In this document: positions 1 to 33,692 of the stretch, in pieces | How positions within the stretch are numbered: position 1 is the stretch's first letter | Layout of the letters: each line of letters opens with the position of its first letter | Translations under genes and position numbers: made by a program | Origin: a virus | IMG/VR virus record: IMGVR_UViG_3300046796_000315 | Coordinates: 1-33,692 of that record | Reading direction: 5' to 3' (one strand) | Length of the DNA: 33,692 bases | The notes under the pieces: model-generated | The model's input: only the letters and a program-made list of their open reading frames with translations | What the model was told of the DNA's origin: nothing | The model's database searches: none

Positions 1-687
1 CTGAATGGTCAGCGTGATATCGGACAGCGCCTTCTGGATCTGCTCCATCGCGAAGGGCATCGCCATGAGCTCCTGAGTGTAGGGATCCTGCCGGAACCAC
101 CGATCCTTGAAATCGGTGTAGGATTCACCCAGCCGCTTGCCGAAATCCAGGAACCAGCATTGGCCCCAGAGGTCTTTCAGACCGTTCGGAGAAGGGGTAC
201 CCGTGAGATTGATCCACCGGCCTGTCTTGCGCGCAATGGTGGATAGTTTCTTCGATCTGGCGGTACCGTGTGTGAGACGAAACCCCTTCAGTTTGGTGGA
301 TTCGTCGGACACAACAGTCTTGAAGGGCCACTTCCCGTTCAGCTGATCGAGCAACCACGGGATGTTCTCGTAGTTGATCGTGTAGACGTCGGCCTTTTTG
401 TGGAGCGCCCTGCGGCGGTCCTCCGGATCCCCGATGATCGGAGAGATCCGCATGCCGTCAAGGTGATCCCATTTATTTCGCTCAGGAGGCCACACGTCGC
501 GCGCAACGCGCAGAGGGGCCAGTACCAGAGCCGGGAACATTGAGGAGCCTGCCATCATCAGGATATCGAAGGCAGTGAGCACTCCGCTGGTCTTCCCTGA
601 GCCCATGTCGGCCCAGATGTTGCACCGCGGCGTGTCGAGGATGAAGTTGGTGATTACCTTTTGCCAAGGTCTTGGTGTGAATTTCAT
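1..687 (-). CDS. SNF2-family DEAD-box helicase, N-terminal part (runs off the left edge)
   Basis: The 229 visible codons form helicase lobe 1 of a phage SNF2-type ATPase. A Walker A motif, ADMGSGKT, lies at about residues 26-33. The DExx box reads VVSDES at about 125-130, and motif III reads LTGTPSPNG at about 161-169. The C-terminal helicase lobe lies outside the window. Its ATG overlaps the stop of the upstream 59-residue gene (ATGA). It sits at the end of the replication block beside a VRR-NUC nuclease and family A polymerase, a common phage gene neighbourhood. Such proteins are known or expected to remodel DNA during phage replication or recombination; the exact role is inferred. The family call is firm, the substrate is not. 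Confidence 0.9.
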   Translation of the reverse strand, partial: MKFTPRPWQKVITNFILDTPRCNIWADMGSGKTSGVLTAFDILMMAGSSMFPALVLAPLRVARDVWPPERNKWDHLDGMRISPIIGDPEDRRRALHKKADVYTINYENIPWLLDQLNGKWPFKTVVSDESTKLKGFRLTHGTARSKKLSTIARKTGRWINLTGTPSPNGLKDLWGQCWFLDFGKRLGESYTDFKDRWFRQDPYTQELMAMPFAMEQIQKALSDITLTIQ

Positions 688-863
688 TTTTCGTACTTAT
701 TCCGGTGACCGATTCTGTCTAAGGAACAATGTCTACACATTCCGCCAATCTCACTATATTCATGCTTCGGGTCGATGACTTTCACCTTGCCTGCTTTCAG
801 AAAAGCGTACGGCTTCGGGTGATGCGTCGGGTAAACGGTGAATGACTTCTCCAAATATTTCAT
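684..863 (-). CDS. small hypothetical protein with one CxxC pair (59 aa)
   Basis: A 59-codon reading frame starts at an ATG directly after the stop of the VRR-NUC gene and ends in a 4-nt ATGA overlap with the helicase. The end of the VRR-NUC gene supplies its Shine-Dalgarno sequence (GGAGGAAT, about 6 nt upstream). The product begins MKYLEKSF and has a short basic, His-rich stretch, a single CRHC pair near residues 43-46 and a charged C-terminus. One CxxC with nearby histidines could bind a metal, but nothing identifies a function. The tight coupling on both sides is the main evidence that it is a real gene. Confidence 0.7.
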   Translation of the reverse strand: MKYLEKSFTVYPTHHPKPYAFLKAGKVKVIDPKHEYSEIGGMCRHCSLDRIGHRNKYEK

Positions 864-1277
864 CTATTCCTCCCACCATCCGGTTGGCTCTTTGATTCCG
901 ACAATGATAGCATTTTTCCGCGGGTAGTTCACGATGCCGTCCAGGATTTCATCAATCACTTTCTTGGACAGGTAGAGCGGCACCGCCTGCTGCTTGAGAG
1001 CTCTGACTTGCATATCGATCCACGCATCGATCAACTCGATGGTGTTCAGGACGTTGACGAACTGGCCCTGCGCCTCGAGATCTCGGCGCTGAACCGACTG
1101 CGTCGGTCGCAGCTTCTTCGTTGTTGATGCTTTCGTTTCGATGAAGAAGATGTAGCCGAACAGGAACACGATGCGGTCAGGCACTCCGTTGTTGCCCGGG
1201 CTTACCCACTTCTTGCAGCGCCCGCCGAAGGAATGCACGCGTTTGACCAGATGTTGTTCAATCTTGGATTCTCTCAT
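864..1277 (-). CDS. VRR-NUC domain nuclease (PD-(D/E)xK superfamily)
   Basis: The 137-residue protein is about the size of a stand-alone phage VRR-NUC protein. The active-site pattern is visible: GVPDR at 31-35 (Asp34), ETK at 47-49 (Glu47, Lys49), and a downstream Gln-containing helix (PTQSVQ). Members of this family are metal-dependent structure-specific nucleases, and phage copies sit next to SNF2 helicases and family A polymerases, as here. It probably processes branched replication or recombination intermediates. Its start overlaps the stop of the upstream secreted protein by 4 nt. About 45 residues follow the core nuclease motifs and show no recognised feature. Confidence 0.88.
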   Translation of the reverse strand: MRESKIEQHLVKRVHSFGGRCKKWVSPGNNGVPDRIVFLFGYIFFIETKASTTKKLRPTQSVQRRDLEAQGQFVNVLNTIELIDAWIDMQVRALKQQAVPLYLSKKVIDEILDGIVNYPRKNAIIVGIKEPTGWWEE

Positions 1278-1588
1278 CGCTTCCTCCCGTTGCCATTTCC
1301 CTTCGGCTTATTAATCGTGAAGGATGCGATCGGAGACGAACCAATATTGGGCATCGTCCCATCGCAGATTCCTCCACCGTTTTTGTCTGCAGCCTTCGCG
1401 CTGACATAGTGGGTGCCGCTTGACAACCGTGAGGTGTCCAGAGTGTATTGATACGTTCCGTCCAGCGACGGCTGAGTGATCTTTGAGCTCACAGCGACAC
1501 CGTTCAGATAGAACTGGACCCATGCCACCCCGCAGCCCTCGTCGGTTGCCGTAGCGACCAGCAGGAGAAATAAAAGCAGGTTCTTCAT
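1274..1588 (-). CDS. secreted Ig-like domain protein (104 aa)
   Basis: The protein begins with a hydrophobic signal peptide (MKNLLLFLLLVATA). An approximately 70-residue beta-rich stretch follows, with the spacing of a bacterial Ig-like domain (VQFYLNGV, YTLDTSRLSSGTHYVSAKA), and the C-terminus is Gly/Asn/Lys-rich. Cys19 follows DEG, a poor lipobox, so a lipoprotein is unlikely. It overlaps both neighbours by 4 nt, so it is co-translated with a membrane coiled-coil protein and the VRR-NUC nuclease. A secreted protein in a replication block is unusual. It may change the host surface or be a divergent lysis partner, but neither role is shown. Confidence 0.7.
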   Translation of the reverse strand: MKNLLLFLLLVATATDEGCGVAWVQFYLNGVAVSSKITQPSLDGTYQYTLDTSRLSSGTHYVSAKAADKNGGGICDGTMPNIGSSPIASFTINKPKGNGNGRKR

Positions 1589-1920
1589 TTGCTGGCCTGC
1601 TTGTCGATGTAGGACTGCGGCTGGGCGCCGCGGTACAGGTTTTCGATGAACGCTTTGATCTGTTCATCGCGCTGGTACAGTTCCTCGATTTGCTGTTGCT
1701 GCTTTTTCGCAAACTCGGCCAGGGCGACGGTGCGTTTGCTCAGTTCCTGCAGGTCTTCACCGATCCGCGGATCGACGGCAGTTGCTTCGACCGGCGCCTG
1801 TTCCTTCTGAGAATGTACTCCCATGAAGTACCCGCCCATTGTGCAGATTAGATAGAAGGCGAACACCAAAGCCACCTTCAGCAATCTGGCGCATTCACTA
1901 TCGTTTCTCGTATCGCTCAT
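1585..1920 (-). CDS. membrane-anchored coiled-coil protein (111 aa)
   Basis: After a short charged N-terminus there is one transmembrane helix at about residues 14-35. A Gln/Glu/Lys-rich region with coiled-coil character follows to about residue 95. A GGAAGG Shine-Dalgarno sequence lies about 8 nt upstream of the ATG, and the start lies 23 nt inside the polymerase gene. N-in/C-out topology with a periplasmic coiled coil resembles an inner-membrane spanin. The overlapping downstream gene encodes a secreted protein, but without a proper lipobox. A spanin pair is therefore only one possibility. The gene is outside the plus-strand lysis cassette. Confidence 0.65.
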   Translation of the reverse strand: MSDTRNDSECARLLKVALVFAFYLICTMGGYFMGVHSQKEQAPVEATAVDPRIGEDLQELSKRTVALAEFAKKQQQQIEELYQRDEQIKAFIENLYRGAQPQSYIDKQASK

Positions 1921-3916
1921 TTTCGTACCCTTCCGCCTCGAGTGGAAGACCCGGGGCCCATTTTGGAACTGTCTGCATGATCTTATTGAATGCCGCGAAA
2001 GTCAAACCCAAAATCTTTGCGACCTCCGCGACAATCTCGTCGTGAACGTGAAGGACCACCCGAATAAGGTTATCATGCATTCGGAGTATCGCATCCCGCA
2101 GTAAATCACGAGCCACTGCTTGGACAATATTCTCACAGAATTTCCCTCCGTAGGTTTTCGTTCGGACCCATGCCTTGTTGCGCCACGACATGTAAGTGAT
2201 CTCGCCGCTGGGCATGATCTTCGGCTTAGCGTAGCAAAGGAACCGGCCTGATGGCAACTTGATTCTCAGCCACGTCTTGTTCGCATCGAAGGTGAGCATT
2301 CCCACATGAATCTTCAGCGTGGGATCCTGCGCTTCAATGACTCTGACGGCAGCTTCCTGCAGCTGATACCAGAACGATTGAATGGCAGGGTTGGCGCGCC
2401 GGTAGCGCAGCTTCAACGTGTCGCAGGCGCAATAGGCCTCTTTGCTCAGGCCATATGTCAGGCCGCTGATCAGGGCATCGTCCCATGCCTCATACGATTT
2501 CTCTTCCGGAACCACCTGCCGGCCGATCTCCTCGAGGTCCAGCCCATATACCAAGGCCATGTTAATGAAGGCGCCCACGCCGCCCTGATAGCCCAACGCC
2601 AGTTCCATGACTTTCCCAATCTGGCGACGAGGATCCTTTTTCGTGACGCTGCCAGGCGGAAGATTGAAGGCCTCTTCGTAGATGCGGCAGTACATGTCTT
2701 CTTTGTTCTTGAATGCCCTCACCTTCCAATCTTCACCGGCCAGCCATGCATTCACCCTGCCCTCGATGGCGGAGTAGTCTGAGACGAACAGCGTGCAGCC
2801 TTCAGCCGCAACAATGAGGCCTCGGAGAACATTCATGCAGGCTACACCGATCGGAGCGAACAGCGGAACGGCAGACTGGAAGCCGTTGCGGATTAACTCA
2901 ATCACACATCGGATGTCATGCAGTTTGAGAGTAGGGCGAGGAAGATTTTGTGGCTGGAATATCCTACCTGCCCAACGCGCGGTGCGTGCCGCTCCTGCAA
3001 ACTGAAGCGTACCGCGCAGTCGACCGTCGAGGCCAACACATTCGAGTAGACGCTTGAACTTGCTGGTTGAGGTTTTCGCCGCGGCGAGACGGACTTTGAG
3101 GAGCTCTTTCGTTGCTTCGTCGATGCTCTCATCTTCTAAAGCCTCCTGAATGGTAGACGCACTGAGATCCCTGAGGACGCAGCCTTGCTTTTCGCAGAGA
3201 AAAAGCAGTAGTTTATCTCGCTGCGTAGCAGCAGTGACTGAACCACATGTACGAATCCAAACCTCGTCGTCAAGTCGATCTTTTTCTTTTTTGAGCGATT
3301 CGATTGCTCGTTCTGCAAGTTGGACATCGACTTTAAATCCTCTCTCGTTGATGATCTGATCGACGTGCCACATCCGGAGCTCTTCTCCGACGTAGTTCCA
3401 GTTGGGAGTGCGTTTGATGCACTCGCGCATAGCAGTGATGTCATTGATGGCGTATTCGATAAACAGCTGCCACTCCGGATCGTTCTTCAGGACAGCAGGG
3501 CCGCAGCAGAACTTCCGGATCAGCCGCTTGCCGTCTGCGATCTTCGCATCCTCCACTGGCACATCGAGAACCGTGCAGAGCGCTCCCAGAGCCCCGGGCA
3601 GGCCATGAGACAAAGCCATAGCCATGCTGCAGCGCCACTTGAAAATGTCCGTCTCGAGTTTGCAGAGTTTGCGGGTGACCATCCGATCGAAGAACGCGTT
3701 ATGCGCCCAGATCTCGTCAGCCATCAGAATCGCGCTGAGCAAGGGCAGAGGCATCGTCGGACTGTCATGAACGAAGTCATGATAGTGAACTGGCCCATCG
3801 TCGATGGCCCACGTTGCCAGCAGAGGCTTCGCGCCGTCCAGATAGACATCAGTGCCGCGGCGAATCGCGACCTTGCTCCAGGTTTCGTAGTCCAGATATA
3901 AACGCAAGGGCTTCAT
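1898..3916 (-). CDS. family A DNA polymerase with 3'-5' exonuclease domain
   Basis: The 672-residue replicative polymerase has an N-terminal DnaQ-like proofreading domain: DYET (Asp9, Glu11), AHNAFFDR around 71-78, and YAIND at 155-159. The C-terminal polymerase domain is complete. Motif A is DYSAIEGR (Asp379), motif B runs from Lys434 to Tyr442 (KVMELALGY), and motif C is HVHDE (Asp625, Glu626). All catalytic positions are intact and there is no 5'-3' exonuclease domain, as is usual for phage family A polymerases. It starts 4 nt inside the end of an HNH nuclease gene. With the helicase, VRR-NUC, DUF2800 and DUF2815 genes it forms the replication module. Confidence 0.95.
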   Translation of the reverse strand: MKPLRLYLDYETWSKVAIRRGTDVYLDGAKPLLATWAIDDGPVHYHDFVHDSPTMPLPLLSAILMADEIWAHNAFFDRMVTRKLCKLETDIFKWRCSMAMALSHGLPGALGALCTVLDVPVEDAKIADGKRLIRKFCCGPAVLKNDPEWQLFIEYAINDITAMRECIKRTPNWNYVGEELRMWHVDQIINERGFKVDVQLAERAIESLKKEKDRLDDEVWIRTCGSVTAATQRDKLLLFLCEKQGCVLRDLSASTIQEALEDESIDEATKELLKVRLAAAKTSTSKFKRLLECVGLDGRLRGTLQFAGAARTARWAGRIFQPQNLPRPTLKLHDIRCVIELIRNGFQSAVPLFAPIGVACMNVLRGLIVAAEGCTLFVSDYSAIEGRVNAWLAGEDWKVRAFKNKEDMYCRIYEEAFNLPPGSVTKKDPRRQIGKVMELALGYQGGVGAFINMALVYGLDLEEIGRQVVPEEKSYEAWDDALISGLTYGLSKEAYCACDTLKLRYRRANPAIQSFWYQLQEAAVRVIEAQDPTLKIHVGMLTFDANKTWLRIKLPSGRFLCYAKPKIMPSGEITYMSWRNKAWVRTKTYGGKFCENIVQAVARDLLRDAILRMHDNLIRVVLHVHDEIVAEVAKILGLTFAAFNKIMQTVPKWAPGLPLEAEGYENERYEKR

Positions 3917-4242
3917 TTATATTTCTCCAGATACTGGCCGGCCATTCGGAGCAAATGCAGGCTATCGTCGAATTTTCCAAGGCCCGTATTGCACTTCGTA
4001 CATAAGAGCCCACGAACTTTTCCGGTTCGGTGACAGTGATCCACGTTCATTCTCTTTTCGAAAGGGCTGATTCCACAAATCGCGCATTTATTTCCTTGCC
4101 GATCTGCTAGTGTTTGGTATTCTTCCGGAGTCAAGCCATACTTTCTCATGTTGGTCCGAAAAGCAAGGAATTTCTGGCGCTCTGGGTTCTTTTCAGCCCA
4201 ACTCTTCGCTCTAATTCTGTCTTTCAGTGTCGATGGCCGCAT
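3913..4242 (-). CDS. Endonuclease VII-type HNH nuclease, copy 1
   Basis: The 109-residue protein has a basic N-terminus and a zinc-bound HNH core of the recombination endonuclease VII type. It shows Cys53/Cys56 (CAIC), the DHCH catalytic segment at 68-71, RGLLC with Cys81/Cys84, and the Asn85 of the CN pair. The C-terminal LLRMAGQYL helix is shared with three other copies in this window. It lies between the RNA cluster gene and the polymerase, overlapping both. Members of this family include Holliday-junction resolvases and free-standing homing nucleases. Position next to a polymerase gene and the presence of scattered copies favour homing behaviour, but a resolvase role is also possible. Confidence 0.85.
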   Translation of the reverse strand: MRPSTLKDRIRAKSWAEKNPERQKFLAFRTNMRKYGLTPEEYQTLADRQGNKCAICGISPFEKRMNVDHCHRTGKVRGLLCTKCNTGLGKFDDSLHLLRMAGQYLEKYK

Positions 4243-4454
4243 ATAGCAGAATTCGTAATAAAAGCGTCGTAATTTTCAGCATATTGCAGAGCAGTTTCCA
4301 TGCAGCGGTCTGGATCAATATCGCGGAACACCTTCAGTTTCTCCATGGTGGGAGTCATACCCTGCAGCACGATCATCGCCTCGCCGTCCTGTGAGAAAAA
4401 GATGTCAGGCATGAAGCCCGCATCCTTCACCTTCTGGATCCACGCGTTCATCAT
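4224..4454 (-). CDS. hypothetical protein (about 76 aa)
   Basis: The product, beginning MMNAWIQKVK, is a small alpha/beta-looking protein without a recognised domain. Residues up to about 30 suggest a helix and two strands, and the rest is helical. The ATG at 4454 is preferred because GAAGG lies 5 nt upstream. An alternative ATG at 4487 would add 11 residues but has no Shine-Dalgarno sequence and abuts the 3' end of the tRNA-like element at 4493. The gene overlaps the start of HNH copy 1 by 19 nt, so the two are probably translated together. Confidence 0.6.
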   Translation of the reverse strand: MMNAWIQKVKDAGFMPDIFFSQDGEAMIVLQGMTPTMEKLKVFRDIDPDRCMETALQYAENYDAFITNSAICGHRH

Positions 4455-4492
4455 TGTTGCCTTCTTTCGTTTGAAAAAGCTGAACATAAAAT

Positions 4493-4563
4493 TGGTGGCA
4501 GTGCCGGTTCGTCGATCCGGATCTCCTTTGCGCCAAGGGCTCTACGTCTTGAGCTACACTACC
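4493..4563 (-). tRNA. tRNA-like element with encoded CCA, shortened anticodon region
   Basis: The minus strand has a seven-pair acceptor stem (GGTAGTG with CACTGCC, one G-U pair), then A73 and an encoded CCA. The D stem is perfect (GCTC with GAGC) and there is a CCGG/CCGG T-stem. The element is about five bases short in the anticodon/variable region: CCTT and AAGG enclose only GGCGCA. The D loop lacks GG and the T loop lacks the usual TTC. It starts 2-3 nt after the neighbouring tRNA-like element, as in phage tRNA clusters. It may be a decaying tRNA or a tRNA-shaped RNA; no anticodon can be assigned safely. Confidence 0.5.
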
Positions 4564-4566
4564 AGT

Positions 4567-4636
4567 TCCCCAAGCAGGATTCGAACCTGCGCACCCCGAT
4601 TTTCTGTCGGGTAACATACCATTCGTTCATTGGGGA
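4567..4636 (-). tRNA. tRNA, possible tRNA-Phe(GAA) with A33
   Basis: A complete cloverleaf can be drawn. The acceptor is TCCCCAA with TTGGGGA, the D-arm contains GG, the anticodon stem is CCCGA with TCGGG, and the T arm GCAGG-TTCGAAT-CCTGC is canonical. The discriminator base is A and no CCA is encoded. The seven-base anticodon loop CAGAAAA would give anticodon GAA (Phe), but position 33 is A instead of the nearly universal U. The T and acceptor arms are convincing. The identity is tentative, and the A33 may mean that it does not work normally in translation. Confidence 0.65.
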
Positions 4637-4823
4637 GCCAGATCAACAGGACATTTACCTGCTTTCATGGCATCGTTCTCTGCCCGAAATTTTTACAGCC
4701 AATTTACCCTCGGGCTTAACGGGGTGATCCCGGCGGCACTGGCCTCTGTCGCAGTCCTGACGGACATATTACCCTGCCAAATATGCAGTGCGTTGCTAGG
4801 AGATTGCAGCGGCGCCTGACAGC

Positions 4824-4894
4824 GTTTCAAGTGGGGATCGAACCCACCCCATCCTCGGTTGCCCGTGATCCCTGTCCTTCAGGTTTGTTGAAAC
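4824..4894 (-). tRNA. tRNA-like element with aberrant anticodon arm
   Basis: The acceptor stem is perfect (GTTTCAA with TTGAAAC), the T arm GTGGG-TTCGATC-CCCAC is canonical, and the 71-nt length is that of a tRNA. A CCTG/CAGG hairpin with loop AAGGA takes the place of the D arm. The anticodon region instead folds as CGG-GCAA-CCG, so no seven-base anticodon loop forms in the expected place. It may be a degenerate tRNA or a tRNA mimic. A 34-codon ORF also crosses the element, but the compensating stems argue for RNA. Confidence 0.5.
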
Positions 4895-4969
4895 AACTGC
4901 AGCATTTCTGCCTGGCGATTCCCATCATATTTTTAGTCCTGTGATCTATCGCTTAAAACCTGAAGGACC

Positions 4970-4988
4970 GCAGGAGCGCGACTCCTGC
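4970..4988 (-). other. stem-loop GCAGGAG/CTCCTGC
   Basis: Seven perfectly paired bases enclose a five-base loop. It lies between the long inverted repeat next to DUF2815 and the first tRNA-like element. There is no T-run after it on the minus strand, so it is not a standard terminator. RNA processing or a pause site is possible. Confidence 0.45.
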
Positions 4989-4996
4989 ATACTCAA

Positions 4997-5062
4997 GACC
5001 CCGATCGGGAATAATTAGTCTCACTTGTTTAATTAAGGAGCTAGAAGTTCCCGATCGGGACC
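4997..5062. repeat. inverted repeat whose arms are each palindromic (CCCGATCGGG)
   Basis: The left arm at 4997-5011 (GACCCCGATCGGGAA) and the right arm at 5048-5062 (TTCCCGATCGGGACC) are inverted copies that differ at two positions. Each arm itself contains the perfect palindrome CCCGATCGGG. The 36-bp centre is AT-rich. It begins 5 bp after the DUF2815 stop codon. It can form one long hairpin or two short ones, so it might be a processing site, a weak terminator or a protein-binding site. Confidence 0.7.
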
Positions 5063-5067
5063 ATCCT

Positions 5068-5688
5068 TTATGTGAACAGGTCCGAAGCACTGCCTCCGCC
5101 GACGGTATTGGTTTCACCGTCAACAGCTTCGAACTCATCCACTGAAGCCGTGCCGCCGCCGCTGAACGCTTCGCCCGGACGATAGAACTGCACGCCGAGA
5201 AGATTCGCGTTGATGCGCTTCCCGAAGCTGTTGTTCTGCGTCCAGAACGAGATCTGAGCCACGACGTAGCAGCCAGAGTACAGTTCGCCGGATTCCTCTG
5301 TGATAAGGTTCGGCTTGTCTTTGGTGCCGGGATTCGCCCGCAGATACAAGGGCTTCGTTTCGTTGGACGCGCTGATGTAGTAGTGCCCAGCGTATCCATC
5401 GTACGACTTGATGTCGCCATCATACAGGCAGATCTTGTTCTCTGCCCGCAGTTCCTTGATGACCTGCTCGACCTTGTCTTTCCACTCCAGAGTGGCAAGG
5501 CGCATCAGTTCGTCCTTGATGGCTACGACCACCGGATTGACCAGACCATCGGGACCGAGCTTCGGGATCAGAAACTTGGCGCTGTACTTCTTCTTTTTCC
5601 CGGGCTCGTTTTTATACGATCCAGGCGTGAAGAGGTTCTGCGTGAACGCCAACCGAACATTTTTCAACTTAAGCTTTTCTCCAGTCAT
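5068..5688 (-). CDS. DUF2815 family phage protein (putative single-strand DNA-binding protein)
   Basis: The 206-residue protein matches the DUF2815 pattern. It has an early LKLKNVRLAF strand, then YSAKFLIPK, a conserved CLYDGD segment and a beta-rich core ending around GVQFYRPGEAF. The tail is disordered, Gly/Ser/Asp-rich and acidic, similar in style to SSB tails. The start with TAGGAG 6 nt upstream is chosen over an in-frame ATG 57 nt earlier that lacks a site. DUF2815 genes usually accompany DUF2800 and family A polymerase genes in phages. An ssDNA-binding role is proposed for the family, not shown here. Confidence 0.85.
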   Translation of the reverse strand: MTGEKLKLKNVRLAFTQNLFTPGSYKNEPGKKKKYSAKFLIPKLGPDGLVNPVVVAIKDELMRLATLEWKDKVEQVIKELRAENKICLYDGDIKSYDGYAGHYYISASNETKPLYLRANPGTKDKPNLITEESGELYSGCYVVAQISFWTQNNSFGKRINANLLGVQFYRPGEAFSGGGTASVDEFEAVDGETNTVGGGSASDLFT

Positions 5689-5696
5689 TTTTTCTC

Positions 5697-5870
5697 CTAT
5701 TCTACTTTGATGTTTTTCAACGTTACCTGCGCGAACCGGATGCAATCACTGCATGCGGGTTTTGTTAAGAGATCCTCGAGTGCTTTTCGAAGATCTCGTT
5801 TCTCACGAAGAAGTCTCTCACAGACCGCGTTGGGGTGTCTATAAAATTCGTCTTCGAGAATGTATTCCAT
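5697..5870 (-). CDS. small hypothetical protein with CxxC (57 aa)
   Basis: This 57-codon frame starts in a TGATG overlap with the stop of the upstream 99-residue gene and ends 8 nt before the DUF2815 start. The product begins MEYILEDEF and has a long charged helix (residues about 15-35) and a CSDC pair at about 40-43. It looks like a small helical DNA- or protein-binding factor. No family is recognised. The exact junctions with both neighbours are the main evidence that it is real. Confidence 0.65.
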   Translation of the reverse strand: MEYILEDEFYRHPNAVCERLLREKRDLRKALEDLLTKPACSDCIRFAQVTLKNIKVE

Positions 5871-6169
5871 CAGACTGTCGCCGCGGCCAGTGCCTTAGCT
5901 GTCCTCTTGGCCTTCTTCATGGCCTTGCGCTGGACCTTCGTCCCGCGGAACTTGTCGACGCGAATGAAGCAGATCGGTGCTTCGACGCCAGAGCGCAGGC
6001 GGGCAACCTTCACTGCGTACTTGTGGCCTGAGCGCATCTCGAAGAACGGTTGGCCCTTCGGCAGCGCGTTAGCGACTGCCACTGGCGAAACGATCGTGAC
6101 CTTCTGCTCCGGCTTTGCCTTCCACGCGTGGCGATCTTCCTTCGGGGTCTTCTTAAACAAAGAGATCAT
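5870..6169 (-). CDS. basic hypothetical protein (99 aa)
   Basis: The product is strongly basic, especially at the C-terminus (KVQRKAMKKAKRTAKAL), and has a short beta-rich centre (GHKYAVKVARL). It starts 17 nt inside the end of the DUF2800 gene and has GAGGAG 7 nt in front of its ATG. Position between DUF2800 and DUF2815 suggests an accessory nucleic-acid-binding role in replication. No family is recognised. Confidence 0.65.
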   Translation of the reverse strand: MISLFKKTPKEDRHAWKAKPEQKVTIVSPVAVANALPKGQPFFEMRSGHKYAVKVARLRSGVEAPICFIRVDKFRGTKVQRKAMKKAKRTAKALAAATV

Positions 6170-7403
6170 ACTTCTGCTCCTCTTCTATATTATCAAAATT
6201 TTCAACGTTCACGGTCGGTTGATACTCAGGACGTGGATCCTTGTCGGACACTGCTGTCGGCCTCGGATCCGCCTGCGTGATGAACTTCTCGAACACGGGC
6301 CACTTCGGCTTCGGGACGAGCTTCTCGACCTTCGTGAGAGGAATCATCTTCTCCACGTAGATCTGGGACTTTTTGAACTTCAGCGATTTCAGCAACTCGA
6401 GAATCTTATCGAGATCAGTGAACTTGCGTGCGCCCTTCTTGCCAAGGACCAGCTTCCAGCCCTTCAGCTTGACGCCTGCCCGCAGGCGCCCGTCGATGTA
6501 CTCCCGCTTCGCCTTGCACCAATCTTCGATCAGTGTCAGCGTGCTGTCGGTCGGCACATCCAAATCGCTTTCAATCTTGCGTGTGATCACACTGACCTCT
6601 CCCTCATCTGCGGTGTTGAATTCTTCGAAAGCGGTATCCTGGACAAGCTTCTTAAGCGCAGGACACTTGTCAGCCTTCTTGGCTGGGCACCAGAGGCATG
6701 CCTCGTCCGACGGGTGGAGATAGTTCTCAACCGCCGCCGGCCGCTTCTCCTTGACCGCTTTGAGCAGAGACAGGGCAGTCGCTCCCTTCCTCTGGCACTC
6801 CGCTCCGTAAGCCATCAGGGCTTCGCGCGTAATCGTGAAGGTGGAGACGTGGTCACGCCGCGGCTGGAAGATGATCAGTTCGATCTCATCCATCTGCCCG
6901 TAAATCATTTCGACCAACTCGAGCGCTCCCAGCCCGTAGAGCATTTCCTGTTTGTTGTTATCGGCAAAGACGATGTTGCCTTGGCCGAACTTAAGGTCGA
7001 TGACTTTGATTTTCTTCGCTGTGGGGTTCACCACGATGGCGTCAGAGGTTCCCTTGCCTCCGACCTCAGTCGTCCACTTGCCGACGCCTACGCGCTGTTC
7101 CACCATCAGGATCTGGCCTTCTGAGGCGTTGCGGACGAACTCGACGTATGCCTCGACGTTTTCCATCGCGTCGTCGAAGTCGTCTTCGTTGTCGTAGAAC
7201 TTTCGGAGCTCGACTTTCGCCGCGGCCAGTGCAGCGGGCTCATTCAAGAGCCACGCTGAACCGACAGCATGCGCCGCCGTCCCCTCGTCTGCGTAGACAC
7301 TACCAGTGTTCACCAGTTCGTGCTGAGCACAGAGCGCAGGACTGCCTTCGCAGTTGAACCACGTCTCTGCGTGTGACGGTGCGAGGACGGCGTGCCCGCT
7401 CAT
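6153..7403 (-). CDS. DUF2800 protein, RecB/Cas4-like PD-(D/E)xK nuclease
   Basis: The 416-residue protein opens with the DUF2800 signature (HAVLAPSHAETWFNCEGS). It has a VIDLKFG segment, which supplies the Asp-x-Lys of a PD-(D/E)xK active site. A cysteine group CLWCPAKKADKCPAL near the middle resembles the iron-sulfur cysteines of Cas4/AddB-like nucleases. The C-terminal part is Lys-rich and ends in an acidic tail (NIEEEQKYDLFV). It overlaps both neighbouring genes. Members are thought to be phage recombination exonucleases, and its DUF2815 and polymerase neighbours fit this. Confidence 0.87.
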   Translation of the reverse strand: MSGHAVLAPSHAETWFNCEGSPALCAQHELVNTGSVYADEGTAAHAVGSAWLLNEPAALAAAKVELRKFYDNEDDFDDAMENVEAYVEFVRNASEGQILMVEQRVGVGKWTTEVGGKGTSDAIVVNPTAKKIKVIDLKFGQGNIVFADNNKQEMLYGLGALELVEMIYGQMDEIELIIFQPRRDHVSTFTITREALMAYGAECQRKGATALSLLKAVKEKRPAAVENYLHPSDEACLWCPAKKADKCPALKKLVQDTAFEEFNTADEGEVSVITRKIESDLDVPTDSTLTLIEDWCKAKREYIDGRLRAGVKLKGWKLVLGKKGARKFTDLDKILELLKSLKFKKSQIYVEKMIPLTKVEKLVPKPKWPVFEKFITQADPRPTAVSDKDPRPEYQPTVNVENFDNIEEEQKYDLFV

Positions 7404-7801
7404 CCTAACAGATCCTTTGCAGCTGTCGCCTTAACGAACTCAGCTTGCTGGTCTGCGATGGCTTTCGCGAGGGCAGGATAATCCGCAGCAGCGACGTCAG
7501 CCAGCTGTGCGGCCTTGAACTGTGAGAGGGTTGCCTTCGCTTTATCCATGTCGATCTTGGCGACGGCCACGAGGGCTTTGCCGAGCTCTTCACGGGTCAC
7601 GACGGGAATGGCTTCCTTCGGTACTTCAGCCACCGGTGTCGCTACGACCGGCTTCACTGGTACCACGTTTTCCGCGGGCGTAGGTGCCGCGGAAGGGACG
7701 AATCCAGGGGCCCCGTTGCCGAGCTTCGCATCGATCGATGTGAGCAGTGCGATCACCGGCTGCAGGGCGGTTTCGAGAACTTTCAACAACAACTTATCCA
7801 T
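7400..7801 (-). CDS. helical protein with Pro/Ala linker (133 aa)
   Basis: An N-terminal helix (MDKLLLKVLETALQPVIALL) is followed by a Pro/Val/Ala-rich linker (about residues 35-70). A C-terminal helical segment (TREELGKALVAVAKIDMDKAKATL) resembles small helical modules common in phage recombination-region proteins. The start at 7801 is chosen because GGAGG lies 8 nt upstream, inside the end of the previous gene. It overlaps DUF2800 by 4 nt. Function unknown; an adaptor for the adjacent nuclease is a reasonable guess. Confidence 0.65.
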   Translation of the reverse strand: MDKLLLKVLETALQPVIALLTSIDAKLGNGAPGFVPSAAPTPAENVVPVKPVVATPVAEVPKEAIPVVTREELGKALVAVAKIDMDKAKATLSQFKAAQLADVAAADYPALAKAIADQQAEFVKATAAKDLLG

Positions 7802-8936
7802 TGTAACGGCCTCCATTAATGATTCGGTTAGGGTCAATCAGACAGACGGATGATACCGAAGAACCAAACGTACTGTCAAGAACTACTTTGAACGCTTTCT
7901 TCTGAAGATGGCAGCGTTCGATTTCATCTTCGTGGCGAGCGATCGTCGACTTCAGATCTTCGATGGCCTTCTTCAGCGCAATGATTTCTCCGCTGGTATC
8001 TTTCCGCTGCCGTTGTACCAGTTCGTAGAAGTCTGAACCGGCCTTCTTGATGTCGACGATGCGCCGAGTCAGCGTGCTGATATCCGCTTCGAATTTCTTT
8101 TTCTCTTGGCAGGCTTTTGCGCTGACATCGATGCGCGTATCGTCGGCGGATTTCAAACGCTGCTCGAGCTCCTGCCGTTCCCGCGCAAAGATAACACCCT
8201 GGTTCAAATACTCGATCCCAAGTTTTTCTTTCTCGCGTCGAAGATCCCCGCACTTCTCGTTTATCTTCGATGCAACGTCCAGCGCATCGTCGCGTTGCTT
8301 CGTCCTCTCCCTGAGCTTCGTCTCGAGATCGTTGATTATTTTGTTGATCTCGTTCGACACCCCGTGATAAGCCTTTTCCACCTTGGGGTACATCTTTTCA
8401 AAGGCTTCCACCGGCATGTAGTATTTGAACGAATGGCTGGCCTGCTTCGCGAAGTGATTGCCGTAGTAGTACAGCTGCTGTTCTGCTTGCTTCGCGGCGT
8501 ACTCCCACTTCTGCGCCAGTCGGAAGTTCTCAGTCGCCTTCCGTTCCATGTCGTTGAACTTTTTAGCCCAATAGAAGGCTTCATCCCGTAGGTCTGAGAC
8601 AGTTTTCAGGAATCCGGCGCGGATTTCCGTTGTCAACCGTGCCTTGACAGCCTCGAAGCCTGCCTCATTGAAAAGCTGAAAATAGCTCTTCTCCGTTTCC
8701 TTGTCCTTCACTGCTCCCGCCATCTCCTGCAGGGCTGCTTTGTTCGCTGCCATCATGTTGTACTGCTGCGCTGTCGGTGGTGGGGTTGTCGGCCCCGGTC
8801 CCGCCTGCGCCCCGATCGATGACAGCAGTGCCGCGTGCTCCTTCGCCTGCTTCAGGTTCTGCTCCTCGATCTCCGCCTTCCGCTGTCGGTGTTTGATCCG
8901 GTCGTTTTCCGTCCAGTTCCACATTTCCCACGCCAT
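7794..8936 (-). CDS. large coiled-coil protein (380 aa)
   Basis: Nearly the whole protein is charged and helical. Long heptad-like stretches cover about residues 195-350 (for example LRREKEKLGIEYLN, IIALKKAIEDLKSTI). A Pro-rich hinge (PGPTTPPPTA) lies near residue 50. There is no ATP-binding motif, so it is not an SMC ATPase. The start is strong, with GAGGAGG 7 nt before the ATG. The first 272 nt overlap the end of the upstream gene in a different frame. It could be a structural scaffold for replication or DNA handling, but no family is recognised. Confidence 0.75.
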   Translation of the reverse strand: MAWEMWNWTENDRIKHRQRKAEIEEQNLKQAKEHAALLSSIGAQAGPGPTTPPPTAQQYNMMAANKAALQEMAGAVKDKETEKSYFQLFNEAGFEAVKARLTTEIRAGFLKTVSDLRDEAFYWAKKFNDMERKATENFRLAQKWEYAAKQAEQQLYYYGNHFAKQASHSFKYYMPVEAFEKMYPKVEKAYHGVSNEINKIINDLETKLRERTKQRDDALDVASKINEKCGDLRREKEKLGIEYLNQGVIFARERQELEQRLKSADDTRIDVSAKACQEKKKFEADISTLTRRIVDIKKAGSDFYELVQRQRKDTSGEIIALKKAIEDLKSTIARHEDEIERCHLQKKAFKVVLDSTFGSSVSSVCLIDPNRIINGGRYNG

Positions 8937-9609
8937 TATTGGCCTCCTCTTCGTTGTTGAATTCGGTCATGTTGTTTGCGAGTAAGTCCAGCTGTTCGGC
9001 TAGCACGACGCATTTCCTCGGGCCGAACTTGCCCGCGTAGTAGTCGGTCAGAATTTGCAGCAATGATTTCAAATCAATCTCCGCCTGGCGCTGCGTGATC
9101 CAGTGGATAGCTTTGACGACGTCCGCGTCGGAGATCTTCTGCCCAAAGATGGCAGCGTAGGACATCCGCACACCGGACTCCCAGATGGTGTCCTTCTTTG
9201 CGGCTGCAGCCTCAAGGGCAACACGCCGCATGTGAAGCAGTGCTCTCTTCCATTCCTGCTCCGGGGTCAACTTACGGCGGCGTTGGAGCGCGAGATCGCC
9301 ATACGGATCCTGCTCTTCTTCCTCTTTCGCCGCGGCTGCGATGACGATCGGTGACATTTCCTCTGCGAGGTATGCCTCGAGAGACTTCAGGAGCTCAGGT
9401 CGTTCCTCCCGCAGCTTGAAGAAGTCCAGTGCTGCGTGCGGATCCGGCGCGCCGTTCTTGACGCCAAAGGCATAGTTGGCTTTGCCGTTGACGGGATCGC
9501 GCGCGTAGAGCTTGTACCGCCCCTCGCCTGTCTTGCTCAGGTTCCAGATGCCGATCTCAGCGAGGAACTCGCCGGTCGGCTTGCCCTTGTTGGTTCGTGT
9601 TGTGCTCAT
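8665..9609 (-). CDS. hypothetical protein with disordered tail overlapping the next gene (314 aa)
   Basis: The first 220 or so residues look globular and mostly helical (EQEWKRALLHMRRVAL, SDADVVKAIHWITQR). The remaining 90 are a low-complexity Gly/Asp/Glu/Ser tail ending GEELFSAFQ. The tail is encoded by the same DNA that encodes the start of the coiled-coil protein in another frame. The start at 9609 has GAGGAG 8 nt upstream and overlaps the 42-residue gene by 4 nt. The globular part is very likely real. Whether the tail is made depends on ribosomes reading through the strong internal start site. No family is recognised. Confidence 0.7.
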   Translation of the reverse strand: MSTTRTNKGKPTGEFLAEIGIWNLSKTGEGRYKLYARDPVNGKANYAFGVKNGAPDPHAALDFFKLREERPELLKSLEAYLAEEMSPIVIAAAAKEEEEQDPYGDLALQRRRKLTPEQEWKRALLHMRRVALEAAAAKKDTIWESGVRMSYAAIFGQKISDADVVKAIHWITQRQAEIDLKSLLQILTDYYAGKFGPRKCVVLAEQLDLLANNMTEFNNEEEANNGVGNVELDGKRPDQTPTAEGGDRGAEPEAGEGARGTAVIDRGAGGTGADNPTTDSAAVQHDGSEQSSPAGDGGSSEGQGNGEELFSAFQ

Positions 9610-9734
9610 CGAAGGTGCTCCTCTATCCAACGCCTGATGTCAGTCGCAATGTCACACAGCTGCTGGCTGTTGCATTCTGATGCGATCTCATCGAGGGCTG
9701 ATGCGATGATGTTCAGTAAAAGTTTGTGGCTCAT
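9606..9734 (-). CDS. small helical protein (42 aa)
   Basis: The frame is joined by ATGA overlaps to the lipoprotein gene before it and the 314-residue gene after it. The product begins MSHKLLLNII and is predicted to be helical, with two cysteines and an acidic/basic C-terminus. It also carries the GAGGAG site of the next gene. Function unknown. The two stop/start overlaps support it as a gene. Confidence 0.55.
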   Translation of the reverse strand: MSHKLLLNIIASALDEIASECNSQQLCDIATDIRRWIEEHLR

Positions 9735-9982
9735 TTTGCCCCCGCTGGTGCATAGCATATATGACCCTCAGGAACGACGAAGGCGTGCAGCCGACCGCTC
9801 TGAGAGTTTTCAGATCCAGACACCGAGATATGACTGTCGATGGCAATGCAGCGACCTGAAGTATCTCTTAGATAGATGAAGCCATCCTCGATCTTGACGC
9901 TGTCCTTGGTAGGACGTTCTTCCTCCAAGCAACCGGCCAGCAGGACGGTCGCCGTCAACAGTGCAATGAATGATTTTCTCAT
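9731..9982 (-). CDS. predicted lipoprotein (83 aa)
   Basis: MRKSFIALLTATVLLAGC is a textbook lipoprotein signal, with LAGC as lipobox and Cys18 as the lipidated residue. Residue +2 is Leu, which in Gram-negative bacteria favours the outer membrane. The mature part of about 65 residues is mostly polar, beta-rich and has two further cysteines. The start at 9982 overlaps the stop of HNH copy 2 (ATGA) with AAGGA upstream. Known early phage lipoproteins often block superinfection by masking a receptor. That role is inferred here from type and position only. Confidence 0.75.
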   Translation of the reverse strand: MRKSFIALLTATVLLAGCLEEERPTKDSVKIEDGFIYLRDTSGRCIAIDSHISVSGSENSQSGRLHAFVVPEGHICYAPAGAK

Positions 9983-10395
9983 CGTGTTCCTTTCCAAAAA
10001 CGAAGATAGTTTTCCGCGGATCGTAATAGGCTAGGATCATCTTTAAAAAATCCCAGCCCTGAGTTGCATGTTGTGCAAAGAATTCCACGCTGAACTCCCG
10101 TTTGGTGATCGTGGTCCCCGCAAGGTCTTTTCATTTCACCTTTGCAAATGGCGCAGCAATTACCTTGAGATTCTAAGCGTGTCTGAAACATTTCTTCTGT
10201 GAATCCGGAAAGACCCTTTCGGTGTGAGATTCGGTTGGCTTTTCGATAGCCTTGCAGATCCCGGTTTCGCCATTCCTTGTTCTGCCTATGTTTCTTCTCT
10301 GCTATTCGCGGATAAAATTGGCGCGCCTTTGCATTTATTTTTGAACGGTTCTTTGCCGTATACTTGCGCTGCCTCTCCGCATTTGTCTTTACCAT
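9979..10395 (-). CDS. Endonuclease VII-type HNH nuclease, copy 2
   Basis: The 138-residue protein has a highly basic N-terminal half, followed by the zinc/HNH core. It shows Cys81/Cys84 (CAIC), GDHDH with catalytic His at 95-97, RGILC with Cys107/Cys110, and the LLRSAENYL helix. The core is the same as in copies 1, 3 and 4, while the N-terminal parts differ. It is linked by TAATG to the upstream zinc-ribbon gene and by ATGA to the lipoprotein. A free-standing homing or recombination nuclease is likely. Confidence 0.85.
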   Translation of the reverse strand: MVKTNAERQRKYTAKNRSKINAKARQFYPRIAEKKHRQNKEWRNRDLQGYRKANRISHRKGLSGFTEEMFQTRLESQGNCCAICKGEMKRPCGDHDHQTGVQRGILCTTCNSGLGFFKDDPSLLRSAENYLRFWKGTR

Positions 10396-10601
10396 TAAAG
10401 TGATTCCCAGCCGATAACGTTACGCAGCGCCCGCCGATGCTGCTCAATTTGTTCTTTCAATTCTGCGATGAACGCTGGCAGCGGTTCTTTCTTCGTTCGG
10501 AAGAAGACCAGGCATCGCTTCATCAGGTCCAGTGCGTCGACCGAGCTCATCGGGTGCGGCGCGATTCGTGTCTTGCAGACTCGGCATTTAAGTTTTCTCA
10601 T
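10395..10601 (-). CDS. small zinc-ribbon-like protein (68 aa)
   Basis: MRKLKCRVCKTR contains one CxxC at the N-terminus. A helical, Lys/Glu/Arg-rich remainder follows. The ATG at 10601 is preferred over one 6 nt earlier because GGGAG then lies 7 nt upstream. It is the first gene after the candidate promoter at 10620-10650 and overlaps HNH copy 2 by one base (TAATG). Function unknown. Confidence 0.65.
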   Translation of the reverse strand: MRKLKCRVCKTRIAPHPMSSVDALDLMKRCLVFFRTKKEPLPAFIAELKEQIEQHRRALRNVIGWESL

Positions 10602-10619
10602 ATACATGCTCCCGGGACG

Positions 10620-10650
10620 ACCATAGCATAGCCGCCCCGGGGCGAGTCAA
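10620..10650 (-). promoter_or_regulatory. candidate early promoter with palindromic spacer
   Basis: On the minus strand, TTGACT (10645-10650) is followed after 19 bp by TATGGT (10620-10625), which has an extended -10 TGC in front. The spacer begins with the perfect 12-bp palindrome CGCCCCGGGGCG (10633-10644), a likely operator. It sits in one of the few gaps of the early block, directly before the zinc-ribbon/HNH/lipoprotein genes. Confidence 0.45.
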
Positions 10651-10653
10651 GGA

Positions 10654-11133
10654 TTAAATGTCGTTCAGCAAGCGGTTGGCTTCCTCCTTCAAAGCCTTCA
10701 GCGACTGACGTCGGGTTTCAAGGGTCTGCTCCGTTTTCTGCATCTCGAGCTCCGCGTTCTTGACAGACCACTGGAGTACCGCCAGTCGGTCCTTGCGGGC
10801 CTGCGCCCGACGGTGCCACGCTTCGCACTCTGCCTTCATCGACTCATAAGACGAGTCAGGCGTGCGTGCCAGTGTCACGAAGCCTTGATGCTTGCCGGGA
10901 TTGCCCCGGGCCAAGATCGCTCGAGCGACATGGATGCTGCTCTGAGCAATCGGGATCAGCATCATACTGAGCTCAGTCCGATGGGGACCAGTCATCGCGA
11001 AGAAGGGCAGTTCGAATGCGCGACAGTCGCACTCCGTTCTGACGCATGCGCCAGTGCCGAGTTTGACATCAGGGATTGCAGATTCGAAGTGCAGGAACGC
11101 TTGGTGTCCGCACTTGCAAAGATTATCGAGCAT
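10654..11133 (-). CDS. zinc-finger plus coiled-coil protein (159 aa)
   Basis: The N-terminal 40 residues have a Cys/His cluster (CKCGHQAFLHF, then CVRTECDC) that would bind zinc. The middle is hydrophobic/helical and the C-terminal 60 residues form a coiled coil (QKTEQTLETRRQSLKALKEE). GGAGGTG lies 5 nt upstream of the start. It overlaps the upstream 134-residue gene by 11 nt. Similar N-terminal zinc modules occur in many phage proteins of unknown function. Confidence 0.7.
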   Translation of the reverse strand: MLDNLCKCGHQAFLHFESAIPDVKLGTGACVRTECDCRAFELPFFAMTGPHRTELSMMLIPIAQSSIHVARAILARGNPGKHQGFVTLARTPDSSYESMKAECEAWHRRAQARKDRLAVLQWSVKNAELEMQKTEQTLETRRQSLKALKEEANRLLNDI

Positions 11134-11527
11134 TTTTCACCTCCAGAAAGCGGACGATTTCGGACAGGGTCGGCTCGGTCAGTGGCAAGGGCTTGCGTGC
11201 AGCTTTCGGCTTGTCGTCGGCCGAGAAAAAAGTGAAGCCCAGGGCTCCGGCCTTGAGGATGAAACCGATGTACTTCCTCACGCCGTCCTGATTCGCGCGT
11301 CGACGCCTTACGAAGATGATCTCTTCGTCGGTGGTCAATTGATTTGCTTGATTCGAGTTGAACTCGAGAATGTCGAACCGATCGGTTCGCTTCGGCATGC
11401 TGACACTGAATCCTTTGATGGCACCGTACCTCTCGATGCCCGTCAGCGCGCCCTGTAATGTCCGCATGGCTGCTGTCGCCGTGCTTCCGTCCTGTGCCTC
11501 GATCTCTACCGTAAATGTCCTTCTCAT
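11123..11527 (-). CDS. hypothetical protein (134 aa)
   Basis: The product begins MRRTFTVEIE and has an alpha/beta-like N-terminal half and a basic, Lys-rich C-terminal segment. The start at 11527 has GGAGG 5 nt upstream and overlaps the stop of the 31-residue membrane peptide (ATGA). A longer reading to 11569 has no site and would overlap that peptide. No family is recognised. Confidence 0.65.
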   Translation of the reverse strand: MRRTFTVEIEAQDGSTATAAMRTLQGALTGIERYGAIKGFSVSMPKRTDRFDILEFNSNQANQLTTDEEIIFVRRRRANQDGVRKYIGFILKAGALGFTFFSADDKPKAARKPLPLTEPTLSEIVRFLEVKNAR

Positions 11528-11619
11528 TTCTTCCTCCAAGTTGTGTCGCCGGATCGGATCACTGCCCAAAAGTAGAGAGCGATCAAACCGACTCCGATTA
11601 ATTCCAATGTCATTTCCAT
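11524..11619 (-). CDS. 31-residue single-span membrane peptide
   Basis: The frame begins MEMTLELIGV. One hydrophobic helix spans about residues 5-21 and the C-terminus is positive (TTWRKK). GGAGG lies 6 nt before the ATG, and the stop overlaps the next gene's ATG (ATGA). It is the first gene after the promoter candidate at 11669-11698. Small phage membrane peptides of this kind can interfere with host membrane enzymes, but the role here is unknown. Confidence 0.6.
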   Translation of the reverse strand: MEMTLELIGVGLIALYFWAVIRSGDTTWRKK

Positions 11620-11668
11620 ATTCAACCTCCAGCTATTCCCCGGAGCATCTCCGGTGTAATCACTTAGA

Positions 11669-11698
11669 ACAGTACCAAACGTCCCTGATTGATGTCAA
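11669..11698 (-). promoter_or_regulatory. candidate early promoter
   Basis: A perfect -35 TTGACA (11693-11698) is followed by an 18-bp spacer and TACTGT (11669-11674) with an extended TGG in front. It lies just downstream of the 120-residue gene and would drive the membrane peptide and the genes after it. Confidence 0.5.
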
Positions 11699-11701
11699 CT
11701 T

Positions 11702-12064
11702 TTATTTTACCACCTCCCAATCGATTGTCTTGGTCAGGCCCAGAGCCCATCCCAGAGCGGCGCAGGCTCCGTCAAGACAGCCGGCGACGTAATCGACGTC
11801 CTGTTCTTTGACTGCGTGCAGTTCGTCCAGCTTTGCGCGGAGCGTAGCGAAGTCGAGGACGTCCCCTATTGGTGCTTTTGGAAGTGATGGGTGTGTCCCC
11901 GCCGCAAAGGCCAAACATTCGGTGCAATCCCCAGCCTCGACAGTTGTCGCTGTCAGGCCTTCGAGTCCTTCGAACAATCGAATCGCGCAGTCCCCGCAGA
12001 GGTCGTTGCGCTCGTCGACGAAGTATTTCGCTTTGTTCACTTGCTTCGGATTTTCAATCGGCAT
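11702..12064 (-). CDS. zinc-ribbon-like hypothetical protein (120 aa)
   Basis: Two CxxC pairs (CGDC at about residues 23-26 and CTEC at about 47-50) suggest a structural zinc site in the N-terminal half. The C-terminal half is helical and Ala/Leu-rich. AGAGGA lies 7-8 nt in front of the ATG. The gene overlaps the upstream Cys-rich gene by 11 nt. No family is recognised. Confidence 0.7.
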   Translation of the reverse strand: MPIENPKQVNKAKYFVDERNDLCGDCAIRLFEGLEGLTATTVEAGDCTECLAFAAGTHPSLPKAPIGDVLDFATLRAKLDELHAVKEQDVDYVAGCLDGACAALGWALGLTKTIDWEVVK

Positions 12065-12227
12065 TTTGTGTCCTCTCTTTTTCGAAAATTTTTGGGAAGC
12101 CAGGTTTTCCCTGATTAAGCCAGTCGACGCAGTCAGGGCAACATGTCTCGTACGGTGTGCAGCAGTGGTCTACGCCGTTCGGCCGGTGGCACAGGTAGCA
12201 GAACAGGTAGACCGTGATGCAACTCAC
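12054..12227 (-). CDS. cysteine-rich small protein (57 aa, GTG start)
   Basis: The product has eight cysteines in its first 33 residues, arranged as C..C..C...CC...CC..C together with histidines (for example CYLCH and CCPDC). This pattern points to a compact zinc-binding fold. It begins with GTG in a GTGA overlap with the previous stop and has AGGAGG about 9 nt upstream. It ends inside the next gene. The function is unknown. Confidence 0.65.
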   Translation of the reverse strand: MSCITVYLFCYLCHRPNGVDHCCTPYETCCPDCVDWLNQGKPGFPKIFEKERTQNAD

Positions 12228-12406
12228 GATTGGGTGTCCTCCTGCAGTGCTTCGAATTTCATGTCGATGATGGACAGCTTGAGCTCTTCGATGGAGTCCA
12301 TCAAGTCCTCATACTGGCGTTTGTTCAGGCGATGCGTGATCGGATATGCCGCTTGGTGTTGCATCTGGTTCAGCATGTCCTCGGCCTCTTTGATTGAGTT
12401 AAACAT
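12224..12406 (-). CDS. small helical protein (60 aa)
   Basis: The product, beginning MFNSIKEAED, is almost entirely helical, with acidic and hydrophobic residues in a coiled-coil-like order. It overlaps the upstream gene by 8 nt and the downstream one by 4 nt. No domain is recognised. Confidence 0.6.
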   Translation of the reverse strand: MFNSIKEAEDMLNQMQHQAAYPITHRLNKRQYEDLMDSIEELKLSIIDMKFEALQEDTQS

Positions 12407-12590
12407 TGGATCCTTTCGTCAGTCGGTTAAAGATTGCCCGGGCCAATCTCTCCGACCCGTATTCGCTTGCTGCGCCCATCCGTTTGATGAAAGCGCCGCA
12501 GCTGTGATTCCAGTAGGAGAAGGTGCCATCCTCCTCCGCGCGCACGATGATGTGTTTGCCTGCCATCGGCAGCAGTTGGATGTCCTTCAC
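12399..12590 (-). CDS. small hypothetical protein (63 aa, GTG start)
   Basis: The most likely start is the GTG at 12590, in a GTGA overlap with the methyltransferase-like gene and preceded by GGGGG. The product begins MKDIQLLPMA and contains beta-strand-like IIVRAEEDGTFSYW and a helical C-terminus. A longer frame further upstream would run antiparallel to the methyltransferase codons and looks like an artefact. No function is recognised. Confidence 0.55.
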   Translation of the reverse strand: MKDIQLLPMAGKHIIVRAEEDGTFSYWNHSCGAFIKRMGAASEYGSERLARAIFNRLTKGSNV

Positions 12591-13225
12591 AGCTGCCCCC
12601 ACTGTTCGGCCATTGCGTCCGCGATGCCGTCGAAGGTGGTGGACCGCAGCTGCCATCGATCCGCAGAAGGTGGCAGGAAATGGACCCGCTGCCACGCCTT
12701 GCGCTCCGCGGCGTCCTTGGGTGGTGGTCCTACGATGTTCGTCGGCTGAAGCTGTGGCAGGCCCTTCAGCCACAGGCAGGTGGACTTCATTTCCTTATGC
12801 CCAAACTGCCACGGGTGGATGATCTGATCGTACAGGCCGATGTGTTCGCGCGAGTACTTGTGCGGCACAGGGTTTTCAATGGCAACCTTCACACTGGAGT
12901 GGAGGTTCTGGAATAGCTGGAAGAACTTGATCGCCTCCTCCAGTTTCGCCCAGCGATCAGCGCCGTACGCGATTGTCGGATCCGGATTATTCGGGATTGT
13001 GGTGAACCATCGCACACCAGAGTTAGTGTGGTAAGTGCAGGGCGGATGCGCGATGACAAGATCCCAGCCCTCAAACAGGACGTCCCGAACGTCGCCCTGA
13101 TAGTGTTTGTATTTGTTCTCCGTCGACGTCGACGCCAGCATGTCGCAGCTGTACGCGTTGTGGCCCCGGCGGATGAAAGCATCGCGGACCTTCCCAGAGT
13201 ATTCGCAAGCAACTAAAACTTTCAC
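12587..13225 (-). CDS. cytosine-methyltransferase-like protein (212 aa)
   Basis: The protein opens with a nucleotide-fold motif (VLVACEYSGKVRDAF). It carries HPPCTY at about 60-65, the place of the catalytic Pro-Cys of C5 methyltransferases, and IENPV at 116-120, resembling motif VI. It is much shorter than a full Dcm-type enzyme and lacks a clear target-recognition domain. This compact form is common in phages and may protect phage DNA, but activity is unproven. It starts with GTG, with GGGAG upstream. Neighbours are small uncharacterised early proteins. Confidence 0.75.
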   Translation of the reverse strand: MKVLVACEYSGKVRDAFIRRGHNAYSCDMLASTSTENKYKHYQGDVRDVLFEGWDLVIAHPPCTYHTNSGVRWFTTIPNNPDPTIAYGADRWAKLEEAIKFFQLFQNLHSSVKVAIENPVPHKYSREHIGLYDQIIHPWQFGHKEMKSTCLWLKGLPQLQPTNIVGPPPKDAAERKAWQRVHFLPPSADRWQLRSTTFDGIADAMAEQWGQL

Positions 13226-13227
13226 GT

Positions 13228-13521
13228 CTAATTTCTCCCTTCACATTTAACCGGCATCACGTCAGCGTCGACCTGTGATCCCGGGACGTTTTTGAAGTGG
13301 TACGTTTTGATGGCCCACATCTTGACGCCTTCCTTGTATACCGGCTCTTCGAACATTTGTACAGCATAATCGCACAGGGCGCAATCGCTCCGAAAGACCC
13401 CGCTGGAATCCCTGTCCCAAGGGCTATCCGCCCAAGGGCTGACGCCACTCACCATTTCATGTCCCGCGCGAGTCGCCTCCGCGAGAAATTTCCGTCGAGC
13501 CCTACCAAAGTCAGTCAGCAT
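13228..13521 (-). CDS. hypothetical protein with CxxC (97 aa)
   Basis: The product begins MLTDFGRARR. It has an Asp/Trp-rich central part (WADSPWDRD), a CALC pair near residues 47-50 and a further Cys near the end. GGGAGAGG lies just in front of the ATG. It ends 2 nt before the methyltransferase-like gene, suggesting co-translation. Function unknown. Confidence 0.65.
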   Translation of the reverse strand: MLTDFGRARRKFLAEATRAGHEMVSGVSPWADSPWDRDSSGVFRSDCALCDYAVQMFEEPVYKEGVKMWAIKTYHFKNVPGSQVDADVMPVKCEGRN

Positions 13522-13562
13522 ACACCTCTCCCTTTCAAAAAGTTAAGCGCCAGGTTTCACGC

Positions 13563-13568
13563 ACTATA
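13563..13568 (-). promoter_or_regulatory. possible -10 box (TATAGT)
   Basis: A TATAGT hexamer lies in the 62-bp gap upstream of the 97-residue gene. No good -35 sequence is seen at the usual distance, so this is only a weak candidate. Confidence 0.25.
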
Positions 13569-13583
13569 CCGCGTAGCCCGCTA

Positions 13584-13868
13584 TTAGCGCAGGCCCGCGA
13601 TCGATTTCAACTCGGCCTTGATCCGGCGCGCGTCGTCGCCCTTCCACGTCTGAGCATTCGCGAGGAAGTAAAGCACGATGGACTTGGCGCTGTCCTGTCC
13701 GTAGTTATCGGACATATCGCGCAGGTCGCCCATCGCATCGAGGTACGGCACTGCGCCAAACCAAACGTTTTTCCACGTCTTGCGGATCTCACGAGCGATG
13801 GTAAAGAGCGCTCGCGGTTGCGGCTTGGGCAGTTCACTCAATTCAGGTGTCATGTAATCTTCTAACAT
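13584..13868 (-). CDS. conserved-looking helical protein (94 aa)
   Basis: The product contains TIAREIRKTWKNVWFGAVPYLDAM, here split as TIAREIRKTW and FGAVPYLDAM at about residues 23-46. Such segments recur in small proteins of phages and bacteria with unknown function. The rest is helical. GGAGG lies 6 nt upstream of the ATG. A small alpha-helical regulator or adaptor is likely, but no named family can be assigned from the sequence. Confidence 0.65.
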   Translation of the reverse strand: MLEDYMTPELSELPKPQPRALFTIAREIRKTWKNVWFGAVPYLDAMGDLRDMSDNYGQDSAKSIVLYFLANAQTWKGDDARRIKAELKSIAGLR

Positions 13869-13898
13869 AGTATCCCTCCAGTTTCGATCAAAGGCGTA

Positions 13899-13916
13899 GG
13901 GCCCAGTGACGGGCCC
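13899..13916 (-). other. GGGCCC/GGGCCC hairpin between genes
   Basis: Two GGGCCC blocks around a six-base loop can pair in the 59-bp gap between the 144- and 94-residue genes. Only a weak CCTTTG follows on the minus strand, so termination would be partial at best. Confidence 0.35.
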
Positions 13917-13927
13917 CGGCAGACTCT

Positions 13928-14362
13928 TTACGCCTGAGCGGATCCGAACACCGCATTTTCAGCTGCGACCTTTTGCAAGGGCTCCATTTTACGGACGATA
14001 TCCGCAGCCCTGAACAGATAGACGGTGCCGTTTGATGTCGCCAGTACCGGACGCGTCCGCGCGGACGTCCTGAGGCCACTGATCGTAAAGACGCGTCCCT
14101 GTGCAGTGAACTCCCGCCCGAAGTACTCCGGTTTCAGCCCGTAGTACCGCGCGTTGTTGTCCCAGATCATTTTCGCGCCTGAGAACCCCTCCGCGTTTTC
14201 CTTCAATTCGAAACTGGCGGAAAGCTTCGCGCCAGTGTCCGAGAACTGGCACCGCGTGGGTGCCAATGTCAGCCCGCGCGCCTCCGCGAAAGCCTTGCAC
14301 ACCTGATCAAAGTCCGCGTGAATTTCCTTTGCCGTTTGCCTATCCATTTTCGTGTATTTCAT
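13928..14362 (-). CDS. hypothetical protein (144 aa)
   Basis: The product begins MKYTKMDRQT. It has a helical N-terminus and a mixed alpha/beta centre (FSGAKMIWDNNARYYGLKP). A beta-rich part follows (GREFTAQGRVFTISGL), then a helical end. AGGACAGGACA precedes the ATG. No domain is recognised. The length and order of segments suggest a single globular protein of the early block. Confidence 0.65.
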   Translation of the reverse strand: MKYTKMDRQTAKEIHADFDQVCKAFAEARGLTLAPTRCQFSDTGAKLSASFELKENAEGFSGAKMIWDNNARYYGLKPEYFGREFTAQGRVFTISGLRTSARTRPVLATSNGTVYLFRAADIVRKMEPLQKVAAENAVFGSAQA

Positions 14363-14385
14363 TGTCCTGTCCTTTCGATTGTGAT

Positions 14386-14586
14386 TTAAGAGTTACGGGC
14401 GTTGCGCTGAATCATTTTGATTTGCATCTCAAAATCAGATGCAATTCGAATGGTGTTGTTAAAACCTGCCTGCGTGAGTTTCCCCATTGCTTGCAGGTCG
14501 TCCGCGCGTCCGATGACCTGAGCGATTGCATGCTGCAGTCGTTTGATGCGCGCCTCATCGAAGCGAATTTTTGCTGGTGTTCTCAT
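14386..14586 (-). CDS. small helical protein (66 aa)
   Basis: The product, beginning MRTPAKIRFD, is basic and helical, with an amphipathic segment around residues 10-50. It is coupled by ATGA to the upstream 45-residue gene, whose end supplies GGAGGAT. It could bind nucleic acid, but there is no recognised motif. Confidence 0.6.
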   Translation of the reverse strand: MRTPAKIRFDEARIKRLQHAIAQVIGRADDLQAMGKLTQAGFNNTIRIASDFEMQIKMIQRNARNS

Positions 14587-14720
14587 GACTTGCTATCCTC
14601 CAAAGCTATCAGCTGATCTAGTTCCGTCGACAGTGTGCAGTGTGCCGGATCACAACCTGCGTGTTCCTCCTGCAATCGTTTCAAAGCTTGCAACAATTCC
14701 CAGAGCTCAGTATTCCGCAT
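14583..14720 (-). CDS. small helical protein (45 aa)
   Basis: The frame begins MRNTELWELL and is mostly helical and acidic, with two cysteines near the middle. It starts 4 nt after the stop of the 239-residue gene, with AGGA upstream, and overlaps the next ATG. Function unknown. Confidence 0.55.
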   Translation of the reverse strand: MRNTELWELLQALKRLQEEHAGCDPAHCTLSTELDQLIALEDSKS

Positions 14721-14724
14721 TGTC

Positions 14725-15444
14725 CTATCCTTTCACCACAAAGTTAGAGTCTGATTTCCGCGCGCGGCCTTTTGCTTTCAGGCCAACAATGACGCGCTTT
14801 GGATCCAAAAATCTCAGGTCGCTTTCGTCGCCGTTCACTACCTGCAATCCCATGAATTTCTCAGCCAGAGGGCCCGCGAAAACGACCGCGGCATTGAGTC
14901 CGTTTTCGATGTACCGTGACGCGTGAAACTTGCTTGCAATCGTCTCGCTAAGCGAGAATGTCAGATGGTAGTTAATGCAGGTAAATGCTCCCATCCGATC
15001 AGTCAAAGGCGCCTTTGTATAATCGTAAAACTGGATTCCAGCAAAGCGCGTAAAGACGTTCGCAAAATTCCCGCACCTGATCGATTCCCATTTGATATCA
15101 GACGTTCCATTTAACCGAAACACTGGCTCTAGTTCCCTGTCCCAAGCGTACCGTATCGCCTTGCTGATTTCCTTTTCCAGCTGCAGCATGAAAGCTTTCT
15201 GATCTTCGAAGAAAAACTTCGTTCGAGCAATGCGGGCCCGCTGGATTACGTTGGACGTCTCGCCAGTTTTGAAGATTCCCCCGCGCCCTGCAGTGTTAAG
15301 GCAGAGCGCTGTGCAACCCTTGCTGCGATACTGGCAAACTTCATAACCGGAGAGATCAGCGGGCGCAAGGTGCAAAATGAAAGTCAGATAGCCTTTCGTC
15401 TCGCCTTTCATTGTTTTCGGGTTTCCCTTTGTCAGAAGTACCAT
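14725..15444 (-). CDS. conserved phage protein with three-Cys cluster (239 aa)
   Basis: The product begins MVLLTKGNPK and contains GYLTFILHLAPADLSG. A cysteine group follows (CQYRSKGCTALCLNTAG, about residues 37-53), then an Arg-rich helix and an alpha/beta C-terminal half. Related sequences are familiar from other phages as proteins of unknown function. The C-x6-C-x3-C pattern could hold a metal or an Fe-S cluster, but no enzyme family can be named. It follows the 58-residue gene by 1 nt and is the largest protein near the centre of the divergent region. Confidence 0.7.
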   Translation of the reverse strand: MVLLTKGNPKTMKGETKGYLTFILHLAPADLSGYEVCQYRSKGCTALCLNTAGRGGIFKTGETSNVIQRARIARTKFFFEDQKAFMLQLEKEISKAIRYAWDRELEPVFRLNGTSDIKWESIRCGNFANVFTRFAGIQFYDYTKAPLTDRMGAFTCINYHLTFSLSETIASKFHASRYIENGLNAAVVFAGPLAEKFMGLQVVNGDESDLRFLDPKRVIVGLKAKGRARKSDSNFVVKG

Positions 15445-15445
15445 G

Positions 15446-15622
15446 TTAATTCACCATCCTGCGAATGTCGGAAATTATCAGCTGCGCAGCTGCAGGCGAA
15501 ATGTACACTTTTGCAAAAGCGCGCGACGTCCACCAGTTGCACTCACCATCGTAAAACTTGCCGTTTAATTCGATGACATAGCCATGTGACGAAAACCCTG
15601 TGTCGATGCGTCTTACTCTCAT
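15446..15622 (-). CDS. small hypothetical protein (58 aa)
   Basis: The product begins MRVRRIDTGF, with a beta-rich first half (GYVIELNGKFYDG) and a helical end. AAGGA lies about 9 nt upstream. It ends 1 nt before the next ATG and starts 1 nt after the stop of the 25-residue membrane peptide, so it is part of the same operon. Function unknown. Confidence 0.6.
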   Translation of the reverse strand: MRVRRIDTGFSSHGYVIELNGKFYDGECNWWTSRAFAKVYISPAAAQLIISDIRRMVN

Positions 15623-15623
15623 G

Positions 15624-15701
15624 TTAGAAAATCCTTTCGATCAGACCAACAAACAAGCCTAGATCTATGATCAGAAGTCCGATTGTCAGTGTCATTCTCA
15701 T
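15624..15701 (-). CDS. 25-residue hydrophobic peptide
   Basis: MRMTLTIGLL begins a peptide that is almost entirely one transmembrane helix and ends ERIF. It is the most upstream leftward gene. A GGGG sequence lies near the start; initiation could also be at the second ATG 6 nt further in. It resembles the 31-residue peptide at 11524-11619 in layout (M-x-MTL, one helix). Because it is so short, it could also be a chance frame. Confidence 0.4.
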   Translation of the reverse strand: MRMTLTIGLLIIDLGLFVGLIERIF

Positions 15702-15904
15702 GCCCCATATATTGCAAGCGGAAGTCCAAAGCCGCCGGCCTTTAGAATCATAGGTTTAACTAGCAAGCCAAACTCGAGAACTGTAAGGATTTCCGACGGT
15801 ACACCAGAGGAAAGGTGGCCAGGCGATTGATTCTAAAGGACTTATGGGGATTGTAAGGTTTTCCATACAGTTTACGCTTTCCGATGGCAGCAAAACGCTG
15901 CAAG

Positions 15905-15943
15905 GCGATCAGCGATCAGAGGCGCAGGCCGAAAGGCGATCAG
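15905..15943. repeat. GCGATCAG repeat cluster (left half)
   Basis: GCGATCAG occurs at 15905-15912, 15912-15919 and 15936-15943. It is followed by CAAGCTTTTAGCTACAAGCG, which is mirrored by the right-hand repeat block at 16248-16289. Confidence 0.6.
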
Positions 15944-16059
15944 TCACAAGCTTTTAGCTACAAGCGGGCGATATTAGCTTGTAGGGTAACTTGCAGTTGT
16001 CGCATACAGTTATAAGCCTATGTTTTCAAGGTTTTAATGACGTCAAGTACCAATGCAAG

Positions 16060-16098
16060 CAATGCGCCGTACACCCCGAAGGGGTACGGCATGCATTG
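16060..16098. other. 16-bp stem-loop in the central region
   Basis: CAATGC-GCCGTA-CCCC pairs with GGGG-TACGGC-GCATTG around a GAA loop, with a two-base bulge on each side. It is the strongest secondary structure of the central region and could act in DNA (origin hairpin) or in an RNA. Confidence 0.65.
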
Positions 16099-16247
16099 AT
16101 TGAATCCGCTTGTTGTGCTTACAGGTCGGCGGGAAAGCTTTTAGGAATAATCAATTCATTGGCGCATAGCTCACACGTTTCCCTCGCCTTACGCCTGCTA
16201 GGCCTCATAGCGCGCAGCTGTAAGCGCCTGCCACTTGCAGTTACCTC

Positions 16248-16289
16248 CGCTTGTAGCTGATCGCTTGTAGCTGATCGATGACTGATCGC
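16248..16289. repeat. tandem CGCTTGTAGCTGAT repeat and CTGATCGC copies (right half)
   Basis: Two exact 14-bp copies lie head to tail at 16248-16261 and 16262-16275. CTGATCGC at 16257-16264 and 16282-16289 are inverted copies of the left-hand GCGATCAG cluster, about 340 bp away. Confidence 0.65.
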
Positions 16290-16485
16290 TTGCCTATCAG
16301 CTTGTCGTTATGAGGCCAGGTTATTGATTCTAAAGGCTTTAAGCCGGCCGCGGGGCGCTCGGAGCGCTGCCCGGTGTGGCCCTTTCCCCCTCCCCTACCC
16401 CATCGGTATCGATACGTCCGCGTATAACTTTCAGATAATAAACGAGCTTGCAGTTGCGTGCTATTCCTGTTCAGGACTTCGGCCC

Positions 16486-16502
16486 GTTCGCGTATCGCGA
16501 AC
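16486..16502. promoter_or_regulatory. candidate operator GTTCGCG-TAT-CGCGAAC
   Basis: A perfect 7-bp inverted repeat with a 3-bp centre lies 40 bp upstream of the -35 box at 16543. A related TTCGCGAA sits at about 16530-16537, just in front of that box. The pair looks like regulator sites controlling the rightward arm. Confidence 0.5.
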
Positions 16503-16542
16503 AGCGCACAGTTGTGAACGTCGAGTTATTTCGCGAATTTAC

Positions 16543-16573
16543 TTGACGCCCAGGGCCGGATGTGCGATACACT
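16543..16573 (+). promoter_or_regulatory. candidate promoter of the rightward arm, leaderless type
   Basis: TTGACG (16543-16548), a 19-bp spacer and TACACT (16568-16573) lie directly before the first plus-strand gene. The ATG at 16580 is 6 nt after the -10 box, so transcription should begin at or next to the start codon. Confidence 0.5.
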
Positions 16574-16579
16574 CACACC

Positions 16580-17017
16580 ATGAGCGAACAACCAAACGAA
16601 CTCCTCGGTTTCATCCCTGAGGGCGCCGGGGAATTCGACGAGCCGGCCGAAACGACCGCAATTGCTCCTGGCGAAAAGAAGAAATACATCCGGAAAGAGA
16701 ACTGGTCGATCGACAGGCTCACCGATGAGAAGAAACTGATCACATGGATCAACAGCACGCAGAGCGTTCCGCTCGACGCCGTTGACGCGCACATCGTCGC
16801 GAAGAGCTATCCGGCGATCATCTGGCTGTACCGGAAATGCGCGATCGAAGGCGACCTCAAACGCACCAAGGCGCTCGACATGTGGCTGAAGTGGGCGGGG
16901 CCCATCGTGAATCGCCCGCCGCTGCCGGCCGAAGCGAAGCCTTCCGTCGGATCCGCGGCCTTCGGTCTGCGCGAACCTGCGAAGGATGAGACGGACGAGG
17001 AGGATTATGGCGCCTAG
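16580..17017 (+). CDS. first rightward gene; possible small terminase or head protein (145 aa)
   Basis: The product begins MSEQPNELLG. It has an acidic N-terminus, a helical middle (about residues 45-105, for example IVAKSYPAIIWLYRKCAIEG) and a low-complexity acidic end. Size, helical content and place near the large terminase would suit a small terminase subunit, but no helix-turn-helix is clear and other genes lie between. The ATG at 16580 is chosen; a GTG 18 nt earlier would lie in the -10 box. There is no Shine-Dalgarno sequence. Confidence 0.6.
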   Translation: MSEQPNELLGFIPEGAGEFDEPAETTAIAPGEKKKYIRKENWSIDRLTDEKKLITWINSTQSVPLDAVDAHIVAKSYPAIIWLYRKCAIEGDLKRTKALDMWLKWAGPIVNRPPLPAEAKPSVGSAAFGLREPAKDETDEEDYGA

Positions 17018-17165
17018 ATTCGTGAACATCTCGCTCGATCCCCAGGGGATCTACATCGGCGTCACGCGCAACGGTTCGCTCTTCGTGTGGTCGCCCAAGA
17101 TCGAGCAATGGCTGTTATACTTGGAGGGCGAGGGAAAAAACGATGAGCCTAACAGTCACAATTAA
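17007..17165 (+). CDS. small hypothetical protein (52 aa)
   Basis: GAGGAGG stands 3-4 nt before the ATG, which overlaps the end of the previous gene. The product begins MAPRFVNISL and continues with a beta-hairpin-like GIYIGVTRNGSLFVW. It also overlaps the start of the next gene by 23 nt. Function unknown; a small virion protein is possible from its position. Confidence 0.55.
   Translation: MAPRFVNISLDPQGIYIGVTRNGSLFVWSPKIEQWLLYLEGEGKNDEPNSHN
17116..17121 (+). promoter_or_regulatory. extended -10 candidate (TGTTATACT)
   Basis: TATACT with TG one base upstream lies 21 nt before the ATG at 17143, followed by GGAGGGCGAGGG as ribosome site. No clear -35 is seen. It is inside the 52-residue gene. 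Confidence 0.3.
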
Positions 17166-17499
17166 GGAAGCGCGGATGGAGATCAGCTTCCCCGGCACGC
17201 TCAATGAGAGTATCGGGAACGCGGTGCAGGACGAGGTGGTGCGCCTGAAGGCGGTATTCAAAAACTTTGCGGGCTCCCTGATCGACCCCACTGGAGTTTC
17301 GTTCTACGTGATGCGGGAGAGCGATTCGGACTTCTCGTTCTATATGTATGGCACCGGCGAGATTCATCGCAGCGCGACAGGCATCTATTACCTCGACATC
17401 GACACCGCGGCGGAGAGCGGGAATTATTTGTGGCGCGTTCTCGCGACCAGTTACAGCGCAAAGCAGGGATCGTTTTACATTGAGCCTTCGGTTCCGTAG
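17143..17499 (+). CDS. Ig-like beta-sandwich virion protein, paralog A (118 aa)
   Basis: The product has a repeated strand pattern (VVRLKAVFKNFAGSLIDPTG, SATGIYYLDID, GNYLWRV, QGSFYIEP) typical of small beta-sandwich domains. The next gene encodes a clear relative: GSL-DPT, GIYY and the QG-x-x-Y end recur in the same order. A role as head decoration or fibre-associated protein is inferred from fold type and place. The start has GGAGGG/GAGGG upstream. Confidence 0.65.
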   Translation: MSLTVTIKEARMEISFPGTLNESIGNAVQDEVVRLKAVFKNFAGSLIDPTGVSFYVMRESDSDFSFYMYGTGEIHRSATGIYYLDIDTAAESGNYLWRVLATSYSAKQGSFYIEPSVP

Positions 17500-17505
17500 T
17501 ACAAT
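17500..17505 (+). promoter_or_regulatory. leaderless-type -10 box (TACAAT)
   Basis: TACAAT ends 6 nt before the ATG at 17512. The intervening TCAGGA is too close to serve as a ribosome site. No -35 is obvious. Confidence 0.4.
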
Positions 17506-17511
17506 TCAGGA

Positions 17512-17844
17512 ATGAGGAACGTTGCCCAGGGCGCAGTCTTTCGAATCATCGGAACATTCAAAGACGTAAATGGTTCGCTTGCCGATCCGACGACTGTAAC
17601 GCTACGCGTTGCAAGCGAAGCCGATCCCACCATCGACGACACGTACACCTACGGCGCGACCGCAAGTATTGTCCGCTCCTCAATCGGGGTATACTATTTT
17701 GAGCAGGACACTTCCGACATGAGCGGGATCTACGACTGGCATATGGTCGGATCCGGCGCAGTAGTCGGAACGAAACAGGGACAAGTTTACGTTGTTCCAA
17801 TGAATCCGGACGACGAGTCTTCAGATTGCTCGAGTTCGGTGTAG
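17512..17844 (+). CDS. Ig-like beta-sandwich virion protein, paralog B (110 aa)
   Basis: The protein (start MRNVAQGAVF) lines up along most of its length with the preceding gene: TFKDVNGSLADPTTVTL, SSIGVYYFEQD, GIYDWHMVG and QGQVYVVP match in order. The two are therefore a tandem duplication that has diverged. A short Asp/Ser tail follows. Presumably a small virion surface protein. It has no proper Shine-Dalgarno sequence. Confidence 0.65.
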   Translation: MRNVAQGAVFRIIGTFKDVNGSLADPTTVTLRVASEADPTIDDTYTYGATASIVRSSIGVYYFEQDTSDMSGIYDWHMVGSGAVVGTKQGQVYVVPMNPDDESSDCSSSV

Positions 17845-17867
17845 AATAGAAACCAGGGAGAAACGAA

Positions 17868-18509
17868 ATGTGCAGGATCAGGTCCGGAGCATCAGTCGAT
17901 TATTGGACAATCGACTCAACCAGCAAAGCTGGTAGAGTAACACTTTACGATACGGCCGGCCGCGCCATCGCGGACGAGTCCAAGGCCATCTATATGGCGT
18001 CCGGGTCTTTCACGCCCGTCGCAACGCCCACCGATTTGGTGACGATCTTTGGATCGGCATCGAAGATCGTACGCGTTCGCAGCATGCGAATCGGCACGAC
18101 CAACACCGCCGCAGGATCGCAGATCTTTTTGCTGATCAAGCGCAGCGCAGTGGACACGGGCGGAACGCCGGTATCGGCAACGCTTGTCCCTGGGGATTCA
18201 GCCAACTCTGCAGCCACAGCGACAGTGCAGCACTACACTGCCAACGCCGCGGGATTGGGCACAGCGGTTGGGACGATCAACACGCTGAAGGTTGCATCAC
18301 CAGTTCTGGTGCCTGCGACATTCGCCGGTATCGTTCAGCAAAGCGAAGTCGAAGTTCTGCCGTCTTACGGACAGCACTCCGGCCTGCCGCAGCCGATCAC
18401 TCTTCGGAGCGCATCGGAAGGACTCTGCATCAATTTCAACGGCGCCGCTCTGGTGTCCGGACAGATCCACAATTACAACATCGTGTGGACTGAGGAAGCG
18501 ACATTCTAA
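17868..18509 (+). CDS. probable virion-associated beta protein (213 aa)
   Basis: The product begins MCRIRSGASV and is rich in Ala, Thr, Val and Gly with alternating strands throughout, as in decoration or tail-associated proteins. The end (INFNGAALVSGQIHNYNIVWTEE) resembles a jelly-roll edge. GGAGAAACGA precedes the ATG, and TAGAAT lies upstream at 17842-17847. Its stop overlaps the next start (TAATG). No named family is recognised. Confidence 0.6.
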   Translation: MCRIRSGASVDYWTIDSTSKAGRVTLYDTAGRAIADESKAIYMASGSFTPVATPTDLVTIFGSASKIVRVRSMRIGTTNTAAGSQIFLLIKRSAVDTGGTPVSATLVPGDSANSAATATVQHYTANAAGLGTAVGTINTLKVASPVLVPATFAGIVQQSEVEVLPSYGQHSGLPQPITLRSASEGLCINFNGAALVSGQIHNYNIVWTEEATF

Positions 18510-18868
18510 TGGCAAACAACGTACAGATGCTCCCGGGTTTTGGAAGCGCAGTCGATGTGGTGCAGGCACTGGTTTCCGGTGCCGGCGCCGCGACGGGCGC
18601 GGACGTTTATGATTGCTCCCGCCTGGCACAGATGGCGATTCAGATTAAAGTCTGGGCCGCGGGAAATCTTTCTGTTCAGCCGCAGCAGTCTTTCGACGGA
18701 GTGAATTGGGCTTCGCTTGGCTCGGCACTGACAGCGGTCGGCAACAAGACGGTTCTTGATATCACCGACGGGCCCTTCGGATTGGTGCGCTTCACCGCGC
18801 TCAGTTCCGATACAACGGCCAGCGTGACAGTTCGCATCGTCGGATGGAACATGCAAGTCAGCACGTAG
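18509..18868 (+). CDS. probable small virion protein (119 aa)
   Basis: The product begins MANNVQMLPG and is beta-rich and low in charge. It contains IQIKVWAAGNLSVQPQQSFDG, here IQIKVWAAG and QQSFDGVNW, a pattern seen in small phage structural proteins with a galactose-binding-like or Ig-like outline. It is translationally coupled to the previous gene. A role on the capsid or tail surface is inferred. Confidence 0.6.
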   Translation: MANNVQMLPGFGSAVDVVQALVSGAGAATGADVYDCSRLAQMAIQIKVWAAGNLSVQPQQSFDGVNWASLGSALTAVGNKTVLDITDGPFGLVRFTALSSDTTASVTVRIVGWNMQVST

Positions 18869-18896
18869 TAGGTAACGCGGCTTTCTTTTCTTATGC

Positions 18897-18902
18897 TATA
18901 CT
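18897..18902 (+). promoter_or_regulatory. extended -10 candidate (TGCTATACT)
   Basis: TATACT with TGC in front lies 9 nt before the ATG of HNH copy 3, in the 43-bp gap. No -35 is seen. The nuclease gene may have its own promoter, as mobile nuclease genes often do. Confidence 0.35.
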
Positions 18903-18911
18903 GTCCTCAGT

Positions 18912-19373
18912 ATGACGAAAGAAGAGAAAGCCGCGTACAACAAGAAGTATCGGGAGGCAAACCGCGACAGACTTCGGGAATCATTGCAAGCTTGGAAAGA
19001 AAAGAACCGAGTGCATGTCCGGAAATACGCACGCGCCCACCGAAAAGAAAATCCAGAAATTTACAAAGCTTCACGTAAGCGCCAGTATGAGGCACTGACT
19101 CCGGAGCGCAAGGCAGAGGAGTATCAGAAGACCCTCGCCAGGCTCCGAAAAACTTATGGCTTCACCGGATCGATGTTCGAAGATAGACTGAAAGAGCAGC
19201 GCGGGAAGTGCGCTGTTTGTAAAGTGAAAAAAGCTGTGGCCGCGGATCATAATCACAAAACGAAAAAGGCGCGAGGTATTCTCTGCAAACCTTGTAACCA
19301 CGCGCTCGGATTGTTTTTTGAATCGCCAGAAGTCTTGAGAAACGCAGCCTTGTACTTGGAGAGGTGGGCCTGA
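18912..19373 (+). CDS. Endonuclease VII-type HNH nuclease, copy 3 (next to terminase)
   Basis: The 153-residue protein has a very basic, helical N-terminal 80 residues. The HNH core follows: Cys100/Cys103 (CAVC), ADHNH at 111-115, RGILC with Cys125/Cys128, then LRNAALYLERW. Its stop overlaps the terminase start (TGATG). HNH proteins encoded beside terminase genes are known to assist DNA packaging in some phages, so this copy might have a packaging role; alternatively it is a homing nuclease like the others. The ATG has no Shine-Dalgarno sequence. Confidence 0.85.
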   Translation: MTKEEKAAYNKKYREANRDRLRESLQAWKEKNRVHVRKYARAHRKENPEIYKASRKRQYEALTPERKAEEYQKTLARLRKTYGFTGSMFEDRLKEQRGKCAVCKVKKAVAADHNHKTKKARGILCKPCNHALGLFFESPEVLRNAALYLERWA

Positions 19374-20242
19374 TGGCGATCTGGTCCGATCCTTTGCTGC
19401 CGAAACTTATTCCACCAGACGACCTAAAAAAACAATGGTTCCAGCTGGGCAGCGCGAAGTTTCAGCTGCTGCCACACCAGTGGCAGTTTTTGGCAGCAAA
19501 GGAAGAGGAAGTCTGTTCGGTGGGCGGGTACGGGTCTGCCAAAACGTTTGGCGGAGTCCTGAAGGTTGCCCACCTGGCAATGTACCCGAACAATCGCGGG
19601 ATCGTTGGCCGGTTCGCCGCGACCGACTTGGAAGAGACGACTCAACGGGATCTTCTGGACTTCCTCCATTCCGCTGAGCTCCTCCATACAGCGCCCAATC
19701 AGAAAACAAAGAAGGCCCTCGTTCACTGCGTGGATCCTGTCACGCAGCGCAACCTCGGATATCAGAGCGAGATCTCGTTCCAGCACATGGACGATCCGAA
19801 GCATTTGCGCGGCCGGCACATCGGATACTACTGGATCGACGAAGCCTCTGAAGTGCATCCGGACGCGAAGAAGAATCTCGATGGACGTACGCGCTGGAAG
19901 GTCTTCGCGGGCCGATATCAAAAACTCTTCACTGGCAATCCGGAAGGGCACAACTATTTGTACCACCGGTATTTCAACGAAGAAGAGATCAAGAAGATCA
20001 TCTGCGGTCATCCGGAATGCACGCTGAGCCACGAGCAGTGCAACATCAAGCAGCGCCTGAAACGCCGCGGAATTCACGCGCGCACGTTCGACAATTACTT
20101 TCTGCCCCAGGATTACATTGAGGGCATGTTGTCTTCTTACACGCCGATGGAACGTCAGCGTTACATGGACGGATCATTCGACATCTTCGAGGGTGCAGCG
20201 TTTCGCGAGTTCGATCGCGATCTGCACATTTTACCAGTATGA
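19373..20242 (+). CDS. terL: large terminase, ATPase part (289 aa)
   Basis: This ORF holds the packaging motor domain. A Walker A-like GGYGSAKT lies at about 51-58, Walker B WIDEASE ends at Asp156-Glu157, and the coupling motif TGNPEG is at about 187-192. It ends at the point where other large terminases continue straight into the nuclease domain (FREFDRDLHILPV then stop). The next ORF contains the nuclease part. The ATG at 19373 is preferred over a GTG 9 nt earlier because GGAGAGG is correctly spaced. See the entry for the second part. Confidence 0.9.
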   Translation: MAIWSDPLLPKLIPPDDLKKQWFQLGSAKFQLLPHQWQFLAAKEEEVCSVGGYGSAKTFGGVLKVAHLAMYPNNRGIVGRFAATDLEETTQRDLLDFLHSAELLHTAPNQKTKKALVHCVDPVTQRNLGYQSEISFQHMDDPKHLRGRHIGYYWIDEASEVHPDAKKNLDGRTRWKVFAGRYQKLFTGNPEGHNYLYHRYFNEEEIKKIICGHPECTLSHEQCNIKQRLKRRGIHARTFDNYFLPQDYIEGMLSSYTPMERQRYMDGSFDIFEGAAFREFDRDLHILPV

Positions 20243-21030
20243 CTCCGTTTGAAGGATGGGTCGACGGCATCCCTCCACGCCACTGGGTTCGCTTGCTTGC
20301 GATGGACGTCGGAGGCGCCACAGCGAATAATCTCGAGTGGGCAGCGATCTGTCCCGACACGCAGTCGCTCGTCTTCTACGACGAAGTGAACAAGGTCACG
20401 ACCGACATGCGCGAGGTTGCTGAACTGTCCCTGCCGAAGATGAAGCCGGAGGGAGAGGAAGGCGACTACAACTTCCTCGCGAAGGTTGGTGACTACGAAA
20501 ACAGAATCGCCCTGGCAGACATGGGCCGGTACGGCATCGACTTCTCGAACGCGGTCAAGCACAACAAGACCGTCAGCGCCGGCCGCTTGTCCGGATACCT
20601 TCACCCGAATCCGCGGAGGCCCTTCCCCCTCTGGCACCCACGCGCCGGAGAAATGGGCGCGCCGCTGATGTACACCACGCCGCGGTGCAAGCATCTCAAC
20701 AGTGAGATCCCGCAGCAGAAGTGGAAGGTTCAGCCGGGAGTGAAGAACAGCGAAGGCACGTCGATGAAGGACGAGCTCGACCGCACGGTCAAGCATGACG
20801 CGGTTGACTGCGCGCTCTACATCGTGCGACTATTACCTGCCCCGGCAACGGTCACCATTCCGAAAGTGAAAGTGGCGACCGCTGAAATGAGTCTGCAAAG
20901 CAAACTGTATTGGGCAGAAGTGAAGCGGAAGAAGGACGAGAAATCCGGCGTCAACTTCCGAAAAGCGTATAGCCCAGGGCATCAAGGAGGCAATGATCAA
21001 TGGAAATCATTATTGGGATTCTCGCTGTAA
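20239..21030 (+). CDS. terL: large terminase, nuclease part (263 aa)
   Basis: The ORF begins at an ATGA overlap with the ATPase ORF and contains the RNase H-like nuclease that cuts concatemers. LLAMDVGG at about 18-25 gives the first Asp, ALADMGRYG gives the second acidic segment, and KHDAVDCALYIV gives the third. The first residues (TPFEGWVDGIPPRHW) are the linker that normally joins the two domains. There is no Shine-Dalgarno sequence before its ATG, so reinitiation after the first stop, a -1 frameshift or a one-base sequence error must explain how it is made. No canonical slippery heptamer is present. Confidence 0.85.
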   Translation: MTPFEGWVDGIPPRHWVRLLAMDVGGATANNLEWAAICPDTQSLVFYDEVNKVTTDMREVAELSLPKMKPEGEEGDYNFLAKVGDYENRIALADMGRYGIDFSNAVKHNKTVSAGRLSGYLHPNPRRPFPLWHPRAGEMGAPLMYTTPRCKHLNSEIPQQKWKVQPGVKNSEGTSMKDELDRTVKHDAVDCALYIVRLLPAPATVTIPKVKVATAEMSLQSKLYWAEVKRKKDEKSGVNFRKAYSPGHQGGNDQWKSLLGFSL

Positions 21031-21215
21031 TCGTCGTCGTGCAGGAGTGGAGGATCCACAAGCTGTATGGGCGGATGATGTTTCAAGCGAACGTCCCGCA
21101 GTACTTAGGACCAGTGCGGACGACAGCACCGGTGGCTGTATCAACCACAATCCCCGATCCACCAGAGAAGATCGAGACGCGAAGAAAAATCGCAACGGTC
21201 AAGATTCCGGAGTAA
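21000..21215 (+). CDS. small membrane protein of the lysis region (71 aa)
   Basis: One N-terminal transmembrane helix (MEIIIGILAVIVVV) is followed by a positively charged segment and a Pro/Thr-rich tail. AAGGAGG lies 9 nt upstream of the ATG, inside the end of the terminase. Placed directly before holin and endolysin, it may be an antiholin, spanin-like or other lysis accessory protein. The tail lacks a clear coiled coil, so a classical inner spanin is not well supported. Confidence 0.6.
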   Translation: MEIIIGILAVIVVVQEWRIHKLYGRMMFQANVPQYLGPVRTTAPVAVSTTIPDPPEKIETRRKIATVKIPE

Positions 21216-21224
21216 ACTATTCAC

Positions 21225-21668
21225 ATGGGACTTACAGACTTTATCAGCGGGCTCTTGAAACCCGCTTCAGACATCATCGACGAACTTCACACGAGTGAGG
21301 ACGAGAAGCTTGCGGCCAAGGCCAAGCTCCTGACGATCCACGTTCAGGCGGCATCCGCTGCGCTCGACTACGAAAAACAACTGGCGATCGAACAAGGCGA
21401 GACAGTCCGCGCAGAGGCCAAAGGCGAATCCTGGATCCAGCGATCTTGGCGCCCGCTGACGATGCTGATGTTCGCATCGATCATCGGGTTCAACTATCTG
21501 GTCGTGCCAATCGCCGGGATGTTCAGCAGGAACATCGTTGTGCTGGTATTGCCTGTTGATCTTTGGGATCTGCTGAAGATCGGCATCGGTGGTTATATCG
21601 CCGGCCGCTCGGCAGAGAAGATTGTTCCAACAATCGTGAGCGCATTTAAAACAAAGGATCTAACATGA
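21225..21668 (+). CDS. holin of the 3TM/GTA-holin type (147 aa)
   Basis: A charged amphipathic N-terminal half ends in the family hallmark ESWIQRSWRPLTMLMF. Hydrophobic segments follow at about residues 78-98 and 103-126 and a Lys-rich end. This matches the 3TM holin family found in gene transfer agents and many phages, which makes membrane lesions that release or activate the endolysin. It overlaps the endolysin start by 4 nt. Upstream, TAAACT ends 6 nt before the ATG; a weak GGAG lies 12 nt away. Confidence 0.85.
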   Translation: MGLTDFISGLLKPASDIIDELHTSEDEKLAAKAKLLTIHVQAASAALDYEKQLAIEQGETVRAEAKGESWIQRSWRPLTMLMFASIIGFNYLVVPIAGMFSRNIVVLVLPVDLWDLLKIGIGGYIAGRSAEKIVPTIVSAFKTKDLT

Positions 21669-22087
21669 ACGACGAAAAGTTAAACGCACTGATTCAGGAG
21701 CATGAGGGCCTGCGCCTCCGGGCGTATCAGGACAGCGTCGGGGTATGGACAATCGGCTACGGCACGAATCTGCAGGAGCTCGTCATTGACCAGCCCACCG
21801 CGGCGAAGTTTCTGGAGGTTGGGATCTTCAGCGCGCGTGTTGCCGCAAAGATGTTTCCCCAGTGGCATTTCCTCGACACAGATGCCCGCCAGAACGCGTT
21901 CGTTGAATTGGTGTACAACATTGGCCCGAACCGCCTGGCGTTCTTCAAGAAGGCCCTCGAGGCGATCAGCAGGCAGGATTGGGTGACTGTCGGGAAAGAG
22001 TTACTCAATTCGAAGTGGGCGACTCAGGTGGGCCAGAGAGCGCTTACGCTGATCGCGATGTTCCAGACCGGCGAGTTTCAGAAGTAG
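21665..22087 (+). CDS. endolysin, T4-lysozyme type (GH24)
   Basis: The 140-residue enzyme has the GH24 active site: Glu14 in HEGLRLRAY, Asp23 in YQDSVG and Thr29 in the WTIGYGTN segment. The C-terminal half has the usual helical lobe (ARQNAFVELVYNIG). It would cut the MurNAc-GlcNAc bonds of peptidoglycan. No signal peptide is present, so it needs the adjacent holin. Its end overlaps by 10 bp the end of the JAMM gene on the other strand. Confidence 0.92.
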   Translation: MNDEKLNALIQEHEGLRLRAYQDSVGVWTIGYGTNLQELVIDQPTAAKFLEVGIFSARVAAKMFPQWHFLDTDARQNAFVELVYNIGPNRLAFFKKALEAISRQDWVTVGKELLNSKWATQVGQRALTLIAMFQTGEFQK

Positions 22088-22500
22088 GTAACCTTTGGGA
22101 TTGGGTTGGGGATATACCAATGCACATCCGTTCGATGACCGTCACTATCGACAAAGACAACTCCGCAGACAGCCTCGCCCCACTTGAGCGCGGAGCGGAT
22201 GTCGGACTTGGACAGGTGCCAGCATACCGGATCCGCGGTAGTGTCGCAATGGCTATGGATAGTTCCGATCCAATCTTCGTCCTTTCGCAGGGCAGCACGC
22301 TTGGATCGATAGATATCCGGTTCGTCAATCTCAATGCTGTGGCTCTTTGCGATGTGAACGACTGGAGCTATCTTCGTAATGAGAACGTCTCCTTCTGGCG
22401 AACGAGTCCCATAGAGAGCCGCGAAATGCTCGTTGGGGAACATGGCACGGCATTCCTTCCGGAAGGCTCGTAAAAGTTTGCGACTGCAGTGAATGATCAT
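22078..22500 (-). CDS. JAMM/MPN (JAB) domain metalloprotease, antisense (140 aa)
   Basis: The protein carries the JAMM zinc-protease residues in order: Glu24 in PNEHFAALYG, His82 and His84 in IHSH, then Ser97 and Asp100 in LSKSD. The loop between the second His and the Asp is about five residues longer than the common H-x-H-x10-D spacing. Length is that of a single MPN domain. Lambda-like phages have a JAB domain in a tail protein joined to NlpC/P60, but this one stands alone on the opposite strand between endolysin and portal. Isopeptide or peptide cleavage is known for the family; the target here is unknown. It is coupled by ATGA to a 20-residue leader. Confidence 0.8.
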   Translation of the reverse strand: MIIHCSRKLLRAFRKECRAMFPNEHFAALYGTRSPEGDVLITKIAPVVHIAKSHSIEIDEPDIYRSKRAALRKDEDWIGTIHSHCDTTADPVCWHLSKSDIRSALKWGEAVCGVVFVDSDGHRTDVHWYIPNPIPKVTYF

Positions 22501-22559
22501 GCTGCTACCAAATCGTGATCGGGGAACCACCGTAACCAAAAGTCAACAAAGAATCTCAT
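22497..22559 (-). CDS. 20-residue leader peptide before the JAMM gene
   Basis: A GGAGG site lies 6 nt in front of the ATG. The peptide MRFFVDFWLRWFPDHDLVAA ends in an ATGA overlap with the JAMM start, which itself lacks a good ribosome site. This arrangement suggests that translation of the leader loads ribosomes for the protease gene. The peptide is aromatic-rich and hydrophobic. It may have no function of its own. Confidence 0.5.
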   Translation of the reverse strand: MRFFVDFWLRWFPDHDLVAA

Positions 22560-22574
22560 TTCAGCCTCCAGAGG

Positions 22575-22587
22575 AAGTATAATACTT
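22575..22587. promoter_or_regulatory. bidirectional -10 palindrome AAGTAT-A-ATACTT
   Basis: This 13-bp inverted repeat lies in the 30 bp between the divergent portal and leader/JAMM starts. On the plus strand it holds TATAAT (22578-22583), ending 6 nt before the portal ATG. On the minus strand it gives TATTAT/TATACT. No clear -35 is seen on the plus side. Confidence 0.45.
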
Positions 22588-22589
22588 TT

Positions 22590-24803
22590 ATGGCAGCGAA
22601 CGCAATCCAGAACAAACGAGGCGTCCCCGGAAAAAAGATCTACGAGAACAAGCCGCCCTCGGATCAGTTTGCCGGGATGGACCTGAAGGAAAAGCTCAGA
22701 TCCGTAGTGGCTTACGTCCGCACATGTGATCGCGAACAGCGCATCCGTCGGAACACCGTCTTCTATCTGATGGCACTTTATTATCAGGGGTACCAGAATG
22801 TTGAACTCAGCCCGGGCACGTCTACGTTCGATATTTACGAGCGTGATGACTTCTACGTCGAAAACCAGTTTCGGCATCACGTCGATGCAGTGGTCAACTC
22901 CATCTCCAAAAACGAAGGAGACATCGTTATTCGACCGGCCTCGTCGAACCCGAAGGACATTACGAAAGCTCGCGTGGCAGGCCCGATTCTCGACATGCAG
23001 AAAGCGACCATCGGTTACCCCAGAGTCCGCGATCTGAAGAATCTGTACAAGGCCCTGTTCGGCAATGCGTTCATTTTCGTTGACTATATCCGCGACAAGA
23101 AGTACGGTTCTATCGTCACGCCGAAATTTGAATATCAGGAGATTCCAGATGAGCTCGACCCAACTGCTGAGCCATACATGTCAAAAGTGCCTGCGGGGGT
23201 TTCTAGCATCAACAAAGGCCGCGAAGTGTCCGTGGTGTGCTCTCCGCTCGAAATCGGAGTCCGCTCGGATACTAAAGGATTCGAGAACCTCCCGTGGCTC
23301 CAATGGATCTCTCGTCAAGACAATGAAGTTCTTAACTACATGTACCCTGGACTCGGAGCTTCCGGAGGATCCTCTGCTGTCGATGATGACCTCTCCCAGC
23401 AATACCTCGATGTACTTGCTCAACTGCCCGGATCTGTACTTGGGGACGCCGAAGCGATCAACATTGGAAACGCTCAAGTCAAAAAGTCCGAGTACGGAAG
23501 AACGTGGCTCGAGCCCTGCATGTTCGCTAACGATTCAGAGTTACTGCGACTCTTCCCAACTGGCGTCCATGTTGCAACGGTCAATGGGCAAGTGGTCGAC
23601 TACTATGAAGAAAGCCTTTTCGACCGGTGGACGCACGAAGTCCTGATCCCTGTGCCCCATTCGCTTTTAGGCGACGGGCTTTATGACGCTCTGCTTCTGC
23701 AGGACATCATCAACGAAGCAAATTCTCTGATCCTCCAGCACGTCCGGTATTCCACGGTCGGCCACAACGTCTACGATTCGACGATGATCGATCCGAAGGA
23801 CATCGTCAACGATCCGAAGAACGGATGGGTGCCAGCGAAGCCGGGACTCGAGAAGAAAATCAGCGAGTCCGTTTACCCAGTACATCCGCAGCAGCTGAGC
23901 GGCGACGTGCCGCAGTGGCTGGCCGCGAAGCTCGGATCCATGCAGGACATGACGAGCGCATACGATTCCTCCGTCGGCAAGAGTCTTGGGGCCAACACGC
24001 CGTATTCACAGAGCGTGTTCCTCAACGAACGGGCCCAGAGCCGATGGCAGGGATCGCTCTCTTACAACAGACCAGAGATGGTCAGATTCCATCAACAGCT
24101 GCTCAAGATCGCGCAGACCGAATGGCTCGAGGGCCGCAGCAATGCGATCATCGCGAACACCGGTGCGTGGAGCTTCCAGGAATTCCAACAGGCCGATCTC
24201 GATGGAGAAATCGATATCAGCTTTAGCAATGCCGATATGGCGCCGAAGAGTCGATCGGACCAGATTCAAGCTTTGACGATGCTCGGCACAATGATGCCGC
24301 TGATCGCTGCGCTGCCACCGAAGCAGAAACTTCGCGTGGAAGAAATTCTCGGATTGCCGCCTGACGCGAATCCGACAAGCACGCAGCTGTCACGCGCGTA
24401 TCGTCAGATCGATCGCATCACGAACGGAGAGGTTGTCACGCCCCTACCTGGCGTTGACGATCCAAACCTGCAGGCGCCGGTGCTTGTCGACTTCCTCGCC
24501 AGTGAGGACGGGGAGTCTCTCGCATTGTCGGATCCGCAGACGTTCTCCAATGTGTACACATATTGGGCCGCTCTGATGCACATGCTTCAGATGCAGCAAG
24601 GATTCGTACAGCCGGGGCCGAATGGCCCACAACAGCCGCAGCAGGCCAACGGTGGCCCACAAGCGGGAGCGCCGGGGAAACCCCCGGGCGGTCAGCCGGG
24701 ACAGCAGGGTGGAGGGCCTAAAGGCGGGCCGGGATCACCGACTCAGCCGCAGGCTCAGGCACCGTCGCAGCCCGCACCACCTGTCGCTCCGCCGGCCGCG
24801 TAA
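22590..24803 (+). CDS. portal protein (737 aa)
   Basis: The size, position between terminase and scaffold, and overall pattern fit a podovirus-type portal. It has a helical N-terminal wing, LDMQKATIGYPRVRDLKNLYKALFGNAF (cut here to FGNAFIFVDY), a long central alpha/beta region and a helical stem around residues 520-590. The last 75 or so residues are a Pro/Gly/Gln-rich disordered tail. The portal ring forms the DNA entry vertex and docks the terminase and tail adaptor. A GAGGAAG lies too far (12-14 nt) for good initiation, so a leaderless start is possible. Confidence 0.85.
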   Translation: MAANAIQNKRGVPGKKIYENKPPSDQFAGMDLKEKLRSVVAYVRTCDREQRIRRNTVFYLMALYYQGYQNVELSPGTSTFDIYERDDFYVENQFRHHVDAVVNSISKNEGDIVIRPASSNPKDITKARVAGPILDMQKATIGYPRVRDLKNLYKALFGNAFIFVDYIRDKKYGSIVTPKFEYQEIPDELDPTAEPYMSKVPAGVSSINKGREVSVVCSPLEIGVRSDTKGFENLPWLQWISRQDNEVLNYMYPGLGASGGSSAVDDDLSQQYLDVLAQLPGSVLGDAEAINIGNAQVKKSEYGRTWLEPCMFANDSELLRLFPTGVHVATVNGQVVDYYEESLFDRWTHEVLIPVPHSLLGDGLYDALLLQDIINEANSLILQHVRYSTVGHNVYDSTMIDPKDIVNDPKNGWVPAKPGLEKKISESVYPVHPQQLSGDVPQWLAAKLGSMQDMTSAYDSSVGKSLGANTPYSQSVFLNERAQSRWQGSLSYNRPEMVRFHQQLLKIAQTEWLEGRSNAIIANTGAWSFQEFQQADLDGEIDISFSNADMAPKSRSDQIQALTMLGTMMPLIAALPPKQKLRVEEILGLPPDANPTSTQLSRAYRQIDRITNGEVVTPLPGVDDPNLQAPVLVDFLASEDGESLALSDPQTFSNVYTYWAALMHMLQMQQGFVQPGPNGPQQPQQANGGPQAGAPGKPPGGQPGQQGGGPKGGPGSPTQPQAQAPSQPAPPVAPPAA

Positions 24804-24811
24804 AGCTGTGC

Positions 24812-24817
24812 TATGAT
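24812..24817 (+). promoter_or_regulatory. extended -10 candidate (TGCTATGAT)
   Basis: TATGAT with TGC upstream lies in the 54-bp gap before the scaffold gene, leaving a leader of about 35 nt that contains GAGGAGG. No -35 is evident. Confidence 0.35.
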
Positions 24818-24857
24818 TTTTTGAGAGGACAAACATTTCTGAGGAGGCAAACAATTT

Positions 24858-25877
24858 ATGGAAAATGAAACACCGACACTAGATCAAACTATGGACGCAG
24901 ATCTCGAGGCATTGCTGGGTCCATCCGATAAATCAAAACCTGCAGCGCCCGCTGCAGCAGCTGGCAAGTCCAGCGAAACTCCGGAGAAGGTTGCCTCCCC
25001 TTCACCGGAGGAAACAGGCGACGAGGATCCCCTGCTGAAGGCTCTCGAGTCTCTCGATGAAGAGGACGGCGAGAAAAAGGAAGCCGGTGAGGAAGGCGAC
25101 GAAGAAGCGAAGCCGAATCTCTCCAGCGACCAGCAGGCGGTCCTCGAAGCCATTCCCGATATCGAGACGGCAACCAATCTTTACAGCGTTGTTCGAAACT
25201 ACAACACTTTCACAACCGCCCTGGCGGAAGGGAAATTTGAAGACGTTGAGAGTATGCTTGCGGACTGGAATCCTGACGTCATCGAAAAATGGACGGAGTA
25301 CATCTACAAAAAGCACGGCGAATCGTTCGTCGATCGCTTCATCAATGAGAACGATCCGAATGCTCCGAAGGAGAACAAGGACATCGTCGCGTTGAGGAAG
25401 ACGGTCACGGCGTTGCAGGAAGCGATCAGCGAAAAGAAAAAGACGAACGTTCAGCAGACCGAAGCGGAGAAACAGCAATCTTCGTTTCAGGCTTACAACA
25501 AGACCGTTGACGCTTGGTTCGATAAGATCGAATTCAGCAAGAACGACCGGCGTTGGGTGACCGCTGATCTCAATCAGCGAATCGCCGCGGATCCAAAGGT
25601 TCTCGCTGCAATCAAGGGTGGAGATCCGAAGGCTGCGAAGGCTCTGTTCAAAACAGCCTGCAGAGACTACATCAACCGGGATAAGGAAGTCTCGGAAGAC
25701 ACAACGAAGAAGATCACTGTGCAGTCGAAGAAGAAATTGCCGATGGGCGGCGGCGCCAGTGAAGTCGTGGGAGAAGTGCCCGACGACATCAGAGCAGTGA
25801 AGAAGGGCGAGGAAGACAAGTGGCTCGACAAGGCTCTGACAGGATTCCTCGGGAAGGTACTCGGCGGCAAAAAGTAA
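24858..25877 (+). CDS. capsid scaffold protein (339 aa)
   Basis: The N-terminal 90 residues are acidic and Ala/Pro/Glu-rich (GDEDPLLKALESLDEEDG). Helical parts follow with a coiled-coil-like segment around 175-215, and the C-terminus is basic (residues 295-339, ending GKVLGGKK). This acidic-helical-basic order between portal and major capsid is characteristic of phage scaffolding proteins, whose basic end contacts the capsid. No protease domain is seen. GAGGAGG lies about 11 nt upstream of the start. Confidence 0.8.
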   Translation: MENETPTLDQTMDADLEALLGPSDKSKPAAPAAAAGKSSETPEKVASPSPEETGDEDPLLKALESLDEEDGEKKEAGEEGDEEAKPNLSSDQQAVLEAIPDIETATNLYSVVRNYNTFTTALAEGKFEDVESMLADWNPDVIEKWTEYIYKKHGESFVDRFINENDPNAPKENKDIVALRKTVTALQEAISEKKKTNVQQTEAEKQQSSFQAYNKTVDAWFDKIEFSKNDRRWVTADLNQRIAADPKVLAAIKGGDPKAAKALFKTACRDYINRDKEVSEDTTKKITVQSKKKLPMGGGASEVVGEVPDDIRAVKKGEEDKWLDKALTGFLGKVLGGKK

Positions 25878-25879
25878 TA

Positions 25880-25933
25880 TTCACAGTCGCTGTGAAGAAG
25901 GCTCCGATCGTGAAGATCGGGGCCTTTTCTTTT
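25880..25933 (+). terminator. rho-independent terminator after the scaffold gene, with an extra hairpin
   Basis: A first hairpin (TTCACAG-TCG-CTGTGAA, 25880-25896) is followed at 25898-25926 by a 12-bp stem (AAGGCTCCGATC/GATCGGGGCCTT, one G-T pair) and TTTTCTTTT. It ends at the stop codon of the antisense HNH gene, so it may also slow leftward transcription. Confidence 0.85.
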
Positions 25934-26393
25934 ACCGCTCCAAGTAATCAGCTAGTGCGCGAAGTGTGATCGGGCTATCGAAGGCATGGCCGATAACGAG
26001 ATTGCACCAGTTGCAGAGTATTCCCCGGATCTTTCCAGATGCATGATCATGATCGATGCGCGCCTTTGTTTGTGAGTTGCAAACCTCACAGCCCTTCTCC
26101 CGTCGCTCAAATAATTTCTCCGCTTCAGCGAGGGTGACCTTATAGTTTTTTCGAATCTGATAAATTGAATGGCGCTTCGGATTTGCTTTTCGATATTTTT
26201 TCCCGCGCTCGCGATTCCCCTCCGGGTTAGCTGCAGCCCATGCTCGATAGCGCGCTGTTCGATCCATCTTGAACTTCGGATCCTTCTTTTTCTTTTCGTA
26301 GTACTTTCGCGACGACGCTTGCCTACTTTCTCTGTTTTCTTTCTGCCACTGATTGCGATACTCACGCGCTCTGTCTTTATCTTTGAAAGCCAT
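25932..26393 (-). CDS. Endonuclease VII-type HNH nuclease, copy 4 (antisense)
   Basis: The 153-residue protein has about 100 residues of Lys/Arg-rich helix. The HNH core follows: Cys102/Cys105 (CEVC), IDHDH at 113-117, RGILC with Cys127/Cys130, and the final LRALADYLER. GGAGGG lies just before the ATG. It is placed between a terminator and the capsid promoter, opposite to all surrounding genes, and its DNA looks more AT-rich than theirs. These are signs of a later insertion, as expected for a homing nuclease. Confidence 0.85.
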   Translation of the reverse strand: MAFKDKDRAREYRNQWQKENRESRQASSRKYYEKKKKDPKFKMDRTARYRAWAAANPEGNRERGKKYRKANPKRHSIYQIRKNYKVTLAEAEKLFERREKGCEVCNSQTKARIDHDHASGKIRGILCNWCNLVIGHAFDSPITLRALADYLER

Positions 26394-26461
26394 CTATCCC
26401 TCCTCGTTACAAAACAATATTACTACCCTAAAAATCAAAGATCAATATTTTTCTTTTTAGC

Positions 26462-26494
26462 TTGACAACTTGTTTTGAAATAGTGTGGTACGAT
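26462..26494 (+). promoter_or_regulatory. candidate capsid promoter
   Basis: A perfect TTGACA (26462-26467) is followed after 21 bp by TACGAT (26489-26494) with extended TGG. The spacer is longer than usual, so the extended -10 may do most of the work. Transcription would start near 26501, giving a leader of about 72 nt. Confidence 0.45.
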
Positions 26495-26504
26495 TTCTGT
26501 AGAT

Positions 26505-26553
26505 CAGAAATTCTTCTGCATTGCAAGAGAATTCTGAAATTGGGCTGCGGCCC
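26505..26553 (+). ncRNA. structured leader of the capsid mRNA
   Basis: Two hairpins fill the leader. One is an imperfect stem between CAGAAATTCTTCTGC and GCAAGAGAATTCTG (26505-26536); the other is GGGC-TGCG-GCCC (26542-26553). The ribosome site AAGGAAA follows. They could protect the abundant capsid mRNA from decay; no known riboswitch is recognised. Confidence 0.4.
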
Positions 26554-26572
26554 TGACACAAGGAAATACAAA

Positions 26573-27799
26573 ATGGCTCTGGGAGATTTAACCGTTGCAA
26601 ACGGTGTGGTTAAGATCGTAGGGGGAAAACTTACGAAGCAGTACGAAGAGAGCGCGCTGCTCCACAATCGTCTTCAGAAGGGGAAGGGAACCAAGATCGG
26701 TGATCGTGGTATCGAAATTCCCACCCACCTGTCCGGTAACTACAATCACAAGTTCATGACTGACGGTGGAGAATTCCCCGTCGGCGGAAGCAACCTGGTG
26801 AAACGCGCGTCGGTCTATTTCAAGAACCTCGCGGGTGCTGTGCGACTTTCCGGTGCTGCGATCGACTCGATCCAGTCCGGTGACGTTGCCTACATCAAGG
26901 ATTGGCTCCAGTTCAACCTTGACGAATCGATGGGAGCCATCTACAAGATGGGGAACATCTACGCTCATGGTAAGGGCGACGGTCGCTTGGCGACGATCTC
27001 TGCTGGTGCGAACTCCGCAACACAGACGGTCAACAACAACGACAAAAACCGATTCCTGAAAGACGGTCTGAAGATCGACAGCGTGACTCCCGCCACTGGC
27101 GTGGTCACTGCAGCCGGCGCCGAAATTCTGAATCACGCCGCGTCCAGCACCACGTTCACGACTGTTGCTGCGATGACGACCACAGTCACCAGCGACATCA
27201 TCGTCGCCAGTGGGTCTTTCAATCTGGCAATCACGGGATTGAAGGCGATCATCGACGACACGACCAACGCCGCGGTGACCTTCCAAGGTCTGAGCCGCAG
27301 CACGTATCCTGCCTATCGCGCGTTCCGCGTCGACGCAGGGTCCACCGGCCTCGACGTCAGCTATCTGCGACGGGCTCTGGGCGCCGGTATCCACATCAAC
27401 GTCGGTGAACTGAACCGTGACGCTCTCGAGATCTGGCTGCACCCTGCACAGACCGCTGCGTATTCCGCCCTGGGCTGGAATCTGCGAAGGTTTGACGGCA
27501 AGAGCAAGTCCATCGATCTGGGCTTCACCGTGTACGAGTATGAAGGAATCGGAATGGTCGAGGATGTCGACTGCGACAAGGACCGTATCGATTTCATTGA
27601 CTTCTCAACGATGGCGAAGTATATTGCCAAGGACTTTGGTTGGGACAACAAGACGGGCTCGATCCTGCGACAGGTAGTCGGAACTTCCGCCTACAAAGAC
27701 CAGTACGAAGCGTATCTCACGGCGCGATTCAACTATGGTTGCACTCGCCCCAACAAGAACGCCTTCATCGACGGGCTGTCTATCCCGACCGGATTCTAA
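26573..27799 (+). CDS. major capsid protein, HK97-like (408 aa)
   Basis: The ATG at 26573 with AAGGAAATACAAA in front is chosen; the 37 codons before it lie over the promoter and leader. The protein follows the scaffold and has the usual capsid outline. The N-terminal arm is followed by a region with IEIPTHLSGNYNHKFMTDGG. A long helix-containing P-domain comes around residues 85-125, then an Ala/Thr/Val-rich part that may be an inserted or A-domain segment (about 180-240). The C-terminus is conserved-looking (YEAYLTARFNYGCTRPNKNAF). It would form the icosahedral shell. Confidence 0.85.
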   Translation: MALGDLTVANGVVKIVGGKLTKQYEESALLHNRLQKGKGTKIGDRGIEIPTHLSGNYNHKFMTDGGEFPVGGSNLVKRASVYFKNLAGAVRLSGAAIDSIQSGDVAYIKDWLQFNLDESMGAIYKMGNIYAHGKGDGRLATISAGANSATQTVNNNDKNRFLKDGLKIDSVTPATGVVTAAGAEILNHAASSTTFTTVAAMTTTVTSDIIVASGSFNLAITGLKAIIDDTTNAAVTFQGLSRSTYPAYRAFRVDAGSTGLDVSYLRRALGAGIHINVGELNRDALEIWLHPAQTAAYSALGWNLRRFDGKSKSIDLGFTVYEYEGIGMVEDVDCDKDRIDFIDFSTMAKYIAKDFGWDNKTGSILRQVVGTSAYKDQYEAYLTARFNYGCTRPNKNAFIDGLSIPTGF

Positions 27800-27809
27800 G
27801 GAGGATACG

Positions 27810-28163
27810 ATGGGACTGAATAAAGCAAGGGGCCAGTCTGAAGCAAATCAGCTGGTCAAGTTCAAAATTCTCGATACCGGTGGGACGCCCACCATCGTCA
27901 ATGTCTCCCCGCTGGCAGCAGCGGGGGACATTACGATCACCGACACTGGTGTTGGTATCTACGATGTCGTGATCAAGAACTTTCAGGGCCAGCAACAGGT
28001 CGTGAATGTTCAGGCAACCGCGTACGTCATCGGCAACTTCTGTAACGTTACGGCCCGCAGCTACTCCGGTGCGGATCTTTCGCTGACGATCAAAACGGGA
28101 ACAGCTGCGACGGACTTCACCGCCGCGGATAGCTCGGTTGACGTCGCAGTGGAGGCCTTCTAA
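27810..28163 (+). CDS. probable head decoration protein (117 aa)
   Basis: AAGGAGG lies 6 nt before the ATG at 27810, which is therefore preferred to a longer frame entering the capsid gene. The protein is beta-rich (FKILDTGGTPTIVNVSP, GVGIYDVVIKNF) and low in charge. Position directly after the capsid suggests a decoration or cement protein. It is coupled by TAATG to the next gene. No named family is recognised. Confidence 0.65.
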   Translation: MGLNKARGQSEANQLVKFKILDTGGTPTIVNVSPLAAAGDITITDTGVGIYDVVIKNFQGQQQVVNVQATAYVIGNFCNVTARSYSGADLSLTIKTGTAATDFTAADSSVDVAVEAF

Positions 28164-28354
28164 TGGGAGCAATTACAGCAGCCCCTACGCCTCCGAAAAG
28201 CGGAGCAGGAAAAGGCTTCTACGTCGATTTCCTGTGGCAGTTGGATACGGTGATCTCGCGCTTCAGCGATGACACGTCCAACGGCACAACGGCAAACACA
28301 ATCGCGGAACTGCGTACGTTCATCGTCGCACAGATCGCGGCACTGACAGCGTAA
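28163..28354 (+). CDS. small virion-region protein (63 aa)
   Basis: The product begins MGAITAAPTP. After a Pro-rich start it has one helix pair (YVDFLWQLDTVISRF and TIAELRTFIVAQIAAL). It is coupled to the previous gene and followed after 13 nt by a similar-sized gene. Possibly a head-completion or internal head peptide; no family is recognised. Confidence 0.6.
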   Translation: MGAITAAPTPPKSGAGKGFYVDFLWQLDTVISRFSDDTSNGTTANTIAELRTFIVAQIAALTA

Positions 28355-28367
28355 GGAAGGAGAACCA

Positions 28368-28532
28368 ATGGCAGCAGCAACTCAAGTTCCCTCGGGAACA
28401 TGGCACAGCAAAGGCTGGGTAGTCGAGCTCATCGCGAACATCAACACCGCGGTGGCTGAAGGCATCTTCGCAGGATCGGACACTGTGACGACCGCACTCG
28501 CGAATCTGGCAACAGAACGCGACGACCGCTAA
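28368..28532 (+). CDS. small virion-region protein (54 aa)
   Basis: AAGGAAGGAG lies 6 nt before the ATG. The product begins MAAATQVPSG and has a single main helix (VVELIANINTAVAEGI) and a charged end. It resembles the preceding 63-residue protein in size and layout (short polar start, then a helix pair ending in an Ala/Leu-rich segment). It is the last gene before the terminator. Function unknown. Confidence 0.6.
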   Translation: MAAATQVPSGTWHSKGWVVELIANINTAVAEGIFAGSDTVTTALANLATERDDR

Positions 28533-28543
28533 GCTTTTCAGGC

Positions 28544-28615
28544 AAAGGCCCCGCGCTCGGAACGACGAAACAATCCATTGAGTCGTGCAGATCTGAGCAA
28601 GGGGCCTTTTATTTT
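28544..28615 (+). terminator. branched terminator after the capsid operon
   Basis: A 9-bp base stem (AAAGGCCCC with GGGGCCTTT) encloses further stems GCTC/GAGC and ACGAC/GTCGT, and TTTTATTTTC follows. The T-run and strong base support a rho-independent terminator. The inner stems, over a loop of about 50 nt, are unusual for a simple terminator. Confidence 0.8.
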
Positions 28616-28626
28616 CGGAGGCGAAA

Positions 28627-29331
28627 ATGAATTACCTTTATCTACTCGGTCCCCTGTCCCTATCCCCCTGGCAAAATAACGAAATTCGATACTCTCTGCG
28701 ATCAGTTGGAGCGCTGGACCGGCGCGCCCGGATCTTCATCGCAGGACCAGAGGTACCCGATTTCCTATCCGCAATTACCCATATCCCCGTAGAGATCAAA
28801 CCGGTCTTCGGGAAGTACAAGAACATGCAGCGCCAGTTGAAAGAGGCCTGTGAGGCCGCTCACGTACCGGAAGACCTGCTCCTGATGAACGACGACTTCC
28901 TTATCCGGAAGACGCCGGTCTGGGATTGGTCCCCGACCTACACTGGCATGATTCCCAAGCACGACCCGCGTAAACCCGGGAACAGATGGCGCAGGTCGCT
29001 CGTGGCGACCGGCGTATGGCTTCAGGGACAGGGAATAGAGGAACCTCGCTGCTATGAGGGCCACACCCCCATGCCGTTCGAAAAAACCAAGGCTCTGCCC
29101 ATCCTCCGCCGGCTGATCGTGCATGAAAAAGATCTTCAGTTCCGCTCGGCTTATGGTAATCTTGTTGATGTTGGAGGCAAGTTGCACCCGAACGCGAAGC
29201 GTTCCGATCCGGAGAAGTGGCCGGAGGACAGTCCGTTCTGGTCACTTAAAAGTAACGTGAACGAAAAAGCAAAAACATTTTTAGCAACATGGCTGGCGAA
29301 ACCTTCGCCCTGGGAGAATCAAAATGGCTAA
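28627..29331 (+). CDS. Stealth-like sugar-phosphate transferase (234 aa)
   Basis: The sequence follows the Stealth/CR2 pattern of hexose-1-phosphate transferases. EIRYSLRSVGALDRRARIFI (residues 19-38) is followed by a helix and DLLLMNDDFLI with the Asp-Asp at 89-90. A Lys/His-containing IVHEKDLQFRSAYG comes later. Known Stealth proteins build capsules or cell-wall polysaccharides. Here the gene stands alone between head and tail genes, with GGAGG before its ATG and a terminator just upstream. It may decorate virion proteins or modify host glycans. The family call is moderately sure, the substrate unknown. Confidence 0.65.
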   Translation: MNYLYLLGPLSLSPWQNNEIRYSLRSVGALDRRARIFIAGPEVPDFLSAITHIPVEIKPVFGKYKNMQRQLKEACEAAHVPEDLLLMNDDFLIRKTPVWDWSPTYTGMIPKHDPRKPGNRWRRSLVATGVWLQGQGIEEPRCYEGHTPMPFEKTKALPILRRLIVHEKDLQFRSAYGNLVDVGGKLHPNAKRSDPEKWPEDSPFWSLKSNVNEKAKTFLATWLAKPSPWENQNG

Positions 29332-29878
29332 ATGGCACCCTGCATCTGAAAGTCCGGAACCACCTGATTGGTTCGTCCGCGAATTGAGAAAGATCGATCC
29401 TGAAATGCGCGTAGTCTGGGGAATGGAGCGGTACCTCAACGCGCAGTGGGCGATTGAACGAAAGATGCCCGCGGAACAGTACTGGCTGGCGTACGAATCG
29501 ATCCTGTCCAGCAACGAAGACCGATTCATCGATCAGCCCATCTTCGATGTGCAGCAACCGATTTTCGATCCTGAAACCGGAACTGTCATCAGCTACAAAC
29601 AGATCGGCACCCGCAAGTTCGATCTGGCGCCGGAGTACGAGCACATCGCGTTCACGAAAGAGTTGGGATCGCAGCTGCTCGATAAAATCAAGAAGCTTTG
29701 CTGGCAGCACGCACATCCGGAAGAGACTCGCGCAGCGGATGAAGCGGAGAAGGAACAGCGCGCGATCGACCAGAAAGCGAAGCGTGTTGAGGCAGCGATT
29801 GACGCGATTCCGGAGGCCCTGTTGGAGACGCGCAAGGCCGTTCAGTTCGGATACGGGGACAAGCGCAACGAGAACTAA
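29324..29878 (+). CDS. hypothetical protein (184 aa)
   Basis: The product begins MAKWHPASES. It has a Trp/Pro-rich start, a helical middle (VVWGMERYLNAQWAIERKM) and a charged helix around residues 130-165 (AADEAEKEQRAIDQKAKRV). It overlaps the transferase by 8 nt with GGGAGAA as ribosome site. Its place before the tail adaptor suggests a head-tail or injection-related role, but nothing in it is recognised. Confidence 0.65.
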   Translation: MAKWHPASESPEPPDWFVRELRKIDPEMRVVWGMERYLNAQWAIERKMPAEQYWLAYESILSSNEDRFIDQPIFDVQQPIFDPETGTVISYKQIGTRKFDLAPEYEHIAFTKELGSQLLDKIKKLCWQHAHPEETRAADEAEKEQRAIDQKAKRVEAAIDAIPEALLETRKAVQFGYGDKRNEN

Positions 29879-29881
29879 TGG

Positions 29882-29887
29882 TACACT
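29882..29887 (+). promoter_or_regulatory. extended -10 candidate (TGGTACACT)
   Basis: TACACT with TGG upstream lies 16 nt before the ATG at 29904, with GAGGAGGAG as ribosome site between them. No -35 is clear. Confidence 0.3.
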
Positions 29888-29903
29888 TTAGAGGAGGAGA
29901 CAC

Positions 29904-30644
29904 ATGTCAACAGTAGCGGTATTCAATGGCTTCGGCCAGTACGAAATGAAAAACGACGGGCAGAAAGGCATCACCCTGAAACACGGTGGCGTCGAATTCT
30001 GGTTCCCGTTCAACGAAGTAACCTATCTTCCCGATTTCACCTTGAGGGAAGTCGACCATCGCGAATCCACTTCGGACGGCGATGAGGAATCCTTTCTCGT
30101 CTACAAGACGGTCAGGATCTCCGGCAACCGCCTGGCAGAGGAATTGCTGGAAACCCAAGTCCCATACGCAAACAGCTTGAAAGGGATCGTTCTGATTTCG
30201 AGCGATCGCACAAAGCGCAAAGATTCTCACGTCGAAATCTGGGCAGGCACCAGCGAAGAAGGAACACGGTTGACGACTGAAGTTCAGGAAGTCGAAGCCA
30301 GTGAATTCGAAATCGCGGATGCTCATGCCAAGGCCCGCGCGTACAAGGAAGAGATCATCAATCAGTACTTCCAAGCGAAACGCGAACGGCTTGCCGGTGG
30401 TCATGGTCCGATCTTCCCGACAGGAAACATCAAAGTTTTCATGAAGGAACTCGGCATCAAGGACATCGACGATGTGACACGCCAGTTGGAGACGGTTGCG
30501 GCAACGCCCGGAATTTCCAACGAACAGTTGATGCTTCTGATTCAGGGAATCATCGCTGCTTCAAAGTCGCCTGCACCCCCTGTGCCGGCCGCTGCAGAAC
30601 CAGCGAAGAACGTCAAGGAAACCGCGGAAAGCCTTATTGGCTAA
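29904..30644 (+). CDS. hypothetical protein (246 aa)
   Basis: The product begins MSTVAVFNGF. The first 120 residues are beta-rich (GITLKHGGVEFWFPFNEV). A helical stretch follows, with an Ala/Lys-rich segment (YKEEIINQYFQAKRERLAGG), then a Pro/Ala linker and a short C-terminal helix. It lies in the tail region and could be a minor virion protein. No domain is recognised. Confidence 0.65.
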   Translation: MSTVAVFNGFGQYEMKNDGQKGITLKHGGVEFWFPFNEVTYLPDFTLREVDHRESTSDGDEESFLVYKTVRISGNRLAEELLETQVPYANSLKGIVLISSDRTKRKDSHVEIWAGTSEEGTRLTTEVQEVEASEFEIADAHAKARAYKEEIINQYFQAKRERLAGGHGPIFPTGNIKVFMKELGIKDIDDVTRQLETVAATPGISNEQLMLLIQGIIAASKSPAPPVPAAAEPAKNVKETAESLIG

Positions 30645-30651
30645 TCTCGGG

Positions 30652-30657
30652 TATAAT
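30652..30657 (+). promoter_or_regulatory. leaderless-type -10 box (TATAAT)
   Basis: A perfect TATAAT ends 6 nt before the ATG at 30664, and no Shine-Dalgarno sequence is present. It occupies the only gap in this gene block. Confidence 0.5.
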
Positions 30658-30663
30658 TGATGC

Positions 30664-31377
30664 ATGACCACATCAGAAATGCTCACTCTGATCAGCCAGA
30701 GGACCAAAGTTAAGAACGACCCGAAAGTTCTCAATGAGCTCAGGGCAGCTTACAGATGGGCCGTCAACCGGATCTTTAATTCGGCTGACGGCCCTCAACT
30801 TCTGGTGACTGTTGGAGAAGAACTTCCCGCTCTCGTCGCCACCACCCGTGACTATGATCTCGAGACAAACCTTGTCGGCGGAAGCCTGCTCGGTCTGCAG
30901 ACGCTATGGGCGAAGCTGCCGTCAGAGACTATCTTCACGCGGCTGATTCCCCGGGAGATCTCGCAGCAGGATTTCATCGCAATGGACTCCAGCACCGCGG
31001 CTGATCCCCAGATCGCAACCGGATATCCGGTGTTCTATGCGGTCACAAACTTTGGGCAGGTCCGTTTTGCTCCGTCGCTGCCCGCTGCCACTGTGCTGCG
31101 CGCTGACTACTCACGCATTGGACCGGCGCCGGATCCGACAACGAATCCGACGCAACAGGACGGCACAGACCTGCCCAGCTTGTTCCATGACGCTCTGGTG
31201 AACAAGGCATGCGCCCACCTATTCGACACGCTCGACGATGATCGTGCAGGCGGATGGGAGACTCGCGCAATCGACTTTTTGAACACTGCAATCTATACAG
31301 CAGGTAAAGGCACGCGCACCGCGCGGCCCGTTGAGACACGACCGTTCCGCAGAGGAAATCGAAGGAGAGGAATTTAA
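30664..31377 (+). CDS. head-tail adaptor, podovirus type (237 aa)
   Basis: The N-terminus is helical (MLTLISQRTKVKNDPKVLNELRAAYRWAVNRIF, cut here to NELRAAYRWAVNR). The middle is beta-rich with TRDYDLETNLVGG and GYPVFYAVTNFGQVRFAP. A C-terminal helix bundle (LFHDALVNKACAHLFDTL) and a basic Arg-rich end follow. This order is typical of gp4/gp11-like adaptors that join portal and nozzle. The large nozzle-like protein two genes downstream supports this. Confidence 0.6.
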   Translation: MTTSEMLTLISQRTKVKNDPKVLNELRAAYRWAVNRIFNSADGPQLLVTVGEELPALVATTRDYDLETNLVGGSLLGLQTLWAKLPSETIFTRLIPREISQQDFIAMDSSTAADPQIATGYPVFYAVTNFGQVRFAPSLPAATVLRADYSRIGPAPDPTTNPTQQDGTDLPSLFHDALVNKACAHLFDTLDDDRAGGWETRAIDFLNTAIYTAGKGTRTARPVETRPFRRGNRRRGI

Positions 31378-31378
31378 C

Positions 31379-31624
31379 ATGCCTGCAAAAACAGAAGCAC
31401 AGCGGGAACTGTTCGCGATCGCGGAGCACCACCCCGACAAGCTGTTCAAGAAAAACAAGAAGATCCTCGGCAGTATGTCGAAGGGTCAGATGCACGACTT
31501 CGCCGCAACGAAGGGACTGAAGAAACATGTGGACAGCGAAAAAGGTGAGCCTAAAGATAAGGAAACGGGCCCGGGCGAAACGTCGGACAAGGTAAAGAAA
31601 CTCAAAGCACTGAGAGCGATCTAA
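31379..31624 (+). CDS. DUF3008-like small protein (81 aa)
   Basis: MPAKTEAQRELFAIAEHHPD resembles the start of small DUF3008-type phage and bacterial proteins (MPAKS-AQ-RLF). The remainder is Lys-rich and helical. GGAGAGG lies 8 nt before the ATG, and the gene overlaps the next one by one base (TAATG). The family's function is unknown. In phages it often lies near structural genes. Confidence 0.6.
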   Translation: MPAKTEAQRELFAIAEHHPDKLFKKNKKILGSMSKGQMHDFAATKGLKKHVDSEKGEPKDKETGPGETSDKVKKLKALRAI

Positions 31625-33510
31625 TGGCTGTTCGAAATGTGAAGCCCCACGACATTGAATTGTGGAGGGGCCTCAACTCATTCATCAATCGGACGAACAT
31701 CGACGAGCAGTCCTGGATTGAATCAGACAACGTTCTGGTCAACGCCAGGGGTGAAGCGGAAGCCCTTCGTTCGCCCAAAGCGTTTGGTGAAAGCCTCATC
31801 ATTGAGGACAGCTGCTGCGCCTCCGATCCGTCGGATCCTTGCAGCGAAGAGGAAGCGAACGTTCTGAGCATGGACGAATTCCAGCGCACGGCTGGAAACG
31901 TTCTGGTCATCGACAAAGGTGAAAAGTCTTATTACCTTCCTGAGGCCGGAGGCGTGCCGGTTCAGATCAAAGTAGGCAACGACGAGTTCGCGCCTTGGAC
32001 TTCGCTCTCGATCAACGACACGATGCAGCGCATCAACGGAGTCGAGTTCGTTCAGTTCATGAATGACCTCACGTCCGTTTATCGAAACGGAATCGATCCA
32101 CCCGCTGGCGCACCGATCCTCTCTTACGTGGCGAACGCCAGCGACTCAACGGTAGTGGCTACCAGCCTCTTCGGCAGCTACGCCTACATGAACAGCACCA
32201 CAGGGCATGTTAGTGCGCCCAGCCCGCTCAGCAACACGCTTGCAGCGAAAGCGGCCGGCTTCTCGGTGCAGTATACCGTTCAGCCCAGCGTGCAGCCCGG
32301 AGTCGATAAGATCGTGTTCTTCCTGACCGTCGACGGAGGGAACATCCCTTATCTGGTTCTGGATTGCTCATGCTCCTGCCCGCACACAATCGCCAACGGC
32401 GGAGTGATTGCAACAATCACGCAGAACGATATCGTGCGCGATACGCTCACGCCGGAGCCGCTGTACAACGACATTCCACCGGTGAATGCAGACTTCATGT
32501 TCAGCCACAAGGATCGGATCTTCCTCGTCGTCGATGGTGGGATGCGGTATTCCGGATTCGAGTCCTGCTACATCGGGAACCCGTACGAGTGCTGGCCGGA
32601 ACTGAATCAGCTGAATGTTCCCAACCGCAACGACAAAGCGGTCGGCGGCATCAGTACCCAATCTGGCGCATTGATCTTCGGTGAGAAGGACTGCTACCTG
32701 ATGACTGGCTATCCCAGCGACAAGGTGAGCTCTCCAAACAACACCATCGCGGTGACGGAGCATATTGACCAGTTGGATTGGAACATCGGCATCACGTATC
32801 CGAAGACCGCGGTGAAGACCCCCTTCGGAGTAATCTGGACCGATCAGACAAGACGCATCCGGTTGTGGAACCAGCAAGGGTTCCCATCTGAAATCGCACA
32901 GAACTTACGCACTGAGCTCGACGAGATGACCGGTACGATGACCGCGCGGTGGTTTCAGCACGGGAAGAACGGCGGATACTACGTTCTGACCGATGGCACC
33001 AAAACGCTTTTCATCATGGTCTACATGTCCACTCAGTCGGGGCAGATGCAATTCGGCTACGGCAAGAGCACGTACATCCAACCGGACTGCATGGCGAACG
33101 TGACCTTCAGCAACGTGGAGCATTTCTACTACGCTCAGGACGAACAGGTCTGGGAGATTCTCGATCCGGATCTGCAGGGTGATGGCTGGGCTGAAGGCAC
33201 TGAGATCTTCTTCAAGATGGTCGTCGGCGCCGACAACAACACGAAGTACACATCGCTTCACAGCATGTACTGCGACGGGAATCTGGAAGACCTCGAAATC
33301 TCGCACTCGCGGATGGATGAGTCTGACGTGGAACTCGTTCCGATGAGCAGCGATCAGGAAGCCGATACTGGCGGTTCTGTCTTCGGCCTGGCCGACTCTG
33401 AAGAGCGCCGGTATCACATCATCAAATTCGAATGGGGAATCGATGACCGCGCATTCCGCAACATCCACGGGTTCGTCGTCAACGTTCGTAAAAGCAACAG
33501 GGTGATCTGA
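31624..33510 (+). CDS. tail nozzle/tubular protein (628 aa)
   Basis: The protein is long and beta-rich, with repeated strand blocks that suggest a propeller-like platform. Examples are FMFSHKDRIFLVVDGGMRYS, cut here to SHKDRIFLVVDGG, GALIFGEKDCYLMTGYP and PFGVIWTDQTRRIRLW. Early and central Cys-rich segments (SCCASDPSDPC, DCSCSC) are present. Size, fold outline and place after a tail adaptor match the nozzle (gp10/gp12-like) proteins of podoviruses, which extend the DNA channel. The first residues (NVKPHDIELWRGLNSFINRT) also resemble that family. The start is coupled to the previous stop. Confidence 0.7.
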   Translation: MAVRNVKPHDIELWRGLNSFINRTNIDEQSWIESDNVLVNARGEAEALRSPKAFGESLIIEDSCCASDPSDPCSEEEANVLSMDEFQRTAGNVLVIDKGEKSYYLPEAGGVPVQIKVGNDEFAPWTSLSINDTMQRINGVEFVQFMNDLTSVYRNGIDPPAGAPILSYVANASDSTVVATSLFGSYAYMNSTTGHVSAPSPLSNTLAAKAAGFSVQYTVQPSVQPGVDKIVFFLTVDGGNIPYLVLDCSCSCPHTIANGGVIATITQNDIVRDTLTPEPLYNDIPPVNADFMFSHKDRIFLVVDGGMRYSGFESCYIGNPYECWPELNQLNVPNRNDKAVGGISTQSGALIFGEKDCYLMTGYPSDKVSSPNNTIAVTEHIDQLDWNIGITYPKTAVKTPFGVIWTDQTRRIRLWNQQGFPSEIAQNLRTELDEMTGTMTARWFQHGKNGGYYVLTDGTKTLFIMVYMSTQSGQMQFGYGKSTYIQPDCMANVTFSNVEHFYYAQDEQVWEILDPDLQGDGWAEGTEIFFKMVVGADNNTKYTSLHSMYCDGNLEDLEISHSRMDESDVELVPMSSDQEADTGGSVFGLADSEERRYHIIKFEWGIDDRAFRNIHGFVVNVRKSNRVI

Positions 33511-33692
33511 TGCCGTGCGTTATTGGCCGCACTTACATTCCAGAACCAGATTACAGCGCGAATGCGTTACCCTCTGTTCCAACAGTGAACAGCTTCCTCG
33601 CTATTCGGAACTTTCTGCAGGAGATCGTTGATCTGATCGAATCGCCGGCCGCGGCGTTGACCGTGCCGGGAATCATCGAAAACTTCACTGCT
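33510..33692 (+). CDS. hypothetical tail-region protein, 5' part (runs off the right edge)
   Basis: The frame begins at TGATG overlapping the nozzle stop and stays open for 61 codons to the window edge. The visible part begins MPCVIGRTYI and contains one helix (FLAIRNFLQEIVDLIE) followed by an Ala/Pro-rich turn. Position suggests a further tail protein. Too little is visible to name it. Confidence 0.65.
   Translation, partial: MPCVIGRTYIPEPDYSANALPSVPTVNSFLAIRNFLQEIVDLIESPAAALTVPGIIENFTA

Follow-up and report, generated by a model that had tools for sequence, protein, structure and literature searches.

The window analyzed here, a single virus record of 33,692 bases (IMGVR_UViG_3300046796_000315), carries a phage JAMM gene that is real, conserved, and of non-tail type, and the core of this gene has been replaced in one of two otherwise near-identical relatives. 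This localized allele replacement is the strongest new evidence at the locus. The gene product, referred to here as JAB, is probably a genuine, active zinc JAMM isopeptidase or C-terminal peptidase, judging from its sequence and modeled structure. In our favored reading, to which we assign a probability of about 0.42, JAB would be an active isopeptidase of the ubiquitin-like (Ubl) type that acts on a host conjugate in the infected cell, carried as an exchangeable counter-host gene.

The antisense unit and its predicted promoter

The left arm of the window (864 to 15444) lies entirely on the − strand and is of replication type, encoding a DNA polymerase, a single-stranded DNA (ssDNA)-binding/annealing protein, a DUF2800 exonuclease, and GP88. 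The right arm, on the + strand, encodes a terminase, holin, endolysin, portal, scaffold-like acidic protein, major head protein, and SU10 adaptor. Given this gene set with its SU10-like portal (weak SU10/P22-type similarity) and adaptor, we class the phage as a predicted short-tailed (podovirus) type; no lambda-like tail-tip cluster was recognized in the gene content of the window. The window also has one tRNA-Phe (GAA) gene, at 4565 to 4636 (− strand), which Rfam RF00005 matched as well. Between the lysis and portal genes lies a small predicted antisense unit of two genes, a micropeptide followed by JAB. The features of this locus are as follows:

21665..22087, + strand: endolysin (phage lysozyme) gene, convergent neighbor of JAB (PF00959, 1e-13)
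22078..22500, − strand: JAB/JAMM (MPN+) metallopeptidase gene, 140 aa (ATG 22500, stop 22078; PF14464)
22497..22559, − strand: 20-aa micropeptide MRFFVDFWLRWFPDHDLVAA (ATG 22559; its TGA ends at 22497 and overlaps the JAB start as ATGA)
22565..22569, − strand: GGAGG, Shine-Dalgarno site 5 nt upstream of the micropeptide ATG
22575..22587, both strands: 13-bp palindrome AAGTATAATACTT, a symmetric −10 element TATAATA
22590..24803, + strand: portal protein gene, divergent neighbor of the JAB unit (PHROG 156 portal, 3.1e-6)

The ends of the endolysin and JAB genes overlap by 10 nt. A preliminary description of this DNA had JAB encoded against all of its neighbors; it does oppose the immediate ones, but a late-block gene at 25932 to 26393, an endonuclease VII/HNH gene, is also antisense. 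The latter is situated between the genes for the scaffold-like and major head proteins and is one of four related endonuclease VII/HNH genes (the others at 18912 to 19373 on the + strand and at 9979 to 10395 and 3913 to 4242 on the − strand; 28 to 34% identity by tblastn), which are likely free-standing homing-type endonucleases. The coupling of JAB to a 20-residue leader with a strong ribosome site, described previously, was borne out by the ATGA stop/start overlap behind the leader ATG at 22559 and by the GGAGG at 22569 to 22565.

The promoter facing the portal gene had been described as a 30-bp palindrome. A palindrome does lie there, but the perfect palindrome spans 13 bp, not 30, and since the window contains 33 palindromes with arms of at least 6, palindrome length alone means nothing. 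The core, TATAATA, contains a −10 hexamer in either reading direction, in which the −11A of one strand pairs with the −7T of the other. The two predicted starts lie 18 bp apart. The one at 22590 on the + strand coincides with the first base of the portal ATG; the other, at 22572 on the − strand, precedes the start codon of the micropeptide by about 12 to 13 nt, an interval that includes GGAGG. A distance of 18 bp is the commonest start-site spacing of bacterial bidirectional promoters (PMC10268837). Described bidirectional promoters built on one symmetric −10 element (PMC10268837, PMC12825309) are alike in TAnnnTA, in the reciprocal −11A/−7T, and in the 18-bp distance found here between predicted starts. 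Unlike those promoters, the one at this locus is predicted from sequence. No classical −35/−10 promoters were found in 21600 to 23000, so the symmetric −10 is the one element on which the prediction depends. In two relatives described below (L003 and L004), the two palindrome arms differ from those of the window in a matched way (TGGTATCATACCA) that preserves the symmetry; in a third (L002), only −11A/−7T is kept. These observations fit a prediction in which the palindrome is a symmetric bidirectional promoter shared by the JAB unit and the portal gene.

The portal transcript is possibly leaderless, with TATAAT at −12 to −7 from the portal ATG. A TAnnnT motif stands exactly 12 nt before the ATG of the genes starting at 22590 (TATAAT), 30664 (TATAAT), 21225 (TAAACT), and 17512 (TACAAT), that is, four genes versus 0.8 expected at one offset, and another offset also reaches four. 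Its presence before three other + strand genes is suggestive only, and leaderless starts may occur elsewhere among the late transcripts of the phage. If predicted correctly, the locus is a compact example from nature in which one symmetric promoter yields two kinds of transcript, one leaderless and one Shine-Dalgarno-led.

Conservation and local replacement of the JAB gene

Three relatives (L002, L003, and L004) with portals 78 to 82% identical to that of the window were found in IMG/VR. A search for the same antisense gene in related phages, suggested in the preliminary description, was successful in all three: JAB lies between the endolysin and portal genes, in the same place, on the same strand, and behind the same leader. 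The encoded proteins are 56 to 61% identical to the window JAB, and each matches Prok-JAB above the cut-off (31.8 to 33.4 bits). Comparison of the window with these relatives gave a JAB pN of 0.27 to 0.31 versus a near-saturated pS of 0.73 to 0.81, indicating purifying selection. Taken together, the Prok-JAB match of the window protein (PF14464; E 1.7e-10; 41.2 bits against a cut-off of 25), the recurrence of its position, strand, and leader in three other phages, and pN below pS put the ORF well beyond chance.

The micropeptide precedes JAB in all three relatives (MKFLLDFWLRWFPNDTLVLA, MKFFVEFWLRWFPDHSVIPA, and (MSN)FFVEFWLRWFPDHSVIPA) with a conserved core, FWLRWFP, and GGAGG-type sites are also present before it in L002 and L003. 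Its pN of 0.17 to 0.26 versus a pS of 0.76 to 0.95 (window versus relatives; pN/pS about 0.2 to 0.3) suggests that it, too, is under purifying selection. The peptide may be a binding partner or merely a translation coupler. The former would make JAB an active JAMM isopeptidase directed by the micropeptide, which would bind the enzyme or the membrane in a two-component effector. The low pN/pS speaks for such a partnership, as does retention of the peptide in L004 despite an ORF inserted before it. However, the peptide was not seen with other viral JABs, short overlapping ORFs are commonly translational couplers, and the sequences number four in all, three of them distinct; we therefore consider a directing role improbable. 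A scan with the micropeptide core gave 23 matches, with JAB downstream at just the three known loci. The inserted L004 ORF (MSIENVVQGL..., 73 residues from ATG) lies on the − strand, with the promoter on one side (about 9990) and the micropeptide on the other (about 9750), in the same direction as the micropeptide and JAB and with overlapping stop/start codons. It had no match among annotated phages.

The comparison of L003 with L004 revealed a divergence confined to JAB. Between these two phages, the lysozyme dN was 0.00 (no amino-acid change) and the portal dN 0.01, whereas JAB had a dN of 0.25 and a dS of 1.76. Identity along the alignment was about 50 to 75% in the JAB core and recovered toward both gene ends; in the flanks and the rest of the 8 kb, it was about 75 to 100%, mostly 80 to 100%. 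The endolysin, portal, and capsid are nearly identical despite the replaced JAB core. Point-by-point positive selection was rejected as an account of this divergence because dS is raised along with dN, and recombination import of a divergent allele fits better. From the replacement of the core between near-identical flanks in this one phage pair, we infer that JAB is an exchangeable accessory gene. Swapping between near-identical phages is expected of an accessory host-interaction gene, perhaps one of counter-defense, and not of a tail part.

Active site, predicted fold, and the stand-alone JAB family

The residues proposed as the zinc/catalytic set (Glu24, His82, His84, Ser97, and Asp100) are correctly numbered in the JAB ORF, and the single-domain build without NlpC/P60 also stands: the 140-aa protein consists of Prok-JAB alone. 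E24, H82, H84, and D100 are invariant in 19/19 diverse family sequences; S97 is found in 16/19, and the remaining 3 have Gly at this position. All five positions are retained in the four phages of the window clade, including the replaced L004 allele. The HSH-to-S gap is 12 residues in this clade and 7 to 9 in most other family members. The published JAMM motif, EXnH(S/T)HX7SXXD (PMC300881), has a spacing from which the clade departs by a 5-residue insertion in the loop spanning residues 84 to 97; we therefore file the site as a motif variant, not a canonical JAMM site. In addition, the usual Pro after HSH is replaced by Cys or Asn.

An AlphaFold2 model built from 4 sequences reached a pLDDT of 39.6 and was not used. 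With an alignment of 19 phage and bacterial relatives, the mean pLDDT was 88.9 and the pTM 0.83, with the HSH loop below the mean (pLDDT 75 to 80). The listed matches of this model were MPN proteins, active isopeptidases on top, with Z up to 16.0 over 118 to 128 residues. Pyrococcus furiosus JAMM1 with SAMP2 was the best aligned chain (Z 16.0; rmsd 1.7 over 118 residues); this SAMP2-binding enzyme is the closest in fold but is an archaeal cellular protein with 17% identity to JAB. Next were a Caldiarchaeum Rpn11 homolog (Z 15.9), CSN5 (14.4), Rpn11 (14.3), and BRCC36 (14.2), and the bacterial deconjugases BubCD and Cap3 scored 12.9 and 12.8, respectively. Foldseek gave E 1.4e-6 for both BilC (8tyx) and Cap3 (9ild). 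In the profile search, the solved proteins nearest in sequence were the bacterial lone JABs 2kcq and 2kks.

Structure prediction had been proposed as a check against Cap3, RadC, and lambda tail JAB domains. Active JAMM enzymes and Cap3 were indeed matched, but RadC proteins appeared solely far down the viral fold-match list; in Pfam, the RadC check returned Prok-JAB and a sub-threshold NucS_N alone, and in NCBIfam it returned desampylase weakly. The presence of an MPN active site, on which the earlier proposal turned, was upheld in that the model supports an MPN/JAMM fold with the active-site residues kept. A common fold is not by itself proof of activity. JAB could instead be an MPN protein whose catalysis is altered or lost and which protects a conjugate or tag by binding to it, as might be suspected from the X12 spacing where the published motif has X7 (PMC300881), from the Cys/Asn in place of Pro, and from the lower pLDDT of the HSH loop. 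This seems very unlikely to us, given that all five catalytic positions are kept across the clade, the replaced allele included, and that a pure binder would not need E24.

A single-sequence scan of viral contigs found no JAB relatives, and a scan with the first small alignment found the three close relatives alone. After the family alignment was extended with Tunturiibacter phage Tunturi_5 gp271, a Terriglobia MAG, and two further Acidobacteriota chromosomes, the scan yielded 20 viral loci, several near-identical to each other and two on contigs already known (L063 is the contig of L003 and L065 that of L002). The window and its relatives were joined with full support in a tree, their placement among long branches being unsure. 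In several large phages, JAB lies beside InPase, RelA/SpoT, 2H-phosphoesterase, PARP/KptA-like, and GP88 domain proteins; elsewhere it precedes a UDG-DNA polymerase fusion (L058) or is upstream of a dual-specificity phosphatase-like gene (L057). The JAB neighbors in L047 (5087 to 14481) and L005 (6494 to 12364) are long multidomain proteins that combine InPase with RelA/SpoT, InPase with GP88, or ART-PolyVal with GNAT and NUDIX; a further one combines a 2H-phosphoesterase (weak Acb1 match) with PARP/KptA-like and SprT-like domains. Such "polyvalent" multidomain proteins have been described as phage conflict proteins, with RadC the sole JAB type treated (PMC5512222). The window itself has a GP88 family gene at 14725 to 15444 (− strand, 1e-37), and GP88 is fused to InPase beside JAB in phage Tunturi_5.

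Other lone Prok-JABs (2KCQ, 2KKS, Tunturi_5 gp271, and those of Brevibacterium phage Cantare and Gordonia phage Yikes) likewise have a single MPN domain with JAMM residues, are about 114 to 180 aa long, and lack NlpC/P60. The window JAB (28% identity to gp271) differs from them in its 12-residue HSH-S gap, antisense late-block place, coupled micropeptide, and symmetric promoter. No NlpC/P60 or TAPI partner was present among the examined neighbors of viral JABs, and none of the relatives examined has the domain inside a recognized tail protein, an arrangement that would have told against the earlier description. The fold search, the profile search, and the varied gene surroundings of viral relatives support a stand-alone, non-tail nature of JAB.

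JAB domains are nevertheless known in lambda-type tail proteins (PMC1779556), and lambda TAPK, a JAB plus NlpC/P60 tail assembly protein, has a phage-encoded JAB domain in common with the window. JAB could accordingly be a virion assembly or maturation protease that cuts the portal, scaffold, or a tail protein, as proposed for TAPK on TAPI. Its place between the lysis and portal genes is compatible with such a role, as is the annotation "minor tail protein" of the Tunturi_5 relative. That relative is a lone 161-aa JAB with no tail gene adjoining; at this locus (L005, 5971 to 7822), the InPase-GP88 neighbor is named "minor head protein," and both names look questionable. Membership in the TAPK type was rejected for the window JAB, a 140-aa single domain flanked by endolysin and portal. 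Unlike TAPK, it has no NlpC/P60 and no Ubl TAPI and lies outside a tail cluster, in a podovirus-type genome (SU10-like portal and adaptor). In addition, JAB is antisense with its own predicted promoter, its relatives in other phages adjoin DNA polymerase or polyvalent genes, and its core was replaced while the endolysin, portal, and capsid stayed nearly identical. We judge a virion substrate to be improbable.

Host conjugates as candidate substrates

In a cellular alternative, modeled on bacterial JAMM enzymes of the Mec+/DRJAMM type, JAB would be a sulfur-carrier peptidase: it would free cysteine or precursors of cofactors from CysO/ThiS/MoaD-like carriers and would serve as an auxiliary gene for metabolism or stress adaptation. 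The closest solved sequences, the stand-alone bacterial 2kcq and 2kks, are consistent with this role. The Acidobacteriota chromosomal relatives also stand alone, with no conjugation genes recognized adjoining them. Furthermore, the bacterial enzyme DRJAMM is reported to cleave MoaD-MoaE (PMC8832034). No sulfur or cofactor gene, however, was recognized in the window or beside the viral relatives examined, and with a housekeeping substrate one would less expect the JAB core to be swapped. We regard a sulfur-carrier substrate as unlikely, although it is the alternative that we take most seriously.

In the favored reading, that of a Ubl-type isopeptidase, the micropeptide-JAB unit would be transcribed against the late operon from the symmetric promoter shared with the portal gene. 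During infection, JAB would then target a host protein bearing a ubiquitin-like or C-terminally conjugated tag and would cut the tag-protein bond. An exchangeable JAB would most likely be carried as a countermeasure to conjugation pathways of the host, among them Ubl-based or CBASS-type defense; as hypothesized in the preliminary description, the enzyme might reverse ubiquitin-like conjugation in antiphage defense. The Prok-JAB match, the deubiquitinase (DUB)-like fold, and the invariant E24/H82/H84/D100 argue for the isopeptidase, and the L003/L004 core replacement and the polyvalent conflict proteins beside related phage JABs lend indirect support to a role in counter-defense. This last step is plausible because bacterial JAB proteins deconjugate in CBASS, acting on CBASS cyclases (PMC10097602, PMC11153139).

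Several observations count against this reading. No Ubl, E1, or E2 genes were detected among the window proteins scanned, and PADLOC gave no defense JAB match, its best being a weak E1-E2 match at 0.01. Prok-E2_B is rare, occurring in 4/396 Acidobacteriota genomes, a phylum that is a guess as host; the portal profile had no match in these 396 genomes, which does not place the host elsewhere. The X12 spacing and the change of Pro to Cys/Asn could alter activity, and a place beside late genes is atypical for counter-defense. Moreover, the effect of Cap3 in one system is to raise immunity, not to lower it (PMC11153139). A Cap3-like enzyme encoded by a phage would therefore not necessarily benefit that phage, and the direction of its effect cannot be assumed.

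The MPN+ fold is common to JAB and to Cap3, BilC, and BubCD, but these are parts of host operons with E1/E2 partners, unlike JAB, and the sequence profile likeness is weak (Cap3, 0.0011; BilC, 0.016). JAB was not assigned to the CBASS Cap3/Bil deconjugases, having no E1/E2, CD-NTase, or Ubl neighbor and no PADLOC defense JAB match.

A more elaborate form of the counter-defense proposal, which we offer as speculative and rather unlikely, is that the FWLRWFP micropeptide and the loop-extended JAMM enzyme make up a two-component effector, made from the symmetric promoter in opposition to the late operon, that strips Ubl or CD-NTase conjugates off proteins of the host or the phage, the enzyme core being exchanged as it follows host defense diversity. 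If true, this would be viral deubiquitinase-like counter-defense in bacteria. In the literature searched, accessible in part and with subscription journals largely outside it, we found no report of phage-encoded JAMM counter-defense; Vs.4, a viral antagonist, acts at another step by binding cGAMP (PMC10097602). Ubl conjugation in bacterial antiviral defense was itself shown only recently. An exchangeable family of stand-alone phage JAMM proteins makes the question of whether phages carry deubiquitinases directly testable, since JAB offers a DUB-like fold predicted with good confidence together with catalytic positions that can be cleanly mutated.
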